DNA of 64,000 nucleotides from a virus: positions 1 through 64,000 of IMG/VR virus record IMGVR_UViG_3300042392_001493; one strand, 5' to 3'. This document shows, piece by piece, positions 1-64,000 of the stretch. The stretch's first letter is position 1; every line of letters begins with the position of its first letter. A model generated the notes under the pieces. It was not told the origin of the DNA, did no database searches, and saw only the letters and a list, made by a program, of their open reading frames with translations. Position numbers and translations under genes: made by a program.

Positions 1-589
1 AAGTAATCATCTTATTGTTTTTAATAGTAGATGTAGGACCGTAGATCCAATCAAAAAACTCGTTAGGGTCAGGAGAGACCATCCAGTTTTTTTCTGGTTT
101 GTTAACGTCAACTCCAGTAAATTTTTCAAATGCAACAATTGATTTAAGGTCATCACTAAGACGACATACAGCCATACGAGCTTTTTCTGTGTGACCCTTC
201 TCCATAGTGACACAGGTAAAGTGCCAAGCATCGTCACGATAGAAAAGTTTTGGGTCTTCTAGCCCTCTACGCAACGGTCCTTCTTTTGAGATGTTATCGA
301 CATCAAGCATCCGTAGATTCGTGAGTTTATAAGTTTTTGGGTCAAGCTCTGAGATATAAATCTTGCTACGAATTATGTCACCAGTAACAAGCTGGTATCC
401 GCCTGAAGGAGTGATTATATAGTTGCCAGAGCGAAGCATTCCTATGTATCCAGTTGTTTTGTGGTAGCCAATGGAAAGGTTTGTAGCAGACCATTCTTTA
501 ACATTGGGATCAGCTAAGCGACGAACATTTTTAATCTCTCCACCTAATTGATGAATAGTAGGAGCACTCTTATCATCTTCAATCAGCAT
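1..589 (-). CDS. Beta-propeller glycosidase-like protein (partial)
   Basis: The reading frame stays open from an ATG at 589 down to the left edge, so the C-terminus is missing; about 196 residues are visible. The motifs RRGLEDPKLF and PEKNWM resemble the EDPR and EKNW signatures of five-bladed beta-propeller glycosidases and phosphorylases (GH43/GH130-like) and related sugar-processing proteins. Its start overlaps the 3' end of the methyltransferase gene by 11 bases, so the two are probably translationally coupled. A role in modifying or trimming glycans is inference; the fold family is moderately supported and the substrate is unknown. Confidence 0.5.
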   Translation of the reverse strand, partial: MLIEDDKSAPTIHQLGGEIKNVRRLADPNVKEWSATNLSIGYHKTTGYIGMLRSGNYIITPSGGYQLVTGDIIRSKIYISELDPKTYKLTNLRMLDVDNISKEGPLRRGLEDPKLFYRDDAWHFTCVTMEKGHTEKARMAVCRLSDDLKSIVAFEKFTGVDVNKPEKNWMVSPDPNEFFDWIYGPTSTIKNNKMIT

Positions 590-1367
590 AAATCACCTTT
601 GGGTATCTATCAACAACTCCACTTACTTTCTTTGTAAGAGCAAAAATATTATCTCCAGTATGTTGAAGTTTAATTCCTATCTGCTCGAGACGAGGTCCAA
701 TGGCTGTATGTGGTTCTTCAAATGAATCTTCAGTCCAAGTGTGACCGTCAAACCCTGCAGCTTTAAGAACGGCTGTAAGAGAGTGAATGCTGTATTCATA
801 GTTATGCCTGTATCGTGATCTATCGTGACGATACTGCATATAGAAGTATGGCTCTATACCATTAATAATTTTGTGAATTGCCCAAGTGCTGGCGCAGTTG
901 GGTGTTGTAACTAAAAGGGTTCCTCCGACTTTAAGAACTCTATTGATCTCTAAAAGCATGTACATGGGGTCGACCTCCATGTGCTCGATAACTTCCGAGA
1001 GGAGTATGAAGTCGAAGGAATTATCGTCGAAGGGAAGAGGTTCATCTTCAATGTTTACACGACCAACTTTAAGGTTGATGGATTCATCTTGAAGTGTAAA
1101 AGTATCTTCGCCAAGTTTAGGTTTATCTAGATTAAAATCAGTAACGGTTAAATCTAGCTCTGGTGCAAGTTTGCTGAGAACAAGGGGGATAAGTGTTGTT
1201 GTTCCTACTTCTAAAAAATTACCTTGAGGTTTTTGGTCAAGAATTACTTGGAGAGTTCTTGCCATGCGACGAGCGTGGCCCTGATGGTAGTGGTCAGACT
1301 TTTTAATTAAAGGTTTCATTGCGCTGACAATCTCTGGGGAGATGTCTTTATAAGTTTCAACTATCAT
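579..1367 (-). CDS. SAM-dependent class I methyltransferase
   Basis: The 262-residue protein has the order expected of a class I methyltransferase (Methyltransf_11 type). The SAM-binding motif I is FLEVGTTT near residue 50. The acidic and post-I region PFDDNSFDFILLSEVIEHM lies near residue 115, and the motif III-like stretch VLKVGGTLLVTTPN near residue 145. It overlaps the dCMP deaminase gene by ATGA and the sugar-processing gene downstream. Proteins of this type often methylate sugars or small molecules, and the neighbouring propeller protein fits a glycan-related role, but the substrate cannot be read from the sequence. Confidence 0.8.
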   Translation of the reverse strand: MIVETYKDISPEIVSAMKPLIKKSDHYHQGHARRMARTLQVILDQKPQGNFLEVGTTTLIPLVLSKLAPELDLTVTDFNLDKPKLGEDTFTLQDESINLKVGRVNIEDEPLPFDDNSFDFILLSEVIEHMEVDPMYMLLEINRVLKVGGTLLVTTPNCASTWAIHKIINGIEPYFYMQYRHDRSRYRHNYEYSIHSLTAVLKAAGFDGHTWTEDSFEEPHTAIGPRLEQIGIKLQHTGDNIFALTKKVSGVVDRYPKVIYAD

Positions 1368-1765
1368 ATGTCTGAGTCCCTATCATAGGTAACTAGTCTT
1401 TCGATTCCAGCAGATGCTATTAACTTCGAGCAACCGGGACAAGGTGTGCCAGTTACATAAAGTGTTGAACCTTTTAACTCTTCCCAAGATGCACGAACTA
1501 TTGCATTTGCTTCTGAGTGAGTTGCCCAGCAAAGATCGTAATCTCCTTTTGAATGTTCTGAGTTTGGATCTAAAGCTCTAGGACATTCCCCTGTTGCACC
1601 ACAAGAACGCTCATCACCTGCAGGAGTTCCGTTGTATCCAGTTGAAATAATCTTATTGTTTTTAACAATGACTGTTCCGTGTTGCGCTCGCACACAGTCG
1701 CCACGCAAGGAAACTGCAAGAGCGATGTTCATATAATAAACATCCCAGTCTGGTCTTTGAATCAT
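1364..1765 (-). CDS. Deoxycytidylate (dCMP) deaminase
   Basis: A 133-residue zinc deaminase of the ComEB/dCMP deaminase family. The zinc and catalytic motif is HSEAN (His and Glu present) followed by TPCPGC about 30 residues later. An additional Cys-rich insert (CGATGECPRA) is typical of dCMP deaminases. It converts dCMP to dUMP, the precursor for dTMP, so it fits with the ribonucleotide reductase on the same strand in supplying DNA precursors. Its stop overlaps the methyltransferase start (ATGA). Confidence 0.9.
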   Translation of the reverse strand: MIQRPDWDVYYMNIALAVSLRGDCVRAQHGTVIVKNNKIISTGYNGTPAGDERSCGATGECPRALDPNSEHSKGDYDLCWATHSEANAIVRASWEELKGSTLYVTGTPCPGCSKLIASAGIERLVTYDRDSDI

Positions 1766-1828
1766 TATGACACCCTATCAAAATAAAATGGTGAGCAGTT
1801 TTAAGACATGCTCAGGTCTTAGAATATA

Positions 1829-2284
1829 TTACTGAATTTGAATTGCCTTTGGGCGCTTTTCTTCTGGAAGTTCTTGCTTGAGATAAATGCTTAGAATGCC
1901 ATTTTCAAAGGTTGCTGACTTAACTTCTACATAATCTGCAAGCGCAAATTGATGCTCGAAGTCTCTAGTAGCTATACCTTTATGAACAAAGCTGCCTAGA
2001 ATCTCTACATCTTTCTTTCCAGAGATTTTTAGAATTCCGTTATGATGAACAATCTCGATCTCGTCTTTATTAAAGCCAGCCAAAGCAAGCTCTACACCAT
2101 AACTTTCATCGCTCATTTTGAGGATGTTGTATGGAGGATAAGTGTTCTTTGTTGTGGAACTATGAAGATCTTCCAATAACTTCCAATGTCTATCAAAACC
2201 AACTGTCCAACTATCTATTTGAGGTAGGGACCAAGTTGTTGTTATTGGTGTATATGTTTGATTTGATGGTACTAATCTAGACAT
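1829..2284 (-). CDS. hsp20: Small heat shock protein, Hsp20/alpha-crystallin family
   Basis: A 151-residue protein with an alpha-crystallin domain from about residue 55 to the end. The strands SYGVELALAGFNKDEIEI and GILKISGKK are typical of IbpA-like chaperones, and the conserved C-terminal GILSIYLKQELPEE region follows. The family forms oligomers that hold unfolding proteins in solution. Hsp20 genes are known from T4-like cyanophages; here one sits in an actinophage-like genome. A terminator at 2366-2404 separates it from the gene upstream, so it needs its own promoter in 2285-2365. Confidence 0.9.
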   Translation of the reverse strand: MSRLVPSNQTYTPITTTWSLPQIDSWTVGFDRHWKLLEDLHSSTTKNTYPPYNILKMSDESYGVELALAGFNKDEIEIVHHNGILKISGKKDVEILGSFVHKGIATRDFEHQFALADYVEVKSATFENGILSIYLKQELPEEKRPKAIQIQ

Positions 2285-2365
2285 GACTGTCTCGCTTTCT
2301 GCTACCCCCTTAGGCGGTAACGGTTTATGTGACCCCTTGTGGCAGTCACTGTAATAGTATAAAAC

Positions 2366-2404
2366 AAAAATAGAGGGGTCTTTATTTCCAGACCCCCCTA
2401 TTTT
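2366..2404 (-). terminator. Rho-independent terminator
   Basis: An inverted repeat with arms AAAATAGAGGGGTCT and AGACCCCCCTATTTT. On the minus strand the hairpin is followed by a T-rich run, so it ends the transcript of the lysine-rich membrane protein gene at 2412-2753. Confidence 0.85.
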
Positions 2405-2411
2405 GTAGACT

Positions 2412-2753
2412 TTAGCGTGACTTCTTTTTAGCCACTGCTTTCTTCTTCTTCTTCTTTGGCGCTGCTGCCTTTTTCTTTACAGACTTTTTGGCAGGGCTAG
2501 CTTTCTTTTTTGCCACTGCCTTTTTGACTGGTTTCTTTTTGGCAACTGTCTTTTTCTTTACAACTGCCTTTTTCTTAGAACCTCTGTAAGTAGCTAAAGG
2601 AGTTCCTTCTAAAACCCAGCCGTCGTTGTCACGATCAATTGCGCGATCAACAAGACGTTTAATTTCTTTATCTTGTTTATCTTCCTTAATAGCGTAGTAA
2701 GCAATTACTACACCAATAGCTCCGACAACAAGTATTACTAACTGAATGTCCAT
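2412..2753 (-). CDS. Membrane-anchored lysine/alanine-rich (histone H1-like) protein
   Basis: The 113-residue protein has one hydrophobic segment at residues 3-21 (LVILVVGAIGVVIAYYAI), a short charged linker, and about 55 C-terminal residues made almost only of Lys, Ala, Pro, Val and Ser in KKKAVAKKK-type repeats. Such tails resemble histone H1 and bacterial H1-like DNA-binding proteins. The combination of a membrane anchor and an H1-like tail suggests holding DNA at the membrane, which is inference. The gene ends directly at a strong terminator. Confidence 0.75.
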   Translation of the reverse strand: MDIQLVILVVGAIGVVIAYYAIKEDKQDKEIKRLVDRAIDRDNDGWVLEGTPLATYRGSKKKAVVKKKTVAKKKPVKKAVAKKKASPAKKSVKKKAAAPKKKKKKAVAKKKSR

Positions 2754-2787
2754 ATATGTCCTTTTCTCGAGAATGAACTAGATTATC

Positions 2788-2961
2788 CTAGCGCTTTCCA
2801 GCCCAACCTCCACCACGAAAGATGACAGATGTTTTGCCGAAAAATTTCTTAGCCTCGCTGCCACAAGTAGGACATGGGGCAGTTTGAGGTGCTTGACCAA
2901 AGGGGAAATCAAGATCCATTAATTTATTACAGGTAGCGCATCTATACTCGTATGTACTCAA
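2788..2961 (-). CDS. FmdB-family zinc ribbon protein
   Basis: A 57-residue reading frame with the FmdB pattern: YEYRCATC near the N-terminus, CPTCG after about 20 residues, and a C-terminal FRGGGW. Four cysteines can bind one zinc. Translation most likely begins at TTG 2961, nine bases downstream of the purine-rich AGAGAGGG; the start lies inside the 3' end of whiB in another frame. The family is called a putative regulator, but its biochemical role is not established. Confidence 0.75.
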   Translation of the reverse strand: MSTYEYRCATCNKLMDLDFPFGQAPQTAPCPTCGSEAKKFFGKTSVIFRGGGWAGKR

Positions 2962-3244
2962 ACTTAATCCCTCTCTTTCTTAAAATCTGATGGCGCTGTT
3001 CTTCAGTCATACCTCCCCAGACGCCATAAATTTCTGGAGTGTTGAGAGCGTGCTCTAGGCACTGCATCTTCACGGGACAAGTATTGCATATAGAAACGGC
3101 TATTTTTTCTTTTTGAGATTTTTTCTTTCCTCTAAGACTATTCTCTAGAAAGAAAGTATTAGTCTCAAAACTTCTACATACTCCTTCTTCCTGCCACTCC
3201 CAATTGGAATGAATAGGTTTTAGGTAAGTGCTAACTGATGGCAC
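2942..3244 (-). CDS. whiB: WhiB-family iron-sulfur transcriptional regulator
   Basis: A 100-residue protein with the four WhiB cysteines (VCRSF, CNTC, QCLEHAL) and the diagnostic GVWGGMTEEQR turn followed by a basic tail. WhiB proteins bind a 4Fe-4S cluster and contact the actinobacterial primary sigma factor; actinophages carry them to redirect host transcription. The start is a GTG with GGGAG five bases upstream. It overlaps the FmdB gene at its 3' end. This is the clearest sign in the window of an actinobacterial host. Confidence 0.93.
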   Translation of the reverse strand: MPSVSTYLKPIHSNWEWQEEGVCRSFETNTFFLENSLRGKKKSQKEKIAVSICNTCPVKMQCLEHALNTPEIYGVWGGMTEEQRHQILRKRGIKFEYIRV

Positions 3245-3335
3245 GATTCTCCCTTATGAATTTAATGTTATAAGTTTAGTGTCGTAAGTATAGATTATTA
3301 AACAAGCCTCGCCGACACTATTTAATACAATAGAT

Positions 3336-3899
3336 TTAGTTTCCAGGCACCCACAGCTGATCGCCGCTTTCTTTATTTTCATATCGAGCTAAAACAAATA
3401 ATAGATCTGAAAGTCTATTTAAATACTTTGCTGTCAGAAGATTTACACCTTCTCCAAAACTATGAATAGCATGCCAAGTCCTTCTTTCTGCACGACGAAC
3501 TATTGTCCTTGCCACATGGAGATGCGAAGAAGCTGAAGAGCCAGATGGCAGTACAAATGAGTTAAGAGGCTCTAACTCTGAATTGTAGGTATCAATCTGT
3601 TGCTCTAAGTAATCTATTTGTTCCTGTGTAACTCTGAGTGGCTTTATTTTTGGATTGTCGACAACTGGAGTACAAAGATCTGCTCCCACATCAAACATGT
3701 TGTTTTGAATTGTTGTTAGTAAATCTTTTATAACAGGATTAGTTACATGTAAAAGCACTACACCTAGGTAGGAATTAGCTTCATCAACGGTTGCAAAGGC
3801 TTCAAGTCTTGGGTCATTTTTAGAAGTTCTACTCATGTCTCCAAGAGAAGTGGTGCCATCGTCGCCTGTCTTTGTGTAAATTCTAGTTAGGTGAACCAT
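3336..3899 (-). CDS. PduO-type ATP:cob(I)alamin adenosyltransferase
   Basis: About 187 residues with the PduO/MMAB signature RIYTKTGDDGTTSLGD at the N-terminus, EAFATVDEANSYLG and the C-terminal RRAERR motif. The family makes adenosylcobalamin from cob(I)alamin and ATP. A longer start at 3923 is possible, but ATG 3899 overlaps the stop of a 43-residue gene as TAATG, the tight spacing used throughout this cluster. Adenosylcobalamin is the cofactor of the class II ribonucleotide reductase three genes upstream, so the two enzymes form a functional pair. Confidence 0.92.
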   Translation of the reverse strand: MVHLTRIYTKTGDDGTTSLGDMSRTSKNDPRLEAFATVDEANSYLGVVLLHVTNPVIKDLLTTIQNNMFDVGADLCTPVVDNPKIKPLRVTQEQIDYLEQQIDTYNSELEPLNSFVLPSGSSASSHLHVARTIVRRAERRTWHAIHSFGEGVNLLTAKYLNRLSDLLFVLARYENKESGDQLWVPGN

Positions 3900-4030
3900 T
3901 AGTGTCCTGTCATTGAGCGCCAAATGTCTACGCTAAGTTTGTTTGAAATATACATAAAAGATAAAGTTATTGATAGTTGAAGGATAATTTCAGCAGAAGT
4001 CTTGCCTTTAGTTTTTAACATCAAGGCCAT
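3899..4030 (-). CDS. Small single-span membrane protein (43 aa)
   Basis: Starts at an ATG overlapping the 3' end of the DUF4430 gene and stops at a TAA that overlaps the adenosyltransferase start. A hydrophobic stretch (EIILQLSITLSFMYIS) is followed by a short polar tail. The overlaps on both sides support a real gene. Function is unknown; its place in a cobalamin-related cluster is the only hint. Confidence 0.55.
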   Translation of the reverse strand: MALMLKTKGKTSAEIILQLSITLSFMYISNKLSVDIWRSMTGH

Positions 4031-4473
4031 TTTAGATCTCCATTTGTAGAAAAGACCAGACCTAAAGAGTCGCCTTCAGATAAGGAAATCTCATTGATTC
4101 CTGTCTGAGCCCAACCCCACTCGTTAAAGAAAGGAAGTAGTTTCTTTTCTTTTACTATGACAGCCCAGTAAGCATCTTCTGGTGGCATAACCTCACAAGA
4201 TTCCACAGTTTGATTTGGAAGATCATTGAGTCTGCAGATAACAGCATCACCGTATTTTTGTGTGCCTTCTGTTGTATAACCAGACATTTTCAACAACTCT
4301 AATGCATTTGTTTCAGCAGAAACTTCTATACACTTTTCTACTTTTGTTTCAGCATTAAGAGAACCAAAATCAACATATAAGTTGACGCAGTTGTTGTCGG
4401 ACTTACTTACAAAAGACAAACCAACATAAAACAAACCAATAACTAAAAAAGACAGTACTAGTCTATTTTTCAT
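4021..4473 (-). CDS. Secreted or membrane-anchored DUF4430 (transcobalamin-like) protein
   Basis: A 150-residue protein with an N-terminal signal or anchor (residues 4-22). The second half (DAYWAVIVKE, NEWGWAQTGIN, LSEGDSLGLVF) resembles the DUF4430 fold, which is also the C-terminal domain of transcobalamin-type proteins. No lipobox cysteine is evident. It overlaps the ribonucleotide reductase gene by ATGA and is followed by the adenosyltransferase. Cobalamin binding at the cell surface is an attractive inference from this context, not something the sequence proves. Confidence 0.6.
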   Translation of the reverse strand: MKNRLVLSFLVIGLFYVGLSFVSKSDNNCVNLYVDFGSLNAETKVEKCIEVSAETNALELLKMSGYTTEGTQKYGDAVICRLNDLPNQTVESCEVMPPEDAYWAVIVKEKKLLPFFNEWGWAQTGINEISLSEGDSLGLVFSTNGDLKWP

Positions 4474-6512
4474 TGATTCTCCTTTATAAGCCTCACCTCA
4501 CAAGCATCAGTGGTGCAGTATGCCTCACCGATAGCGTCAGCAGCAAGTCCTTCATAAACACCTGAGAAATCAATAGGGAATAACTTCATTGTGTATTCCT
4601 CGTACTCTTCTTTTGTAATTTGTGTGTATGGCATCTGAGGGTATGTAAAGTTTCCAGATGGTAGGAATGAAACAGTCTTGAGCTGGCCATCATACATATG
4701 TAGGACAGTTCCAACATGTTCCTTCTCTGTTTCTGGATTGAATGAAATAGTTACAGACACAGAATTATCAGACCAGTAGCGCTGTGCAGTTGCTGCAAGA
4801 GCCATCTTTTCAAAAATAGTTACATCTTTTTCTGCACGCTCTGCTAGCGATTCAATTGGGAAGAAAACAACAGATGTTGTGTCAGGAGACTCTGATGCTG
4901 GTTCAACTCTGTAGTTTGCCATCTTAAAGAGTGGAAGCATTGGATCTGAGTTAGCAAAACGAATTGCACGATTGAAGTGCTTTCCACCTGGAGTCCAGTG
5001 AACTCCTGGAGACTCACCTGCAAGAATGCTAACGGTTCCTGATGGCTTAACGGTTGTGGTCTTGATCGACTCACGAATACCAAGCCATTCTGAGTATGTA
5101 ATATCGTAGTTCTTAACTACGCTGTATCCAGCATCCATCCATTCCTTTAGAACTGGTAAGCCAATACGATCTGCAAAGTTAGCTACACCAGAGATTGATG
5201 TTCCAATTCTGCGATTGCGTTGCATAATTGCATTTGTTTCTTCCCAGTGTGTTGGAAGAAGAGTTACAGTCTTAGCGTAAAGATATGCAAACTTTAAAGT
5301 GCGCTTGAAATCTTCTAAGTCATCGTGGCGATTTAAATAAGTTTCAACAAGGGTGCACATTTCATATGACTCAAGAGATTGTTCAGCGCAAGGGTTGTAT
5401 CCCATAATGCGATGGTCTTTGTTATTAGGTGGATCAATTAGGCGACCATACTTGCGTGATAGGTCAAGCCAAACAACTCCGGGTTCTCCATTGAGTGCAA
5501 TGCCTTCAACAATTCCTGATAGGTCTTGTCCAACCTCTGCTGCAACAGAGTTGTTAGACATCCATCCCCAACCGGGAGATTTAGGATCATATGAGTTGCG
5601 CTCTGGAAATACTTCTGCGTTCTTTAAATTAAGGAATGTTTCATCGTCTAATCTTCCGATAAGGAGTTCAGCAGAGCGACGAACATTGCCAGAAACAACG
5701 CACACGCCAATGAGATTACCAATATCGGCGATATCAGTACGAGTGACTTTTTCATTTTCACGACCAGTAAACAACTTTCTAATGTAGTTATGAAGTTTAA
5801 TAAGTGGATCTGGACCTGCTGCAGTTCCACCAAAGATTTTAATAGGAGCACCTGCTGGACGAACAAGTGAGTAGTCATATTCAAATGTTGGTTGGTCTGG
5901 TTTTAAATATGAATTAATAAGTTGTGCAGTTGTGTCTACCCAACCTTCACGAGTATCTGCAACTACAACAATTGATACTTCATCTTTTGGCTTATAGATA
6001 GTGAAATCTTTATCTGCACCAAGGTCATCAAAACCAACGCCAACGCCAAGCATTGATGCTTCCATAAGAAATGCAAATGGTTTTGCTGGATCGTTTTTTG
6101 TCATTTCCTTTGTAGATACAAAAGCACAATTTTGTAAAGCTGCAGAGTTCTTTTGCTCATTAACAAGTGGTGTTCCCATAACCCAAAGACCACGTCCGGG
6201 TGGAGTCCACTTCAAATTAAATAAACGGTCAAATGCTTCTTTAGCTGAAGCTGCTGCACGAGTGTCTGACCAAGGGAGTCGTGAAGTCTTGCAATGGTCT
6301 TTTTGAATGGAGTACATGCCATTAATAACACGCTCACAGACATCAACCCAAGTCTCTTTGGTTCCATCTTCTTTTAAGCGAGAATAAGTCCTAAGAAAGG
6401 TAATCTCACCTACAGAGTTTCCACCTGCATCCTTGTAACCAAATGGTGATTGTTTTTCCTTATATGAGGAGACAAACTCTTCAGAAAGCTTAAATGAAAA
6501 TGCAACAGACAT
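4470..6512 (-). CDS. nrdJ: Adenosylcobalamin-dependent class II ribonucleoside-triphosphate reductase
   Basis: At 680 residues this matches monomeric RTPR enzymes like that of Lactobacillus leichmannii. Visible key parts are the first active-site cysteine in LQNCAFVST, the radical and proton-transfer motif NPCAEQSLESYEMC with the cysteine-glutamate pair, KPSGTVSIL, and a C-terminal redox pair CTTDAC with four residues between the cysteines, as in RTPR. It reduces NTPs to dNTPs with B12 and needs no oxygen. A Shine-Dalgarno GAGGAG precedes the start. It leads a coupled group with the DUF4430, membrane and adenosyltransferase genes. Confidence 0.95.
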   Translation of the reverse strand: MSVAFSFKLSEEFVSSYKEKQSPFGYKDAGGNSVGEITFLRTYSRLKEDGTKETWVDVCERVINGMYSIQKDHCKTSRLPWSDTRAAASAKEAFDRLFNLKWTPPGRGLWVMGTPLVNEQKNSAALQNCAFVSTKEMTKNDPAKPFAFLMEASMLGVGVGFDDLGADKDFTIYKPKDEVSIVVVADTREGWVDTTAQLINSYLKPDQPTFEYDYSLVRPAGAPIKIFGGTAAGPDPLIKLHNYIRKLFTGRENEKVTRTDIADIGNLIGVCVVSGNVRRSAELLIGRLDDETFLNLKNAEVFPERNSYDPKSPGWGWMSNNSVAAEVGQDLSGIVEGIALNGEPGVVWLDLSRKYGRLIDPPNNKDHRIMGYNPCAEQSLESYEMCTLVETYLNRHDDLEDFKRTLKFAYLYAKTVTLLPTHWEETNAIMQRNRRIGTSISGVANFADRIGLPVLKEWMDAGYSVVKNYDITYSEWLGIRESIKTTTVKPSGTVSILAGESPGVHWTPGGKHFNRAIRFANSDPMLPLFKMANYRVEPASESPDTTSVVFFPIESLAERAEKDVTIFEKMALAATAQRYWSDNSVSVTISFNPETEKEHVGTVLHMYDGQLKTVSFLPSGNFTYPQMPYTQITKEEYEEYTMKLFPIDFSGVYEGLAADAIGEAYCTTDACEVRLIKENQ

Positions 6513-6573
6513 AACTATCTCCTCTTAACAAAAATGATTGATTACTACTAGGAAACCCTAGATGGAAATTCTA

Positions 6574-6807
6574 CTAGATGTCGAACAACACGCTTTGGTC
6601 GTTTTGCTCTATTTCTTCTACTTTGAAGCCTATCACCTTCGACTGAGCGCACTCAAGTCCCGCAATAAACTGATCCGAAAGCTTATGAAGTTTAGAGTAT
6701 TCGATTACTTCTTTAAGTTCATCATAAATCTTATGTCGTACATCGTTTTCTATTTGATCTCTTACTGTATCGTACTGACTCCAAGTTACTGCAACGTTCT
6801 CGCACAT
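6574..6807 (-). CDS. Hypothetical protein (77 aa)
   Basis: Acidic, mostly helical protein with two cysteines (MCENV and LECAQS). The stop of the upstream minus-strand gene lies immediately before its start, consistent with an operon leading into nrdJ. I do not recognise a family. A hydrophobic frame on the opposite strand covers the same bases but has no ribosome binding site and looks like its shadow. Confidence 0.6.
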   Translation of the reverse strand: MCENVAVTWSQYDTVRDQIENDVRHKIYDELKEVIEYSKLHKLSDQFIAGLECAQSKVIGFKVEEIEQNDQSVLFDI

Positions 6808-6809
6808 TA

Positions 6810-6992
6810 TTACTTCTTTCTTTTAGGTGTGCAATTATGTGTGTAATTGTGAGGATTGCAAGTGTGAACCTGAACTAGAAGGTCATCTTGATCACACTCG
6901 CCACAACAAATTTTTTGAACCATGTAACCTTGAGTAATAAGTTTGGCAGCCATTTCTGCTACCTCTTGAGTATTGGTTTGTTTGTCAAACAT
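6810..6992 (-). CDS. Hypothetical Cys/His-rich small protein (60 aa)
   Basis: The protein carries CCGEC, then HTCNPH and HNC, a spacing that could bind zinc. It sits head-to-tail with its neighbours on the minus strand ahead of nrdJ. No family recognised. Confidence 0.55.
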   Translation of the reverse strand: MFDKQTNTQEVAEMAAKLITQGYMVQKICCGECDQDDLLVQVHTCNPHNYTHNCTPKRKK

Positions 6993-7009
6993 ATTTATTA
7001 GGAAACAAG

Positions 7010-7225
7010 TTATACATTAACTGAATCCTCTCCAGTAATCAATAGTCCTGATGGAAAACTTTGAGCCCATGAAGATAGGCACTCTGTTGAATGAAAATAT
7101 CTTACCTTCTGTATCGCTCTTGGCCAATGAACTGTGATGGCTCTTGCTGGGGTAAAAGTTTGGTGAGAAGGACAACCCTCCCAAGAACACTCTACTTCTG
7201 TGGGTTCTTGTTGGGGTGTTTGCAT
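7010..7225 (-). CDS. Hypothetical protein with possible zinc-binding Cys/His pairs (71 aa)
   Basis: The preferred start is ATG 7225 (MQTPQQEPTE), because longer versions would overlap the glycosyltransferase start on the other strand. CSWEGCPSH and FHSTEC could form a treble-clef-like zinc site (two cysteines, then His and Cys). A -10-like TATTAT lies six bases before the ATG, so the mRNA may be leaderless. Function unknown. Confidence 0.55.
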   Translation of the reverse strand: MQTPQQEPTEVECSWEGCPSHQTFTPARAITVHWPRAIQKVRYFHSTECLSSWAQSFPSGLLITGEDSVNV

Positions 7226-7261
7226 AGTCAAATAATAGTCGCATAATGTAGTATTCGATAT
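7226..7261. promoter_or_regulatory. Divergent promoter region, probably leaderless in both directions
   Basis: The 36 bases between two divergent starts hold TATTAT (minus strand, six bases before ATG 7225) and TAGTAT at 7249-7254 (plus strand, seven bases before ATG 7262). Neither start has a Shine-Dalgarno sequence. Leaderless genes are common in Actinobacteria. Confidence 0.45.
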
Positions 7262-7921
7262 ATGACGACACCCCATTACGATGTAGCGATAGCAACTCCC
7301 GGCCATAGCATGAAAGCTGAGTATGTTAAAAGTTTAATACTTACATGCTCTGAATTAGATCGTTTGGGTAAGTCCTACATTTGGCTAAACAAGTATTCAT
7401 CCTTTGTGCCAAGTGCTCGAGAACTTACAGCAACGGACACCTACAGCCATAACTGGGAAACTCGGGTTATTGGTTCCGGGGCCTTCAGCTGTGAAAAAAT
7501 CTTCTGGATCGATTCAGACATCGAATGGGAGGTAGGTGATTTCCTGAAGCTGTTGGACTCACCCCTAGATATTATTTCCGGGCTTTACCAGACCTCGCCT
7601 GATGGAACGGTGGCAGTTAACAAGTTAGATGAGAAGGGTCGCCCTAAGAAGGTCAATAGGAGCGAGTTTATGTTAGATGTTGAACCCCTAGAGGTAGGGG
7701 GAGTTGGATTTGGGTTTGTGGCTATGAAGGCTGAGGTATTTGAAAATACCCCTAGGCCATGGTTTTTGATTGATAGGGTCAAATGGGACGAAGTGGACTT
7801 TGAGTGCAATGTTGGGGAGGATTACTCTTTTTGCAACAATGCTAGGAGAGCTGGGTATAGGGTTATGGTCGACCCTATGGTCAGGGTCAAGCATCATAAA
7901 GAGACAGTCTACCTACCCTAA
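7262..7921 (+). CDS. GT-A fold glycosyltransferase
   Basis: The 219-residue protein starts with a GT2-like nucleotide-binding edge (YDVAIATPGHSMK). It has the metal-binding motif WIDSDIEW near residue 82, GVGFGFVAMKAEVF near residue 145 and EDYSFCNNARRAGYRV near residue 190, the expected order for a small GT-A glycosyltransferase. Phages use such enzymes to modify DNA, virion proteins or host surface glycans; which applies is not visible. It is the first plus-strand gene and faces the nrdJ cluster. Confidence 0.75.
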   Translation: MTTPHYDVAIATPGHSMKAEYVKSLILTCSELDRLGKSYIWLNKYSSFVPSARELTATDTYSHNWETRVIGSGAFSCEKIFWIDSDIEWEVGDFLKLLDSPLDIISGLYQTSPDGTVAVNKLDEKGRPKKVNRSEFMLDVEPLEVGGVGFGFVAMKAEVFENTPRPWFLIDRVKWDEVDFECNVGEDYSFCNNARRAGYRVMVDPMVRVKHHKETVYLP

Positions 7922-8435
7922 ATACTGACTATAAGACTATAGTGCTTATGTAGGACTATACTTTTTGTCAAGTCTGGGCGATAAATAATTAATTTTTTCC
8001 TAGGCGAAACTTTCCAAAAATATAGTTCTACATACCCTCTATAGAGGTATAATTTAATAATCATGCGGTTCTAAAATAATTTTAAAGTATTTTAAAGATA
8101 TAATTGACTTTTCCCTTTTAGGGGGTCTAAAATAGATCAAAATTAAAACTAGAAAAAAGAGGGGGTAAAAGCTCTAAAAAACATGCGGTCAGAAAAAACT
8201 AAATATTTTGAAAGAGTTATGGCTACCGCATGATTATAAAACTATACACTATATATAGTATGTAGAACTATAGTTTTACATCGCGTGTATGTGTGCGCTA
8301 CGGACCTATCAAAATCCATAGTCCTACATACCCACTATAGTAAAATATAGTAATATAGTGGTATAGTATTGACAAGTATTATTGCTTGACTATAGATTAT
8401 AGATGCTATAGGTTTATTGTAACGAAGGAGAGACG
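7922..8435. other. AT-rich regulatory gap with inverted and direct repeats
   Basis: No credible gene. The core TATGTAGRACTATA occurs at 7947-7960 and 8259-8272, and its reverse complement at 8021-8034 and 8317-8330. The two reverse copies extend as CCCWCTATAG, giving 24-base near-identical blocks (8021-8044, 8317-8340). A second motif, TCATGCGGT, occurs at 8061-8069, as ATGCGGT at 8183-8189, and inverted as ACCGCATGA at 8225-8233. The gap ends in a good promoter. Operators or a replication-control region are both possible. Confidence 0.7.
8369..8396 (+). promoter_or_regulatory. Sigma70-type promoter
   Basis: TTGACA at 8369-8374 with TATAGA (or the overlapping ATAGAT) at 8391, spacer 16-17 bases. 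It lies about 40 bases before the gene at 8436, which has AAGGAG upstream. Confidence 0.7.
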
Positions 8436-8618
8436 ATGGACGAAGTTGAGAAAAGGATTTGGCTCTTGGAAAAAGAGATCAAAGCTTTTGAGAAAAAGAT
8501 TGACCTTTTAATGAAGGCAGTTAATTCTATAAAAGCAGATGTTGAAGTTTTGTTGAGTGTTCAAAAAACATGGACGGAGTTAGTTTCGGATGTGGTGGAT
8601 GATGAATCAACCAAGTGA
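8436..8618 (+). CDS. Small coiled-coil protein (60 aa)
   Basis: Heptad-like charged and hydrophobic pattern throughout (EKRIWLLEKEIKAFEKKIDLL) predicts a short coiled coil. Good Shine-Dalgarno GAAGGAGAG before the ATG. First gene of a tight chain running to 10512; overlaps the next start. Function unknown. Confidence 0.7.
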   Translation: MDEVEKRIWLLEKEIKAFEKKIDLLMKAVNSIKADVEVLLSVQKTWTELVSDVVDDESTK

Positions 8619-8859
8619 TGTAACCAATCATCTTAAGTTAGTCAGCAATCTTTCTGATGATGAGTTCGCTGATGCTGTTGAGTTTGAGATAATTCAGACA
8701 GCAGCAGTGGGTTTACTAAAACGGTGGTTTCCTAGAAACATACCAACGGATATAGAAAAATGGTCCGAGATTGCTTATGACGATGTTGTGGCAATGCTAA
8801 GGGCACTTGATGAAGAAGGTTATACAATAAACAAAAAAGACGAAAGGACAGATAAATGA
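8590..8859 (+). CDS. Hypothetical protein (85-89 aa)
   Basis: Acidic helical protein (LSDDEFADAVEFEII). Starts at 8590, 8599 and 8602 are all in frame; MNQPSD at 8602 is the most natural N-terminus because the preceding Trp/Met-rich residues look like read-back into the upstream gene. Its stop overlaps the next gene by ATGA. No family recognised. Confidence 0.6.
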   Translation: MWWMMNQPSDVTNHLKLVSNLSDDEFADAVEFEIIQTAAVGLLKRWFPRNIPTDIEKWSEIAYDDVVAMLRALDEEGYTINKKDERTDK

Positions 8860-9089
8860 CAATGAGCCTGACTATTTTAGATATGGCTTTAATTGGTGCG
8901 ACATGCAGTTTAACAACTCTAGTGTCGATGTATACGACAATGCTTCTTATGAAGCGTCATGCTACAAAGCGAAAGATGATTGTTATGGAAGAGATGCTTG
9001 GTCAGATGCACGATAGGGCTCAGACTGAAGCAGAGTTTTCTGACATTGTTGAAAGACTAAAAGAACAGAGAGGTGGCTTCAATGAGTAA
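8856..9089 (+). CDS. Small membrane protein with cytoplasmic coiled coil (77 aa)
   Basis: One hydrophobic span at about residues 5-30 followed by a basic patch (KRHATKRK) and a charged helix. The positive-inside pattern puts the tail in the cytoplasm. Coupled by ATGA to the gene before it and overlapping the gene after it. Confidence 0.65.
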   Translation: MTMSLTILDMALIGATCSLTTLVSMYTTMLLMKRHATKRKMIVMEEMLGQMHDRAQTEAEFSDIVERLKEQRGGFNE

Positions 9090-9612
9090 CCCAGCTTTAG
9101 ATATGTTGGCTGACATGGGAATAGATCCTCACGAAATAGATACACACGATACATCTCTAGTAAATAAACAAGGGGTGGATCGAAGAATCTGTATCTGTGG
9201 TCATGCTATGGATAGACACAAGGCTGCAGCAACAATAGGTTGGGAAAAACCTGTTGCTATCTTAAAATGGAGCGATCCAACTGAACCATTCAAATGCACT
9301 CCTAATGCACAGAGTTGTAGTTGTCGCAGGTTGATACCTGTACTAGAAGTCTCTAACACCAAGTACTTCCTAAAGAAGACTACTGGGTCAGGTGAACTTC
9401 ATGCTTTAACTAGAGGTATTAGGGCTCTATCTAAAGTTGAAAATAGTACAATAAAATGGTTAGTAGAACGCACCTGCCTTCTCTGCGGTTGCACAACAGA
9501 ACAAGACAGAATCATCCCTGCAGTCTTTAACTCAGATAAAACCTTAAAGCAGACTGAAGGCTCTATTGGCTACGATGATTTTGTTTGTCAGAAGTGTAGA
9601 GTTGCCTCATGA
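9082..9612 (+). CDS. Hypothetical Cys-rich zinc-binding protein (176 aa)
   Basis: Contains several possible metal ligands: ICICGHAMDRH, SCSCRR, TCLLCGC and FVCQKC near the C-terminus. The last two pairs would make a zinc ribbon. ATG 9082 is chosen over a GTG at 9073 because AGAGAGGTGG is correctly spaced for it and because it overlaps the upstream stop. No named family; nucleic-acid binding is a guess. Confidence 0.7.
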   Translation: MSNPALDMLADMGIDPHEIDTHDTSLVNKQGVDRRICICGHAMDRHKAAATIGWEKPVAILKWSDPTEPFKCTPNAQSCSCRRLIPVLEVSNTKYFLKKTTGSGELHALTRGIRALSKVENSTIKWLVERTCLLCGCTTEQDRIIPAVFNSDKTLKQTEGSIGYDDFVCQKCRVAS

Positions 9613-9950
9613 GCGAACTAGATAAAAACTTTCAAGAAACCATTTTCAACACCCTAACTTCTTTACTTGCCCAAAAGAAGTTTGACTCAGATACTCAGTT
9701 GGACATCTACCTTGCCATGAAAAAAGCAGCCATGGATTTACAAGATAGCCAAGTAGAAAAGCTCCAAGAGAAGATCGACTACTGGGAGTCTGTCTATGGA
9801 CAAGCAGATACAAGTCTTTACACCCTAGGACTTAGACATGCCATGGATATACTCACTGGTCAAACGGCTACAGATGCTAACGGCTTTAATGACAAACCCT
9901 ATGTGGAGGGTCAAGAGTTTAAACTTGATAAAGCAGTAGAGGATATTTAA
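9609..9950 (+). CDS. Hypothetical helical protein (113 aa)
   Basis: Acidic, with a central predicted coiled coil (DSQVEKLQEKIDYWESV) and no cysteines or membrane spans. Overlaps the gene before by ATGA and shares its last base with the start of the next gene. Unrecognised. Confidence 0.65.
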   Translation: MSELDKNFQETIFNTLTSLLAQKKFDSDTQLDIYLAMKKAAMDLQDSQVEKLQEKIDYWESVYGQADTSLYTLGLRHAMDILTGQTATDANGFNDKPYVEGQEFKLDKAVEDI

Positions 9951-10177
9951 TGGAGTACTGGTCCTATGTATTGGCAATAATTGGTGTCACAGGAATCTTT
10001 TTTGTGGGAAGAAAAACCATTTGGGGTTGGCTCATTCTCTGTGTCAGCGAATGTCTTTGGATTGTGTATGCCTTAGAAACTAAGCAGTATGGTTTTATTG
10101 TATCTGCACTTGCTTATGGAGTTGTATATGTTAAATCATTTGTAGGGTGGAGAAGAGATGAAATCAGAGCATCCTAG
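9950..10177 (+). CDS. Small membrane protein, about three spans (75 aa)
   Basis: Hydrophobic segments near residues 3-18, 24-42 and 48-64, then the positive tail WRRDEIR. Short phage proteins of this kind resemble a fragment of PnuC-like transporters (aromatic WxWLILCVSECLW pattern), but the length is far too short for a complete transporter. Overlaps the following gene. Confidence 0.6.
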   Translation: MEYWSYVLAIIGVTGIFFVGRKTIWGWLILCVSECLWIVYALETKQYGFIVSALAYGVVYVKSFVGWRRDEIRAS

Positions 10178-10385
10178 AAAACCCAAGACATGGTCAACCC
10201 TAACCAGATGTCATCATCATAATTATAAGAAAATCTATAGAGACCCAAAAACAATCTTCTCTATAATAATCTCTACTAGGGACAAATATGGAATCGAGCT
10301 AACATGGTTCAAGTGCGAAAAGACAATGGGCTTTCACCTGACCAAAGTAGAGAACTTCATAGGAGAACAGGAAAATGGATTTTAA
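10158..10385 (+). CDS. Hypothetical basic protein (75 aa)
   Basis: Lys/His-rich N-terminus (RCHHHNYKK) and a beta-rich centre. It overlaps its neighbours on both sides (starts inside the membrane protein gene, ends inside the next), typical of this compact gene chain. Unrecognised. Confidence 0.6.
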   Translation: MKSEHPRKPKTWSTLTRCHHHNYKKIYRDPKTIFSIIISTRDKYGIELTWFKCEKTMGFHLTKVENFIGEQENGF

Positions 10386-10512
10386 GTTTAAGAAGACAAA
10401 AGAAGAACTTAGGCGACTTTTAGAACTACGAAGATCGTCTGCTTCTCGACCAGTTGAATCCAAAAAGAAATACAAGAGAAAACCAAAACACCCTAACCAA
10501 GAAACCTTTTAG
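10375..10512 (+). CDS. Very small basic protein (45 aa)
   Basis: ATG at 10375 follows AGGAGAACAGG, a strong Shine-Dalgarno, and the frame runs to TAG at 10512. The product is Arg/Lys-rich (ELRRLLELRRSS, then KKKYKRKPK), which suggests nucleic-acid contact. Last gene of the chain starting at 8436. Confidence 0.6.
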   Translation: MDFKFKKTKEELRRLLELRRSSASRPVESKKKYKRKPKHPNQETF

Positions 10513-10544
10513 GGAATCCAGGAAGCACTTTTTTAGACATACTT

Positions 10545-10574
10545 TTAACTTTTTCGTACAACATTCTCTATAAT
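10545..10574 (+). promoter_or_regulatory. Putative promoter
   Basis: TTAACT at 10545-10550 and a consensus TATAAT at 10569-10574, spacer 18. It lies 170 bases ahead of the gene at 10747; the bases between hold no gene. Confidence 0.5.
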
Positions 10575-10746
10575 GAAGTAGGGCAATAAATCTAATAAAA
10601 CACGCTCAAAATCAGTTTATTGTTTATAAAAGCGTCAGACCCCTACTGTTTCAAACAACTTTCCCAAAAAACTTTTGGCCAATCAAACCCATGCCATTAT
10701 ATGTATCACGGGGCAAATCTTTTTACCCCCGTAGAAACGAGTACTC

Positions 10747-11028
10747 GTGATTAACAAAGTAGCAATCGAGTCGTACCTCCGTAACCTTGCAGGTCAAGTT
10801 ATTGGCGCAGTAATGATCGTCATGCAAACCTCAGGTATCGGGTCACCTCTCGAGTTCGGTGCAGGTGAGTGGCTCCTTGTAGCCAACGCACTTTGGGCCT
10901 CCATCATCCCAACCGCACTCCGCTGGTTGAACAAGAAAGACCCAGCCTTTGGCCGTATCGCCGAAGGTGTTGCTAAGGAAGCTGGAAAAAAACTAGCCGC
11001 CGAAGCAGCGAAAAAAGCTAAAAAGTAA
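10747..11028 (+). CDS. Small membrane protein, possible holin (93 aa)
   Basis: GTG start. Two hydrophobic segments (about residues 14-32 and 43-61, the second WLLVANALWASIIPTALRWL) and a Lys/Ala-rich tail (AAEAAKKAKK). Two spans plus a positive C-terminus fit class II holins, but no lysin is adjacent, so the name is tentative. The gene stands alone between a promoter and a terminator and is noticeably richer in GC than the genes to its left. Confidence 0.65.
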   Translation: MINKVAIESYLRNLAGQVIGAVMIVMQTSGIGSPLEFGAGEWLLVANALWASIIPTALRWLNKKDPAFGRIAEGVAKEAGKKLAAEAAKKAKK

Positions 11029-11041
11029 TTAAGGGGTAAAA

Positions 11042-11076
11042 GCCCTGGGGGTAAAAAACCCTCAGGGTTTTTATCA
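11042..11076 (+). terminator. Rho-independent terminator
   Basis: CCCTGGGGGT, loop AAAAA, ACCCTCAGGG and a T run, with one mismatch in the stem. Follows the gene at 10747. Confidence 0.85.
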
Positions 11077-11097
11077 TAGAGAAATGGGAAATTGTTT

Positions 11098-12030
11098 GTG
11101 AGTGAGATTGTTGAATACTTTGAAGAGGAAGACACCCCGGAAAATATAATCCCAATTGTCGAAACTCCATATGATCGTCGGCCTAACCTAGAAGAGCTCG
11201 GCATCATAGAAATTGAACGAGGCATCTGCCAAGACACATTTGAGAACCGTGCCATGCTTCGGCGTTCAATGCTGAAGTGGTCTCCAGTCTTTGACGACCA
11301 GACAGGCGCTGCCACTAATCTTATTATAGCTAGGTCAATAGAGCAGGATAAAGAGCGAGCGCTCATCAGCATCAACAACAAGAAACAGCTGTTGTCAGAT
11401 CCTGGAAATGTAAACTCAGATTTCGTAACGGGCCTCGATCTACTTTTAGATGACGAGGCTTTAAAGATTGCACCCCCTTGGGTGTTGGGCGCAACTCGCA
11501 ACTGGTTAAAAGAACAGGAAGAGGGCGGCCCGAAATCCGCAAAGCGAGCACCACTTGGATTACCGGGAAGATGTCGGATGACCAAGACGGATGGAACAAG
11601 ATGCCAACTATGGAACAGTGGGCGAATCAAAGATGACGGTCTGTGTCGTATTCATTTGGGCTCGACCAGACGGACGGCAAACAATGTCGAGATTGCCCGT
11701 CAAAAAATAAGTCAGGCTTCCACCTACGCTGTGGATGTTCTTGAGGAACTAATGGAGACGGCTGTCTCCGAACCAGTCAAACTTAAAGCGGCTACAGAAA
11801 TCCTTGACCGTGCTGGAGTCCGAGGCGGCATGGAACTAAACATTGATGTCAAAACCACAGACCGCTCCCCAGCAGAGGTTCTTGCGGAACGGCTCGCCAG
11901 GCTCGAAGCTGTGGCATCGGAACGAACAACTCAACTTGTTAATGACGGCGTGGATGTCACGGAAGTTTATACAATCACAGATGTAACCCCCAAACCAGAA
12001 GACGGATCGGATCAAGATGCCAGGAAATAA
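11098..12030 (+). CDS. DNA-binding or terminase-small-subunit-like protein
   Basis: About 310 residues. The middle has a zinc-finger-like block, GRCRMTKTDGTRC then CRIHLGS. The last third (EPVKLKAATEILDRAGVRGG, then SPAEVLAERLARLEA) resembles the C-terminal part of actinophage small terminases. GTG 11098 is the likely start, with a TTG six bases earlier as an alternative. No large terminase follows, so a packaging role is uncertain; a general DNA-binding protein is the alternative. Confidence 0.6.
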   Translation: MSEIVEYFEEEDTPENIIPIVETPYDRRPNLEELGIIEIERGICQDTFENRAMLRRSMLKWSPVFDDQTGAATNLIIARSIEQDKERALISINNKKQLLSDPGNVNSDFVTGLDLLLDDEALKIAPPWVLGATRNWLKEQEEGGPKSAKRAPLGLPGRCRMTKTDGTRCQLWNSGRIKDDGLCRIHLGSTRRTANNVEIARQKISQASTYAVDVLEELMETAVSEPVKLKAATEILDRAGVRGGMELNIDVKTTDRSPAEVLAERLARLEAVASERTTQLVNDGVDVTEVYTITDVTPKPEDGSDQDARK

Positions 12031-12181
12031 TAACTTACAGAAGCTCGATGAGCTAGCGGCCCGCCTTCAGGAAGATATAACTTTAGCCAAGTCCCGCGAA
12101 GAACACATCCGTTTAACGGCACGGGCAAATGAAGCTGCTGCCATCGCCCTGGAAATGAAAACGGCGAGCGCAGCGGGATAG
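12017..12181 (+). CDS. Small helical protein (54 aa)
   Basis: Starts MPGNNNLQKL inside the 3' end of the preceding gene and stops at TAG 12179. A predicted helix with charged heptads (LAARLQEDITLAKSREEHIRLTARANEAAA, broken by no prolines) fills most of it. Its first codons are one copy of the dispersed CCNGGAAATAATAAC motif and its 3' end holds another, so the gene is tied to the repeat family in this region. Confidence 0.5.
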   Translation: MPGNNNLQKLDELAARLQEDITLAKSREEHIRLTARANEAAAIALEMKTASAAG

Positions 12182-13022
12182 TTTAAGTTTCAACAAAAGC
12201 GGCGTGGGATAAGCGCTCGCAAATATATAACGGTTAGCGTCTGAGCTCAGGATCCACATCGTGAAACGGTGTTGTTAGTTCCGGGTACCAGCTACCCGCA
12301 GATCCACAACAGCCTGTGGATAAACGGACAGACTTAGAATTAACCCTGTACGACTAGTGCGAACTAATGAACCTTAAGAAACCTAACGGATGAGAAAGTA
12401 CCAACAGGACCAATGGGACCAACGGGTCCACAAGCCGGGAAAAAACAAATCAAACGGTTGGCCGCAGCTGTAGCTCCAGATGCCTGGAACTAATAACGTG
12501 AGCAATGAATCACCGGGTCGGTTACGAGCTCAAGCTGCAGATCTGCGGACCAGGAAATAACAATGTTTTTTCTCCCGGCCCTGGATGGCGGCGAGGGATT
12601 CCAAACTTGAGTCGGCTTGGCTCAACCCCGCGAAGACGGATCCGTCCCTCCAACAACGGATTGTTTGTTCCTGGTTTCCAGTGCACCTGGTGCTGAGCTG
12701 GCGGTGGCGGTGGTTCAGGCGGAGGCGGCGTGCTTGCATCAAGCCCGGAAAATATAATATAACGGCAGCGGCGAGCTGAAGAGCTTCGGGCCCGATCCGC
12801 ACCCGGAAATAAAACGGCAAGTTACTGAGGAGTAGTTCGAGCTGACAGCGGCGAGGTAGTGCCCGGAAAATATAACCGTTGATCACAGCTGCAGCTGCAT
12901 TGACATCGCGGCTTGTTTGTTCCAGGCGGCGAGGGATAGCTGCAGGAATTTATTAACGGTTGTTGATTTAGCGGCGAGGGATGGGTAGGGTTATATATTC
13001 AAACGGATGAGGGAGTGACAAC
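12182..13022. ncRNA. GC-rich, palindrome-dense 841-base region; candidate structured RNA
   Basis: No convincing gene: short frames on both strands lack ribosome binding sites and have low-complexity products. The base composition is visibly richer in GC than its surroundings. Three perfect hairpins follow each other at 12256-12272, 12282-12298 and 12302-12321. Further perfect palindromes are GCAGATCTGC (12537), GACGGATCCGTC (12635), GAAGAGCTTC (12778) and TCGGGCCCGA (12786), and TTGAG/CTCAA pairs at 12607-12625. About nine copies of the CCCGGAAAATAA..AACGG motif lie within it. GC enrichment with dense pairing in an AT-rich phage is what large structured RNAs show; strand is unknown. Confidence 0.4.
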
Positions 13023-13460
13023 ATGCAAACATTCTTGCCATACGCAGAGTTCGAACGGAGTGCAGAAGTACTGGACTATCGCCGACTAGGTAAACAACGG
13101 GTAGAGACATGGCAACTGATAAGAGCAATTAACGGTGAGACCAGAGGCTGGAGGAATCATCCAGCAGCAGTGATGTGGAGGGACCATGTCCCAGCGCTTG
13201 CACTGTATGGAAAAGTTATTTGCGAAGAATGGATTCGAAGAGGTTACAACGATTCGATGCTGCCGCGATTTGAATTAATACTTTCCGGGCACAGCGAGGA
13301 GCTGCAGCTGCCATCTTGGCTGGGAAATGAAAACTTCCACGTCTCACACCAAAGTAACTTGATTCGAAAATTTCCAGAGCACTACAGGATGCATTGGCCA
13401 GAGGTACCTGAAAATCTCCCATACATATGGCCAGGAAGTGAAAACGTTTTGGCCGCCTGA
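13023..13460 (+). CDS. Pyrimidine-dimer DNA glycosylase-like (MSMEG_6728 family) protein
   Basis: 145 residues beginning MQTFLPYAEFERSAEVLDYRRLGKQRVE, with GWRNHPAAVMW near residue 41 and a CEEWIRRGY motif. This matches the family found in many actinobacteria and their phages that is related to T4 endonuclease V (Pyr_excise). A role in excising UV-damaged pyrimidines is plausible for a phage of sunlit water, but family members are mostly untested. The gene lies directly after the palindrome-rich region. Confidence 0.7.
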   Translation: MQTFLPYAEFERSAEVLDYRRLGKQRVETWQLIRAINGETRGWRNHPAAVMWRDHVPALALYGKVICEEWIRRGYNDSMLPRFELILSGHSEELQLPSWLGNENFHVSHQSNLIRKFPEHYRMHWPEVPENLPYIWPGSENVLAA

Positions 13461-13540
13461 CAGCTGCAGATCTGGATCCCCGGAAATAACATTATCTATT
13501 GATGGGCCAGAAGACATCAAAAATTCTTCGGCGTCAGTAG

Positions 13541-13571
13541 TTGACACATGCCCTTAGGATAGTTATATAAT
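13541..13571 (+). promoter_or_regulatory. Promoter followed by a small palindrome
   Basis: TTGACA at 13541-13546, TATATAAT region at 13564-13571. Twelve bases further on, CTAGGGGACCCTAG can fold into a short hairpin just before an ATGACGAAAGG element at 13601. The arrangement promoter, hairpin, start-associated element recurs upstream of 16459 and 23798. Confidence 0.75.
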
Positions 13572-13618
13572 AGATTTACTAGGGGACCCTAGGGATTTAA
13601 ATGACGAAAGGAAAACAA

Positions 13619-13960
13619 TTGGGTTCAAGAACAAACTTCAATTTCAAATCAAACGGGCATGACGTAGTGCTCTACTCACATTGGGGCGGCGACTCCAAAC
13701 TAGCGGACCTTGCTTATGCAATTGCTAAAGCAAAGCCACGATGGGAAGACAACAACTACGCCATTCGGATTGCTGTCTCACAGTTAATCGGTAACCAGTG
13801 GGATTCAGAAACAGGCTACGGCTTGTCTGTCGACATTGGCGGCGAGGAGTCTTACGACACCACAACCGTCGACTTTGAGAAACAACTAGTTATCCACAAC
13901 GGCACGCCCGTTCCATTTGAAACCTTTATAAGTTATCACTTGGCATTGGAGACGGCATGA
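13619..13960 (+). CDS. Hypothetical protein (113-119 aa)
   Basis: Contains GHDVVLYSHWGG and SETGYGLSVDIGG, a mixed alpha/beta protein of no family I know. Two starts compete: ATG 13601, which lies inside the ATGACGAAAGG element seen before other genes, and TTG 13619, which is at the distance from that element used elsewhere. I prefer TTG because the element is untranslated leader in the other cases. Coupled by ATGA to the next gene. Confidence 0.65.
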   Translation: MGSRTNFNFKSNGHDVVLYSHWGGDSKLADLAYAIAKAKPRWEDNNYAIRIAVSQLIGNQWDSETGYGLSVDIGGEESYDTTTVDFEKQLVIHNGTPVPFETFISYHLALETA

Positions 13961-14112
13961 TTCAGTCGGAGTTAGAAACACGGCTCGCTGATGTGGTCCG
14001 CTCTAAGTGGGGTGATAACGGTATCGAGTATTTGGTCGGTGCCATTGCTAGCATAACAACGGCTAGTCAACTAAGAACGCTGATTGAGGAAAATCAAAAA
14101 GCGGCAAGCTAG
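13957..14112 (+). CDS. Small hypothetical protein (51 aa)
   Basis: ATG overlaps the preceding stop (ATGA); ends TAG 14110. Mostly helical (NGIEYLVGAIASITTASQL). No family. The coupling is the main evidence that it is real. Confidence 0.55.
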   Translation: MIQSELETRLADVVRSKWGDNGIEYLVGAIASITTASQLRTLIEENQKAAS

Positions 14113-14182
14113 AAAGCCCGGAAAAAAGAATTCAGGCCCGCCTTTAAGCTGCGTCAGTGAACGGGCAAGACGGCTTGACTAT

Positions 14183-14251
14183 AGGAGGCCAGACCTGCAG
14201 GGTCGCTAACGGTTAGCGCTTTGTGTAGCAGGTCTGGTCTCCTTAATTTTT
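14183..14251 (+). terminator. Nested-hairpin terminator
   Basis: Outer arms AGGAGGCCAGACCTGC and GCAGGTCTGGTCTCCT pair over 16 positions with one mismatch. An inner hairpin CGCTAA-CGG-TTAGCG sits in the loop, and TTAATTTTT follows. The double hairpin is larger than needed for termination and may have a second role. Confidence 0.8.
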
Positions 14252-14278
14252 AAACTACTAACGGATAGGAAAAATCGA

Positions 14279-14488
14279 ATGAGGAAGATTCGCACCAAGA
14301 TAGAGTTCGAGTTCGACGAAGCTGTGATGCTCGAGGACCCGGAAAACATAATGTCGGATGAAGATCTGCTGCAGCACGCTGCCACTTGCTTCACGGAGGA
14401 CATTGAGCAAATGGTGAAGTACAACGAGTTGTTTTCAATTGCGCTCGCCCAAACAAGTTTCGTTGATGACCAGGTCACCGGGAACTAA
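14279..14488 (+). CDS. Hypothetical acidic protein (69 aa)
   Basis: Starts MRKIRTKIEFEFDEAV and has many acidic residues, with one possible helix pair. Preceded by GGATAGGAAAAATCG. The codons for EDPENIMS and the C-terminal VTGN are themselves copies of the regional GGAAAA/GGAACTAATAA motif. Unrecognised. Confidence 0.55.
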   Translation: MRKIRTKIEFEFDEAVMLEDPENIMSDEDLLQHAATCFTEDIEQMVKYNELFSIALAQTSFVDDQVTGN

Positions 14489-14718
14489 TAAATTCAGATG
14501 GGACACCAGAAGAAGGTCATCAGCCCGGAAAATAAGTTATTGGCGTGCTGTTAAGCGCCCAGGCCTTTGAGCGTAAAACCACCTGGAGGTGCAGGGACCT
14601 GGAGGGGAAATGAAAACTTTTGGTTAAGAAAGAAACTCCTGACTCAGGTGCTTGCGTCATTGGAATCTCTATGATAGATTTTCTATTGCTTGACCAAACA
14701 AATGACGAAAGGGAAAAC

Positions 14719-14967
14719 ATGTATCAAGAACTAGCAGAAAAGTATTTGGCTGGTGATGAGAATGCAATTAAGGTAATTAACATTGCAGTTTCATGTGCAG
14801 TTGATTTGCAATACATTCGCTCACCAAAGACTGACGAGAATCCATGGGATTACTTTGATGTTCGTCAAAATATAGATGAAGCGATTGACGATTTAGGGAC
14901 AGCGATTGAGGCTCTTGGTTTAGAGATTACTCAGTCTGTAATAGAACATGAGGAACACAATGCCTAA
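14719..14967 (+). CDS. Hypothetical protein (82 aa)
   Basis: An in-frame start exists at 14620, but the sequence before 14719 contains an ATGACGAAAGGG element at 14702 as in other leaders, so MYQELAEKYLAGDEN is taken as the N-terminus. The product is acidic and helical. Its end overlaps the start of the next gene. Confidence 0.6.
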   Translation: MYQELAEKYLAGDENAIKVINIAVSCAVDLQYIRSPKTDENPWDYFDVRQNIDEAIDDLGTAIEALGLEITQSVIEHEEHNA

Positions 14968-15565
14968 TTGGTGCGATAACACAATCAGCATTAGTGGAAA
15001 CGCTGATGCAGTCAAGAAGTTAAAAGAGTTTGTTGGCAGACCAATAACTGATGAAGATGGTAAGCAGATAGAGAATGTTCTTTACTCACTTGCCAATATC
15101 AAACCATCTGTTCCTGATTCAGAATCATTGCTAGGAAAAGATTTTGAGAGCAAAGGTCCAGACGACTGGTATCACAACAACATCAACTCTTGGGGAACTA
15201 AGTGGGATGTCTATGGCAATGTTTATATGAATGACTATAAAGAGGGAGATGAGTTTATTAGTTATTCGTTTGACTCTGCTTGGGCCCCACCAACACTAAC
15301 AACAAAAACGCTGTCAGAGATTTTCCCGGAACTAAGTATTGAACATAAGTATTACGAGTCTGGTTGTGATTTCTGGGGTATTGAAATCTACAAGGCTGGC
15401 GAGATGGTTTCCGAAGAAGGTGGCGAGTTAAACCATTCGGCTTGGGAAACTCTTGGTGTTGAGTGCTATAACTGCGAACAGTATGCGGAAGACCCTGAAG
15501 AGTATGAAGAGTATCTTTATGACGACTGCCCACCAGCACTAGAGAAAGCAAAGGCAACGGCATGA
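14960..15565 (+). CDS. Api92-like / DUF1281-family phage protein (201 aa)
   Basis: The N-terminus MPNWCDNTISISG is the hallmark of this phage and plasmid family, followed by an alpha/beta ferredoxin-like core with a Trp-rich stretch (FDSAWAPPTLTTK) and YESGCDFWGIEIY. Function of the family is not established. ATG 14960 overlaps the preceding stop; a further start at 14948 is unlikely. Ends coupled (ATGA) to the next gene. Confidence 0.8.
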   Translation: MPNWCDNTISISGNADAVKKLKEFVGRPITDEDGKQIENVLYSLANIKPSVPDSESLLGKDFESKGPDDWYHNNINSWGTKWDVYGNVYMNDYKEGDEFISYSFDSAWAPPTLTTKTLSEIFPELSIEHKYYESGCDFWGIEIYKAGEMVSEEGGELNHSAWETLGVECYNCEQYAEDPEEYEEYLYDDCPPALEKAKATA

Positions 15566-15807
15566 TTAAGAACGAGGGCTACTTTGAGATTGAACTACGA
15601 AACGGCGAGATAGAGGACTTACGGCAAGCCGTCAAGGTGGAATACAACGAGGCATGGGAAGCATGGCAAGTTGGCTACACGGACGAAGACGGCGAGCACA
15701 ACTTCTCGCTAGTCCGAGGTGCTACTACAAAAGACGAAGCATTCATGAAGGGTGTAGCAGTTGTGAAAGAACACGGGTTCATTAGAGGAGACCTTTGGAT
15801 TGAATAA
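15562..15807 (+). CDS. Hypothetical protein (81 aa)
   Basis: Acidic alpha/beta protein (YFEIELRNGEIEDLRQAVKVEY). ATGA overlap with the Api92-like gene indicates translational coupling. Unrecognised. Confidence 0.65.
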   Translation: MIKNEGYFEIELRNGEIEDLRQAVKVEYNEAWEAWQVGYTDEDGEHNFSLVRGATTKDEAFMKGVAVVKEHGFIRGDLWIE

Positions 15808-15811
15808 CGGC

Positions 15812-15842
15812 GAGGGGGTGGGGGTAAAACCCTGCCCCACTC
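15812..15842 (+). terminator. Possible hairpin terminator without T tract
   Basis: GTGGGG and CCCCAC pair across an 11-base loop, extended by GAG/CTC. No T run follows, so this may be an RNA processing or stability element. Confidence 0.35.
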
Positions 15843-15954
15843 AACGGCAAGAGGAGTTTGGATCCAGGCCAGATGCCCGGAAATAAAAACGGCAAGACGA
15901 GTAACAGCGCTGCAGCAGCAGGTAGACTAACGGCTAGAGGAAAGGAGAGTGCCC

Positions 15955-16239
15955 ATGGGACGTATACATTATTTTGATGTTGACGGAAACTACGGAAACG
16001 CTGACAAGATAACGGTGATTGGTACAGAAAACTGGATACACGAGGACTTCTTGTTAGTTCGTGAAGCTAAGGACGAGGAACGCTTTTTGGTTGCACGACT
16101 GATATCGGATTGGATTACAGAGGGTCGTGACTCAAAGAAGTATAAAAAAGAATTTAAAAAGTACGGAATTAAACCGCACAAAGTTTTACCCCCTGCCGAC
16201 GAACTTCCAGCACAGTTGATCGAAGTCGATATGAACTGA
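15955..16239 (+). CDS. Hypothetical protein (94 aa)
   Basis: ATG 15955 has AAGGAG seven bases upstream and is preferred over GTG 15949. The product has a beta-rich start (MGRIHYFDVDGNYG) and a Lys-rich helix (SKKYKKEFKKYG). No family recognised. Upstream sequence is a copy of the dispersed motif. Confidence 0.65.
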   Translation: MGRIHYFDVDGNYGNADKITVIGTENWIHEDFLLVREAKDEERFLVARLISDWITEGRDSKKYKKEFKKYGIKPHKVLPPADELPAQLIEVDMN

Positions 16240-16305
16240 TAACTTTCAGTTCTCATAGAAAGGGTTTTCTAAAGCTTCTCTTTCTTAGGAACTGGAAACA
16301 TAGAT

Positions 16306-16358
16306 TTCTACCCCCATACTTTTACTCGTCATTTTAGTGTGGGGGTAGAACCTTTTTT
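16306..16358 (+). terminator. Rho-independent terminator
   Basis: TTCTACCCCCA and TGGGGGTAGAA form an 11-base stem with further pairing towards the loop, then CCTTTTTT. Just upstream, TTTCAGTTC (16246) and GAACTGGAAA (16290) can also pair, so the 3' region may be a two-hairpin structure. Confidence 0.85.
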
Positions 16359-16458
16359 AAGACACACCTAGCCTAATTTGCTTCTATGATAGAAAATGGT
16401 AAGATTGACCCAACACCTAGTTCGTAGGGAATTAGGTAAATGACGAAAAGAGATACCA

Positions 16459-16917
16459 ATGCTAGACAAAGAAAAGTCAATTCAGGGTGTTTCTGTTTAT
16501 GCCGAGTTCGCAAAATCGGGATACAGAACAGAAATGTTTATTACCCCTGACGGATTTACGCCGTCAGGTGATTTAGTTCCTGCCAAGATTTATCGCAGGA
16601 TTGTTTCTAGAGAAAAGCCAAAGAAGTTATGGCAACAGACAACTGTTCAGTTCGCAGAGGAATTAGCAAAAGTTGGCTCACAAGATTTAGCAGAACTAGG
16701 TCTTAAAGACACTTATGTTTCTAAGCGTTTAGAACACCTGAACTCTATTTTCGCAGGATTGGTTGAGGGTGATTGGCAATTAGTAAATGACCCAATTCTG
16801 ATAGAAACTTCTCAAAATGATTTAATTGAGATTTACAAAGGTGAAACACCTATCAAAGTTGTTTATCGTATCAACCAAAGCAGAAAAGCACTTGGCTTTC
16901 CTGTTGAGATTGCTTAG
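16459..16917 (+). CDS. Hypothetical protein preceding the MoxR/VWA pair (152 aa)
   Basis: Begins MLDKEKSIQGVSVYAEFAKSG after an ATGACGAAAAG element at 16440. The N-terminal half is beta-rich, the C-terminal half helical. It is 12 bases from the AAA+ gene and probably in its operon, so it may be an adaptor or substrate of that system. No family recognised. Confidence 0.65.
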   Translation: MLDKEKSIQGVSVYAEFAKSGYRTEMFITPDGFTPSGDLVPAKIYRRIVSREKPKKLWQQTTVQFAEELAKVGSQDLAELGLKDTYVSKRLEHLNSIFAGLVEGDWQLVNDPILIETSQNDLIEIYKGETPIKVVYRINQSRKALGFPVEIA

Positions 16918-16929
16918 GGGGCAATAAAA

Positions 16930-17988
16930 ATGGATACAATTATCAAAGACAAGTTGGCTTCTTTAAGAGGCGATTTTTGGAATATCGTTTCTGATTGCTT
17001 GACCCAAAGTGTCCATGAGGATACTTCTTTGCGACTTAGCGCAAAAGTTCTACCAAGTGGTCGTTGCGTTGAGCGAGCAAGTGGCGATAAAAGAAAAGCG
17101 AGAGAGCGAGTTAGTGCTATGACCCCTAGTGGAGTTGAGGTGGATAACATGAGTGCTGATGAGTTCTATGTTCGCCCTAATGGACAAAAGTATTTCACTC
17201 GCCAATGGGGAGTTCATACTGATGTAGCAGTTCTACGCCGAGCAAGAGAAGCAACTAAGAAGTTCTTTTCAGAGGGCGTTGGTTCTCCACAATTCGCATT
17301 TTTCTATGGAGTTCCGGGAACAGGAAAAACTGCTTTAGTAGAAGCAAGTTTTTCTAATGACGAAGTAATAACTTTAATTGGTAATGGTGATACTGATACC
17401 AATGATTTTTATGGTTCGTTTATTCAGACCCCAAGTGGAAAGTTTGAGTGGATTGACGCAGGATTTATTAAGGCAGTTGAGTTTGGAAAGCCTTTCTTTA
17501 TTGACGAGATTGGTTTGATTGACCCTAAAGCCTTAGCAGTTGTCTATTCAGTAATGGACGGACGAAAAGAGATAACAATTCCAATGAACCCTGAAAGAGG
17601 AACTATTAAAGTCCATGAGGATTTTTATGTAGTTTCTGCTACTAACCCAAATGCTCCGGGGGTTCGCATGAGTGAAGCGTTAATATCTCGTTTCCAAATC
17701 CAAGCAGAACTAACTACTGATTGGGCGTTGGCAAAGAAGTTAGGAGTGCCAGCGACAATGGTTAGCGTTGCTCAAAATCTATACAAGCGCACACAAGGCG
17801 ATAGTGCTGAAATCTCATGGTCGCCACAAATGCGTGAGTTGCTAGGTTTCAGAGATACAAGTGAAGTCTTTGGAACAGAGTTCGCAATTTCTAATTTAAT
17901 TGCGAGCGCACCTGAAATAGATAGAGATGTAGTTGTTGATGTAATTGCTCGGGCGTTCGGCGCAGAGCATAAGCCAGCGAAAATCTAG
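16930..17988 (+). CDS. MoxR/CobS-like AAA+ ATPase
   Basis: 352 residues with Walker A GVPGTGKTA (about residue 128), Walker B FFIDEIG (about 189), the sensor stretch SATNPN (about 236) and an arginine in LISRF. The layout matches MoxR-type ATPases including CobS, CbbQ and NorQ, which remodel or insert metal into a target together with a VWA-domain partner. Such a partner is the next gene. CobS-like genes are known in cyanophages. Whether this one acts on a cobaltochelatase or another target cannot be read from the sequence. Confidence 0.85.
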   Translation: MDTIIKDKLASLRGDFWNIVSDCLTQSVHEDTSLRLSAKVLPSGRCVERASGDKRKARERVSAMTPSGVEVDNMSADEFYVRPNGQKYFTRQWGVHTDVAVLRRAREATKKFFSEGVGSPQFAFFYGVPGTGKTALVEASFSNDEVITLIGNGDTDTNDFYGSFIQTPSGKFEWIDAGFIKAVEFGKPFFIDEIGLIDPKALAVVYSVMDGRKEITIPMNPERGTIKVHEDFYVVSATNPNAPGVRMSEALISRFQIQAELTTDWALAKKLGVPATMVSVAQNLYKRTQGDSAEISWSPQMRELLGFRDTSEVFGTEFAISNLIASAPEIDRDVVVDVIARAFGAEHKPAKI

Positions 17989-18160
17989 GTTTTCCCTAGA
18001 ACCTAGTGTTGGCTTTGAGGGTGGGAGTTAGGTATCTCTACTCCCACTCTCTAAATAACTAGGGGTAAATAAAACTAAATAACGCAGGGCAGGGTTAAAG
18101 CTTTGGTTCCAGGATCTAAAATCACTTCCCAAGTTCCCCACCCCACGCCAAGCCCTAAGT

Positions 18161-18188
18161 TTGATTATCCCCCCCAAAATGGTATGAT
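18161..18188 (+). promoter_or_regulatory. Promoter of the VWA gene
   Basis: TTGATT at 18161, TATGAT at 18183, spacer 16. About 28 bases later comes GGACGAAAGAC, a variant of the start-associated element, directly before the ATG. Upstream, a hairpin GTGGGAGT/ACTCCCAC near 18023-18049 may end the ATPase transcript. Confidence 0.6.
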
Positions 18189-18228
18189 AGGTTTTGTAAG
18201 GACACACGATTAGAAAAGGACGAAAGAC

Positions 18229-20010
18229 ATGGCACACATAAAGCCACAGGAACTTAATCGTTCCAAGATTAAGACACCTAGCGATTGGCTAGGAGTTGGA
18301 TATGAAATTACTCAATTAGTAAATACTTGGGCTGATAGAACTGACCTAGTTGCTTTACTAGGAACAGAAGCAGGTCAAGGCGCACCTGCTTGTTTCTTAC
18401 CTGCTCTCGCAGAAGTAGAAGTAAATACAAAAGTAGCCTTTGGCGAAATCACTACACCTAACATGATTGACGATTTAACAAAGCGAAAGAACCAATACGA
18501 GTTTGCTAAAGCAGTTGGCGCAATTCGCCATGAGGCATACCACGCAAAGTTTTCAGCATGGGATATTCCACTAGCAGGTAAGACACTAAAGCAAGATGAG
18601 TTTGAGGCTTTGATGTTGCTAGAGGAAGGTCGCATAGAAGCATGGGGTATTAAGACCCACGCTGACGCAAAAGTTTTTTTACGAGCAAGTGCTATGGGTT
18701 TAATTATTGACGAAGCCAAAGAAGTATTTTCAGAGCAATCAACAATTCGTTCTGCTAGTTCTTTAGTTGGATTATGCCACGCAAGAATTATCGCAGGGTC
18801 GCTTGATGAATTAGAAGCCTTTGATTTAGTAGATAAAGTCAATGGGATTTTAGGTTCTGATTTAGTTATGAAATTAAAAGAAATTATTTATCAGTTCCAA
18901 GACCACGCAACTCATACTGATATTTCTGCTTGCTATCCACTAGCGATTGAGTGGGCGAAATTAGTTCGTGAAAAGGCAGAGGAAGCAGGGGAACAACCAA
19001 CCCAAGAACAACAAGAAGCCTTTGCTGAAATGATTAGCGAAATGCTTGGCGAGATGAGCGAAAGTATTTCTATTTCTAATGCCAATGAATTAGCAGACCA
19101 AAAGCAATCAGAGGATATGAAAGAGAGCGCAACTGCTAAAGCCAATACTTCTAAAGAGCAAAAGAAAAATGAGGAAATTGCTCGTCAAGTATTCTCAAAG
19201 AGTTCAGGTCCGGGGGAAGCGCATACTGCTTCTAAGTTAGTTGAGAAGCGAAGCCCTAATGGTCAAGAACGCAATAGCGCAGTTAAAATTGCTAAGGCTT
19301 TAGAAAGAGCAAAGTATCGTGAGCGTGGAATAACTAAAGTTAAAAGTATTGTTCCACCCGGAAAATTAAACATGAGAAAAGTAATTGAGGCTAAGGCTTT
19401 GGAAAGTCGTGGAGTTTATTCTCAACCAACTGCTTTCTCAAAAAAAGTTCGTAAGCACACAGATGAACCAACACTTTCAGTTGGCGTAATGGTAGATATT
19501 TCAGGGTCAATGAGTTCTGCTATGAACCCAATGGCTTCTACTGCTTGGATTATGAGTGAGGCAGTTCGCCGAGTTCAGGGTCGTTGCGCTATGGTTTATT
19601 ATGGTTCAGATGTTTTCCCAACTCTAAAAGCAGGGCAACGACTAAAAGAAGTAAATGTTTATTCTGCCCCTGACGGAACTGAAAAGTTTGATAAAGCGTT
19701 TCGTGCTTTGGACGGCGCACTCAATCTACTTAATGGTGAGGGCGCAAGATTATTAGTTGTTGTATCTGACGGACACTACACACATGAGGAAACAGAGAAC
19801 GCAAAGGCGTGGGTTGCTCGTTGCTCAAAGAACGGCGTAGCAGTTCTATGGCTACCGATTGGCGATAACGGCTCAACTGCTAAACATATTTGTGGAACGG
19901 CGAACGCCCAAGTTGTTGAGAACATAACTGACCCAAGTGTGTCTGCTTTAATTATCGGCAAGAACGCCGAGAAAGTTTTATCAACGGCAGGGCAAAGGTT
20001 CGTGGCGTGA
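18229..20010 (+). CDS. CobT-like VWA-domain protein with HExxH-like motif
   Basis: 593 residues. The N-terminal third has HEAYHAKFSAW (about residue 101) and a downstream EEGRIEAW, an arrangement like the metallopeptidase-like part of VWA partner proteins. The middle is charged and low-complexity. The C-terminal VWA domain begins near residue 415 with an intact MIDAS motif DISGSMSS and ends with VVSDGHYTH. VWA proteins of this type work with MoxR ATPases such as the upstream gene. The pair resembles CobS-CobT, NorQ-NorD or CbbQ-CbbO; the exact target is unknown. Confidence 0.8.
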   Translation: MAHIKPQELNRSKIKTPSDWLGVGYEITQLVNTWADRTDLVALLGTEAGQGAPACFLPALAEVEVNTKVAFGEITTPNMIDDLTKRKNQYEFAKAVGAIRHEAYHAKFSAWDIPLAGKTLKQDEFEALMLLEEGRIEAWGIKTHADAKVFLRASAMGLIIDEAKEVFSEQSTIRSASSLVGLCHARIIAGSLDELEAFDLVDKVNGILGSDLVMKLKEIIYQFQDHATHTDISACYPLAIEWAKLVREKAEEAGEQPTQEQQEAFAEMISEMLGEMSESISISNANELADQKQSEDMKESATAKANTSKEQKKNEEIARQVFSKSSGPGEAHTASKLVEKRSPNGQERNSAVKIAKALERAKYRERGITKVKSIVPPGKLNMRKVIEAKALESRGVYSQPTAFSKKVRKHTDEPTLSVGVMVDISGSMSSAMNPMASTAWIMSEAVRRVQGRCAMVYYGSDVFPTLKAGQRLKEVNVYSAPDGTEKFDKAFRALDGALNLLNGEGARLLVVVSDGHYTHEETENAKAWVARCSKNGVAVLWLPIGDNGSTAKHICGTANAQVVENITDPSVSALIIGKNAEKVLSTAGQRFVA

Positions 20011-20086
20011 GATAACGGCAAGAGATTTCGTGGTCGGGTATCGTCCTTATTGGTGCGTGTGTCCCCCCGATTACGATTAACGGAAG

Positions 20087-20121
20087 CCCCCTACGGAATC
20101 GGTGTTGCGTAGGGGGTTTTT
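20087..20121 (+). terminator. Rho-independent terminator
   Basis: CCCCCTACG and CGTAGGGGG form a perfect nine-base stem, followed by TTTTT. Ends the ATPase/VWA operon. Confidence 0.92.
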
Positions 20122-20442
20122 CGTTGTCGGGGTAAAAAGAAACGGGTCGCAAGATCGTGTGGAAGTTTTCAGTTCCCCACCAAGTCAGCAGACCGAAGTA
20201 GTCGTGAGCGTGGATTAGCTGAAGCATGACGGAAGTGAATAACTTATTTTCCGCACCACAGTAAAACTAAACACCTTTAACTAGAAGTTTTTAGTTCCGA
20301 AAAAAAGGTAGCACCCTACCGGGAATTACGCTCAAAAATTAAAAAGAGAGCATAGGAAGTAAAAACTTTAATTTGGTATTGACGGGTATTTGGATAGGTA
20401 TGATAGGATTGGATAACAAGAACAAATGACGAAAGGGAAAAA
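20122..20442. other. Intergenic region with orphan GGGGTAAAAA and promoter
   Basis: No gene seen. It holds a GGGGTAAAAA (20129) with no start codon after it, a possible hairpin TCAGC..GCTGA around 20183-20221, GGTAG/CTACC at 20310-20320, and at its end a promoter-like TTGACG (20379) with TATGAT (20399) plus the ATGACGAAAGGG element at 20426. Confidence 0.5.
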
Positions 20443-20595
20443 ATGAAATACGAAGTTGTAGTATCGGCAAGTATCAGAACAGTATGGGAAGCCGATAGCA
20501 AGGACGAGGCTCTACGACAAGCAGAGGCTTGGACGGCAGAGGAATACGGCGACCTAGTTCATAAGGCGAACTTTGACGCAAGAGAGATTTTGTAA
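20443..20595 (+). CDS. Small hypothetical protein (50 aa)
   Basis: Reads MKYEVVVSASIRTVWEADSK and ends TAA overlapping the next ATG (TAATG). The fold looks like a short beta-alpha unit of the kind common in actinophage early proteins. The upstream ATGACGAAAGGG forms a six-codon upstream frame whose TGA overlaps this ATG. Confidence 0.6.
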   Translation: MKYEVVVSASIRTVWEADSKDEALRQAEAWTAEEYGDLVHKANFDAREIL

Positions 20596-20822
20596 TGGCA
20601 GAAATCCATTACTTAATTTGTTTTAATACGGAAACAAAAAAATGGGCATCGGCAGACGAAGCTTTAGGTTCATGGTTTAAGAACGGCCCGGTATGGGACG
20701 GAGTAGATCATGATGAGGGCAGGTGGAGAACATTAAATTATGACGACCCTATCGAAATGGATTTGGAATACGAAGCAACGGAACAAGTAGGCTCGCTCTT
20801 GAAAAAACTGAACGAGGGGTAA
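20595..20822 (+). CDS. Hypothetical protein (75 aa)
   Basis: Trp-rich, acidic (KKWASADEALGSWF, DHDEGRWRT). Coupled to both neighbours: start overlaps the preceding stop and the next gene follows two bases after its own stop. Unrecognised. Confidence 0.65.
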   Translation: MAEIHYLICFNTETKKWASADEALGSWFKNGPVWDGVDHDEGRWRTLNYDDPIEMDLEYEATEQVGSLLKKLNEG

Positions 20823-20824
20823 AA

Positions 20825-21292
20825 ATGCCAACGGCAGGGGAATACGAGATTGAGTTCTTTTGGCTTGATGGAAACACACCTGACGGCGACCACCAAGAAA
20901 GCGTGTGGTGGGAAAAGGGAGCGGTCTGCAAAGTAGGACTAGGAGATTTTGAAGTCACGATTTATGTAGACGGAGATACCAAGATTGAGGACAGGGAAAC
21001 GGGTAGCACTTACACAAACAGTAGCGAGTTCCCTGATGATCTACTTACGGATAAAGCTTTAGCAGAAGCAAGTTCTGGGAATTATCCCCGATTGGATTGG
21101 CAAAACAATTCGTGGTTTGATGTTTACAGTTCTGACGGAGAGCATTTGGACATGGTCAATCACCAAGCAGATGAAGCCTTTGACCATGCTTGCCAATACC
21201 TGATTGAACAATTTGTAAATGTCTGCATGATTGAAAATAATCAAATGCCACAAGTTGAGGGCAGACAAGTCGTGGTTCTTGATTTGGAGTAG
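20825..21292 (+). CDS. Hypothetical acidic protein (155 aa)
   Basis: Starts after GGGGTAAAA, the standard ribosome-binding context here. Asp/Glu-rich with repeated Trp/Tyr; acidic surface proteins like this can mimic DNA, but no known DNA-mimic family is recognised. Last gene of a three-gene chain beginning at 20443. Confidence 0.65.
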   Translation: MPTAGEYEIEFFWLDGNTPDGDHQESVWWEKGAVCKVGLGDFEVTIYVDGDTKIEDRETGSTYTNSSEFPDDLLTDKALAEASSGNYPRLDWQNNSWFDVYSSDGEHLDMVNHQADEAFDHACQYLIEQFVNVCMIENNQMPQVEGRQVVVLDLE

Positions 21293-21306
21293 ATTTTTGG
21301 TAGAAT
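21279..21306 (+). promoter_or_regulatory. Promoter
   Basis: TTGATT at 21279 (inside the end of the preceding gene) and TAGAAT at 21301, spacer 16, followed by ATGACGAGGGG at 21321 and the gene at 21338. Confidence 0.6.
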
Positions 21307-21337
21307 AGACCTAAGACAAAATGACGAGGGGTAAAAA

Positions 21338-21832
21338 ATGCATTGTGTTCAATTACTTTTGGTTGAGGCAGATACTCACCAAGAAGCAATAGGGATAGTT
21401 GAAAGCAGACTAGAAGAAGCAGATTGGTCTGATTGGTCTGAAGTTGGTGGTCGCTGGACAGGTATGTTCGGAGATGATGAACCTACTAATGCTCTGAATT
21501 ACGCTAATGACCCTGAAGTATTTATGAAATGGATAAATACTTTTTCCGAGTATCGCCATACTCACATGAAAGAAAGTTTAGCTGCTTTCGATAAAGAGGG
21601 TAAAACTTTAGGTGAAGTTATAGATAGTTATGACCCAAGAATAAATAACTTTGATTTAGGTATGGTTGGTTTTTACATAAGAAGGATTGGAACTTTGATT
21701 GCTGATTACTGGAATAGCGATAGTGCTATCTGGGATTTAGAGGCAGGAACAGGGGGGCTTTTTTATCTTATGGAAAGAATAGAAAAAGACCCGAAAAAAC
21801 AATTTGCGGTTATTGCAGATTTCCACCACTAA
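21338..21832 (+). CDS. Hypothetical protein (164 aa)
   Basis: N-terminal alpha/beta segment (MHCVQLLLVEADTHQEAIG), then WSEVGGRWTGMF and a long helical part. The EVGGRW-G block recurs in small phage and bacterial proteins of unknown role. Start follows GGGGTAAAAA. Confidence 0.65.
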   Translation: MHCVQLLLVEADTHQEAIGIVESRLEEADWSDWSEVGGRWTGMFGDDEPTNALNYANDPEVFMKWINTFSEYRHTHMKESLAAFDKEGKTLGEVIDSYDPRINNFDLGMVGFYIRRIGTLIADYWNSDSAIWDLEAGTGGLFYLMERIEKDPKKQFAVIADFHH

Positions 21833-21877
21833 AAATGCTATAATAACTATCCAAATGACGAAAGGGGTATCTCGCTG

Positions 21878-22390
21878 ATGAAAGCAGACGAGAAGGTAAT
21901 CGAAAGATTGCTAGAACTAAAACCAGACCAAAAGAAAGCGTGGGGCGGTAATAGAGCTGCGGTTGAAGTTTTAGAGTTTGACAGACTGATTGTAGATGAG
22001 ATTGAGCGAGGAGTTTCGGCAGTAGAACTTGCTCTTGCTCTAGGTTATCAAAGCAGTCAAGCAATAACTAATCGCTATAAAAGAGTAAAGCAGAGTTACT
22101 CTATTGGTTTCACTCAAAAAGGTGAGGTGAAATCTACACAGAAGTTTAGAGTGGGCAGACCAAAGTCAGTAACAGTAGACACTACTGCGGTAAAAATTCT
22201 CACCGAGTTGGAAATTATTTCTAAACAATATTCCGACCTGAAAAAAAGAAAGCAAGAACTAATAATCCTTGCTATCGACAATAAAATAACTGCCCGTGAA
22301 ATAGCAGAGGCTACGGGTCACACTACTTTCAATATAAAGAACTTTCGCCATAAAAAGAATCAAGGTTTTTTAGGGGGTGATATAAAATGA
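21878..22390 (+). CDS. Helix-turn-helix DNA-binding protein (170 aa)
   Basis: Two HTH-like regions: GVSAVELALALGYQSSQAITNRY near residue 45 and KITAREIAEATGHTTFNIKNFRH near residue 142, linked by a charged stretch with a coiled coil. It may be a regulator of the early promoters. Its leader contains ATGACGAAAGGGG at 21855, forming a seven-codon upstream frame whose TGA overlaps this start. Coupled to the next gene by ATGA. Confidence 0.7.
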   Translation: MKADEKVIERLLELKPDQKKAWGGNRAAVEVLEFDRLIVDEIERGVSAVELALALGYQSSQAITNRYKRVKQSYSIGFTQKGEVKSTQKFRVGRPKSVTVDTTAVKILTELEIISKQYSDLKKRKQELIILAIDNKITAREIAEATGHTTFNIKNFRHKKNQGFLGGDIK

Positions 22391-22683
22391 CAAATCAAAA
22401 TGACATAGAGATAGATGATGATGAATTAGAAGAAGATGCAGAGTTCCTTACGGCTGGTCAAGTTGCGGAGTTTATTTCGCAAGAGTTTGACGAAAATGAA
22501 CTCGTTCATTGGGGCGTCTGGTGTAAGTCAGATGTAGAGTCTGATCTTGGAGTTGAGATTACAAACGAACAATGGTTGAAGTTTCTCAGACTTTTCGTGA
22601 ACGATGATGTCCTCAATGAAGTCCGAGCAGCAGCGTGGATGGAAGCGGTAGACACTATTCGCCAAGAACTTGGAATTGAATAG
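22387..22683 (+). CDS. Hypothetical acidic protein (98 aa)
   Basis: N-terminal acidic stretch (IEIDDDELEEDAEF) followed by a helical body with TAGQVAEFISQEF. Overlaps the HTH gene by ATGA, so it may be its partner or antagonist. Unrecognised. Confidence 0.65.
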   Translation: MTNQNDIEIDDDELEEDAEFLTAGQVAEFISQEFDENELVHWGVWCKSDVESDLGVEITNEQWLKFLRLFVNDDVLNEVRAAAWMEAVDTIRQELGIE

Positions 22684-22698
22684 TAAATCTGATACAAT
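22670..22698 (+). promoter_or_regulatory. Promoter
   Basis: TTGGAA at 22670 and TACAAT at 22693 with a 17-base spacer, leading to the gene at 22726. Confidence 0.6.
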
Positions 22699-22725
22699 AA
22701 ACTTACCGAACAGAAAGGGAAAAAA

Positions 22726-22959
22726 ATGACGGCTTTCGGTGAAATGGTAAAGAACACGACTTACATTGTGGAAACTCCAAAATGTTTTGTGTGTGGAGAT
22801 TACGGGCAAGTAGAAGTTCCTATGGAAGGTTTTTTGGTTAGGCAACTTGGTGGACTTATTCAAGAGGCTTACCCTGATTTAGATAAAGCGTTGCGTGAGC
22901 AAATGCTTACAGGCACGCACCCTAATTGTTGGAAAGAAACTTACGGGGGGGTGATGTAG
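22726..22959 (+). CDS. Hypothetical protein with CxxC..HxxC zinc-like site (77 aa)
   Basis: KCFVCGDYG near residue 20 and THPNCW near residue 65 could bind zinc; the part between is a helix. A strong purine stretch AGAAAGGG precedes the ATG. Unrecognised. Confidence 0.65.
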   Translation: MTAFGEMVKNTTYIVETPKCFVCGDYGQVEVPMEGFLVRQLGGLIQEAYPDLDKALREQMLTGTHPNCWKETYGGVM

Positions 22960-22964
22960 AAAAA

Positions 22965-23162
22965 TTGAGAACAAAAAAAGAAGTTCGTAAAGATGTAAAA
23001 GAACAAGCCGAAGAAATAATGTATTTTGAGGCGAGTATGTCTAACATAGACAAGGCAACAAAGGCTTTAGCCGAACGGCTAGAGAGTCTTTATTATGCTG
23101 GATACAATGACGGCATGGACTATGCAGTAAATAATCCTGACAAACTAGGAGCCTCTTACTAA
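22965..23162 (+). CDS. Hypothetical protein (65 aa)
   Basis: Likely begins at TTG 22965, placed after GGGGGGTGATG like other starts; earlier TTG codons at 22926 and 22929 would overlap the preceding gene. Basic N-terminus (RTKKEVRKDVKEQAEE), then helical, ending YYAGYNDGMDYAV, a motif seen in small actinophage proteins. Confidence 0.55.
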   Translation: MRTKKEVRKDVKEQAEEIMYFEASMSNIDKATKALAERLESLYYAGYNDGMDYAVNNPDKLGASY

Positions 23163-23224
23163 CGGCGTCACACAACTTATAGGGCACGTCTAACGGCGTG
23201 CCTTACCAAAGGGGAAGGGTAAAA

Positions 23225-23482
23225 ATGAAAGTAAAAGATTTATTAGAACAATTGAAAAGTTATGACGGCGAGGACGAGTTGATTGTCGCTTATTGGGATA
23301 AAAAGATTATTGAGTCATACGGCTCGGGTTGGGGAGAAAAGCCTGACCTAACACTAACGGACGAACAATGGTCTGAGGTAATAGAGAATTACGAAAACGG
23401 AGAGTGGTATTTCCAAAGCTCTGCTGCTGAGGACTTTGTAGAGATCGCACAAAAAGTTGTCGCTAATACGGATAAGGGGTAA
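23225..23482 (+). CDS. Hypothetical protein (85 aa)
   Basis: MKVKDLLEQLKSYDGEDEL resembles the N-terminus of many small phage proteins in which a helix precedes acidic strands. ATG 23225 follows GGGTAAAA and is preferred over 23198. Two bases separate its stop from the next ATG. Confidence 0.65.
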   Translation: MKVKDLLEQLKSYDGEDELIVAYWDKKIIESYGSGWGEKPDLTLTDEQWSEVIENYENGEWYFQSSAAEDFVEIAQKVVANTDKG

Positions 23483-23484
23483 AA

Positions 23485-23688
23485 ATGTTTTTCAATGGTT
23501 TCACTTTACTGATGATGATTATCGGTGCTGGGATTGGATTTGGTATTTCACGCTGGACAATTACTACCGAATACCTTGTGGATAACCTAGCCAAAAGGGT
23601 TGGACACGAATACGACAATGAGGGGCAGGTAGTTATTTACACAGGACTCTATGACGAGGAACAGGAAGTCTATGCCGAGGGATACTAA
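23485..23688 (+). CDS. Small membrane protein (67 aa)
   Basis: Hydrophobic segment at residues 5-23 (GFTLLMMIIGAGIGFGIS) and an acidic C-terminal half. Start preceded by GGGGTAAAA. Possibly co-transcribed with the gene at 23225. Confidence 0.6.
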   Translation: MFFNGFTLLMMIIGAGIGFGISRWTITTEYLVDNLAKRVGHEYDNEGQVVIYTGLYDEEQEVYAEGY

Positions 23689-23712
23689 TTTCCCGACACG
23701 ATAGGTTTGGAT

Positions 23713-23742
23713 TTGACGAAAGGCAGGAAAGTAGGTTATTAT
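23713..23742 (+). promoter_or_regulatory. Promoter with conserved spacer motif
   Basis: TTGACG at 23713, spacer AAAGGCAGGAAAGTAGG, then TTATTAT. The spacer is one of about ten related copies in 23.7-33 kb. Downstream, CTAGGC..GCCTAG forms a small hairpin before the ATGACGAAA element at 23771. Confidence 0.75.
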
Positions 23743-23797
23743 TCTTTTACTAGGCAACAACGCCTAGGAAATGACGAAATGAATAGGAAGTATCCAA

Positions 23798-24232
23798 ATG
23801 GGTAGCACTATCAAAAGCACCACCACTAGCACCACTAAAAAGGTTGCTGGAAAAACAATCAAGACAGTTGTTGATGAAACAACAGTTGTAGCAACAAGTG
23901 AAGTTATTTCGCTTGATAAGAACAAGAAAAAGGCAGAAGCCACAGTTGCCGAATTAGTTAGATTGCGTGAAGCGATTACTGATTTGGAAAAGCAAAAGCA
24001 AGAAGCCACAGAAGCAATTTATTTGCTAATGGGTTGGGAAAAAGTGTTAGTTGGTAGCACCGAGAAATGGGTCGGCGTTGCTAAAAAGGGAACACTAAAC
24101 GGCGCAACGAGAATTACAATCTCCGAGCGTAATCGCACAGATGTAGATAAGAAAAAGTTGGAATTGGATTTCCCTGAAGTCTTTGCTAAGACTAAGGTGG
24201 AAAGCACTTTCACAGTTGTTCTTACCAAATAG
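23798..24232 (+). CDS. Hypothetical protein, possibly recombination-associated (144 aa)
   Basis: Thr/Lys-rich N-terminus, a coiled coil (RLREAITDLEKQKQEATEAI) and a C-terminal strand region with KKLELDFPEVFAKTKVESTFTV. The latter resembles small proteins found beside YqaJ-type nucleases in phages, but no nuclease is adjacent. Ends at a strong terminator. Confidence 0.65.
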   Translation: MGSTIKSTTTSTTKKVAGKTIKTVVDETTVVATSEVISLDKNKKKAEATVAELVRLREAITDLEKQKQEATEAIYLLMGWEKVLVGSTEKWVGVAKKGTLNGATRITISERNRTDVDKKKLELDFPEVFAKTKVESTFTVVLTK

Positions 24233-24251
24233 ACAATCCCTAGTCGGCAGA

Positions 24252-24278
24252 AGCCCCTTGCGAAAGCAGGGGGTTTTT
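24252..24278 (+). terminator. Rho-independent terminator
   Basis: CCCCTTGC, GAAA tetraloop, GCAGGGGG and five Ts. Confidence 0.92.
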
Positions 24279-24333
24279 GCTTTCTACGGCAAGGTAAAAA
24301 GGCGAGGGGTAAAAAAGAAACGGCAGGGGATCG

Positions 24334-24362
24334 TATGAAATTGCAGGAAGGTCGTGTATAAT
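24334..24362 (+). promoter_or_regulatory. Promoter with conserved spacer motif
   Basis: TATGAA at 24334, spacer ATTGCAGGAAGGTCGTG, TATAAT at 24357. Belongs to the shared-spacer family. Confidence 0.7.
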
Positions 24363-24406
24363 AAGAATTGTTAGCAAGGGGCTAACGGCTAGGGAAAGAG
24401 ATAAAA

Positions 24407-24517
24407 ATGAAAATTAGCACTAAGGCAAGATGCGTTGAGTGTAAGCGTGTGTTTGATTTATTAGATGAAATAGAAGCAAGCGAGTGGGCATACGGACACG
24501 ATTGCGAGGTAGCGTGA
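24407..24517 (+). CDS. Micro-protein with zinc-like Cys/His site (36 aa)
   Basis: MKISTKARCVECKRVFDLLD with a C-terminal GHDCEVA gives CxxC and HxC ligands. The stop overlaps the next ATG (TGATG region) and a dedicated promoter lies 45 bases upstream, which supports expression. Confidence 0.55.
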   Translation: MKISTKARCVECKRVFDLLDEIEASEWAYGHDCEVA

Positions 24518-24822
24518 TGAGCGCAGAAAAGTATTACTCAACGGGGCGAGACCTAACTATCTCAATAGTAGAAATCAAGGCGAGCAGTATGGAAGAAGCC
24601 GAAGCGGTTATGCAGAGGTTCATAGATGAAATCGGCAAGATTATGACGGACGAAGTTCGCTGGGACGAAGCGGATTGGACTATTGAGGAAAATACTCTGA
24701 ACGCAGATGGAACAGGTTATTGGGTAACGGACGAAGGTATCCCACAGATGAGTGATGTAGAAGCGGACGCAGATACTCTTGCAAGCGCAGGGTATGGAAC
24801 AGATGAGGACTACGGGGGGTAA
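24517..24822 (+). CDS. Hypothetical acidic protein (101 aa)
   Basis: Begins MSAEKYYSTGRDLTISIVEI; alpha/beta with a strongly acidic C-terminal third. Overlaps the preceding micro-gene, so an apparent earlier start at 24484 is rejected. Next gene follows two bases after the stop. Confidence 0.65.
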   Translation: MSAEKYYSTGRDLTISIVEIKASSMEEAEAVMQRFIDEIGKIMTDEVRWDEADWTIEENTLNADGTGYWVTDEGIPQMSDVEADADTLASAGYGTDEDYGG

Positions 24823-24824
24823 AA

Positions 24825-25043
24825 ATGATCATAGATAAGCCGTATAAAGCGATAGCAATACTTAGAAATGAAGATGATGATGTAGAAATTGTTTGGGCTC
24901 ATATCTCTTTCGATACTCTTGCCGAGGGTAAAAACTGGATAGATAGCGAAGAGGGAGACTTGTTTGCGGAAAGTTTCAATGATGAAATGAAAGACGGAGA
25001 AAAGTATGCGGGCTATTGGCTAGATGATGTAATTGTTTCTTAG
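24825..25043 (+). CDS. Hypothetical acidic protein (72 aa)
   Basis: Starts after GGGGGGTAAAA. Ferredoxin-like beta-alpha pattern (YKAIAILRNEDDDVEIVW) with 24 acidic residues or nearly so. Unrecognised. Confidence 0.65.
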   Translation: MIIDKPYKAIAILRNEDDDVEIVWAHISFDTLAEGKNWIDSEEGDLFAESFNDEMKDGEKYAGYWLDDVIVS

Positions 25044-25142
25044 CTGGACGCTGGGAAAAAAGAATACGGAGTTAAAGAGCCCTATTTGCATAAAGGTATG
25101 ATAAAATTATCTTGTTCATAAAAACTAGGGAAAGGTAAAACT

Positions 25143-25535
25143 ATGAGCATAAACACCGAAGAAAAGATTACGCTAGAAATGACTAGCGATTGCACTTGCA
25201 CTAACGAAGACGATACGCCTAGCGATTATTGTTTCGATTGCTGGGAAGATTCTAAATGGTTGTTCAAAGAGATGATGAATAACTGGCGCAAGGCAGTAGG
25301 CGTTGATTGGAACACCGTAAGAATTACTGGCAGAAATATGGGTTGGCAACACAGAAGTGGAGAAGCCATAGTTTCTTTCGACAAAGTATTAAACACGCTA
25401 ACTATAAATGGCGACTTTAATTTACGGTTTAAGCACGAAGGCACAGTCCTTACTGCAACACGGTCAAGCCACGACGAGCCTACTGGCGCAGGTTTCTCAT
25501 TCACCCTTATTAAAGATGAAGAAGAGGAGGGGTAA
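25143..25535 (+). CDS. Hypothetical protein with Cys-rich N-terminus (130 aa)
   Basis: CTCTNEDDT and DYCFDCW supply four to five cysteines for a metal site; the rest is beta-rich (VRITGRNMGWQHRSGEAIV). A TATGATAA box near 25097 is a possible promoter. Stop is two bases before the next ATG. Confidence 0.65.
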   Translation: MSINTEEKITLEMTSDCTCTNEDDTPSDYCFDCWEDSKWLFKEMMNNWRKAVGVDWNTVRITGRNMGWQHRSGEAIVSFDKVLNTLTINGDFNLRFKHEGTVLTATRSSHDEPTGAGFSFTLIKDEEEEG

Positions 25536-25537
25536 AA

Positions 25538-25705
25538 ATGGAAAAAGAATTGGATAAGTATGAGTTTAATAGAAAAGTGATCGGCGAAGTATTGGAAGCA
25601 GGAGCTAATCCGATTGTAGTTATCAGGGCTATGGCTAGATACTTAACGGCACACGAAGCAGAAAAGATTGTAAATGAATTGAAATTAGAGTTATCGGGAG
25701 TATAA
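25538..25705 (+). CDS. Small hypothetical protein (55 aa)
   Basis: MEKELDKYEFNRKVIGEVLEAG and a second helix; ATG preceded by GGAGGGGTAAAA. Its final codons overlap the promoter of the next gene. Unrecognised. Confidence 0.6.
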   Translation: MEKELDKYEFNRKVIGEVLEAGANPIVVIRAMARYLTAHEAEKIVNELKLELSGV

Positions 25706-25706
25706 T
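25679..25706 (+). promoter_or_regulatory. Promoter
   Basis: TTGAAA at 25679 and TATAAT at 25701, spacer 16, followed by GGGACGAAAGGAGGG, the most complete extended Shine-Dalgarno in the window, then ATG 25736. Confidence 0.7.
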
Positions 25707-25735
25707 AAAGACACTAGGGACGAAAGGAGGGAAAA

Positions 25736-25960
25736 ATGGCTAGAGAATTTATAGGGATTGATGCACCAAAGTATGCGGAGATTGAAGTAGCACTTGTCGG
25801 CGAAGACGGAAATGCCGTTGCAATTATGGGACGAGTCGCTAACGCACTTAGAAAGGCAGGAGTTTCTCAGGAAGAAATAAATGCTTATCTTGATGAAAGT
25901 ATGTCAGGCGATTACGACAATGTATTAAGCACTGCCGTTAAATGGGTATCGGTAGCGTAA
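25736..25960 (+). CDS. Conserved actinophage hypothetical protein (74 aa)
   Basis: The sequence AEIEVALVGEDGNAVAIMGRVANALRKAGVS and SGDYDNVL is a pattern I associate with a widespread small phage family: strand, helix, acidic tail. Function unknown. Followed by a terminator. Confidence 0.7.
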   Translation: MAREFIGIDAPKYAEIEVALVGEDGNAVAIMGRVANALRKAGVSQEEINAYLDESMSGDYDNVLSTAVKWVSVA

Positions 25961-25973
25961 TAAATTAAAGGAA

Positions 25974-26004
25974 GCCCCCGTCAGAAATGGCGGGGGTTTC
26001 TTGT
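25974..26004 (+). terminator. Rho-independent terminator
   Basis: GCCCCCG and CGGGGGT around a ten-base loop, then TTTCTTGTTTG. Confidence 0.85.
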
Positions 26005-26030
26005 TTGTTGGGGGTAAAAAGCGGTAAGGT

Positions 26031-26342
26031 ATGTCTATGGATAATTTAATTACACCGAAGAATGTAATCTTTATAGGAGATTATTTCTCTATGATCGTAA
26101 GTGTTGCGGTAAGAGAAGAAGATGTAGAAAAGGGCGAAGTGTATGAAGACGCTTGTCTTAGAAGTGCAAAGGCGTTAATGAAGCATCACTACGGGTGGGA
26201 TGTAGAAGCGGTTTGTAATCACATAGGAGTCTTAGATGAAGGTGACCCTAATTGCGAGACTTGTTACGGAAGAGGGAAAGTTAATAGTGAAGTAGCTGGT
26301 GCGGTTAGAGAGTTAGAGTGTCCTGATTGTTTTAATGGTTAA
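26031..26342 (+). CDS. Hypothetical protein with C-terminal zinc ribbon (101-103 aa)
   Basis: CETCYGRGKV and CPDCFNG near the end make a DnaJ-like CxxC..CxxC zinc site; the N-terminal part is alpha/beta. The start (26031 or 26037) has no clear Shine-Dalgarno, so this gene may be leaderless. Confidence 0.6.
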   Translation: MSMDNLITPKNVIFIGDYFSMIVSVAVREEDVEKGEVYEDACLRSAKALMKHHYGWDVEAVCNHIGVLDEGDPNCETCYGRGKVNSEVAGAVRELECPDCFNG

Positions 26343-26379
26343 GAGGGGTAAAAAGTTTTTTGCGGTAAATCGTAGGTGC

Positions 26380-26491
26380 TAGAATAGGAGTCCAGGTAGT
26401 AGCGCGGATTCCCTTCCTATCGCTCCCTGATGAGATAGGTATTCCAATGCCTATCGCACTTTACCCTTGCCTCCCTAGCAGGGGTGAAGTG
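26380..26491 (+). ncRNA. Candidate small structured RNA with mutually exclusive hairpins
   Basis: A TAGAAT box at 26380 could start transcription. CCTATC (26416) can pair with GATAGG (26434), which can instead pair with a second CCTATC (26450) in a nine-base stem with TCCA loop. A separate 14-pair stem spans 26457-26491. No reading frame fits. Competing stems and a very stable 3' hairpin suggest an sRNA or switch; no known class is recognised. Confidence 0.4.
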
Positions 26492-26497
26492 TCCCTA

Positions 26498-26526
26498 TTG
26501 AAAATGTCAGGTAGGTAGTGTAGAAT
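26498..26526 (+). promoter_or_regulatory. Promoter with conserved spacer motif
   Basis: TTGAAA, spacer ATGTCAGGTAGGTAGTG, TAGAAT. The -35 and first part of the spacer match the promoter at 28455 base for base. Confidence 0.75.
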
Positions 26527-26556
26527 TAAAACACTTGCTCAGAAGGGAGAAAGAAA

Positions 26557-26793
26557 ATGAGCGAAGGAAGTATGAAGGGCTCAGGTATATACGCCGAAGA
26601 TGTAACTCTAGAAGTAGAGTGCTATGAGTGCGGTAAGGCTTGGGAAGAAGACTTTATGACAGACGACTGGGGAAATGTATCCTCAGAAGTAAAGTGCGAG
26701 TGCGGACACGCTTGGACTTTCGAAAAGGAGAAGGAAGAAATGGGCGACCCCTATGAACCCGACACCCTAGAAGAACTATGGGGAGAAGCATAA
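26557..26793 (+). CDS. Hypothetical zinc-ribbon protein (78 aa)
   Basis: ECYECGKAW and KCECGHAW form a typical four-cysteine ribbon in an otherwise acidic protein. AGAAGGGAG precedes the ATG. Nucleic-acid or RNA polymerase binding would be usual for such ribbons, but this is inference. Confidence 0.65.
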   Translation: MSEGSMKGSGIYAEDVTLEVECYECGKAWEEDFMTDDWGNVSSEVKCECGHAWTFEKEKEEMGDPYEPDTLEELWGEA

Positions 26794-26805
26794 TAAAACT
26801 CTCTA

Positions 26806-26838
26806 AGCCCCTCACCGAAAAGTGGGGGGTTTCTTTTT
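26806..26838 (+). terminator. Rho-independent terminator
   Basis: AGCCCCTCAC and GTGGGGGGT around CGAAAA, followed by TTCTTTTT. Confidence 0.88.
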
Positions 26839-26883
26839 GGGGGGTAAAAATCAGGAAAGCTGGATGCGGTTATTCTTTAGAGT

Positions 26884-27129
26884 ATGGAAATTGTGCAAAA
26901 GGTTTATCACTCTAATGGAACTAACGCTCCGTATGTCGTGGCTATAGTTGATGATCCTGCCGAGGGAGATACAAAGTTAGTAATCATGTTTGAAGACGAA
27001 GAATACACTGCGGTTCTTTCACTAGATAAACTTATTGAAAGTGAGGACATAGGGGGTAAAAACTCTATGGTTGCCGATAGGTATGAATACGCCTTGCGTG
27101 ATGAATTATGGGATAATTTTAACTACTAG
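26884..27129 (+). CDS. Hypothetical protein (81 aa)
   Basis: Starts MEIVQKVYHSNGTNAPYVV; beta-rich and acidic. TTATTC lies about eight bases before the ATG without a Shine-Dalgarno sequence, so a leaderless mRNA is likely. Unrecognised. Confidence 0.6.
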   Translation: MEIVQKVYHSNGTNAPYVVAIVDDPAEGDTKLVIMFEDEEYTAVLSLDKLIESEDIGGKNSMVADRYEYALRDELWDNFNY

Positions 27130-27141
27130 GTAAGGATTGAA

Positions 27142-27711
27142 GTGACAACAATAGCTGCGGTTCAGGGTGAAGGCTGGTCAGTTATTGGCTATGACTCTAG
27201 GGTTTCAGAAGAGGACGGGCGTAGTTACATTCTGCCGAAAGATAATGGGAAAGTTTTTAAGAATGGAAATTACATAATTGGAGTAGCTGGTGATGTGCGG
27301 GCTATTAACTTGTTGGCTCATGTCTTTAAGCCACCTGTCTGCACTGTTTCGACTCTAGGGGTAAAACTAGATAAGTTTATTACTGCCGTCTTTATCCCTG
27401 AACTTAAGAAGTGTTTTGAGGAATCCTCATACTCAAAGGACGGGGAACACGAAAGCCAAATAATTGTTTTAGTTAATGGAACTGTTTATGAGATAGGCGA
27501 AGACTTCTCTTGGTGTCACGATACTGTCGGGGCTTATGCGGTAGGTTCAGGTTCAGCTTATGCTTTAGGTGTTCTTAATGCTTTATCAGAAGGAAAGAAA
27601 AGAACTTTAACTAATGCAAGATCAGGAATTAAAACTGCGCTCGCCGTATCTTCAAAGTTTGATAATAAAACTGCCGAGCCTTTTTACCTCTTAACTCAAT
27701 ACCGAGAATAA
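27142..27711 (+). CDS. Proteasome-like (HslV/beta-subunit type) Ntn-hydrolase
   Basis: 189 residues starting M-TTIAAVQGEG, so removal of Met exposes the Thr nucleophile. YDSRVS supplies the conserved Asp near position 18, KVFK the lysine near 36, GVAGD a typical turn, and AVGSGSAYALGVL the late conserved Gly/Ser motif. These are the features of proteasome beta subunits, HslV and Anbu. The GTG start follows AAGGATTG. No alpha subunit or ATPase partner adjoins it, so it may self-assemble or associate with the host proteasome. Its substrate is unknown. Confidence 0.75.
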   Translation: MTTIAAVQGEGWSVIGYDSRVSEEDGRSYILPKDNGKVFKNGNYIIGVAGDVRAINLLAHVFKPPVCTVSTLGVKLDKFITAVFIPELKKCFEESSYSKDGEHESQIIVLVNGTVYEIGEDFSWCHDTVGAYAVGSGSAYALGVLNALSEGKKRTLTNARSGIKTALAVSSKFDNKTAEPFYLLTQYRE

Positions 27712-27715
27712 AAAT

Positions 27716-27745
27716 AACCCCCCAATTTCTTGGGGGGCTACTCTC
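27716..27745 (-). terminator. Terminator shared by convergent genes
   Basis: CCCCCCAA, TTTC, TTGGGGGG. On the minus strand a T-rich run follows, so it chiefly ends the ArdA-like gene; it may also stop the plus-strand transcript. Confidence 0.85.
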
Positions 27746-27750
27746 ACTTC

Positions 27751-28083
27751 TTAAAGAGCTTGGAAGTAATGACCTTCATGTTCCCAAACTGTTCCGTCTT
27801 GGAAAAGGTTATGCACCCAAAGGTCATAGTTAAAATAACGAGCAAGAGTTTCTATTTGTCCGTTGCCCCCTGAGTTTAGTATCCCAATGCGGTCTGCATA
27901 ATTCTCTGCAAAGGTTCTACGACTTCCATAGTTACCGAGATAATTATTCTCTGCGTCATCTGCAAAGCTTTCCCATTTGGAAAGGTCTAGGTGGTAGTTC
28001 ATAGCAAAGATAGAAAGAACTGCAAGACTTCTATCTGCGTTTTCTATTTGTTCCTCAATTACTTCACGACTTGCAACTGGCAT
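27751..28083 (-). CDS. ArdA-like antirestriction protein, short form
   Basis: 110 residues. NNYLGNYGSRRTFAENYADRIG and LARYFNYDLWVHNLF..VWEHEGHYF follow the pattern of ArdA (YxGxYxSxxxFA, then YxDxxxxxxxL). ArdA proteins mimic DNA and block type I restriction. This copy is shorter than the usual 160-180 residues, corresponding to the C-terminal domains. A shared-spacer promoter lies 52 bases upstream. Confidence 0.6.
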   Translation of the reverse strand: MPVASREVIEEQIENADRSLAVLSIFAMNYHLDLSKWESFADDAENNYLGNYGSRRTFAENYADRIGILNSGGNGQIETLARYFNYDLWVHNLFQDGTVWEHEGHYFQAL

Positions 28084-28134
28084 TTGTTTCCCTTTGTTAG
28101 TGTGGTTATTCCCTATGATTAACCAACTGGCTTA

Positions 28135-28163
28135 ACGATACACTACTTTCCTGCATTTCTCAA
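28135..28163 (-). promoter_or_regulatory. Minus-strand promoter with conserved spacer motif
   Basis: TTGAGA (28158-28163), spacer AATGCAGGAAAGTAGTG, TATCGT (28135-28140). Drives the ArdA-like gene. Confidence 0.75.
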
Positions 28164-28240
28164 TTTGAACACTTTTCGCACTCATGAGCTTTTCCGTATC
28201 CGTAAATCTCATAAAGCCATTTTGCGGTTTGGCAATTCAT
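28160..28240 (-). CDS. Micro-protein with CxxC motif (26 aa)
   Basis: MNCQTAKWLYEIYG ending HECEKCSN; its start overlaps the stop of the gene upstream (ATGA) and its stop overlaps the next promoter. Coupling supports it, but at 26 codons it could be chance. Confidence 0.35.
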   Translation of the reverse strand: MNCQTAKWLYEIYGYGKAHECEKCSN

Positions 28241-28359
28241 TTTAAGCAACCATTACAAATTAGGTTGCGGTAATAATCTATCTGTCTAATTTGGAATTGC
28301 TCTCCACACCGATAGCAATTTATCCAAATCATTACTTCTCTTGCTTTTACTCTTGCCAT
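28237..28359 (-). CDS. Micro zinc-ribbon protein (40 aa)
   Basis: MARVKAREVMIWINCYRCG with a second pair CNGC gives a compact CxxC..CxxC zinc site. AAAGGGAACTC precedes the start, and TAGAAT near 28400 may be its -10 box. Upstream sequence CACGCCAAGCCCCAAGTT also occurs, nearly identical, ahead of the VWA gene (18143). Confidence 0.5.
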   Translation of the reverse strand: MARVKAREVMIWINCYRCGEQFQIRQIDYYRNLICNGCLK

Positions 28360-28454
28360 TTGAGTTCCCTTTCTCTTGGCTTGTGTCTTAATTTTATTCT
28401 ATCTAAAAACAAAAGTGTGGGAACTTGGGGCTTGGCGTGTCGTGTGCGGTCAAT

Positions 28455-28483
28455 TTGAAAATGTCAGGGAAGTCGTGTATTAT
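28455..28483 (+). promoter_or_regulatory. Promoter with conserved spacer motif
   Basis: TTGAAA, spacer ATGTCAGGGAAGTCGTG, TATTAT. About 110 bases of structured leader separate it from the gene at 28595. Confidence 0.78.
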
Positions 28484-28491
28484 TTCTTTTA

Positions 28492-28594
28492 ACTTAGTAG
28501 GGGGAAGTCGCTGGTCACCTGAACGCCTAGAACTTGCAAGGGGCGGAAACAATACGACTCCCTACTAAGTCTTAACTAAGGGAAGGGGTAAAAA
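28492..28594 (+). promoter_or_regulatory. Structured 5' leader
   Basis: ACTTAGTAGGG (28492) pairs perfectly with CCCTACTAAGT (28560), extended by GTCG/CGAC, closing a loop of about 44 bases that itself holds ACGCCT/AGGGGCG and GGTCACC. GGGGTAAAAAATG follows the closing stem. A closed multi-helix leader just before a ribosome binding site is riboswitch-like; no known class is recognised. Confidence 0.5.
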
Positions 28595-28795
28595 ATGTGG
28601 GGTTTGCCTGATAGTGCAATTTACGGAACTGTAAAGAGACTTACTAAAAAATCACGCCGTATTAGTTCCTCAAAAAGAAAAGAGAAAGTTTTGGCACAGA
28701 GTTGGAGTTCTTTCGAGCAGGACTTTAGAAGTTTCGAGGAGTTGCTAGAGGAAGCCAAGCGACACGCCAAAGAGAAGGAAAAAGCAGGAAAGTAG
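28595..28795 (+). CDS. Small basic coiled-coil protein (66 aa)
   Basis: Lys/Arg/Ser-rich first half (KRLTKKSRRISSSKRKEK) and a charged helix. It is expressed behind the structured leader. Its last codons read GCAGGAAAGTAG, an extra copy of the promoter spacer motif. Unrecognised. Confidence 0.6.
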   Translation: MWGLPDSAIYGTVKRLTKKSRRISSSKRKEKVLAQSWSSFEQDFRSFEELLEEAKRHAKEKEKAGK

Positions 28796-28821
28796 AAAAA
28801 AGCAGGAAAGTAGTGTAAAGT
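28793..28821 (+). promoter_or_regulatory. Promoter with conserved spacer motif, leaderless
   Basis: TAGAAA, spacer AAAGCAGGAAAGTAGTG, TAAAGT, with GTG 28829 seven bases after the -10 box. Confidence 0.6.
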
Positions 28822-28828
28822 TCTACTA

Positions 28829-29017
28829 GTGGCTAAGGGAGTCACAGAAAGCAGGGACAAAGTGAAAACAGAAGCAAAGTTTATTAGACGCCGAATTGCC
28901 GTTGGCGTTATCTTGCTAGGTTTGTTTGCTTGGGCTAATGACGCAACAACACCTGATGAGTGCAAAGTTCCAACAGAGCAGATGAACCAATTTTGCCTAG
29001 ATTTGTTATACCCATGA
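28829..29017 (+). CDS. Small membrane protein (62 aa)
   Basis: GTG start. Basic N-terminus (RRR), one span IAVGVILLGLFAWA at residues 23-36, then an outside part with two cysteines. Overlaps the next gene by ATGA. Confidence 0.6.
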   Translation: MAKGVTESRDKVKTEAKFIRRRIAVGVILLGLFAWANDATTPDECKVPTEQMNQFCLDLLYP

Positions 29018-29247
29018 GCGACCTATCGAAATACTTAGAGAAGGAGTGGGGGTCGCTCGTAGGGGCGACTCTCATAAAAGTTAGAAATGCTACTGCCGAA
29101 GAAGCAGAAGAGTTGGGGTGGGAAGTTTCAGCCCATGAGCCAATTCCTTTCTTAGAGTTCGATAATGGCGAAGGCTTATGTTTATCCCAAGACCCCGAAG
29201 GTAATGGTCCGGGTTTTGCGTTTCTCTTTACTAAAGAGCAGGGGTAA
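29014..29247 (+). CDS. Hypothetical acidic protein (77 aa)
   Basis: MSDLSKYLEKEWGSLVGATLIKV; beta-rich with EGLCLSQDPEGNGPGF. ATG 29014 overlaps the preceding stop; an earlier in-frame start at 28960 is rejected. Unrecognised. Confidence 0.65.
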   Translation: MSDLSKYLEKEWGSLVGATLIKVRNATAEEAEELGWEVSAHEPIPFLEFDNGEGLCLSQDPEGNGPGFAFLFTKEQG

Positions 29248-29249
29248 AA

Positions 29250-29465
29250 ATGCCAACCTATACGCTAGAAGAGTTACGGCTTATTGAAGCTTATGAAACC
29301 TATGAAGATTTAGTAGAAGATCAAGCCTATTTCTTATACGAGGGACTTGTTGAGAAAAGGAATAATGAGCAGGAAGGTTTGGTTTATTTATTTAGGGAGT
29401 GGCTGGATTTAATAAGTCCAAGCGACTTTGGAAATGACGAAGGATTAGAAGGGATTTTGGTATGA
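29250..29465 (+). CDS. Hypothetical acidic helical protein (71 aa)
   Basis: MPTYTLEELRLIEAYETYEDLVEDQ; nearly all helix. GGGGTAAAA before the ATG; overlaps the next gene by ATGA. Confidence 0.65.
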   Translation: MPTYTLEELRLIEAYETYEDLVEDQAYFLYEGLVEKRNNEQEGLVYLFREWLDLISPSDFGNDEGLEGILV

Positions 29466-29632
29466 GTAAAAAAGTTAAACACCCAAGTCCATACACGGGG
29501 TTGGAGTCTTGCGAAGTTTGCTGGGCAGATACAAGTGAGATACCTATAACAATTTACAAGGGTATCCCTTATTGCGACATAGATTTAGATAAAGCAATTC
29601 AATTTGAAAAAGAAGAGGCTAAAAATGGCTGA
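29462..29632 (+). CDS. Small zinc-binding-like protein (56 aa)
   Basis: CEVCWADTSEI followed by IPYC resembles half of a treble clef. Coupled by ATGA to the previous gene; the following gene starts inside its 3' end. Unrecognised. Confidence 0.6.
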   Translation: MSKKVKHPSPYTGLESCEVCWADTSEIPITIYKGIPYCDIDLDKAIQFEKEEAKNG

Positions 29633-29792
29633 TGATTTACAAGCAGGACTTACCGACCAAGAGTTCGCCTGTCTGTTGATGAGGTCTTGCGGAGTATCTA
29701 ATCTAGTTGGGGCTTTAGGTTATGCCCATGCGGAAGAGTGTGGATTTTGTCAGGGGACAAAACAGGTAGACCCTAGAAGCGTAAGGAGGTAG
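29625..29792 (+). CDS. Small hypothetical protein (55 aa)
   Basis: MADDLQAGLTDQEFACLLMRSCG, ending with CGFCQGTK. ATG 29625 follows GAGGCTAAAA; an earlier start at 29604 would lengthen the overlap. Possible metal site of three to four cysteines. Confidence 0.6.
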   Translation: MADDLQAGLTDQEFACLLMRSCGVSNLVGALGYAHAEECGFCQGTKQVDPRSVRR

Positions 29793-29795
29793 AAA

Positions 29796-29981
29796 ATGGT
29801 TTTAGATACAGGAACAATGCTCGCAATAATTATTGCGCTCGCTGGCTCTTGCTTTGTTATGGTTGTTGGTATCAGGGCGCAAGGTCAGTTGCACCGAGTA
29901 ATAAACAAGAAAAATGAAAAGATAAGATTTCTTGAAGGAGAAATCTCTAGACTAAGGAGAGATAAAGTTGAAAGTCGCTAG
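29796..29981 (+). CDS. Small membrane protein with coiled coil (61 aa)
   Basis: Span at residues 8-26 (MLAIIIALAGSCFVMVVGI) followed by a charged coiled coil (KKNEKIRFLEGEISRLRRDK). The layout resembles Rz-like spanin or inner-membrane regulatory proteins, but position gives no proof. AAGGAGG precedes the start. Confidence 0.6.
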   Translation: MVLDTGTMLAIIIALAGSCFVMVVGIRAQGQLHRVINKKNEKIRFLEGEISRLRRDKVESR

Positions 29982-30198
29982 TATTCAAGACGAAGCAGTA
30001 AAGCTTTATAAGAGCGGTCTATCTATGGAGGCAGTCGCTAAAGAGTTAGGGGTTGCCTACCGAACTGCAAGAAAAGCCGTCTATTCAAAAGGGGTAGAGG
30101 CTAGAGACCCTTCTGCAAGGCTAGTTGGTAGGACGAGTCCTACTGGAAAAAAAGCAGAGCCAAAAAAGAAACCTTCTAATAAAAAAAGAAAGAGGTAA
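29968..30198 (+). CDS. Helix-turn-helix DNA-binding protein (76 aa)
   Basis: A classic HTH, LSMEAVAKELGVAYRTARKAV, then a Lys-rich tail (KKAEPKKKPSNKKRKR). The start is TTG, with AAGGAGAG upstream. A good candidate for binding the repeated promoter elements nearby; untested. Confidence 0.7.
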   Translation: MKVASIQDEAVKLYKSGLSMEAVAKELGVAYRTARKAVYSKGVEARDPSARLVGRTSPTGKKAEPKKKPSNKKRKR

Positions 30199-30201
30199 AA
30201 A

Positions 30202-30357
30202 ATGGATCTAAAAAGAGTTGTTTGGACTGCGGTAATCTCTATGATACTTGCCGTAGGCTCAATAATTGCTGGACTACAAGGAGAAGACAGTCTTGTTTTG
30301 TCTCTTGGACTAAGTTCTATCGCTCTTGCAACCCTTTCAGCAAGGGAAAGACGCTAG
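30202..30357 (+). CDS. Small two-span membrane protein (51 aa)
   Basis: Spans at about residues 7-25 and 31-46, basic end (ARERR). Start follows AGAGGTAAAAA. Its size and topology fit a small holin, and a muramidase gene lies 300 bases further on, but a terminator separates them. Confidence 0.55.
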   Translation: MDLKRVVWTAVISMILAVGSIIAGLQGEDSLVLSLGLSSIALATLSARERR

Positions 30358-30376
30358 GCGCTCGCAAGTCTCTAAA

Positions 30377-30419
30377 AGTGTGCGGAAGGGCTAAAAACAG
30401 TCCTTCCTGCACTTTTTTT
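30377..30419 (+). terminator. Rho-independent terminator
   Basis: GTGCGGAAGG and CCTTCCTGCAC pair across a 12-base loop, then seven Ts. The right arm read on the other strand is GTGCAGGAAGG, close to the promoter spacer motif. Confidence 0.9.
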
Positions 30420-30506
30420 GGGGCATTTAGGGATTTTTATAGATCTAGCACGCTCAGCAGGGTTTTTAAGCGTAAAAAATAGTTTGAAGACACGCTTAAT
30501 GCGGAT

Positions 30507-30536
30507 TTGACGAGTGGACTTTCCTGCATTTATGCT
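30507..30536 (+). promoter_or_regulatory. Promoter with inverted copy of the spacer motif
   Basis: TTGACG at 30507, TATGCT at 30531. The spacer contains ACTTTCCTGCATT, the reverse complement of the motif found in the other promoters. Confidence 0.6.
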
Positions 30537-30544
30537 AGAGTTTA

Positions 30545-30675
30545 TACAGTAAGAACTAACGACACAAGGAGATTTACGAATTAGACACTTGAAGTAAGGC
30601 TATCCCCTAAGAGGCGATGGTCGGGTTGGCTCAGTTAGCAACCTTGTCCCCGTAACCTAACAAAGGAAAAACCAA
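30545..30675 (+). promoter_or_regulatory. Structured leader of the muramidase gene
   Basis: About 130 untranslated bases. GGCTATC..GATGGTC encloses CCT-AAG-AGG, and GGGTTG..CAACC forms a second hairpin. AAAGGAAAAACC then precedes the ATG. This fits post-transcriptional control. I compared it with the c-di-AMP riboswitch that precedes actinobacterial cell-wall hydrolases and did not find that consensus. Confidence 0.45.
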
Positions 30676-31275
30676 ATGAACCCAACTCTAAAGACCCCTG
30701 AAAAGGTGCTGGCGCTGTTGTCGCTCATGATAGTTCTATCATCAGGAGCAGTAGCAGTAGCGGTAGAGAATAAAGTCCAAGAGGTTGTCGCAACAGAGCA
30801 AGTGGCAACGCAAGCAGTAGCAGTAGTTCAGTTAGAGCCAGTCAAAAAGACTAAGCCTCTGTCCTACTTTGAAAACAAGACCAACCTTACCGACATTGAG
30901 TTGGTGTGGCTTTTAGAAGCAGTTGGCTTTGAAGGTCAAGAACTAAAAGAAGCTTGGGCAATAGCCAAGAAAGAAAGTAATGGTCGCCCCCTAGCCTTCA
31001 ATGGAAACACTCTCACAGGAGATAACTCCTACGGTATCTTCCAAATCAACATGATAAACAGTCTTGGAGAGGATAGACGAGAGAAGTTTGATCTTTCCCA
31101 TAATGCAGATTTGTTTAACCCTGTTGTAAATGCTCAAATTGCTTTCCACATGAGTCAAGGTGGAGAGGTTTGGAGAGCATGGCACATAGGTAAAGACGCT
31201 TATACTAGTAGTAGTGGAAGTCACTACGCTAAGTTCAAACAATGGCTTGGCAATTTCCCCACAGAAAAGAAGTGA
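30676..31275 (+). CDS. Secreted lytic transglycosylase/lysozyme-like protein
   Basis: 199 residues with an N-terminal membrane or signal segment (residues 10-29, LALLSLMIVLSSGAVAVAV), a linker, and a lysozyme-like domain from residue 75. The catalytic Glu is in AKKESNGRP, followed by GIFQINM and NAQIAFHM, the motif order of SLT-type transglycosylases. It cleaves peptidoglycan. The next gene supplies a peptidoglycan-binding domain, so together they may be a lysin split over two genes. Confidence 0.8.
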   Translation: MNPTLKTPEKVLALLSLMIVLSSGAVAVAVENKVQEVVATEQVATQAVAVVQLEPVKKTKPLSYFENKTNLTDIELVWLLEAVGFEGQELKEAWAIAKKESNGRPLAFNGNTLTGDNSYGIFQINMINSLGEDRREKFDLSHNADLFNPVVNAQIAFHMSQGGEVWRAWHIGKDAYTSSSGSHYAKFKQWLGNFPTEKK

Positions 31276-31279
31276 GACT

Positions 31280-31708
31280 ATGAGCGAGCAAGAAAATCTT
31301 ATGCCGTTGCTTGGTTCTGTAGCACCTTCAACTAATGAGCAAGCGCTCTCTTTCGAGTCCAAGCCAGTAGAGGTTGAAGAAGTTAAACCAGTAGCAGTAA
31401 AAGAAGAACCAAAGAAAGAAAAGAAAGCCCCAACTTTTCAAGCTAATCCTGAAAAGTATGTTTATCTTTCTGCATTAAAAGTAAATGCTTATGAAGGCAA
31501 CTCCGAGTCAGTCAAGACAGTTCAACTTCGGTTGAGTGATTTAGGCTTTAGTTCAGTAATGAACGATAAGTTTGGTCGTCTTGAAGAAGGAGCAGTTGAA
31601 GCGATCAATGCTTTCAGAAAGTCCAAGGGACTTGATGAATGCGGTTGCTTTGATGAAGAAGTCTTGGCTTATCTTTTTCAAGGTGAGAGCGTTGGAGTTC
31701 TTCCTTAA
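31280..31708 (+). CDS. Peptidoglycan-binding domain protein
   Basis: 142 residues. The first 50 are a Lys/Glu/Pro-rich linker; residues 75-140 form a PG_binding_1 domain (SVKTVQLRLSDLGFSS, then GRLEEGAVEAINAFRKSKGL). It starts at ATG 31280, four bases after the muramidase stop. Likely the cell-wall anchoring partner of the muramidase. Confidence 0.78.
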   Translation: MSEQENLMPLLGSVAPSTNEQALSFESKPVEVEEVKPVAVKEEPKKEKKAPTFQANPEKYVYLSALKVNAYEGNSESVKTVQLRLSDLGFSSVMNDKFGRLEEGAVEAINAFRKSKGLDECGCFDEEVLAYLFQGESVGVLP

Positions 31709-31719
31709 ATAAAGACAAC

Positions 31720-31755
31720 AAAAAACCCCCTGCCTTTTGGTAGGGGGTTCTTTGC
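31720..31755. terminator. Bidirectional terminator
   Basis: CCCCCTGCC, TTTT, GGTAGGGGG flanked by A and T runs on either side; serves the plus-strand lysis pair and the minus-strand DUF3846 gene. Confidence 0.88.
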
Positions 31756-31763
31756 TTTAGTTC

Positions 31764-32105
31764 TTATGCTTGTGCAAAAAGTTCCAACAAGCGGTCAGCA
31801 TAGTCAGAGTCAAGACCTAGTTGCTCGCCTTCATCATCTGTTCCACCTGCGATAACTACATCTCCCACAATTACATCTGGGAAGTTAGGAAAGTTGGCTA
31901 ACCAAATTTCGGTTGCTCTTTCGTTAATTGGAAGTTGCATTAACTTTCCTTCTTCGTTCATAAAAAGTGTGTAACCACCTTCAAGAGTTTTTGCTTCAAT
32001 GTATCCACCTACCGCCATTTGAAGTGTTACAAGTTCGTTGCTATCTGCGGTTAAGTCGATCAAAGAAGCCTTGCCCTCTGTTGTTAATTTAATTGCTGTT
32101 TTCAT
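31764..32105 (-). CDS. DUF3846 family protein (113 aa)
   Basis: LVTLQMAVGGYIEAKTLEGG, FMNEEGKLMQLPINERAT and IVGDVVIAGG match the DUF3846 pattern found in many phages and plasmids of Gram-positive bacteria. Function unknown. GGGAGAGAG precedes the start and a shared-spacer promoter lies 45 bases upstream. Confidence 0.82.
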   Translation of the reverse strand: MKTAIKLTTEGKASLIDLTADSNELVTLQMAVGGYIEAKTLEGGYTLFMNEEGKLMQLPINERATEIWLANFPNFPDVIVGDVVIAGGTDDEGEQLGLDSDYADRLLELFAQA

Positions 32106-32149
32106 TTTGTCTCTCTCCCTATAGTGGTAATTGGTTTCCCACTAAGAAA

Positions 32150-32178
32150 ATAATAACCTACCTTCCTGCATTTTGCAA
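32150..32178 (-). promoter_or_regulatory. Minus-strand promoter with conserved spacer motif
   Basis: TTGCAA, spacer AATGCAGGAAGGTAGGT, TATTAT (read on the minus strand). Drives the DUF3846 gene. Confidence 0.78.
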
Positions 32179-32192
32179 CAACACGCCAAAAG

Positions 32193-32221
32193 AAAAACCC
32201 CCCTATTTCTAGGGGGGTTCT
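32193..32221 (-). terminator. Rho-independent terminator
   Basis: CCCCCCTA, TTTC, TAGGGGGG with a T run on the minus strand; ends the gene at 32234-32506. Confidence 0.88.
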
Positions 32222-32233
32222 CTAGGGAGTTGG

Positions 32234-32506
32234 CTACTTCACTACGGTAGCCCTGCCGTCCTCAAGTTGCATGAGGAAGTCTTTAACTATTGCAAGAGCG
32301 TCCTTGCGTCCCTGTAGTCCTCTAAACTTTGGAAGATGTAGAGGGTCACCAATAAGACGAGAGAAGATACGGAGAGCAGGTTCTCTAGTCATTTGCATTT
32401 TAGTTTTGTTGCCGTAAGTATCGATTTCAATTTGTAGCGCCATTTCAATTAAAGATAATTGAACTGGAGTGATTTCTAGTGTTGCGGTCATTGCTAGTGT
32501 TGTCAT
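32234..32506 (-). CDS. Hypothetical protein (90 aa)
   Basis: Helical (ITPVQLSLIEMALQIEI) with a central basic patch. Single-gene unit with its own shared-spacer promoter, AAGGGAG ribosome binding site and terminator. Unrecognised. Confidence 0.7.
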   Translation of the reverse strand: MTTLAMTATLEITPVQLSLIEMALQIEIDTYGNKTKMQMTREPALRIFSRLIGDPLHLPKFRGLQGRKDALAIVKDFLMQLEDGRATVVK

Positions 32507-32551
32507 TTTATTTCTCCCTTTTGTGAAGTCCCCTTGACCTCACTAGGAAAA

Positions 32552-32580
32552 GAATAACCTACTTTCCTGCACTTTGTCAA
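32552..32580 (-). promoter_or_regulatory. Minus-strand promoter with conserved spacer motif
   Basis: TTGACA, spacer AAGTGCAGGAAAGTAGG, TTATTC. The 17-base spacer is identical to that of the promoter at 32966. Confidence 0.8.
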
Positions 32581-32614
32581 GATCAAAAGTAAAAGCTTTT
32601 GCGGTGTGTCTTGA

Positions 32615-32646
32615 AAAAGAAAAAGCCCCCCTTGGATAGGGGGGCT
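32615..32646 (-). terminator. Rho-independent terminator
   Basis: AGCCCCCC, TTGGAT, AGGGGGGCT with a T-rich run on the minus strand; ends the gene at 32658-32918. Confidence 0.88.
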
Positions 32647-32657
32647 AAGTCTTGCGG

Positions 32658-32918
32658 TTACTTGGTTAGGAGTAAGTCCAAGATTTCGCCGTCTGATAAT
32701 TTGCGGTAAGGGTTCTCATAAGAGTTTTGGTTCTCTTCTGTGACCTTTACTTCTTGAACAACTGCATTCATTTCCTTTGCATTCTTTGCGGTCTGTGAGA
32801 TTAAGTCACTTGCACCTGATGCGGTATCAACATGGAAGTTGTAGTTTGTTTCTTTAGTGATAGTTCCTGTTGAAGTTGTTTCTGTGTATTTAACTGTTAT
32901 TGATACTCCATAAGACAT
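32658..32918 (-). CDS. Hypothetical protein (86 aa)
   Basis: MSYGVSITVKYTETTSTGTITKE, a Thr-rich beta protein with a helical end. ATG 32918 has GGGAG upstream and replaces a longer possible frame. Third of three similar minus-strand single-gene units. Confidence 0.7.
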   Translation of the reverse strand: MSYGVSITVKYTETTSTGTITKETNYNFHVDTASGASDLISQTAKNAKEMNAVVQEVKVTEENQNSYENPYRKLSDGEILDLLLTK

Positions 32919-32965
32919 TTGTTTCTCCCTTTGTGTTATTGAAGCCCCTTGCTCCAATAAGTAAA

Positions 32966-32994
32966 AGATACCCTACTTTCCTGCACTTTTGCAA
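32966..32994 (-). promoter_or_regulatory. Minus-strand promoter with conserved spacer motif
   Basis: TTGCAA, spacer AAGTGCAGGAAAGTAGG, GTATCT (TATCTT with an 18-base spacer). Confidence 0.75.
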
Positions 32995-33018
32995 GTCTAA
33001 ACAAGATTTTTTATAGAT

Positions 33019-33360
33019 GACTAGTTATAGTTTTAGAGGGTTACTAGTCAGTAACTTTTTTCTATAAGACCCACTAAGTTACTAGTGAGTAGTTTATAAG
33101 ACTCAATAAGTTACTAGTAAGTAAATTACTAGTAAGTAAGTTACTAGTGAGTAAGAGTTAAATGTTTAAAAATAAAAAAAAAAAAAAAAAAGCTTTTAAG
33201 AAATTAAAAAATAAAAAGGATTAAGAAAAAAGAAATAATAAAGATCTTTAAAAATAACCTAAAAAACAATAAAAAATTAGTTCCTTGCTTTGTCTTTAGG
33301 TTTTTTTATAGTAAAAAAGATTATTTTTAGGGGGTAAAAAATAAAAAGATTTTTTTAGAA
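33019..33360. repeat. Iterons and AT-rich tract; candidate replication origin
   Basis: TTACTAGTRAGTAA or close variants occur at 33041, 33079, 33111, 33126 and 33141, the last three in exact 15-base steps, with a half-site at 33019. The core TTACTAGTAA is a palindrome. Then follow an A run of about 18 at 33174 and some 170 bases almost free of G and C. Iterons beside an easily melted tract are the usual layout of a replication origin. No gene is seen from 32995 to 33518. Confidence 0.55.
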
Positions 33361-33506
33361 AAAAGGCCCGGAACGATTTGCAGAATTGCCAAAAACATAC
33401 ATATCCTTCTCCGGGGTCAAAAGCAAAATATGGAAAGGTTCATATATTTAGCTATTCCGTACAAGATTAGGCAGACTATCTTTTCGTACACCCTTTAAAA
33501 AGTCGG

Positions 33507-33512
33507 TACAAT
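33507..33512 (+). promoter_or_regulatory. -10 box of a leaderless gene
   Basis: TACAAT lies six bases before ATG 33519 and no Shine-Dalgarno sequence is present, so the mRNA probably begins at the start codon. The -35 element is weak. Confidence 0.45.
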
Positions 33513-33518
33513 AGGACC

Positions 33519-34016
33519 ATGCTTAATCCACCAAAACTTCCCATAGAGGAGGTTATGTTCCTCTCTACGCTCACACGCTCAGAGATGGAGTCCCGCCTAC
33601 GCGGACTGTGGAAAGCTGGATGGTCCTTAGGAGTCATAGGAAGCTCTCTAAGCCCCGCTGTGCCTAAGACCACTATTCATTTCTGGGTTCGTAGAGCGCC
33701 AGACGTGAAGCAGTTGAGAGCACTCCCTCTACCCCCACCTAAATCTCTTACAACCTCAGTTCCAACCAAACATGCCCCTCGCCTCAGATCTGTTTCTCCG
33801 GGCGTCCCTCCAGAGCTAAGGATTCGACTCCGTGAGCTATCTGCCCTATCAAAGCGTTATAGAGCAAAGACTTCTCCTACTAGCCCACTAGCTCAGGCAA
33901 ACAATGAATTAACTCAGATTGCTAGGCAGCTAAAAAATCGTGGAGTGCCTACCGCAGCCATTGCTGAAGCCGCTGGGGTTACCTACCGAGCTATGGCAAG
34001 GCGTCTAAGTCAATGA
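33519..34016 (+). CDS. Helix-turn-helix protein at the head of the virion module (165 aa)
   Basis: Two HTH-like segments: WSLGVIGSSLSPAVPKTTIHFWVRR near residue 35 and GVPTAAIAEAAGVTYRAMARRL at the C-terminus. Pro-rich middle. In actinophages a protein of this type often precedes the packaging and portal genes and may be a small terminase or late regulator; no large terminase follows here. Coupled by ATGA to the next gene. Confidence 0.65.
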   Translation: MLNPPKLPIEEVMFLSTLTRSEMESRLRGLWKAGWSLGVIGSSLSPAVPKTTIHFWVRRAPDVKQLRALPLPPPKSLTTSVPTKHAPRLRSVSPGVPPELRIRLRELSALSKRYRAKTSPTSPLAQANNELTQIARQLKNRGVPTAAIAEAAGVTYRAMARRLSQ

Positions 34017-34360
34017 GTAGACTCTATAAAACCAAAACAGGTACTTACAAAGATACAGAGCTTGTTGTAGTTGTTTGGAAGAACCCTAAAAAATCTAAAA
34101 GACCTCAGTCACGATCTCTCGAGACTATGTCTGCCCCTAACTCAAGCTACCCTATGGCTTTCCCCTTAGTTTCTCTTAAAAATCATTATGCTTGGAAGAG
34201 CGCAAAGCATGTAAAAAGTTCAGAGGACTTTGATTCAAGCATTGAAGATAGTTCTAGAGAGGCTCCAATTATGCTTGACCTACAACTAGCAGGTTACGCA
34301 TTGGGCTGGAATGATTTTTATATCCCAGAGGAATATACAGAGTTTGGATTAAATACTTGA
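34013..34360 (+). CDS. Hypothetical protein (115 aa)
   Basis: Basic N-terminal half, acidic C-terminal half; contains KNHYAWKSAKHVKSS. Overlaps both neighbours by four bases. Position between the HTH gene and portal suggests a morphogenesis role. Unrecognised. Confidence 0.6.
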   Translation: MSRLYKTKTGTYKDTELVVVVWKNPKKSKRPQSRSLETMSAPNSSYPMAFPLVSLKNHYAWKSAKHVKSSEDFDSSIEDSSREAPIMLDLQLAGYALGWNDFYIPEEYTEFGLNT

Positions 34361-34725
34361 GAGCAGTTTCGGATGTTTTTCCAGCCCTAGTCTGGATAGC
34401 TCCACCCAATTCAATTGGGTTAGATGAACTTTCAATACCTGGAAAATCACCTGAAGGAACCCGCAAAGTTGATAGAGTTCGAGTAGTTGTTTTTGGCGAT
34501 AGCATTTTGATAGCGCAAGACTCTCCACAAGGTCCTACACTTGTCTTTAGAGAGAAATACACCCATAGACATGTCGACGGGAAGCTTCAAGCAGTTTTAA
34601 CAGAATCTGGAAAGGTCATAGCTTTTATCAAAGATGCCAGCTGCGGCTGCGGATCAAGATTAAGAGCTTGGAACCCCTACGGACAGAATAGTTCGGTCTA
34701 CTCAAGTGAGGATCCAATGGAATGA
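34357..34725 (+). CDS. Conserved phage protein with CGC motif (122 aa)
   Basis: TTG start overlapping the previous stop. Beta-rich, ending ASCGCGSRLRAWNPYG, a block I associate with actinophage proteins encoded next to a DUF1360 gene, as here. Function unknown. Confidence 0.65.
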   Translation: MRAVSDVFPALVWIAPPNSIGLDELSIPGKSPEGTRKVDRVRVVVFGDSILIAQDSPQGPTLVFREKYTHRHVDGKLQAVLTESGKVIAFIKDASCGCGSRLRAWNPYGQNSSVYSSEDPME

Positions 34726-35018
34726 CAGATATGACCCTTCTTCAGTTTCTACTTCTTGGGCTAGGCACTTATCGTGTGACTCGCTTGATAACAAGGGATA
34801 CCATTACAGCCTCCCTTCGTAATGCTTTTTGGGGTAAGTTTCCGCCAGAGTCTTCTCGACTAGGTTATTTATCTACTTGTGAGTGGTGTTTTAGCGTTTG
34901 GATAGGATCAGGGTTCGTAATTTCGGCTATCATTATTCCATCAGTAACTTATATAGTTGCTACAGTTTTTGCTGTATCTGCTATTGCGGGACTGTTGACT
35001 GCATATGAAGATAAGTAA
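34722..35018 (+). CDS. DUF1360 family membrane protein (98 aa)
   Basis: LLLGLGTYRVTRLITRDTIT and YLSTCEWCFSVWIG are typical of DUF1360, with three hydrophobic stretches. It is common just before the portal in actinophages. Role unknown. Confidence 0.8.
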   Translation: MTDMTLLQFLLLGLGTYRVTRLITRDTITASLRNAFWGKFPPESSRLGYLSTCEWCFSVWIGSGFVISAIIIPSVTYIVATVFAVSAIAGLLTAYEDK

Positions 35019-35056
35019 GACTTCATATTCCGTAACTAGGATGACAAGGAGTAACC

Positions 35057-36793
35057 GTGGGTCTATTTACTAACGACACACCAGATCAACCTACTCCTCC
35101 ACCGTCCCAGCCAAAGCGCAAAAGAACTAAGTCAACATTTTCTCGTTCTACACAAATAATTCAGGCTCCAAAGCCTTCAACAATTTCATCTGTATTTACT
35201 AATACAGCACAGTCTGCAAGTTACTCAACTCCTAGAACTCTTACAGCTGCAGCAGCTCAAATTAAAGTCAATGACAAGGGTGAGTTTGAGCAATTTAGAA
35301 TTCGTCGATCTGCTGGATCAAGTGCGTGGCAGTCAGAAGCATGGGAATATTATGACGCAATTGGTGAAATTAAATACGCTTTTAATTTAGTTGCCTCCGT
35401 TGTCTCTCGTATTCGTATATATGCTGCAGTAATTGATGATCCATCAGAGACTCCAATTTCTGTTCGTCAATCAGAATTAGTAGATGATCGTATAGCGGCT
35501 GCAGCAGAGCGTGCACTTGCACGATTAAATTCTGCATACGGTGGACAAGCAGGATTGCTTAGAGATGCCGCACTGAACCTTTCAGTAGCAGGTGAATGTT
35601 ATCTAGTTCAAATGCCAAGCAAGCCATCTCAAAGATTGCCAGAGTCTTGGGACATTCGTTCTGTTGATGAAGTAACAACTGACCCTCGTGGCGGTTTTAA
35701 TGTCATTGGAAGACGTGAACAGTCAACTACTACACAAGGTGGCATAGATAAAACTTCTAAGTTAGGTAAAGATGCATTTGTAGGACGCATTTGGCGTTCA
35801 CACCCTCGCTTCTCAGATGAAGCAGACTCATCACTTCGTGGTTTGCTAGATCTGTGCGCTGAACTTCTTCTCCTCAACAGAACATTTCGTGCAACTGCAC
35901 GTTCTCGTCTAAATGCAGGTGCTCTTTACTTGCCAGACGGACTTTCTGTTGCTTCACAAGGCGATGGTGATTTCCCTTACGACTCCGAAGACGGCATTGG
36001 TCCAAACTTTACTGCTGAAGAAGCAGAGGATGAATTCGAAGAACAATTAATGGATGCGATGACGACTCCGATTCGTGACGAAGAGTCAGCATCAGCAGTT
36101 GTCCCTCTTATCATTCGTGGTCCTGCAGAGCTTGGCGACAAGATTAAGCAGTTTAAGTTTGAGCGTTCATTTGACCCAGCATTAGCTGAGCGTTCTGATC
36201 GTGTTCTAGAGCGCATCTTGCAGGGACTAGATGTTCCAAAAGATGTTGTAACAGGTTTAGCAAATGTTAAGTACTCAAACGCAATGCAAATTGATGAGTC
36301 ACTATACAAGGCGCACATCGAGCCACTTATGTTGCTCATTGCAGATGCTTTAACAGTTGTTTATCTTCGCCCATACCTTATTGCAAATGGTTATGAAGAG
36401 TCACAGGTAAATCGAATTGTTGTTTGGTATGACCCATCAGCAATTGCAACTCGCAATGACCGTGCATCAGATGCTGACTCAGGTTTTGATCGCATGGCAG
36501 TCTCTGCAAACACATGGCGCCGTGCTCATGGCTTCTCAGATGCAGATGCACCAACTCCAAAAGAACTTTCAATTAGACTTCTACAAGAGCGTGGTGTACT
36601 TACTCCAGAATTTACCGAAGCAATGCTTTCAGCAATTGCACCAGAGGTTATTAACACTGTTAGAGAACAACAGCAACAGTCTTCAGTCGCTCCAATTCCG
36701 CCAGAGCTACAGTCAGCTTTAGATGCGGCAACCCAAGGTGCAGAAGCAGCAGGAATTGATGCAGAGGCCCCCACAGAAGGGCAAGAGCAGTAA
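35057..36793 (+). CDS. Portal protein
   Basis: 578 residues; GTG start with AAGGAG upstream. After a Pro-rich N-terminus come AWEYYDAIGEIKYAFNLVAS, SVAGECYLV near residue 180, FVGRIWRSHPRF, the helical LLDLCAELLLLNRTFRATARSRL, and LERILQGLDVPKDVVTG. This is the order expected of HK97/SPP1-type portals of actinophages. Twelve copies would form the DNA channel at one capsid vertex. Its stop overlaps the next start. Confidence 0.88.
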   Translation: MGLFTNDTPDQPTPPPSQPKRKRTKSTFSRSTQIIQAPKPSTISSVFTNTAQSASYSTPRTLTAAAAQIKVNDKGEFEQFRIRRSAGSSAWQSEAWEYYDAIGEIKYAFNLVASVVSRIRIYAAVIDDPSETPISVRQSELVDDRIAAAAERALARLNSAYGGQAGLLRDAALNLSVAGECYLVQMPSKPSQRLPESWDIRSVDEVTTDPRGGFNVIGRREQSTTTQGGIDKTSKLGKDAFVGRIWRSHPRFSDEADSSLRGLLDLCAELLLLNRTFRATARSRLNAGALYLPDGLSVASQGDGDFPYDSEDGIGPNFTAEEAEDEFEEQLMDAMTTPIRDEESASAVVPLIIRGPAELGDKIKQFKFERSFDPALAERSDRVLERILQGLDVPKDVVTGLANVKYSNAMQIDESLYKAHIEPLMLLIADALTVVYLRPYLIANGYEESQVNRIVVWYDPSAIATRNDRASDADSGFDRMAVSANTWRRAHGFSDADAPTPKELSIRLLQERGVLTPEFTEAMLSAIAPEVINTVREQQQQSSVAPIPPELQSALDAATQGAEAAGIDAEAPTEGQEQ

Positions 36794-37938
36794 TGTCTGA
36801 CGAATCAATCGACATTGTAACTACCTCACTTGTATCTGCAGGAGACCCTTGCTGGGACGGCTATAAGCAAGTTGGAATGAAAAAGGGCAAAGACGGAAAA
36901 ATGGTTCCTAACTGTGTTCCTGTTGATGCTTCAGATGATTCAGAGTTTGCAGCAAAGAAAAAAAGAACAATTTCTCAAACACCTGCCCCTAAAAAAGATC
37001 AAATTAAAGGTTCTAGCAAAAATAAAAAAGGATCTGCATCAGGAACTCGTAAAGTTAAATTTTCAGCAGCTGTAGAAAAGTCTTTGAAGAATAAAGTTGA
37101 AACTCATAACGAAAAAGCTAAAAAAGGTCGTCGTGCAACAGTTGGAATGTTAAAAGCTGTTTATCGCAGAGGTGCAGGTGCTTACAGCGTTTCGCATCGA
37201 CCAGGAATGACTCGCAACCAATGGGCAATGGGTCGCGTAAATGCGTTTTTAAAATTGTTGAAGTCTGGAAAGCCATCAAACTCTGCATACACAACAGATA
37301 ATGATTTACTGCCTTCTGGTCACCCACGTTCAACAAAGAAATCAAACTCCATTGCAGCTTCAGCAGGTTTGGTTCCTGAAGAGAGCGATTTAGCAGAAGC
37401 GCTAATCGAGATTGCAGACAAATATGGAAAATTTAATGAAGATGCCACAGGAATCTGGGCAGGATATACACCACCAGAAGAAAATGACGTCAGAGGTATC
37501 GGAGTCAAATGCTCTAACTGTGTTTTATACATGGGTAATAGCCAATGCCGAATCATCGAACTTGAAGTCGAAGACGAAGGTAAGTGTCGTTTCGCGGTTA
37601 TTCCAGATGGCGTCGTTGATGTTGGAGTTCTCGAAGGGGAAAAACTTGGAAACGAAATCCAATCAGAACAAGAACTAGCAGAGCTTTCAGAACAGTGGAG
37701 TTATCAGGAAGAGCTAGAGTCTTTCTTAGGTAAAGAAGAAGACTACGAGTCACCAGAGCAAGCAATTCTTGCTATGGCTGAATATTCTGGCTATGGATAT
37801 GAAGCAGAGCACGCAATTCGTGCATCTTGGCTTCGTGCAGTTCGTAATGGAGAAGATCCATTTAAAAGAGCATCTATCTTAGCTTCTTTAGGAAAAGAAA
37901 GTTTAGATGCAGACTTACTACCAAATGTAGAGAAGTAG
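36793..37938 (+). CDS. Capsid-associated multidomain protein (381 aa)
   Basis: Domains in order: CWDGYKQVGMKKGKDGKMVPNC (broken at residues 20-42), a Lys-rich linker, RRGAGAYSVSHRPGMTRNQW at about residue 125, DNDLLPSGHPRST, then NSIAASAG (about 187), a possible cleavage site. A cysteine cluster CSNCVLYMGNSQC (about 242) follows, then an acidic tail. The RGAGA/HRPGM block and the cysteine cluster occur in capsid-region proteins of other phages. Likely a virion component. Confidence 0.65.
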   Translation: MSDESIDIVTTSLVSAGDPCWDGYKQVGMKKGKDGKMVPNCVPVDASDDSEFAAKKKRTISQTPAPKKDQIKGSSKNKKGSASGTRKVKFSAAVEKSLKNKVETHNEKAKKGRRATVGMLKAVYRRGAGAYSVSHRPGMTRNQWAMGRVNAFLKLLKSGKPSNSAYTTDNDLLPSGHPRSTKKSNSIAASAGLVPEESDLAEALIEIADKYGKFNEDATGIWAGYTPPEENDVRGIGVKCSNCVLYMGNSQCRIIELEVEDEGKCRFAVIPDGVVDVGVLEGEKLGNEIQSEQELAELSEQWSYQEELESFLGKEEDYESPEQAILAMAEYSGYGYEAEHAIRASWLRAVRNGEDPFKRASILASLGKESLDADLLPNVEK

Positions 37939-37941
37939 TAA

Positions 37942-40900
37942 ATGGATAATAAATCTCCAATACTTCATACTTCAGAAAGAGTATTTTCTACTAGAGAACA
38001 AGCTCGTATTATTAGATCTGAAGCCTTAGAAATTTTAGAAAAAGCAAACGAGTTCTCTTCCACATCACGTCGTGTAAGTAAAAGATCTGCTTATAAAGTA
38101 ATTGCTAGATCTCTTGCTAAAAGCAAAGGACTTCCTTTTTCCATTCGTAAGTATCAAGCTTTTTCTGAGCTATCTACATACATAGCATTAGCTAAAAATA
38201 ATAAAGTAGTAGGACTTACTGCTTTTAATACAGATTTACTTCCAATATCACACCCAAGATCAACAAGAGCTCATTCAATGACTGCAGCAGCAGTACGTCA
38301 GGCTCAGATTAATTGGGTAATAGACGATCCAAAGCTTAAAGATGACTCTGTAAAGACTCTACTAGCTTCAGCAATGATGTCTCACCCAGATTCACCAGAG
38401 CACATATATGCAATGAAGCGCATAGAACTTCTTCCACAAGGAACAGTTCCTCTTCAAGCTTTAGTTGCAGCATACGGAGATGGAAACTCTCGAGCCGCCC
38501 GTTCTGCTCGTGCAAAGCTACAGCGCCGTGACCGTAAGGGTCGATTCGCAGAGATGTTTGGAACATTTAAACTTATTCTTGGTCTTCGTGATGGCGGTAA
38601 GGCAAGTGCTACAGGTCGCATCTTAGGTCAAAACATCTTTAGTCCAGATCTTCTTGATATGGAACTTCCAGATGGTCGTATTGCAGCAGTCCCAATTTCA
38701 CAAGGTGAGCAGCCAGAAGCTTTCCTAGATGACTCAAGCGATGAAGCTCGTAAAAATGGTTATGTAAGAGCATCAGATTTAGATATTGATGATAATGCAC
38801 CAGTAGTTCCTGAAGACAGCCTAGCTTTTATGGAAGCACCATCGGGTTTTCGTTCAGATAAAGATTATAAAGGTCCAGGAAATAAATATACAGATGAATC
38901 ATTTGATGTAACAGTTTTTGATGGGCCAAGCCCACAAACTCGTGACCTTATTGATGCAGCAATTAAACGTAGTAGAGAATTAGATTTAGAAGATCCTCGT
39001 CAAGTAAAGCTTGGAGAGGATGGAAAGCTTTGGGATCCAGATCGTAAACTTTTTGCTGTTAATAAGCGTGGAGAAAACACTCAGTTTGCTTTTGCACAAA
39101 ATTGGAAAGATGCTTTAGCTGAAATTTCTCGTAAAGAAAAAATAGACGATGAAGAAAAATTTGAGCAGGGCGAAGAAGAGGAATCAGTTGCTTTAGCTAA
39201 AGATCTTAAAGGTGGAAAGAAAAAAGCAGCTAAGAAAACAGAAGAAAAAGCAAAACTTCCTTCAGACCAATTTAAATACAACGTACCAGAGCGCTCTTTA
39301 GAATTAGATCCAAACTACAACTATATTCCAGAAGGATCTGAAGACGATCCAGCAATGCTTGCTGCAATGCAAAGTGAAGATGAACTGCAAAACGGTCTTG
39401 TTGATGCTTTAGAGCCTGTAAATTCAAAAACACCTGCAACTGGTTTAGGTCGTCTTGAAGATGAAAATGGGGAAGAGTTTGAAGTACCAGCTGAGGCAAT
39501 CCTAAGTGCAATCTCCGAGCAAGGTGGAGATACAGAGATGGCTCTTGCAAAAGCTTATGACACGATCAACAATAACTCTGAAAACGAAAAAGCTTTAACT
39601 GAATCTCGTTCAAAGGAAAGAAAAGAAAAAGCAGCAGAGCCTAAAGAGTTAGATGAAGTTTTTGATGAGGTAGTTTCAAAAGAATCAGAAACACCAGAAA
39701 AGCCAGTTGCTGAAATCTCTGAAGAAGACGAAACTGTAAGCAATGAAGATATGTTAGAAGCTTTAAATCGAATACCAGCTTTAGCGGGTCTTTCTAGGGC
39801 AGAAAAACAGTCAGTAATTGATAACGATGACTACATGCCGTTTATACCTAAAAACGAAAATATTAATTTTCCTGAAGGAATGTATACGCCTTTAGAGTCT
39901 TCTAAAGCTGATAAAGAAGAAGCTGTTAGTTTAGCTTCAGTTAGAAATTTTTCTGATGATGACCTTATTAAAGGTCTTGACGATTCCATTAAAAATGGTG
40001 GAAGCTCAGATGTATTAACTCTTGATGAAAATGGGGAGTTTGTCCCTTCTTCAGTTTCTGCAGAATCTTGGCGTGATGCCATTGCATTGCGTGGTCAAGA
40101 TGCAAATAGAGTTCTTAAAGATATTGCTAACGGCACATTAGATTTAGCTAAAGAAAAGAAAGAATCAGAAAGTCGTGCTCGTAAGAGACAGCAGGAAGCC
40201 GCTAAAAAAGGGCAAAAGCGCAGAGATAATTTACGAAAAGCTTTAGGTTTTACAAAAACAGATAGTTGGAATGATTTAGATATTCTGAATCCAATTTTAA
40301 GAGCTCAAAATCTATTTGGTGATGATCCTGACTATGAAAAGGACCTCAACGATCTTATAGAGTCTTACAAGTCTTTCTTAGAAGGAAAAGATTTAGACAA
40401 ATATGATGATGCAGAAGCAGCATTAAAAGAGTTTAAAGAAGCTGTAGATTCTACAACTTCTGACGATGAGAAATATCAAAAACTTGTAGATGCAGTTAAA
40501 GAATCTATTAATGATTCTTTAGAATCTATTGAAGGTTGGAGAGAGCGTAACCCGAATCCTTTATCTGAAGATATTTCAGAAGATGAAACAGATACAGGAA
40601 AAGTATCGGTTCCAGAGACTCTTCCCGAAGGTTGGGGTCTTGTAGAAGGAACAGATAACCAAATGGTCTCCGATAAAAAAACTGGAGACATTATTGGTTA
40701 TCAAGATAGAGAAGGTACTAAACCTCACTGGTACATCATTACTGATGCAAACATAGATAATGACTCAACTGACGAATTTCCTAGTTTTGAAGATGCACTT
40801 AAGTATTGGAATGATAATTACAAAGATGTAGAACGTGTGTATCCTGAAGGAACTCCTGCAGGTGAGTATGACGCTACACAGCAAGGTAAAATTGATGAAG

Positions 40901-43900
40901 AAATTCTTGAAGAAGAAGAAAAAGAAGCCGCTGGCGCTCCTCCATCAGGTCCCCCACCAACTGACGGAGACGAAGGACCTCCAAAAAAGATAATTACATA
41001 CAAGCGTTCTGGAAAGCGAACACTGCTTCGTGGCGGTAAAGGAGCTCCTTTCCGTGACAAAGATATTGCAGACTTCTTAGCTGAAAATGGTTTTACTTGG
41101 TCTGACACCGTAGAACGTGATGGTAGAACTATTAACGTTAAGGCACAAACAGCACTACAAGAAGATAAAGAGTTTAAGGCTTTTGCCCGTGAGCTTCGTG
41201 ATCGTTTTAATATTGATTTACAGCCTCGTTCTGGACAAGACCCTATTGATTTTGATTCAGAGGATGAAGTAGATGAGACTGCTGCTACAACAGAATCAAC
41301 ACCAGTACCTCCATCTTCTGAATTAAAAGATAAATTAATAAAGCGTGATGGAATTCAAATGATTAAAATCACTGGGCCAAACGGAGAAGAGATTGAAACT
41401 CCAGTATTTAATCTTGCTGGTCGCCCTATCGTGTTAATTAATGTTAACGGAGTACGAATGCCGTTTTATATTAGCACAGGTAGCGGAGGAAAGAAAAATG
41501 TTCCTGTAGGAAAGTGGTACCCAATATTTGGAATTGGAGCTGACGGATGGTTTAACAAGGGCAACGAAGAAGAAATTAATGACTACTTTGGAAGCCCAGA
41601 ATTAAAAGAAGCAGCAGAGTGGCTTAACGCAAACATCGGGGATATTCGTAAAGAAAATATGCCAGAATTTGAAGATCTTACTGACGAGCTCCGTGAACAA
41701 GTAAATCAAGATTTAACGCCTGGTCGCTACTATGAAAACGCTATTGTTTATGGAAATAGAGCAATTGCACTTGCAAAAATTAGTGGAGATGAAGAAAGAG
41801 TAAAGGAAGAAGAAGATCTTCTTAAGAAAAACTTAGATGAGGCAAAAGCGCTTAAACGTTTAGAAGACGCTATATTTGGAAAAGACAGAGAAAAAGAAGA
41901 CACTGAACCTGTTGAAGGAGATGAAACAACTTCTGAAACCGTAGAAACTCCAGAAGTTATACTCGACGAAGAAACAGAAAAGCCTTCCAGAACTCCTAAG
42001 CCAGAAGAAACTATTGTTGAAGAAACTATTGTTGATGTAATAACAGAAGAGGGACCAAAGCCCACTGTTGACGATCTAGTTAATAAAGTAAAAGATAAGT
42101 TAGAAAGTGACGATAAAGTTTCAGGGAACTTTGGTACCAGAAAAGATATGATCTCTAAACTTATGTGGTTTAAGTGGGGTGCAGGAGCTTACAGAAATGA
42201 GTCTCAATATATTCGCTCTTCTATGAAAGATTATAAGAAAAAACTAGAAAATCTTTCTGATCAAGACATGATTGATATGTTAAATCTTTATTATGACGAG
42301 ATGGATGCCATTATTGCTGATCAAAACGAGCGAAAAGAAAGAAGTCGCAAGCTGGCTGATGCTCGTGCTAGAAAACGTAAAGAGCGTGAAGACAAACTTC
42401 TCGAAGAATCTGAAGATAAGCCTGAAGAAACTTCAACCGAAGAAGAGACTCCAAAAGTAGCTGAAGAAAAACCAACTCCTCTTTCCGTTAAAGATAAAGA
42501 AGTTCTTAAAGCACTTGTTGACAGACGTCGCAAAATACAAAGAAAGATTGATAGAGCAGATCTTTCCGAAGAAACAACTCCAGCTCAGAAAAAAGCTCTT
42601 AAAGATGAGCTAGATGAAGTTACCAGAATAATTGATGAAATTGTTCTTGGTGAGAGACCAGCAGAGTCAGTAGAGGTTCCTACTGAAGAAACTTCTACAA
42701 CTGAAGAAGTAACTCCAGAAGCTTCAAAGCCAATTAAGACCTCAGTTCGTGGCGCAGATCTTCAACCAGGCGATGTAACTGTCAATGATTTCTTCACAAT
42801 TACAAATGTTGAAGGTGGGTATAAGAAGACAGTTAAAGGCGTAGAAGTACCAGCATCAATTGTTAGCGGCTACTACCCAGGATCTGTTGAACAATCAAGC
42901 AAGCTTTGGGCAGATGACACATTGTTTGATGTTTATCGTGGTGCAACTCCTCCAGAAAAGGGAGACTTACCAGAACTTCGTCAACCAAAGCGTGAAGATT
43001 TTAGAGGGGATAGCCCAGGCTACAATGAAGCAAGAGCCAAATACGATGAAGAGTTGGATCGTCGTAAATCAACATGGACTCCTCCAACAGACGTCGAGTC
43101 TGTATCTACTGCTCAAGCTCCTAGAGCTTCTATTGTTTCGGTTAAAGCTAGGGACCTTAAACCAGGAGATATTACATTTAGCGTAAATGAAAAAACTAAA
43201 GAATTAGAACGTTTCTTTGTTGTAACAGAAGTTCTTGAAGAAACGAGAGAATATGTAAGACCAGACAATGGCGAAGTAGAAATAAAAGCAATTGTTCGTG
43301 GTTACTATCCTGGACATACAATCCAAGAGAATGATTGGAATGAAGGAGCAATAATTAGCGCTATCAGAGGAGAGTCTGAAGCTAATATGCCAAAATCTGG
43401 TGACAAACCAGAAATTGAAAGAATTCCAAATGGAACTTTAAAGGGCAAAGAATATTTTGAAAAGAGAGCTGAAATTGAAGAAGCCCGCAGAGAAGCAGGT
43501 AAGGATTACAAACCATCAGTATCTCCTGCTTTAAGCAAGCCTGATCGTCCAAACAGACCAGCATTTTTCGGGTCAGCTGAAAAACTAACAAAACTAAAAG
43601 ATGGCGCTGCTATTTGGGAAGCTCTTAAAGACGAAAGAGTTGTTTACTTTGACTTTGAAACGGTAGGCACTGGTCGTTTTGATTATGATGATCCAGATGC
43701 ACCTATTCAACTTGCTGCATCTTTATATGAAAAAGGTAAAAAAGTTGGCGAAATAGATCTCTTTATGAATCCTGGACAACCTCTAGATGACTACTACTAC
43801 ACAAAAGAACGGTATGTAGGAAAAACTAGAATAGTAGAGCCTTACCTTGATGAAAATGGCAATAGAGCTCTAAATCCAGAAAAAGTTATTGACAATAAAG

Positions 43901-46900
43901 GTGTAAAAGTTGATGACGAGTGGTTATCTACTCAACCAAGCATTGAAGATCAGCTTCGTAAATTTGCAGAATTTATTGGAAAAGACGCAATTTTAGTTGC
44001 TCATAACGCAGAATTTGATACAAACACTTTTGAAAAGTGGGCCAAAAAATTTGGAATTGAGTATTCTTTCGGTGGAGTTATTGACACTATTGAAATAGAT
44101 GCTGCTAATAAAGGTGTTGCTAGAGGTAGTTCTCTTGTAACTGTTGCAAAGAAGGCTGGAGTTGATGCAAAAGATAAGCAGTGGCACAATGCCGTGACAG
44201 ATTCTGAAGTTCTTCCAATAGTTTTAGAAGATCTTCTTAAGAAAATGAAACCAGAAAATAGAGAATTTGAGCCAGAACTGCGTAAGGCAGAATATGAAAG
44301 TAAACTTGAACAATATGAAAAAGATTTAGCTGACTTTAAAGCCCAAGGAGATCAACCTGAAGCTGTTTCACCATCAACCTTTGGTTCAGATGGACCTACA
44401 GATAAAGTAACAGATTACGCTCACGTTTCTATATTCGGAGACATTATTAACGAAGCTTGGGCACTTGATGATGAGAATACCTATGCAGTTAATGGTGGAG
44501 GATCTGTTGTAGTTGACGAACTACAAATTGGAGATATTCTTGAAGGTACATCAGGATTAGTTGAAGTTGTAGATATTCAAATTGACCCAGAAAACTCTGA
44601 CAAACTTATTATTTATCGCAAGAGATTAAGAGATGGAAAACCTTTTTCAGAACGTGTAGAACCTTCTTCAACTCCAGGAGTTGGTTGGGCTAGAGGAAAA
44701 GTACTTAGAGGAGTAGTTCGTCGTAGATCTTCTATTGGCAAAATTAAACCTGAAGATATTAAAGACATTCTGCCAAAACCAATACCAAGCGACCCTACTC
44801 CAAAAATTTCAGAAAAACAAAAGCCAGTCAAGGGTCAAGAGGTTACAGACCCTCAAGCGGCTTCAGTTGTTGCAGATGCTATTGAAACTATTACATCTGG
44901 AGCTAAGTCTGGTAAAAAAGTTAAAGAAGCAATTAAGGATCTTAATATTGACGAAACAATTAAAGATCAGGTTATTGCACGAGAAGGCTCTTCTAAGTTC
45001 CACATAGACGCTAACAACGTAGCCATAAAAGCTGGAGATAGAGTTAGAAACGTTAAAAATGGAAGAACTGGAACAGTGTCGGTTTTCTGGGAAGAGTACG
45101 GAAAAAATAAATACAAAAATTATCTCAAGGTCAGATATGATGACACTAAGAGAAGAGAAAATGTTAGTGCTAGCAGCTTAGAAGTATTTAACCTTGATGA
45201 TGGAGATAACATCCTTTCTTCTGGTGTGGAAGATATGGGAATGGGAATGTCTATTCCAGAAGGTCCTACTACCAGAGGTTTAGTTTCATCAATAGTTGAT
45301 GCAAAGGATCTTAAGCCTGGAGACAAGCTAGACCCTAGTGGAAAAACTACGATTCATAAGATGATGATTAGAGACGACAAAGTTTATACTGGCAAAAAAA
45401 CTAGAGGTTCTAGAGGAGGCGGCGGCGACGTTTACCTTTTAACAGATAAGGTAAAGGTTTGGAGAAAACCTGAAGATACTCCAGAAACTCCAATGGGTAT
45501 GGCACTTCCAGACATGGGAGCTGAAGTTTATGACATGGCACCGCTTTCTGAAGAAGGTTCAGCTGTTCCTAACGCTCTTCCAGAAGATAACTACGAATAT
45601 GCAGGAGAAAAATTCCCTCCTACAGCCGAGCAACGAAATGTAGTTACAGCAATTATGACTGGTGATAACGTCGTTGTTCGTGCCTTAGCTGGTACAGGTA
45701 AAACAAGCACACTCACACTTGCTGCTCGTCGACTTCTTGAGGAACAACCTAAGAAAAAGATTGTTTATATTGCATTTAACAAAACAGTACAGATGGAAGC
45801 AGAAGGCAAGATGCCTAAAAATGTTGAATCACGCACAGGTGATTCAATTGCTTTCCAAGGTGTAAGCAACGATATTCGTCAAAAATTTTTAAACCAAAAG
45901 GGTAAAACTGCAAATATGAAGCTTCGTGCTGAAGATATTGCAGACGAGCTTGGAATCAAACCAACTGGTGTAAAACTTAAGGGTGTAGAAGTAAGTCTTT
46001 CTTCACGAGAAATCCCAGCAATAATTAAGCAAGCAGTTAATAACTTTTCAATTAGCGCAGACGATGAGCTTGGTGCTAAACATTTTACAGAAGAGCTTGA
46101 TGAAGTTCCTCGCTCATTTGTAGAGTATGCCAATGCTTATTGGGACGATCTAAACAGTCCTGCAGGAGTATTTGGTATCAACAATGCTCACATTACAAAA
46201 ATTTGGGCGTTAAGCAATCCAGATTTAGGTTCTATTGGCTCTGGAATGAAAACTCCAGCAGATGTAATCTTTTTTGATGAAGCTCAAGACATTAACCCAG
46301 TTATTGCAAAGGTTATTGCCGATCAAACTATTCAAAAAGTTTATGTTGGCGATGGAAACCAAGCAATCTATGCATTCCGTGGAGCAGAAGACCAGTTAGA
46401 TAGGACAACAGCTAAATGGGATCTTCCACTAACTCAATCTTTCCGTTTTGGCCCTGAAATTGCTGGAATGGCAAATCGCTTCCTTACTCAACTTGATTCT
46501 AAGTACCGCGTTGAAGGTTCTGGGTCAAAAGGTGAAGTAGTAGATGGAATGGAAGATCCAGATGTTGTAATCACCCGTACTAACTCTGGTGGATTCCGAG
46601 CAATGATTGAACTTCTTGATGCTGGCAAGGTTGTTGGAATTACAAAAGGAACAAAAGACGAATTAGAAAGCCTTGTTCTTAGTGCTTCATGGCTTATAGG
46701 AGACCAGACAAAGTTTAAAAAGCCAACAATGCACCCAGATCTTGCAGAATTTAAAAATTGGTCTGAGGTAAAAGAAGCTGTTGAAAAGGGCGAAGGTAGA
46801 AAAGTAAAAGCCCTATACGATTTAGTTGTACAAAATGGAATTGGATCTATTAAAGATATTCTTAGCAGAGTAAAGGTTGCTACACCTGAGTCTGAAAAGA

Positions 46901-48525
46901 AAGACCTAAAACCATCATCTGATTTTAAGAAGATTACTTTAGATCAAGCTGAAGATGGAGCTAAGGGTTCTATTGGAGAAGGTATTAATTATGAAGTTAA
47001 AGATAAAGCAATTCGTCTTTCTGGTAATGGAACATTTAAAGGTAAGGACAAAATTAAAGATCAAAATTTCCGTTGGGATGCGACAGGTAAGCAGTGGTTT
47101 AAAGAAGTTGAAGACGATTTAGATCGTCAAAAAGCTATTAATGACCTACGCAGAGGTGTAGGAGGTTTTGCACCTGATGCAGGTGAAGAAGAAGATGAAA
47201 TTGATGTAATTGTAACCACTGCACATAAGTCAAAGGGCTTACAGTGGAACAACGTTCGTATTTTTGATGACTTCTGGGGTCCTCGTACAAACAAAAAAAC
47301 TGGCGAACTTGAAATGCCAGTAGACGAGGAACTTCGTCTTGCATATGTTGCACTTACTCGTGCACAGAAAAAGTTAGATCCAGGTCCACTTAATTGGATT
47401 AAAGAATACACTGAAGATGAAGACGAGTCTCCAAAGAAGCCAACTGCCGTAGAAACAGCTATGGGAATGGCTCTTCCTACTGAAAAAGTAACTGAAGATG
47501 AGTTTAATGAAAGCACTGTTAAAACAGCTGAAAAAATTGATCCAGCTGTTGAAAAAGTTGCTAATGCAATTATTGAAGCAATCGAAAGAGGAACTGTCCC
47601 ATGGCAAAAGCCTTGGACTGGTGGAGGATTCCTTCCAACTAGCGTTGCTACAGGTAAAACTTATGAAGGATCAAACATCCTTGTTTTATGGGCAGCTATG
47701 GAAAAGAATGGCTGGACAGACAACAGATTCCTTACATACAATAAAGCAGAAAAACTTGGCGGAAATATTCGTCGTGGTGAAAAGGGAACTCAAGTTATCC
47801 ACTGGCCACAAATATTTAAAGAGGTTGAAAAGCCAGACGGTACAAAAGAAAAAGTTCGTGTCTATCGACCACCTACAATTCGTACAGTCTTTAACGTAGA
47901 GCAAGCTGAGAATATTGATCTTCCAGCAATTGTAAAGGGAGAACCAATTCCAGTTACAGAAGGCGAAACAGCAATTCTTGAAGCATACAAAGACAAGCCA
48001 GAAATTCTATTTGTAGCTCAAGATCAAGCTTTCTATAGCCCTATAGATGACATTATTAAGCTTCCACAACGTGAGCAGTTCAAGTCTGAGCAATCATTCT
48101 TTGAAACTCTTGTTCACGAATTAGCGCATAGCACTGGTCATAGGTCACGTTTGGATAGAACAGAACTTCTGGACAATTATGGAAAGCACTTAGAAAGCCG
48201 TGGTGAAGAAGAGCTTATTGCAGAAATTACCGTTGCACTTGTTGCAGGTCGTCTTGGTGTAAAAATTGACTTCGAAAACGTTGCAGCATATGCCAAGTCT
48301 TGGCTACCAGCTGTAAAAAATAATCCACAGATGATCGTTAAAGCAGCAAAACAAGCTCAAAGAGCAGTTGACCATATGCTTGGAAAGCAAGAAGAGCCAG
48401 AAGGTCCTGTCGATGAAGACGGCAATCCAATTGGCAGCGGAGTTGGAAGTGAAGGTAAAACTGGAGAAGAGATTGCTGCAGAGAAAAAAGCTGAACCTGA
48501 AAACAAAGATGAAAGGACTGTATAA
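37942..48525 (+). CDS. Giant polyvalent protein: exonuclease, SF1 helicase and ArdC-like domains
   Basis: 3527 residues. N-terminal part: HSMTAAAV (about 111), RDRKGRFAEM (about 195), then some 1300 residues of acidic, low-complexity linkers with small beta modules. LQPGD/LKPGD modules lie near 1602 and 1736. A DEDDh exonuclease spans about 1890-2095 (YFDFETVG, HNAEFDT, HNAVTD). An SH3/KOW-like module is near 2364. A UvrD-type helicase spans about 2545-3150 (Walker A GTGKT near 2583, DEAQD near 2778, HKSKGLQW, YVALTRAQ). ArdC-like ssDNA-binding and zincin parts follow from 3190 (ERGTVPWQKPW, HELAHSTGH near 3392). Encoded between portal and protease; probably packaged and injected with the DNA. 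Confidence 0.88.
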   Translation: MDNKSPILHTSERVFSTREQARIIRSEALEILEKANEFSSTSRRVSKRSAYKVIARSLAKSKGLPFSIRKYQAFSELSTYIALAKNNKVVGLTAFNTDLLPISHPRSTRAHSMTAAAVRQAQINWVIDDPKLKDDSVKTLLASAMMSHPDSPEHIYAMKRIELLPQGTVPLQALVAAYGDGNSRAARSARAKLQRRDRKGRFAEMFGTFKLILGLRDGGKASATGRILGQNIFSPDLLDMELPDGRIAAVPISQGEQPEAFLDDSSDEARKNGYVRASDLDIDDNAPVVPEDSLAFMEAPSGFRSDKDYKGPGNKYTDESFDVTVFDGPSPQTRDLIDAAIKRSRELDLEDPRQVKLGEDGKLWDPDRKLFAVNKRGENTQFAFAQNWKDALAEISRKEKIDDEEKFEQGEEEESVALAKDLKGGKKKAAKKTEEKAKLPSDQFKYNVPERSLELDPNYNYIPEGSEDDPAMLAAMQSEDELQNGLVDALEPVNSKTPATGLGRLEDENGEEFEVPAEAILSAISEQGGDTEMALAKAYDTINNNSENEKALTESRSKERKEKAAEPKELDEVFDEVVSKESETPEKPVAEISEEDETVSNEDMLEALNRIPALAGLSRAEKQSVIDNDDYMPFIPKNENINFPEGMYTPLESSKADKEEAVSLASVRNFSDDDLIKGLDDSIKNGGSSDVLTLDENGEFVPSSVSAESWRDAIALRGQDANRVLKDIANGTLDLAKEKKESESRARKRQQEAAKKGQKRRDNLRKALGFTKTDSWNDLDILNPILRAQNLFGDDPDYEKDLNDLIESYKSFLEGKDLDKYDDAEAALKEFKEAVDSTTSDDEKYQKLVDAVKESINDSLESIEGWRERNPNPLSEDISEDETDTGKVSVPETLPEGWGLVEGTDNQMVSDKKTGDIIGYQDREGTKPHWYIITDANIDNDSTDEFPSFEDALKYWNDNYKDVERVYPEGTPAGEYDATQQGKIDEEILEEEEKEAAGAPPSGPPPTDGDEGPPKKIITYKRSGKRTLLRGGKGAPFRDKDIADFLAENGFTWSDTVERDGRTINVKAQTALQEDKEFKAFARELRDRFNIDLQPRSGQDPIDFDSEDEVDETAATTESTPVPPSSELKDKLIKRDGIQMIKITGPNGEEIETPVFNLAGRPIVLINVNGVRMPFYISTGSGGKKNVPVGKWYPIFGIGADGWFNKGNEEEINDYFGSPELKEAAEWLNANIGDIRKENMPEFEDLTDELREQVNQDLTPGRYYENAIVYGNRAIALAKISGDEERVKEEEDLLKKNLDEAKALKRLEDAIFGKDREKEDTEPVEGDETTSETVETPEVILDEETEKPSRTPKPEETIVEETIVDVITEEGPKPTVDDLVNKVKDKLESDDKVSGNFGTRKDMISKLMWFKWGAGAYRNESQYIRSSMKDYKKKLENLSDQDMIDMLNLYYDEMDAIIADQNERKERSRKLADARARKRKEREDKLLEESEDKPEETSTEEETPKVAEEKPTPLSVKDKEVLKALVDRRRKIQRKIDRADLSEETTPAQKKALKDELDEVTRIIDEIVLGERPAESVEVPTEETSTTEEVTPEASKPIKTSVRGADLQPGDVTVNDFFTITNVEGGYKKTVKGVEVPASIVSGYYPGSVEQSSKLWADDTLFDVYRGATPPEKGDLPELRQPKREDFRGDSPGYNEARAKYDEELDRRKSTWTPPTDVESVSTAQAPRASIVSVKARDLKPGDITFSVNEKTKELERFFVVTEVLEETREYVRPDNGEVEIKAIVRGYYPGHTIQENDWNEGAIISAIRGESEANMPKSGDKPEIERIPNGTLKGKEYFEKRAEIEEARREAGKDYKPSVSPALSKPDRPNRPAFFGSAEKLTKLKDGAAIWEALKDERVVYFDFETVGTGRFDYDDPDAPIQLAASLYEKGKKVGEIDLFMNPGQPLDDYYYTKERYVGKTRIVEPYLDENGNRALNPEKVIDNKGVKVDDEWLSTQPSIEDQLRKFAEFIGKDAILVAHNAEFDTNTFEKWAKKFGIEYSFGGVIDTIEIDAANKGVARGSSLVTVAKKAGVDAKDKQWHNAVTDSEVLPIVLEDLLKKMKPENREFEPELRKAEYESKLEQYEKDLADFKAQGDQPEAVSPSTFGSDGPTDKVTDYAHVSIFGDIINEAWALDDENTYAVNGGGSVVVDELQIGDILEGTSGLVEVVDIQIDPENSDKLIIYRKRLRDGKPFSERVEPSSTPGVGWARGKVLRGVVRRRSSIGKIKPEDIKDILPKPIPSDPTPKISEKQKPVKGQEVTDPQAASVVADAIETITSGAKSGKKVKEAIKDLNIDETIKDQVIAREGSSKFHIDANNVAIKAGDRVRNVKNGRTGTVSVFWEEYGKNKYKNYLKVRYDDTKRRENVSASSLEVFNLDDGDNILSSGVEDMGMGMSIPEGPTTRGLVSSIVDAKDLKPGDKLDPSGKTTIHKMMIRDDKVYTGKKTRGSRGGGGDVYLLTDKVKVWRKPEDTPETPMGMALPDMGAEVYDMAPLSEEGSAVPNALPEDNYEYAGEKFPPTAEQRNVVTAIMTGDNVVVRALAGTGKTSTLTLAARRLLEEQPKKKIVYIAFNKTVQMEAEGKMPKNVESRTGDSIAFQGVSNDIRQKFLNQKGKTANMKLRAEDIADELGIKPTGVKLKGVEVSLSSREIPAIIKQAVNNFSISADDELGAKHFTEELDEVPRSFVEYANAYWDDLNSPAGVFGINNAHITKIWALSNPDLGSIGSGMKTPADVIFFDEAQDINPVIAKVIADQTIQKVYVGDGNQAIYAFRGAEDQLDRTTAKWDLPLTQSFRFGPEIAGMANRFLTQLDSKYRVEGSGSKGEVVDGMEDPDVVITRTNSGGFRAMIELLDAGKVVGITKGTKDELESLVLSASWLIGDQTKFKKPTMHPDLAEFKNWSEVKEAVEKGEGRKVKALYDLVVQNGIGSIKDILSRVKVATPESEKKDLKPSSDFKKITLDQAEDGAKGSIGEGINYEVKDKAIRLSGNGTFKGKDKIKDQNFRWDATGKQWFKEVEDDLDRQKAINDLRRGVGGFAPDAGEEEDEIDVIVTTAHKSKGLQWNNVRIFDDFWGPRTNKKTGELEMPVDEELRLAYVALTRAQKKLDPGPLNWIKEYTEDEDESPKKPTAVETAMGMALPTEKVTEDEFNESTVKTAEKIDPAVEKVANAIIEAIERGTVPWQKPWTGGGFLPTSVATGKTYEGSNILVLWAAMEKNGWTDNRFLTYNKAEKLGGNIRRGEKGTQVIHWPQIFKEVEKPDGTKEKVRVYRPPTIRTVFNVEQAENIDLPAIVKGEPIPVTEGETAILEAYKDKPEILFVAQDQAFYSPIDDIIKLPQREQFKSEQSFFETLVHELAHSTGHRSRLDRTELLDNYGKHLESRGEEELIAEITVALVAGRLGVKIDFENVAAYAKSWLPAVKNNPQMIVKAAKQAQRAVDHMLGKQEEPEGPVDEDGNPIGSGVGSEGKTGEEIAAEKKAEPENKDERTV

Positions 48526-48653
48526 TGGTTACTAAGTCAGATAAAGAAAAGTATGCTGAGCTCGTTGCCGCAGCTTATAAAAAGTTGATGGATATTGCCG
48601 AGTCAGACCCTAACGCTGTCGAGGCAGATGAAGACGAAATGGAGGAACTATGA
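48525..48653 (+). CDS. Very small acidic protein (42 aa)
   Basis: MVTKSDKEKYAELVAAAYKK with an acidic end. Starts on the last base of the giant gene's stop (TAATG) and ends overlapping the next ATG, with GGAGG between, so it is a coupled link in the operon. Confidence 0.6.
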   Translation: MVTKSDKEKYAELVAAAYKKLMDIAESDPNAVEADEDEMEEL

Positions 48654-49360
48654 AGATCTCTTCCGCTAAAGAGTACCCTAAAGAGGGTGTCTCATTAGTC
48701 TACTCAAATGGTGACAACATTATTCTTCAACAAATTTTTTATACAGAAGATTACGGAATTTTTACTCGAATAAACAATCAATGGGAACTGCTATCCGAAG
48801 ACGATGAGAGTTTGGAAAATATGTCTATTATGGACATTCTCCCAGAAGACTACAAAATAGTTACAGAAATGTTTGATAATGCCAGTGCTACTAAAACTCC
48901 TTTAACATATGACAATGTTAAAAAGTATGAAGTAGCTTATTCTATCGAAGGTAGATCGATGACAGCAGCTGTTGAGACATCTGAAGGATGCCCTCCAGCT
49001 ACTCAAGATATTGGCATTAATCTTGATAACCGTAAAAACGCTATTGACACCGCTATGTATGGACCCCTTAATCCTCTAGAACCAAACGATGAGTATTGGG
49101 AAGCAATTGCAGATGAATGGTCTGTCGATAAAGAGACTGCAAAGAAACAACTTTGCGGCAATTGTGCCGTGTTTATTCAGACCCCAAGGATGCTGGATTG
49201 TATTGCTTCTGGGCTTGGAAATGAAGAAGGAAATGATGCTTGGGGCTCAATCGAAGCTGGAGATTTAGGGTATTGTGAAGCATTCGACTTTAAATGCGCT
49301 GCATCCCGCACATGTCGTGCATGGGTCGCTGGTGGACCAGTTACAGAGGAGAGCAAATAA
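48650..49360 (+). CDS. Capsid-region protein with cysteine cluster (236 aa)
   Basis: N-terminal beta domain (residues 1-75), then RSMTAAVE near residue 103, a possible cleavage site, and a C-terminal module with six cysteines (LCGNCAVF, LDCIAS, GYCEAF, KCAASRTC). Cysteine modules of this kind accompany portal and protease genes in cyanophages and actinophages. Probably a minor virion protein. TAATG overlap with the protease gene. Confidence 0.65.
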   Translation: MKISSAKEYPKEGVSLVYSNGDNIILQQIFYTEDYGIFTRINNQWELLSEDDESLENMSIMDILPEDYKIVTEMFDNASATKTPLTYDNVKKYEVAYSIEGRSMTAAVETSEGCPPATQDIGINLDNRKNAIDTAMYGPLNPLEPNDEYWEAIADEWSVDKETAKKQLCGNCAVFIQTPRMLDCIASGLGNEEGNDAWGSIEAGDLGYCEAFDFKCAASRTCRAWVAGGPVTEESK

Positions 49361-52300
49361 TGGATTACGTTGGTCGTAACGGCTCTAGATTTCTCTTCAT
49401 ATCTGAAACTTTTGGTGCTGTAGTAGACGAGTCAAAAAACCTTGTTGTTGCTTTAGACGTTAAAGAGCCTCTTATTGCAGCAGTTAATTGGGATTCAGAA
49501 AATAACCGTCCAAGTGGAGCATCTGTAGAACTTGCAGCAGCAGCTCTTACAAATTTAGATATTAAAGTTTTTTCAAATAATGATCGTATGTATACGATTC
49601 CTGACTCAGTAGTTGCTGAGGCAAAGCGCGGCCTTGAGTGGCGCAAAGAAGAAGATAGAGGAGGAACATCAGTTGGGCTTAATACCGCTCGCACGCTTGC
49701 TCGGGGTGGCCAAATCGGAATTAGAAAAGTCCGACACATTGCCAAATACTTCCCACGTCATGAAGTAGATAAAAAGGGAACTGGCTACAAGCCGGGACAA
49801 AAGAATTACCCATCAAATGGCCGCATCGCTTGGGCTCTTTGGGGTGGGGATGCGGCTAAGTCTTGGGCTACTGCAATTGTAAACCGTGAAAATAAAAAGG
49901 CTAAATCAAATTCAATTACTGCTGGCGGATTAGATCCTATGGATTTTGAAATGCCAAAAAGAATTAATTACGATTCTTTTATTGTTTCAAAGACAATGCC
50001 TGAAGACAATGTTATTGAGTTTTTTGCTCGTATTCGCTTAGACGGATCTGGCATTGATCGCTTATATCGAATTGAACCAGCAGGGCACATTTATGTGTGG
50101 GACGATGGCGACTGGGAAGATATGGGTATGCCAGACGCTGATATGTCTATGTACGACAAAATTCTTGATAACCCTAACGATAAAACACCTTGTGGACACG
50201 TTCCAGTAGATACAGAAACTGCACTTTTTATTGCAGCACTTATCGACAACGAACCATTTATTGCACATAAGGTAGAAAAGCTATACCCAGAAGAAAGCAA
50301 AATTTATCAAGAAGCCTACCCAGATATTGATATGGATTTGTTAGATGATCTAGCTTTTCAAGATGAAATGTCTGATTCATGGGACTCCTTTGATGACAGC
50401 TTAACTGCTGCAGGAGAGACTCCAAGTTCTGGTGAAGGTGATGGTATTTATACTCCAGAAGAACGCTCTCAAAAAGCATCTGCTCAGTTAAGGGATAAAA
50501 CAGGTAAGTTTGCAAAGATGGGTGGCCGTGTAATTATCGGTGGCCGTCCTGAATATCAAGGAAACATTCGTGCTCTTGACGCTAAAACACAAACTGCTCA
50601 AGTAGAACTTGATAACGGAAATTTAATTAGTATTGCTGCAAATATGACGGAACCAGCAGAGTCATACGTTCCTATTCCTACTTCAGTTGCAGAAGGAGAA
50701 TTAGATACATCTGGAATTCTTGGTGAGCCTCGTACTCCTATGGATTCACCTATCCGTATGCCAGGAACTCTTCCTTCACTAAACGCACAAAATTTAAATT
50801 TAATGCTAACTAATTATCCTCAATGGGTTTCAGATCAAAGACTGTCTCCAGATCCACAACCAACTCAAGCACCTGCAAGTTCTAATTTAAGAGCTACTCC
50901 TCAAACTGCAGTTCCTCAACAACCTCAAAACGTAGAAAAAGAAGTTTCTAAAGACAATCCTTTATACAAGTATTACCCAGAAAAGTTTACTAATTGGACT
51001 AAGGAAGTAAATGCATACAACCTTCCTATACTTAAGCCTTGGCTTGAATCTGGACCAGATACTCGTCGTAAATATAATCCTTTTGTAGATCCAGAAAAAA
51101 CAAAAAAAATTACTGAAGAACGAGGAATTAAATCTCCTAAACTTGACTCTAAAGGTCGTCCTCTAAAAGCTTCTGCTGGAGAAGAAAAAGCAATGACTCC
51201 TGAAACTTCAGATGTGCCTATTCTTCATATGGCAATAGTTTCACCAGATGACCCGCAAGCTGTTATGGATTTAGTTGCTCTTGTACCTGCATCTAATAAA
51301 ACAATTGAACCAGCTACCTACACTCGTAAAGATGGTAAATGGATACTTGATTCCCAGATATTAAATGATCTTCGTAGTGCAACACCTCCACCAGTGGTTG
51401 TCTTAGATGACAAAACTCTTGTTGACGTTTTAGAGCAAGTAGACAACAAAGGCGAGTCAATGACTGCTGCTGGAGGACTAGATCGTAACCGCGGTCAAGC
51501 AGAAAAGCTTCGTCGTTATTGGTTATACGGTAAAGGTGCAGCAAAAATTCGTTGGAGAACTCCAGGAGACTGGACCCGTTGCTATCGTCAATTAGCTAAA
51601 TACATGGGACCTCGTGCAAAGGGCTACTGCGCTCTTCGTCATAAAGAAGCAAATGGTTACTGGCCAGGCGATAAAAAGAATCGTGAAATGACATCATTTA
51701 GTGTCGATACTTTGCATAATTATGATGAACTTTTGAGCACTTTTATTATGCGTGCTAGAGCAGCAGATGCTAAAGCTAGAGTTATGACCGCTGGTGGCGA
51801 CATGGATTATGACCAAGGGTCAGAGTTCTATATTCCTCTAGTTATCCCAGAAGAAGTCGAGTCTGGAGATGGCAGAGTTATTGTTAAAGATGCTCTTTCT
51901 ATAAGAGATCTTCCACTGCCTCTTTTATGGCAAATTCAAACAGGAGAAGGCCATAATGGGTCGGTTGTAGTTGGAAAAATTGTTGTAATGGAAAGAGTAG
52001 ATGGCGGAATAGGAAATGCTAAAGGCTACTTTGATAAAGGCGCATATGGACAAGAAGCTGAACGACTAGTTCGTGGTGGCTTTATTCGTGGAGTTTCGGC
52101 AGATCTCGATCAATTTGAGGGTGACGAAGAGGTTCAAGAGGTTAAAGAAACTTCTGACACCAAGGTAGAAAGCGGTAAAATAAAGATCAAGAAAGCACGA
52201 GTCATGGCTGTGACTTTGGTGCCGAAGCCAGCTTTCCAAGAATGCTCAATTCAACTCGCCGATGAGCTCGGCGGAGAAGAGGAAGAAGTGAATATCCCTG

Positions 52301-54132
52301 ACGGCGTATATGTCGAAGGAGTAAACCCTCTCGATGCTTCGGCTCTTGTTGCTTGCGGAATGATCGCAGGTGCAATTCCAGTTAATCCACCAAAAGAGTG
52401 GTTTAACGATCCAAAATTAACAACTGCAACACCACTCACTGTTGATGATGATGGTCGTGTATTCGGTCATATCGCAGCTTGGAATGTTGATCATATCGGC
52501 ATGAGTATGGGAACCAAGCCTCCACGCAGTCGTAGCAAGTATGCATATTTTCACACAGGTGTAGTTCGTACAGATGATGGTACAGATGTACCAGTAGGGC
52601 AATTAACTCTTGCGGGGGGACACGCATCACTAGAAGCATCAGCCTCTGAAGCAGTTCGTCACTACGACGACACAGCGTCTGCAATTGCAGATGTACATGC
52701 TGGAGAAGATGCCTATGGTATTTGGGTAGCTGGATCAGTTCGTCCAGGATCTACACCAGAACAAATTCGTGCACTTCGTGCATCAGCACCATCTGGTGAC
52801 TGGCGCCCAATTAAAAATTCTTTAGAACTAGTTGCTGTATGTCAGGTAAATGTTCCAGGATTCCCAATTGCTCGTGCTCGTGTTGCATCAGGATCTGTTA
52901 TGGCTCTTGTTGCTGCTGGAGCAAGTGTTCTTGCACAACTAAAAAGCGATCCACTTTTAGAAATGAAGGGTCGTCTTGAAGCTTTAGAGCGTCCACAAAA
53001 AGAAGCTTTAGTTGCTTCAGCAAATGATGCTCGTTCTCGTATTCAAGCTTTTCAAAATGCACAATTATCAGAGCAAAAAGCTTTAATTGCTGCAAAAGTT
53101 TCAAAAATAAAAGTAGACTCGGATCTCGATTATGACTATATGACCGAGATGTTCGATGATGACCCAGAAAATGAAATGGGAGTTATCTCTCGTAAGACTC
53201 GTATGCGTCTTGCTGAAGAAGGAAAAGCACTTCCAGATGGATCCTTTCCTATCCGCAATCCTCAGGATTTAAAAAATGCTATCCGTGCTTATGGTCGCTC
53301 AAGGCCAGGAAGCCGTGGCAAGGTAAAACGTCATATCATGAAACGTGCTATTGGTCTTAATAGAGAAGAAATCATTCCAGAAAGTTGGAAAGGTGCAGCC
53401 TCTAATTTAGATGAAATTGTCGAGACTATGAAAACTCGAGCAACTTTTGCAGCAGCTTCTATGAATTCAGAAGCAGTTTTTTCAACACAAGAATTTGCTG
53501 AAGATCCTATAGAAGAAGAGATTGCTGACCTTACAGATGAAGAAATTGAAGCATTAAAAACTGAAGCAAAAGCTCGTAAAGATCAAGAAAATGATGGTAT
53601 CTCTCGTGATGAAGATGGCCGTGCTAAATACACCCCTGAAACTCAACCTCGTGATGCCTCAGGCAAGTTCCGTCAGGTATTAGCCCGTATCAAGCAGGAT
53701 CTTGGAACATCTGGTTTAGACCGTGTCCTAGATAAAATTGCAGAAGCTGAAAACTTTGATAGCACTGGCGATTACGCTGGAGCAGCTAAAGCAGCAGGAG
53801 ATTTACTCGGAATTATTGACCGATTGGACTCTGGAGCACTAAATGCTGAAGCTTTAGAGAACGTTCGAATTAGCGCTGGAGAGCTTGGAAAGGTTATTGC
53901 TAACCTACCTTTTGCCTTCGGTGAAGATGCAGAAAAGATTCGCTTCTCAGACGTTCCTCCAGCTCTTAGAGACCTCATGAAAGACATGATTACTCGTGTA
54001 GAGGACAAGATTGGTCAAGAAGATGCTGACGAAGCAACAGAGGGTTTGAAGAAGTTTATTTCAGGTAGCGATCTCTATAATCAATCAGAAATATCTTCCC
54101 AGATGGCAAAGCTTCTTCGCTTACTTACCTAA
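49360..54132 (+). CDS. Giant prohead maturation protease fusion (1590 aa)
   Basis: ATG 49360 overlaps the preceding stop. In order: a KGTGYKPGQKNYPSNGRIAWALWGGDA-type domain (about 125-180), ITAGG (186), LTAAG (347), RDKTGKFAKM (about 382), a Pro-rich linker, MTAAGG (700), a GDWTRCYRQL..GYCALRHKE domain (735-775), and MTAGG (809). The S78-like prohead protease follows, about 818-968, with His in GEGHNGS and Ser in RGVSAD. Then comes a beta domain with DDGRVFGHIAAWN (about 1030), and a helical C-terminus with RDASGKF. HK97-type proteases are usually 200-250 residues, so this is a large fusion. Confidence 0.8.
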   Translation: MDYVGRNGSRFLFISETFGAVVDESKNLVVALDVKEPLIAAVNWDSENNRPSGASVELAAAALTNLDIKVFSNNDRMYTIPDSVVAEAKRGLEWRKEEDRGGTSVGLNTARTLARGGQIGIRKVRHIAKYFPRHEVDKKGTGYKPGQKNYPSNGRIAWALWGGDAAKSWATAIVNRENKKAKSNSITAGGLDPMDFEMPKRINYDSFIVSKTMPEDNVIEFFARIRLDGSGIDRLYRIEPAGHIYVWDDGDWEDMGMPDADMSMYDKILDNPNDKTPCGHVPVDTETALFIAALIDNEPFIAHKVEKLYPEESKIYQEAYPDIDMDLLDDLAFQDEMSDSWDSFDDSLTAAGETPSSGEGDGIYTPEERSQKASAQLRDKTGKFAKMGGRVIIGGRPEYQGNIRALDAKTQTAQVELDNGNLISIAANMTEPAESYVPIPTSVAEGELDTSGILGEPRTPMDSPIRMPGTLPSLNAQNLNLMLTNYPQWVSDQRLSPDPQPTQAPASSNLRATPQTAVPQQPQNVEKEVSKDNPLYKYYPEKFTNWTKEVNAYNLPILKPWLESGPDTRRKYNPFVDPEKTKKITEERGIKSPKLDSKGRPLKASAGEEKAMTPETSDVPILHMAIVSPDDPQAVMDLVALVPASNKTIEPATYTRKDGKWILDSQILNDLRSATPPPVVVLDDKTLVDVLEQVDNKGESMTAAGGLDRNRGQAEKLRRYWLYGKGAAKIRWRTPGDWTRCYRQLAKYMGPRAKGYCALRHKEANGYWPGDKKNREMTSFSVDTLHNYDELLSTFIMRARAADAKARVMTAGGDMDYDQGSEFYIPLVIPEEVESGDGRVIVKDALSIRDLPLPLLWQIQTGEGHNGSVVVGKIVVMERVDGGIGNAKGYFDKGAYGQEAERLVRGGFIRGVSADLDQFEGDEEVQEVKETSDTKVESGKIKIKKARVMAVTLVPKPAFQECSIQLADELGGEEEEVNIPDGVYVEGVNPLDASALVACGMIAGAIPVNPPKEWFNDPKLTTATPLTVDDDGRVFGHIAAWNVDHIGMSMGTKPPRSRSKYAYFHTGVVRTDDGTDVPVGQLTLAGGHASLEASASEAVRHYDDTASAIADVHAGEDAYGIWVAGSVRPGSTPEQIRALRASAPSGDWRPIKNSLELVAVCQVNVPGFPIARARVASGSVMALVAAGASVLAQLKSDPLLEMKGRLEALERPQKEALVASANDARSRIQAFQNAQLSEQKALIAAKVSKIKVDSDLDYDYMTEMFDDDPENEMGVISRKTRMRLAEEGKALPDGSFPIRNPQDLKNAIRAYGRSRPGSRGKVKRHIMKRAIGLNREEIIPESWKGAASNLDEIVETMKTRATFAAASMNSEAVFSTQEFAEDPIEEEIADLTDEEIEALKTEAKARKDQENDGISRDEDGRAKYTPETQPRDASGKFRQVLARIKQDLGTSGLDRVLDKIAEAENFDSTGDYAGAAKAAGDLLGIIDRLDSGALNAEALENVRISAGELGKVIANLPFAFGEDAEKIRFSDVPPALRDLMKDMITRVEDKIGQEDADEATEGLKKFISGSDLYNQSEISSQMAKLLRLLT

Positions 54133-54300
54133 GTAGAAGATAATCGTACAAATAACCATATAAAAAATAATGTACTATATAAATCAGGTGGAGTGCCTCC
54201 ACGCATCTAATGCGTCTGTGAGTCCCTCGGCCTCGACTGATAAGCGAGACGAGAAGCCTTAACACCTTCTTGTCGTAACTGGCCCGGAAAAGGAACAGTA
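54133..54300 (+). promoter_or_regulatory. Structured leader of the capsid gene
   Basis: A possible -10 TACTATATAA near 54173 is followed by hairpins GTGGAG-TGC-CTCCAC and CGCAT-CTA-ATGCG, and CTCG..CGAG pairings, then the purine-rich GGCCCGGAAAAGGAA before ATG 54301. A dedicated promoter and stable 5' end would suit the most abundant virion protein. Confidence 0.5.
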
Positions 54301-56385
54301 ATGGACCAAATTAAAGAATCATTTGATTCACTAGCTGAACTCACTGACGATCAAGTTACTGAGTTACAGAACAAGATAATCAAAGAATTTGAGTCTGTAG
54401 AAAAAGATGACCTTACTCCGCAATCAGTTGACGCAATGTCGTCATTAGCCGACATGCTTGGCACCGTTCAAGGTGAATTCAAGCGACGCGAGGCCGCGGT
54501 TCAAGAGCTCGCACAGCGGGCAGCAGAAGCAGCCTCTCGTGTGTACGGCGAAGACAAAGAAAAGGATATGGAATCCGATTCCTCAGAGGAAAAGAAAGAA
54601 GAGATGACTTCTGAATCTGAAGCTGCAATGGCTGAAGATAAAAAAGAAGAAGACATGCCTTCTGAAGAAGTTCCTGCAGCCGAAGCTCCTATGGCAGAAG
54701 AAATGCCAATGGAAGAAGAAGCACCAACTCCAGTGATGGATGAGGAAAAGAAAAAGGAAGAGGAAAAAATGTCCGAAGCGTCAATCGATGCAGATAAGAC
54801 CGTCGAACTTTCGACAGAATCAAACGAAGTTGTTACCGAAGCAGCTGCCGCTGTAGAGGCAACCGCTGTTGTTGCAGATGGTGCAGAAGATGCTCCAGCC
54901 GCAGAAGCAGCACCTGTTGAAGCAGCAGAAGCTGTTGAAGCAGTTGTAACAGAAGCAGAAGTAGTTGTTGAAGATGCAGCAGTTGTTGCAGATTCAGAAG
55001 CTGCAGTTGCAGAAGTTACAGAAGATGCAGAAGCATCAATCCAAACACAAACAGAACCTACAGAGGTTCAAGAAAAGATGGAGGCACCTGTGACCGCCGC
55101 TGCTGATAATGCAGATAACCTCAATATCGAGGTCCCGGCTGACCGTCGCCCTGTTGCACAGGCATCTGTAGCTCCCGTGGCAATCACTGCGGGTGCTGAC
55201 ATTCCTGGCTACACAGCTGGCAGCCCAATGAACAACATGATCGATGTTGCTTCAGCGTTCGAAAAGCGTATCCACGCTCTACGTCGCGTAAATGGTGGAG
55301 ATGGAGAGCAACACATCGTTGCATCTATCGCTACTCAATACCCAGAAGCTCGCACTCTGACAACAGATGCTGAGTCAAACTGGGCAAAGGTTCAGGCCGT
55401 AACTGGTCCTGAAGCACTTGTTGCATCTGGTGGACATTCAACACCATTCGAAGTTAAGTACGACATCTTTGGTCTTGGTACCACTGCTCGTCCACTTCGT
55501 GATGCACTTCCAAAATTCCAGGCTGACCGTGGCGGTATCCGCTTCGTAACTCCACCAGTACTTAGCTCATACGCTAACGCTGTTGGAATCTGGACCGCAG
55601 CAAACGACTCAGCAGAAACACCAAACCCAGCTGCAAAGCTTAGTTTGACTGTAACTGCTGCTGGTGAAAACACTGTTGCTACTGATGCTGTAACACTACA
55701 GCTACAATTCGGTAACTTGATGACTCGTGCATATCCTGAATTGATCGCTCGCCACAATGAGCTTGGTCTTATTCAGCACGCTCGTGAAGCAGAAGGACAA
55801 ATCCTTACTCGCTTGACAGCACTGTCAACAGCTGTTACATCAACATCACTAATCGGTGTAGCTCGTGACTTCCTAGTACAACTAGGTCGCGCAGCAGCTA
55901 ACTACCGTGGTCGCCATCGCCTAGAGGCAGATGCTCCACTTCGCGTCATTGCTCCATATTGGATCAAGGATGCAATGGTTGCAGATCTTGCTATCGCAGC
56001 TCCTGGTGACAACACCCTTAATGCAGCCGCAGAGATCGATGGTTACATCGCATCTCGCAACATCAACATCACCTACCACATCGATGATTTCACCGATGCA
56101 CAAGGTGCTGCTGCAATGAACGAGTTCGCAGACACATTCGTCTGGTACATGTTCGCAGAAGGAACATTCTTGTTCCTAGATGGCGGTACATTGGATCTCG
56201 GAGTTATCCGTGATTCTACCCTTGTTGGAACCAACGACTACAAGATGTTCGTTGAAACCTTCGAAGGTGTAGCAAAGGTTGGCGTTGAGTCACTCAAGGT
56301 CACATCAACCATCTCAGTGAACGGTGTAGCAGCAGCTCTCCGTGACACAACAGGTGGCGCAACCGCTGCGGCAATCGAATACTAA
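54301..56385 (+). CDS. HK97-fold major capsid protein with long acidic scaffold domain
   Basis: 694 residues. Residues 1-85 are helical; 85-260 are extremely rich in Glu, Ala, Met and Val; ITAGADIPG lies at about 294. After it, a mature part of about 400 residues has the capsid-like features FEVKYDIFGLGTTARPLRDALP, RGGIRFVTPPVLS, YPELIARHNELG and FVWYMFAEGTFLFLDGG. The first 290 residues probably act as an internal scaffold that the protease removes. AAAGGAACAG precedes the start. Confidence 0.85.
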   Translation: MDQIKESFDSLAELTDDQVTELQNKIIKEFESVEKDDLTPQSVDAMSSLADMLGTVQGEFKRREAAVQELAQRAAEAASRVYGEDKEKDMESDSSEEKKEEMTSESEAAMAEDKKEEDMPSEEVPAAEAPMAEEMPMEEEAPTPVMDEEKKKEEEKMSEASIDADKTVELSTESNEVVTEAAAAVEATAVVADGAEDAPAAEAAPVEAAEAVEAVVTEAEVVVEDAAVVADSEAAVAEVTEDAEASIQTQTEPTEVQEKMEAPVTAAADNADNLNIEVPADRRPVAQASVAPVAITAGADIPGYTAGSPMNNMIDVASAFEKRIHALRRVNGGDGEQHIVASIATQYPEARTLTTDAESNWAKVQAVTGPEALVASGGHSTPFEVKYDIFGLGTTARPLRDALPKFQADRGGIRFVTPPVLSSYANAVGIWTAANDSAETPNPAAKLSLTVTAAGENTVATDAVTLQLQFGNLMTRAYPELIARHNELGLIQHAREAEGQILTRLTALSTAVTSTSLIGVARDFLVQLGRAAANYRGRHRLEADAPLRVIAPYWIKDAMVADLAIAAPGDNTLNAAAEIDGYIASRNINITYHIDDFTDAQGAAAMNEFADTFVWYMFAEGTFLFLDGGTLDLGVIRDSTLVGTNDYKMFVETFEGVAKVGVESLKVTSTISVNGVAAALRDTTGGATAAAIEY

Positions 56386-56456
56386 AATTCGGTAGCCTAA
56401 AGTAATTAAGTCAAAACCCGAGCAGACACTTAGAAAGAAACAGGAGAAAACTAGAA

Positions 56457-57335
56457 ATGGCGTTTAGAGGAATCTATCCAGCACCAGATTTGGTTCAGGC
56501 ACCTTGCGGACTTCTAAGTGTCGCTCGGGTTATGACTCATACCACCGCAAATTACGATGAGCGTTGGGTTCGTGGCTTTAGCTACGAGTTTGATTCACAA
56601 CCAGAAGTAGAAATATTTACAGTAAATGACGCAGCTGCTAGTGCAGTTGTAGGAACATCAACTCTTCCACAATTCAAAGAGTACGAACCTTTCTTTATTC
56701 AAGTAACAGATACTCGTTCATATTTTGGTATTAATGGTGAAGATCGTTTTGCAATCGCTAGAAAGCAGTTAGAAGCAGCAACACAAAAAGCAGTAGAGCT
56801 TGAGTTTTGGGAAGGCAAAGCTTCAATTGCTGAAACAAATGGGAATGATTTTTTAAGGGAAACAGGAGTAGCAACCGTAGTAAATAGCGGTGCTCTAGCT
56901 CCAGCAACAGCACTTATGCTGTTGGAACAAGCAATTTCTTCATCGCCAGCAGGAACAAACGGAGTCATTCACATGACCCGCGATGTTGCTTCGATCCTAG
57001 GATCTCGCATCATCTACCTACCAGCAGATGGAGGAAAAACAGGTAAAGCAATGACTCGCTTAGGAACAGATGTTGTCATTGGATCTGGTTACACAGGTGC
57101 TGGGCGTTTAGAAGATGCCAACACCACTGCTTCTGCTTCAAATAAGTGGATGTTTGCAACTGGCCCTGTTGATATACACCTAAGTAAAGTTGAAATTGTA
57201 AATGAGAACCTAGGTCAAGGTGCAACTGTAAGTACGAATACAAATGACTTAACAGTCAGAGCGGTTCGTTCAGCTGCGGTATACTTTGATCCAAGTATCT
57301 TTTACACAATTCGTCTAGCACTACCCACAACCTAG
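56457..57335 (+). CDS. Virion structural protein, capsid-associated (292 aa)
   Basis: MAFRGIYPAPDLVQAPCGLLS, then a mixed alpha/beta protein with QAISSSPAGTNGVIHMTRDVA, VIGSGYTGAG and KWMFATGPVDIHLSKV. This type follows the capsid gene in several actinophages and may be a minor or second capsid protein. Strong GAAACAGGAGAAAA ribosome binding site suggests high expression. Confidence 0.65.
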   Translation: MAFRGIYPAPDLVQAPCGLLSVARVMTHTTANYDERWVRGFSYEFDSQPEVEIFTVNDAAASAVVGTSTLPQFKEYEPFFIQVTDTRSYFGINGEDRFAIARKQLEAATQKAVELEFWEGKASIAETNGNDFLRETGVATVVNSGALAPATALMLLEQAISSSPAGTNGVIHMTRDVASILGSRIIYLPADGGKTGKAMTRLGTDVVIGSGYTGAGRLEDANTTASASNKWMFATGPVDIHLSKVEIVNENLGQGATVSTNTNDLTVRAVRSAAVYFDPSIFYTIRLALPTT

Positions 57336-57363
57336 TAAGAAATAAACAAAGGAGAACACTGGA

Positions 57364-58410
57364 ATGGCCACTCAGGACTATGCGGCTAGCGTCCAAGGTG
57401 TGGCGATCCGAGTCACAAGACTGGACGCCGCTGGCAATTTGCTCAATGGAGCAGGAGACAGCTACACAACCTCGGCGTTCCTCCGCACATCTTTCACCCC
57501 TGAATATGAAGAGGGTGACGAAATCGTTGAGAAGTCAGCAGACGGCACTGTATGCGTGTCATACAAAGCCCCTGACACACTTAAGCGAATTACAATGGAA
57601 CTCGCAATTTGCGAACCAGATACAGAACTTTCACAACTAATCTCTGGCGGTTTGTTGCTTCGTAAGAACTTCGGTTCTTTTGCATCACCACAGAATAAGT
57701 CAGTCGGTTGGGCCGCACCTTCCGTTGGCGATGACCCTTCAGGCAACGGTGTTGCTCTTGAATGCTGGTCTTTTGCTGTCGCAGATGGCCGCCGTGCTTC
57801 AACTAACCCATACTTCCACTGGGTATTCCCATACGCAAAGCTTCGCCAAAGCGGAGACCGCGTAATTGAAAATGGAATGCTTGCCACAACCTTTGAAGGT
57901 TATGGACTTGGAAATGTTAACTTTGGTTCAGGTCTAGATGGCCGTTGGGAGTATCCAGTAGCTACTGAGCGTTCATACTCATATGCTCGTACTTCATACT
58001 CACCTACAGGTCTAAAAGGCTTCTACCGCTGGTTTAATAACTCAACAAAGACAGTTTCAAACAAAGCTTTAACATCAAACATTGCAACGCTTACAACAGG
58101 TGCTGCACATGGGTTTGAAGTTGGTCAGAGCGTGACTGTAAGCGGCGTTGATTCAACATTTAACGGTACTTACACAATCACAGCAGTTCCAACCACAACA
58201 ACCTTCCGCTATGCAAAGACTGCATCAGATGTTGCATCTACAGCAGTTAGCCCAGTTGGTTCAGTACTTCGTAACCGTGGATACCTTGCAGTGACAGATT
58301 TTGACTCACAAGGCTCAACATCTTCATTCAACGTTCCAGGTAGCGAAGAATACAACGCGGATCTACCAGTTGACTTCATTATTGCGTCAACCGAGGATCC
58401 AACCGCTTAA
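57364..58410 (+). CDS. Major tail tube protein with Ig-like insert
   Basis: 348 residues. The first 215 have features of tail tube proteins (beta-rich, FTPEYEEGDEIVEKSADGT, HWVFPYAKLRQSGDRVIENG, TFEGYGLGN). Residues 235-300 (NIATLTTGAAHGFEVGQSVTVSG, broken here, then FNGTYTITAVPTTTTF) are an Ig-like module common on phage tails. The gene lies before the connector genes rather than after them, which is unusual. SD AAGGAGAAC. Confidence 0.7.
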   Translation: MATQDYAASVQGVAIRVTRLDAAGNLLNGAGDSYTTSAFLRTSFTPEYEEGDEIVEKSADGTVCVSYKAPDTLKRITMELAICEPDTELSQLISGGLLLRKNFGSFASPQNKSVGWAAPSVGDDPSGNGVALECWSFAVADGRRASTNPYFHWVFPYAKLRQSGDRVIENGMLATTFEGYGLGNVNFGSGLDGRWEYPVATERSYSYARTSYSPTGLKGFYRWFNNSTKTVSNKALTSNIATLTTGAAHGFEVGQSVTVSGVDSTFNGTYTITAVPTTTTFRYAKTASDVASTAVSPVGSVLRNRGYLAVTDFDSQGSTSSFNVPGSEEYNADLPVDFIIASTEDPTA

Positions 58411-58420
58411 TTCATTAGGA

Positions 58421-58470
58421 AAGGCGGGCATCGAGCCGATGGTTTTTAAACTACGGTTTGTGCCCGCCTT
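58421..58470 (+). terminator. Intergenic hairpin after the tail tube gene
   Basis: AAGGCGGGCA and TGCCCGCCTT pair perfectly across a 30-base loop, followed by CTTACTT. It may end or trim the highly expressed capsid-tail transcript while allowing read-through to the connectors. Confidence 0.65.
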
Positions 58471-58494
58471 CTTACTTAGAGACGAGGTGAGAGT

Positions 58495-59634
58495 GTGAGT
58501 AATCTTTGGGTAACACCAGAAGAGTTAGGTACATACACTAACTCTGATTACGCCTACGAAGCTTGTAAAACAGCCTCTTATCTTCTTTGGGGAATGTCAG
58601 GCCGTAAATTTAGCGGTGTAACAACAGTAACAGAGAGATATGTATCTTCTTACGATCCTTATCTTCGCTCAGGCGGATCAAGCCTTACCTACACTCCAGT
58701 TTTAGTAGATGGCAACATTGTAAATATTGCATCTGGCGGATTTAATCGCTACGCAGATGATGACTTCCAAGGTGATGGAACCTCTGCAAACTCTCGTGTA
58801 CGTCTTCGTGGTCGCAAGGTAATTAAAGTGCATACCCTTCGTGATCTTGATGGAAACATTATCGAGCCAAACAAATATTATTTATCTGACCACTCAACAA
58901 TTCTTGGAGTACCCGGAGCAGGTTGGTCACCATCTCAAGTAGAAGTTACTTATACCTACGGAACACCAGCGCCTACTGCAGGTCGTGCTGCTGCCCGTGT
59001 TCTTGCTACAGAGCTTGTAAAGCTTTATGAAAATGATGACACCTGTGCTCTTCCACAACGAGTTACATCTATCTCTCGTCAAGGTGTTTCATATACCCTT
59101 CTTGACAGCCAAGATTTTATTGATGAACTTCGCACTGGTATATATGCAATTGATCTTTTTCTTAAAACAGCTAACCCAGACAAAGCTCGCGCCCGCGCTC
59201 GTGTCTTTAGCCCTGATCAACCTCGTGCTCGTCGTATTACTGGAGCATCTCCTCTCTATCCACTTAGCGCATTTGATCTCTATGTAACAGCCGATGGCGC
59301 AGCTAATCTTTATTATTTCTCAGAAATTAATGGAGACTTCTTAGATTCTGACAATAACTGGACCATACAAATTGATTTTTCTGACATTAATAACCTCACA
59401 ACTACAACAATTGCTAACGCAGCTGCAGTTGATAGAGTAGAAAATACAATAAGAATTAGTACAACTTATAAAGATGTATTAGATGTACTAGGTCCTCGTG
59501 ACCCAGGAATTTTAGATATGTACGCTGTTCGCCCAAGTCTTGCAAATCCAGCTGTCGACGAGATTGTTCCGCTAATTTCTAGTAACATTATTATGCAATT
59601 AGGCGAACGAACAATTCCAATTTATACCGTATAA
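58495..59634 (+). CDS. Head-tail connector (gp6-like adaptor) with C-terminal extension
   Basis: 379 residues; GTG start after GACGAGGTGAGA. Residues 1-185 fit a head-tail adaptor (WVTPEELGTYTNSDYAYEACKTAS, split here; GVPGAGWSPSQVEVTYTYG; AARVLATELVKLY). The last 150 residues form an additional beta domain (DLYVTADGAANLYYFSEI). Adaptors usually end near 200 residues, so this one carries an extra domain. Confidence 0.68.
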   Translation: MSNLWVTPEELGTYTNSDYAYEACKTASYLLWGMSGRKFSGVTTVTERYVSSYDPYLRSGGSSLTYTPVLVDGNIVNIASGGFNRYADDDFQGDGTSANSRVRLRGRKVIKVHTLRDLDGNIIEPNKYYLSDHSTILGVPGAGWSPSQVEVTYTYGTPAPTAGRAAARVLATELVKLYENDDTCALPQRVTSISRQGVSYTLLDSQDFIDELRTGIYAIDLFLKTANPDKARARARVFSPDQPRARRITGASPLYPLSAFDLYVTADGAANLYYFSEINGDFLDSDNNWTIQIDFSDINNLTTTTIANAAAVDRVENTIRISTTYKDVLDVLGPRDPGILDMYAVRPSLANPAVDEIVPLISSNIIMQLGERTIPIYTV

Positions 59635-59662
59635 CTAAAGAAACTAAAGGACAAGAGGACAT

Positions 59663-60169
59663 ATGGGACTAGATGTGAACCCAGCTACAGTATCTAACGA
59701 TGCTAAGAATTTAGCTGTTCTTATGCAAAACGTTCTTAATGCTGTAATAAATACATATACTTCTTACACGATGCCACTTCCTGGTCGTCGCTATTGGACA
59801 TTAGGTACACCAGCTGTTGATTGCGAGCAGGTAGTTGTTTCTATGTTGCAAATGTACATTGGATCTCCAGGAGATGAAGCAACCTCTCCACGCAGATGCA
59901 ATGATCCTCGCTCAGTAACTCTTTTAGTTCAAGTTTCTCGTGAAGTTCCTACAGTAGGAACAAATGGCAGAGCACCATCTGGAGATGCAATTCAAGATGG
60001 TTCAGAAATTTCTGCATACGACGCATGGATTCTGTTGGATAGCTCAAGACTGTTGGATCAATGGGATCCAGCAAACTTTGGTCTTGGAGTTATTGCAACA
60101 GTAGAAACTAGCTCTCCTGAGGGTGGGTTTCAAACAGTAAGTATGACTATAACTATGGCGGTTCCATAA
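59663..60169 (+). CDS. Head-tail joining or tail terminator protein (168 aa)
   Basis: Mixed alpha/beta protein (RYWTLGTPAVDCEQVVVSMLQ, broken; SVTLLVQVSREVP). Size and position between the adaptor and gp10-like genes fit a tail terminator or second connector. TAATGG overlap with the next gene. Identification is by position. Confidence 0.6.
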   Translation: MGLDVNPATVSNDAKNLAVLMQNVLNAVINTYTSYTMPLPGRRYWTLGTPAVDCEQVVVSMLQMYIGSPGDEATSPRRCNDPRSVTLLVQVSREVPTVGTNGRAPSGDAIQDGSEISAYDAWILLDSSRLLDQWDPANFGLGVIATVETSSPEGGFQTVSMTITMAVP

Positions 60170-60552
60170 TGGCTAGAGTTAAGTTTTACGATACAGTTTT
60201 AGATAACTTTCTTAACAATCCTAACGGAGAAGTAGGTCGGTTTCTAAATAATAAAGGAAAAGAAATAATTACAGCTGCCAGAGCAATGGTAGGTGTAAGA
60301 ACTGGAAATCTTCGTAGCTCTATCCATATGAGACACATGAGAGATCCACGAGGTCAACGTATCTGGGTTGGGTCAACCTTAAATTACGCACTAGCACATC
60401 ATGAAGGAACTGCTCCTAGAGTAATAACCCCAAAAAGCGGAAAAATGCTTAGGTTTGTTTCAAGAGGACAGATTGTTTATGCACATTCAGTTCAGCATCC
60501 AGGAACTAAAGCTAATCGTTATTTAAGTAATGCTCTTAAAGCCAAGATATAA
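60169..60552 (+). CDS. HK97 gp10-like head-tail joining protein
   Basis: 127 residues with VGVRTGNLRSSIHM, WVGSTLNYALAHHEGTAPR and HPGTKANRYLSNAL, the classic pattern of the gp10-like family of tail completion proteins. Its start overlaps the previous stop. Confidence 0.82.
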   Translation: MARVKFYDTVLDNFLNNPNGEVGRFLNNKGKEIITAARAMVGVRTGNLRSSIHMRHMRDPRGQRIWVGSTLNYALAHHEGTAPRVITPKSGKMLRFVSRGQIVYAHSVQHPGTKANRYLSNALKAKI

Positions 60553-60581
60553 TTAACACAACGACAGAAAAGGAAAAACTG

Positions 60582-60932
60582 ATGACAACACGATTTAAAG
60601 ATTTTGGAGATGGTGGAGCTCAAAACACCGATCCAATCTCATTTAAACTTCATGGTGAAGACTTCGAGTGCGTAAAAAACCTACAAGGTAATGCGCTTTT
60701 AAGTCTTGTTGCAAAAGCTGGTAGTGGAAACGCTACAGATGCAGCAGATACCATTAAAGATATCTTTTCAAGAGCTCTTCTAGCAGAAAGCTATGAAAGA
60801 TTTGAAAAGCTTATTGATGATAAGGACAAGATTGTAACTGTAGAAACACTAGGCGAAATTACCGCTTGGCTAGTAGAACAGTATTCAGGCCGCCCTACGT
60901 CGGGGCCAGAGCAATCACAGAGTGGGCAGTAG
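60582..60932 (+). CDS. Tail assembly chaperone (gpG-like)
   Basis: 116 residues; ISFKLHGEDFECVKNLQGNALLSLVAKAG and a helical body ending WLVEQYSGRPTSGPEQSQSGQ, typical of actinophage chaperones encoded before the tape measure. The C-terminal GRPTSG is where such genes usually shift frame; see the overlapping frame at 60866. GAAAAGGAAAAACTG precedes the ATG. Confidence 0.8.
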   Translation: MTTRFKDFGDGGAQNTDPISFKLHGEDFECVKNLQGNALLSLVAKAGSGNATDAADTIKDIFSRALLAESYERFEKLIDDKDKIVTVETLGEITAWLVEQYSGRPTSGPEQSQSGQ

Positions 60933-61300
60933 ACCTCTGGCCTTATGTAAATGGTAAAGCCTTAACTAACGGATTAAAATTGGAGAGTATGGATATGTCA
61001 GACATGTTAGATGTCCTTCATTACTATATGGAAACCGATTTTAATACATCGAGTGCAGAACAAGCAGAAGCTCGTGATAAAGCTAGAGGCATTATCTATA
61101 AAAGTCTATACAACAAAGATTATAGATTTAAATCTAACAGTAATACTTATTCTCAAACATCAGCAAATGGTTTTGAGGAAGATATATCTGTTTTTGATCC
61201 TGAAAAAGGACCAACGAAGTCTTATGTCCCACCGACGGACTTCAATCCAGACTCCGAAAATCCTTTCGGAGACATATTAGATGCACCATTAGGTAGCTAG
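60866..61300 (+). CDS. Frameshifted C-terminal part of the tail assembly chaperone (gpT-like)
   Basis: This frame is -1 relative to the gpG-like gene and overlaps its end. It has no good start of its own, and its product (WAVDLWPYVNGKA, DMSDMLDVLHYYMETDF) matches the downstream part of chaperone fusions. A shift at TCGGGGCC (60900-60907), where a GGG codon can re-pair in -1, would give a fusion of about 240 residues. The exact slip site is inference. Confidence 0.7.
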   Translation: MASRTVFRPPYVGARAITEWAVDLWPYVNGKALTNGLKLESMDMSDMLDVLHYYMETDFNTSSAEQAEARDKARGIIYKSLYNKDYRFKSNSNTYSQTSANGFEEDISVFDPEKGPTKSYVPPTDFNPDSENPFGDILDAPLGS

Positions 61301-61311
61301 GAGGTGATGGC

Positions 61312-64000
61312 ATGGCAGTTGTAGGTGAAGCATCCGTAATTGTTCGTGCCGTCACCACTGGCGTAAAAAACGATATTCAACGTGCATTTGATGGTATTGA
61401 TAGAGTTGGAGAACGTGCTGGTGCAGACGCTGGTGCAAGTTTTAGTAGAGGTTTTAGAAGTAAATCAAGTGGAGATATAGGTTATTTATTTGGTAAATCT
61501 TTATCTCAAGCTGATGTAGACAGGTTTACTACGGCTAGAGAAAGATTTTTATCTCTCGCTAGAACTGGTTATATAGTAGTTACAGCCTTAACTGCTCTTG
61601 GTGGAGTTTTAGGTTCAGTAATAGGTGGTTTAGGTGTTTTAATTTCAATAACAGCCGCTGCTACTCCTGCTTTATTAGGACTTTCTGGCGCATTTTTAGC
61701 TGTTGCCGCTGGAGCTGGAGTATTAAGAGCTGCTTTTGGTGGAGTAGGCGAAGCAATAAGTGCTGGAGCTAAAATTGGATCAAATGCTGCCCAAGACGCA
61801 GACAGACTTACTGAAGCAAATTTAAGATTATCAGATGCATATTACAATTTAGATGACACAATTCGTCAAAACAATAAAAGAAAAGCAGATGCAGTAGAAG
61901 CAGAATCAGATGCATCTATTGCAGTTGCAGATGCAGCTATTGCAGTAGAAAGAGCTGAAAGAGCTTATCAAGGTGCTGTTAGAAATACTGAAAAAGCCCT
62001 TGAAGCAGTTACAGAAGCTCGTGAAGAAGCTAAAGAAGCAATCCAGCAACTTCGTTTTGAACTTGAAGGCGGAGTTATTTCTGAAAAGAAAGCACGTCTT
62101 GAGTTTGAAAAAGCTCGTGACTCTCTGCAACGTGTTCAAGATCTTCCACCAAATTCTCGTGCTCGCCGTGAGGCAGAACTTGCATTTGCTGAAGCAGATC
62201 TCAATCTTCGACGTGCAATTGATAAAAACAACGACTTGCGTAAATCAACAGCTAAAGCAAATCGTGAAGGTGTAGATGGCAATAAATTAGTAATTGCTGC
62301 ACAAGAAAAACTTGCAGACTCTAAACAAGCAGAAAGCGATGCTCAAATAGATGCTGCACGATCAACTATTTCTTATAGAGAAGCTTTAGAAGATCTTAAA
62401 AAAGCACAAGACGCAGTAACAGCTGGTGGAGAAGTAGATCGTCAAAATCTTCGTGCTTTAGAGCTTGCTAATAGAGAAGTTGAAGCTGCAATTAAGGCTC
62501 AAGCTGCGGCTGCTAAAGGATCTGGTTTTGATGAGTATAAGGCTGCTCTAGATAAACTATCCCCAGCTGCTCAAGATTTTGTTAAGTATATTATTAGTTT
62601 AAAAGAAGCCTTTGAAGAGCTTCGTAAAAAACTACAAGAAGCATTTTTTCCTAAGTTTACAGAAGCAGTAAAACTTCTTTACGACACATACTTAAACCCG
62701 AACTCCCCTTCTAGCTTAGAAGGAGCTTTAGTAAGAATTGCAGGAAAACTTGGAGAGCTATCTCTTGAATTTGCAGAAGTATTTACATCAGCTAGAAAAC
62801 AAAAAGAAATAAACGATTTATTTGATTCCTTTACCCCTATTCTTGATGCTTTGGGTGGAGCATTTATTGATCTTGCTTCAGCTTTTGTAACTCTTCAAGC
62901 TGCTTTTATCCCATACACAATAGAATTTTCCCAGTTTATTGAAAAGAAAGCAGAAGCTTTTAGAAAAACTGTGGAGCTTAAAGATGCAACTGGCGAGCTT
63001 AATGAGATATTTAAGACAGCTACAGATATAGTAAAAAAGCTAGGAGAAGGTTTTGGAAATGCTTTTAGCGCTTTTGGAACTATTATTTCTGCAACAGTTG
63101 CTCCAGGTGGAGCAGCAGATACGTTTTTACAGTGGTTTATAGATGTAACAGAGAGTTGGGAAAAAACAACTAAAGCATTAAATGAAGAAGGAAAACTTGC
63201 GCCATTCCTTACAAACTTAACCATAGGGGCTCAAGGAGTGTTAGAAGTTATTGGATTAATAGCTTTAGGGTTTTTACAAATAGCCGCTTCTCCAGGATAT
63301 TTATCTTTTATTGAATCTTTAAAAAATGTAACTAGAACTTTTAATGAAGTAGGTCTTGAAATATCTAAGCCAGGTGGGGCACTTGAATCTTTTGGCAAGT
63401 TTTTAGAAGAAATTGCAAAATTTGTTTTAATAGTTACAGAATCAGAATCTATAAATATTTTCTTTAAAACTTTAACTGGCATTTTAAAAGTTTTAAATAC
63501 AGTTCTTGGGTCAGAGCTTGGACAAGCTTTCTTGTTGGTTAGTGGTAGTTTGCTTGCATTTACTGCTGCAATAAATATATCTAAAATAGCTTTTACTTTT
63601 TATGCAAACTCACTTAAAGGTGCCATGATAGGAATTATGAACGGTATTATGGCTTTACCTAGTGCAATTCCTGGAGTTAAAAGATTAAAGCAAGAAGTTG
63701 CTTTTCTAACTTATGGTGTTGGTTTTCTTAGTGCAAAATTTGTACTTATAGGAATTGCAATTGCAGCAGTTGTAGGAGTATTTATCTTAGCATATAAGAA
63801 TAGTGAAAAACTAAGAGAAGCTCTTAAAGATATGTTTGAAAATGTTCTAAAGGCTTTAAAAGAAGCTTGGGACGAAATAAGTGAAGCTTTGAATGAACTT
63901 CTAGAGCCACTTGGTGGAGTTTCTGGTGTCTTTGAAAAAATAGGAGACTTTTTATCTGTAACTTTGGTTCCTCTTCTTGAGTTTATTCTTGTTGGTGCAA
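61312..64000 (+). CDS. Tape measure protein (partial)
   Basis: ATG 61312 follows GGAGGTGATGG and the frame is open to the right edge, about 896 residues so far. After MAVVGEASVIVRAVTTGVKND come hydrophobic Ala/Gly-rich stretches, long coiled coils (residues 165-390), and further membrane-like segments (AINISKIAF, FVLIGIAIAAVVGVFILAY). This is typical of a tape measure that sets tail length and is ejected into the cell membrane. Tail length cannot be estimated because the gene is cut. Confidence 0.92.
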   Translation, partial: MAVVGEASVIVRAVTTGVKNDIQRAFDGIDRVGERAGADAGASFSRGFRSKSSGDIGYLFGKSLSQADVDRFTTARERFLSLARTGYIVVTALTALGGVLGSVIGGLGVLISITAAATPALLGLSGAFLAVAAGAGVLRAAFGGVGEAISAGAKIGSNAAQDADRLTEANLRLSDAYYNLDDTIRQNNKRKADAVEAESDASIAVADAAIAVERAERAYQGAVRNTEKALEAVTEAREEAKEAIQQLRFELEGGVISEKKARLEFEKARDSLQRVQDLPPNSRARREAELAFAEADLNLRRAIDKNNDLRKSTAKANREGVDGNKLVIAAQEKLADSKQAESDAQIDAARSTISYREALEDLKKAQDAVTAGGEVDRQNLRALELANREVEAAIKAQAAAAKGSGFDEYKAALDKLSPAAQDFVKYIISLKEAFEELRKKLQEAFFPKFTEAVKLLYDTYLNPNSPSSLEGALVRIAGKLGELSLEFAEVFTSARKQKEINDLFDSFTPILDALGGAFIDLASAFVTLQAAFIPYTIEFSQFIEKKAEAFRKTVELKDATGELNEIFKTATDIVKKLGEGFGNAFSAFGTIISATVAPGGAADTFLQWFIDVTESWEKTTKALNEEGKLAPFLTNLTIGAQGVLEVIGLIALGFLQIAASPGYLSFIESLKNVTRTFNEVGLEISKPGGALESFGKFLEEIAKFVLIVTESESINIFFKTLTGILKVLNTVLGSELGQAFLLVSGSLLAFTAAINISKIAFTFYANSLKGAMIGIMNGIMALPSAIPGVKRLKQEVAFLTYGVGFLSAKFVLIGIAIAAVVGVFILAYKNSEKLREALKDMFENVLKALKEAWDEISEALNELLEPLGGVSGVFEKIGDFLSVTLVPLLEFILVGA

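Follow-up and report, generated by a model that had tools for sequence, protein, structure and literature searches.

Phage and plasmid proteins that combine unrelated enzyme domains in one chain were described as the polyvalent class in 2017; it includes ArdC-N and zincin domains encoded in the virion modules of phages, as well as giant actinomycete plasmid proteins with a UvrD-like helicase (Iyer 2017; PMC5512222). In P1, a large helicase-bearing anti-restriction protein, DarB, is encoded beside the portal and the prohead protease and is found in virions, its N-terminal 30 residues targeting cargo to the capsid (PMC9024508). Head proteins of SPN3US, including abundant ejection proteins, shed N-terminal propeptides, most of them 111–254 residues long (PMC10052503), and N4 ejects a virion RNA polymerase, a multidomain protein of ~3,500 residues encoded among its head genes.

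Here we describe a single frame (37942–48525, + strand, as are all head-region features below) in a window of 64,000 nucleotides, the stretch analysed throughout, which is part of an IMG/VR virus record that totals 106,188 bases. Its product, a 3,527-residue polyvalent protein of 393 kDa without a single cysteine, is called the giant below. Like the proteins of the 2017 class it joins unrelated enzyme domains, has ArdC-N and MPTase hubs and belongs to a virion module; however, ArdC-N, for which an N-terminal 'header' position was proposed as the preferred one in that class, lies near the C-terminus, and both the exonuclease–helicase–ArdC combination and a DEDDh exonuclease go unmentioned in the accessible text (PMC5512222). 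DarB differs in being annotated as a methylase plus helicase, with neither exonuclease nor ArdC annotated, and the pair of N6-adenine methylase and SNF2 helicase typical of it is absent from a Pfam search of the giant. The N4 polymerase matches the giant in size and head-gene origin but carries another catalytic domain, while SPN3US follows the propeptide logic that we predict for the giant (115 residues) with a different cleavage site. Injected multi-tool proteins are a known class, of which the giant is an unusually well-defined case; its new parts are the joining of exonuclease, helicase and ArdC, the family of headers, the protease site predicted here and a chain almost devoid of cysteine.

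A selected frame among the head genes

The 3,527 codons contain no internal stop, and dN/dS against two relatives (L006 and L013) is 0.08–0.23 in header, exonuclease, helicase, ArdC and linker alike, so that selection acts on the protein along its entire length. Since the motifs are conserved in relatives as well, the frame is neither chance nor artefact; frame breaks in L020, L021 and L022 were taken as assembly errors or local defects. The single frame of the original prediction is confirmed in this way: the ORF is genuine, under purifying selection and retained in many freshwater viral contigs.

The gene order is portal (35057–36793, with site TLTAAA at residue 62), a 381-aa head protein (36793–37938, with DUF5824 and DLLPSGHPRSTK..IAAS), the giant, a 236-aa cysteine-rich protein (48650–49360, with an SMTAA site), a 1,612-aa prohead protease polyprotein (49294–54132), the major capsid protein (54301–56385, with VTAAA and ITAGA where its long acidic N-terminal region ends), and then head-tail and tail genes. 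The giant therefore lies between portal and prohead protease, as first proposed, but is directly adjacent to neither, since the 381-aa and 236-aa genes intervene. It sits among late virion genes, as phage polyvalent proteins do, and the slot defined by portal, giant, protease and capsid recurs in DSL-LC01 and in the Arthrobacter phages Talia1610 and Atuin. The protease polyprotein contains a predicted herpes/T4 gp21-like protease at residues ~850–1000. In DSL-LC01 three individual ORFs, annotated as capsid maturation proteases, are its counterpart (L002, 30926–35845). The polyprotein has two RDxxGKF motifs and four candidate [VILM]TA[AGS] cleavage sites, some of them between the former ORFs. 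In the non-structural part of the genome an AAA_5 ATPase adjoins a VWA/CoxE-like protein, a MoxR-type pair (16930–20010), and a B12-dependent ribonucleotide reductase is encoded at 4470–6512 (− strand). Outside the window, a 2,896-aa ORF (L176, 4094–12784, − strand) lies near collagen-repeat genes and is probably tail or fibre related.

The host is probably a freshwater actinobacterium, because the virus record encodes a WhiB gene (outside the window), DSL-LC01, the closest relative that has a name, comes from lake water and is a predicted actinophage, and the helicase of the giant is closest to an Arthrobacter phage helicase.

Three enzyme modules with intact motifs

A DEDDh 3'-5' exonuclease of the DnaQ/PolC type occupies residues 1897–2102 (43630–44247), matching Pfam RNase_T at residues 1992–2090 (5e-13) and, among PDB sequences, the PolC exonuclease 2p1j (2e-6). 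Its motifs FDFET (1903), AHNAEFD (2020) and HNAVTD (2082) supply the signature residues D-x-E, N-x-x-F-D and H-x4-D. An SF1 helicase of FBH1/UvrD-like type follows at residues 2547–3164 (45580–47433), with Pfam UvrD-helicase at 2562–2816 (1.6e-15), UvrD_C at 3084–3145 (9e-9) and a PHROGs DNA helicase match (3e-85). Its motifs I–VI are intact and conserved, including GTGKT (2584), DEAQD (2779), GDGNQAIYAFRGA (2803), TAHKSKGLQW (3093) and VALTRA (3136). The third module begins with ArdC-N at residues 3203–3304 (47548–47853; Pfam ArdcN over the same residues, 6e-31) and continues with a zincin metallopeptidase, MPTase-PolyVal, at 3359–3471 (48016–48354; Pfam 2e-29), in which HELAHSTGH (3392) is followed by EELIAE (3423). 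ArdC-N followed by an HExxH zincin with a distal glutamate makes a complete ArdC, also matched by PHROGs anti-restriction protein (6e-73) and the ArdC structure 6i89 (3e-42).

The module calls agree across Pfam, PHROGs, NCBIfam and PDB sequences, and the catalytic motifs of all modules are kept in relatives at 45–80% identity. Profile searches thus bear out the three predicted enzymes, and the combination of several disparate domains in one chain at a virion-module location bears out the polyvalent character. Two refinements are needed. The exonuclease had been called repair-type and is of the proofreading (DnaQ/PolC) type instead; the expected UvrD profiles are matched, but among solved structures the helicase is nearer to FBH1 (9xzj, 2e-25) than to UvrD.

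Long acidic linkers separate the modules. Further upstream, conserved domains are found at residues 1015–1122 (40984–41307) and 1359–1489 (42016–42408), and two 'DLxPGD' repeat domains at 1605–1686 and 1736–1827 (42754–43422) precede the exonuclease in most relatives. Residues 3043–3055 resemble a DUF5710-type motif as judged by eye.

Could the giant then be a late cytoplasmic replication or recombination enzyme that lies in the head operon by chance? Its helicase and exonuclease do have relatives in replication and repair, but the virus encodes a separate replication set at ~73–80 kb of the record (a PolA that includes an exonuclease domain, plus SNF2 helicase and PD-(D/E)XK nuclease), and the header, predicted cleavage site and cysteine content described below speak against such a function, so that we regard it as highly improbable. 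For the exonuclease and helicase to be the phage's own replication enzymes is likewise less likely, given that separate set; DnaB was not found in the record, which may be incomplete.

A probable head-assembly header with a predicted cleavage site

Residues 1–330 form a header that a header-alignment scan found ahead of varied payloads in 241 viral contigs, 80 of which were retrieved. It starts with a helical domain, the predicted N-terminal propeptide (residues 1–115, 37942–38286, from alignment and an AF2 model), at whose end lies MTAAA (residues 113–117, 38278–38292) with cleavage predicted after A115, and continues with an RDxxGRF motif and SH3-like barrel (~195–251, 38524–38694). The AF2 model has confident helices (pLDDT 73–93 for residues 11–180) and a small barrel at 208–251, and yielded no significant match in a PDB fold search; structure models were built on alignments without the entries of annotated public records. 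The RDxxGRF and SH3-like part is also present in the protease ORF, in DSL-LC01 and in the Arthrobacter-phage giants, and a segment DLLPxxHPRSTK...MTASA is common to the header and the 381-aa neighbour. In the 30-kb Roseobacter phage CRP-821, a region homologous to residues 85–221 of the 381-aa protein (P0002) is N-terminal in a 975-aa ORF that bears the annotation major capsid protein (L211, 2165–5089), which appears to be a fusion of the DUF5824/DLLPxGHPxSTK segment with protease-like and capsid sequence. The placing of this segment before the other two was read off the sequence of the ORF. A literature search found no mention of DUF5824. Judged by these sequence relationships, the header is a head-assembly element. 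No header relatives were found among 84,980 prokaryote genomes, and so no prophage or host was traced through it.

The motif [VILM]TA[AGS] is found in 74–100% of the members in each of six families of the head (those of portal, 381-aa protein, header, 236-aa protein, protease and capsid), several-fold above shuffled expectation, and in 3–13% of the members of three families downstream of the capsid gene, below shuffled expectation. Since it was first spotted by eye, we tested exhaustively all 19,600 tetrapeptides of the form class-X-Y-class, and it alone reached at least 74% in all six head families with at most 13% in the later ones, with a margin of 0.61 as against 0.20 for the runner-up. 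Five of the families, not six, count as independent, because the header and the 381-aa family share the site segment by homology. Enrichment in pooled sequences ranked other dipeptides higher, as one conserved column is counted repeatedly there, and the per-family test was used instead.

The motif is probably the site of the predicted herpes/T4-fold prohead protease. In a Foldseek search with a low-confidence protease model, the proteases of T4 (gp21), KSHV, EBV and HCMV ranked top (prob 0.80–0.97, E 0.02–0.13). Herpesvirus maturation sites have the form (V/L/I)-X-A|S, which the motif resembles. The giant carries, on sequence grounds, the hallmark of a prohead-protease substrate, an N-terminal propeptide predicted to end at a site of the portal/capsid type. 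Residues 1–115 are probably removed in the head, and peptides across the whole giant are for this reason not expected in virions. Some observations run against the packaging model: the strict site is present in 26 of 35 headers and altered or absent in others (MTSSA in L036, LSLAQ in L059), and in the Arthrobacter giants the SH3-like part occurs with neither helical header nor site.

Exclusion of cysteine

Across 26 distinct giants there are 15 cysteines in 75,397 residues, or 0.2 per 1,000, and the giant of the window has none in 3,527. The corresponding values are 4.4 for the portal, 5.0 for the protease, 16.4 for the 381-aa family, 26.5 for the 236-aa family and 1.5 for the capsid protein, and the early genes of the window are cysteine-normal at 12.9. 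Phage helicases that stand alone but belong to the family of the giant's helicase have 3.5–15.7 per 1,000, while helicase-bearing giant ORFs of actinomycete plasmids and genomes are low but variable (0.2–4.7). A homologous helicase also sits in an ORF of ~9,680 aa on a Streptomyces microflavus plasmid (L181), which has one cysteine in the 4,920 residues covered.

Cysteine is likewise absent from the ejected N4 polymerase (3,500 aa) and from T7 gp15 and gp16 (for gp16, over 1,302 residues only). The simplest reading is that long chains which thread a narrow channel unfolded have been selected against cysteine; an acidic, disordered composition could add to the scarcity. Loss of cysteine is not required for ejection, because P1 DarB, differing from the giant in this too, has 9.

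The same pattern bears on whether the giant might stay behind in the capsid as an internal core protein, with its enzymes acting during packaging or the chain merely organising DNA. Its position and header would suit a head component of this kind, but three DNA- or defence-directed enzymes keep their catalytic motifs and cysteine is excluded as in the ejected N4 and T7 proteins, which makes retention very unlikely.

Exchange of payloads within the family

Architectures were read with profiles built from the giant of the window. The full order of header, two DLxPGD domains, exonuclease, helicase and ArdC is found in the window, L006, L013, L014, L019, L042 and others, and L031 has the same enzymes with one DLxPGD domain. 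In L063, L067, L086, L091 and others, header, DLxPGD and exonuclease are followed by C-termini that Pfam does not recognise, amounting to ~1,600–1,900 residues in L063 (5195–14695) and L091 (9920–19342); the latter has a weak PI3/4-kinase-like match at residues 2997–3044. The giant of L069 (9965–20920) lacks the exonuclease and joins the header to a helicase, a ParB C-terminal domain (phrog_2579, 1e-37) and DUF7178.

More distant relatives keep the slot and change the content. WJZ48510 of DSL-LC01 (3,289 aa) has slot and header as in the giant, and 2 cysteines, but none of its three enzymes was detected. Talia1610 gp77 and Atuin gp71 share the slot, a homologous helicase, the SH3-like part and the absence of cysteine, but exonuclease and ArdC were not found there. 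Giant UvrD proteins of Streptomyces plasmids carry a homologous helicase inside very large ORFs, but header, exonuclease and ArdC were undetected in the stretches examined. None of the phage records searched covers 80% of a 1,637-aa C-terminal query, and none of the plasmid records searched covers 80% of a helicase–ArdC query.

Between L013 and the window, dS is 1.47 for the exonuclease and 0.33 for the helicase, which suggests that modules are exchanged within the giant gene. Modules that swap independently, differ in divergence and are joined by long acidic linkers would also suit a packaged polyprotein, from which the giant's own zincin or the prohead protease frees exonuclease, helicase and ArdC, the single chain being a loading format. 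Processing by the zincin is indeed proposed for polyvalent proteins by Iyer et al. However, the prohead-site motif occurs once in the giant, within the header, and is rare elsewhere in its relatives, and for the zincin a cleavage consensus is not known here. We therefore consider release of separate enzymes unlikely and favour a chain delivered whole after loss of its propeptide.

A proposed route from prohead to recipient cell

Quite probably, the giant is a polyvalent cargo protein that is packaged in the head by means of its header, cleaved at residue 115 and ejected, its enzymes acting on the entering DNA. The original prediction of a virion protein injected with the DNA is strengthened in its first half: packaging is well supported, because part of the header recurs in head proteins, the [VILM]TA[AGS] site is shared with them and cysteine is excluded. 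Injection we infer; ejection is likely by analogy and from the cysteine exclusion.

In the mechanism that we propose, the header, with its helical domain and then its RDxxGRF/SH3-like domain, would recruit the giant into the prohead. There the neighbouring herpes/T4-fold protease would cut behind MTA (residue 115), just as it would process segments of portal, capsid and scaffold, and the mature head would retain ~3,410 residues of the giant. The sequence evidence set out above is what suggests these loading and cleavage steps. The cysteine-free chain may then exit through portal and tail together with the DNA. What would the enzymes do in the recipient cell? From what is known of their families, ArdC-N/zincin would bind DNA and counter restriction; DNA ends or recombinase-coated strands of the incoming genome would be the substrates of the FBH1-like motor and of the 3' exonuclease. 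Processing or protection of the incoming genome by the giant is thus plausible. On Pantoea plasmids an ArdC-like gene lies close to a related helicase gene, beside a TraI-domain gene, which suggests that the pairing of ArdC and helicase is useful to entering DNA generally.

More broadly, there is about an even chance that this actinobacterial phage lineage has a standard, swappable slot for head cargo (cleavable header, herpes-type protease site [VILM]-T-A|[AGS], and a strictly cysteine-poor chain fit to pass the tail unfolded) that is loaded with exchanged multi-enzyme payloads. If so, the payload of the window would be a complete genome-entry kit of 3' exonuclease, FBH1-like strippase and ArdC, and cysteine exclusion together with the shared protease site would flag ejected proteins from sequence, including those of uncultured phages. 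What was a guess from domains can now be tested through a predicted protease site, a loading signal and an ejection signature, for which the Arthrobacter phages offer isolated relatives. Confirmation would provide a delivery tag for multi-enzyme cargo and would explain how DNA-processing and anti-restriction activities enter the cell ahead of any gene expression.
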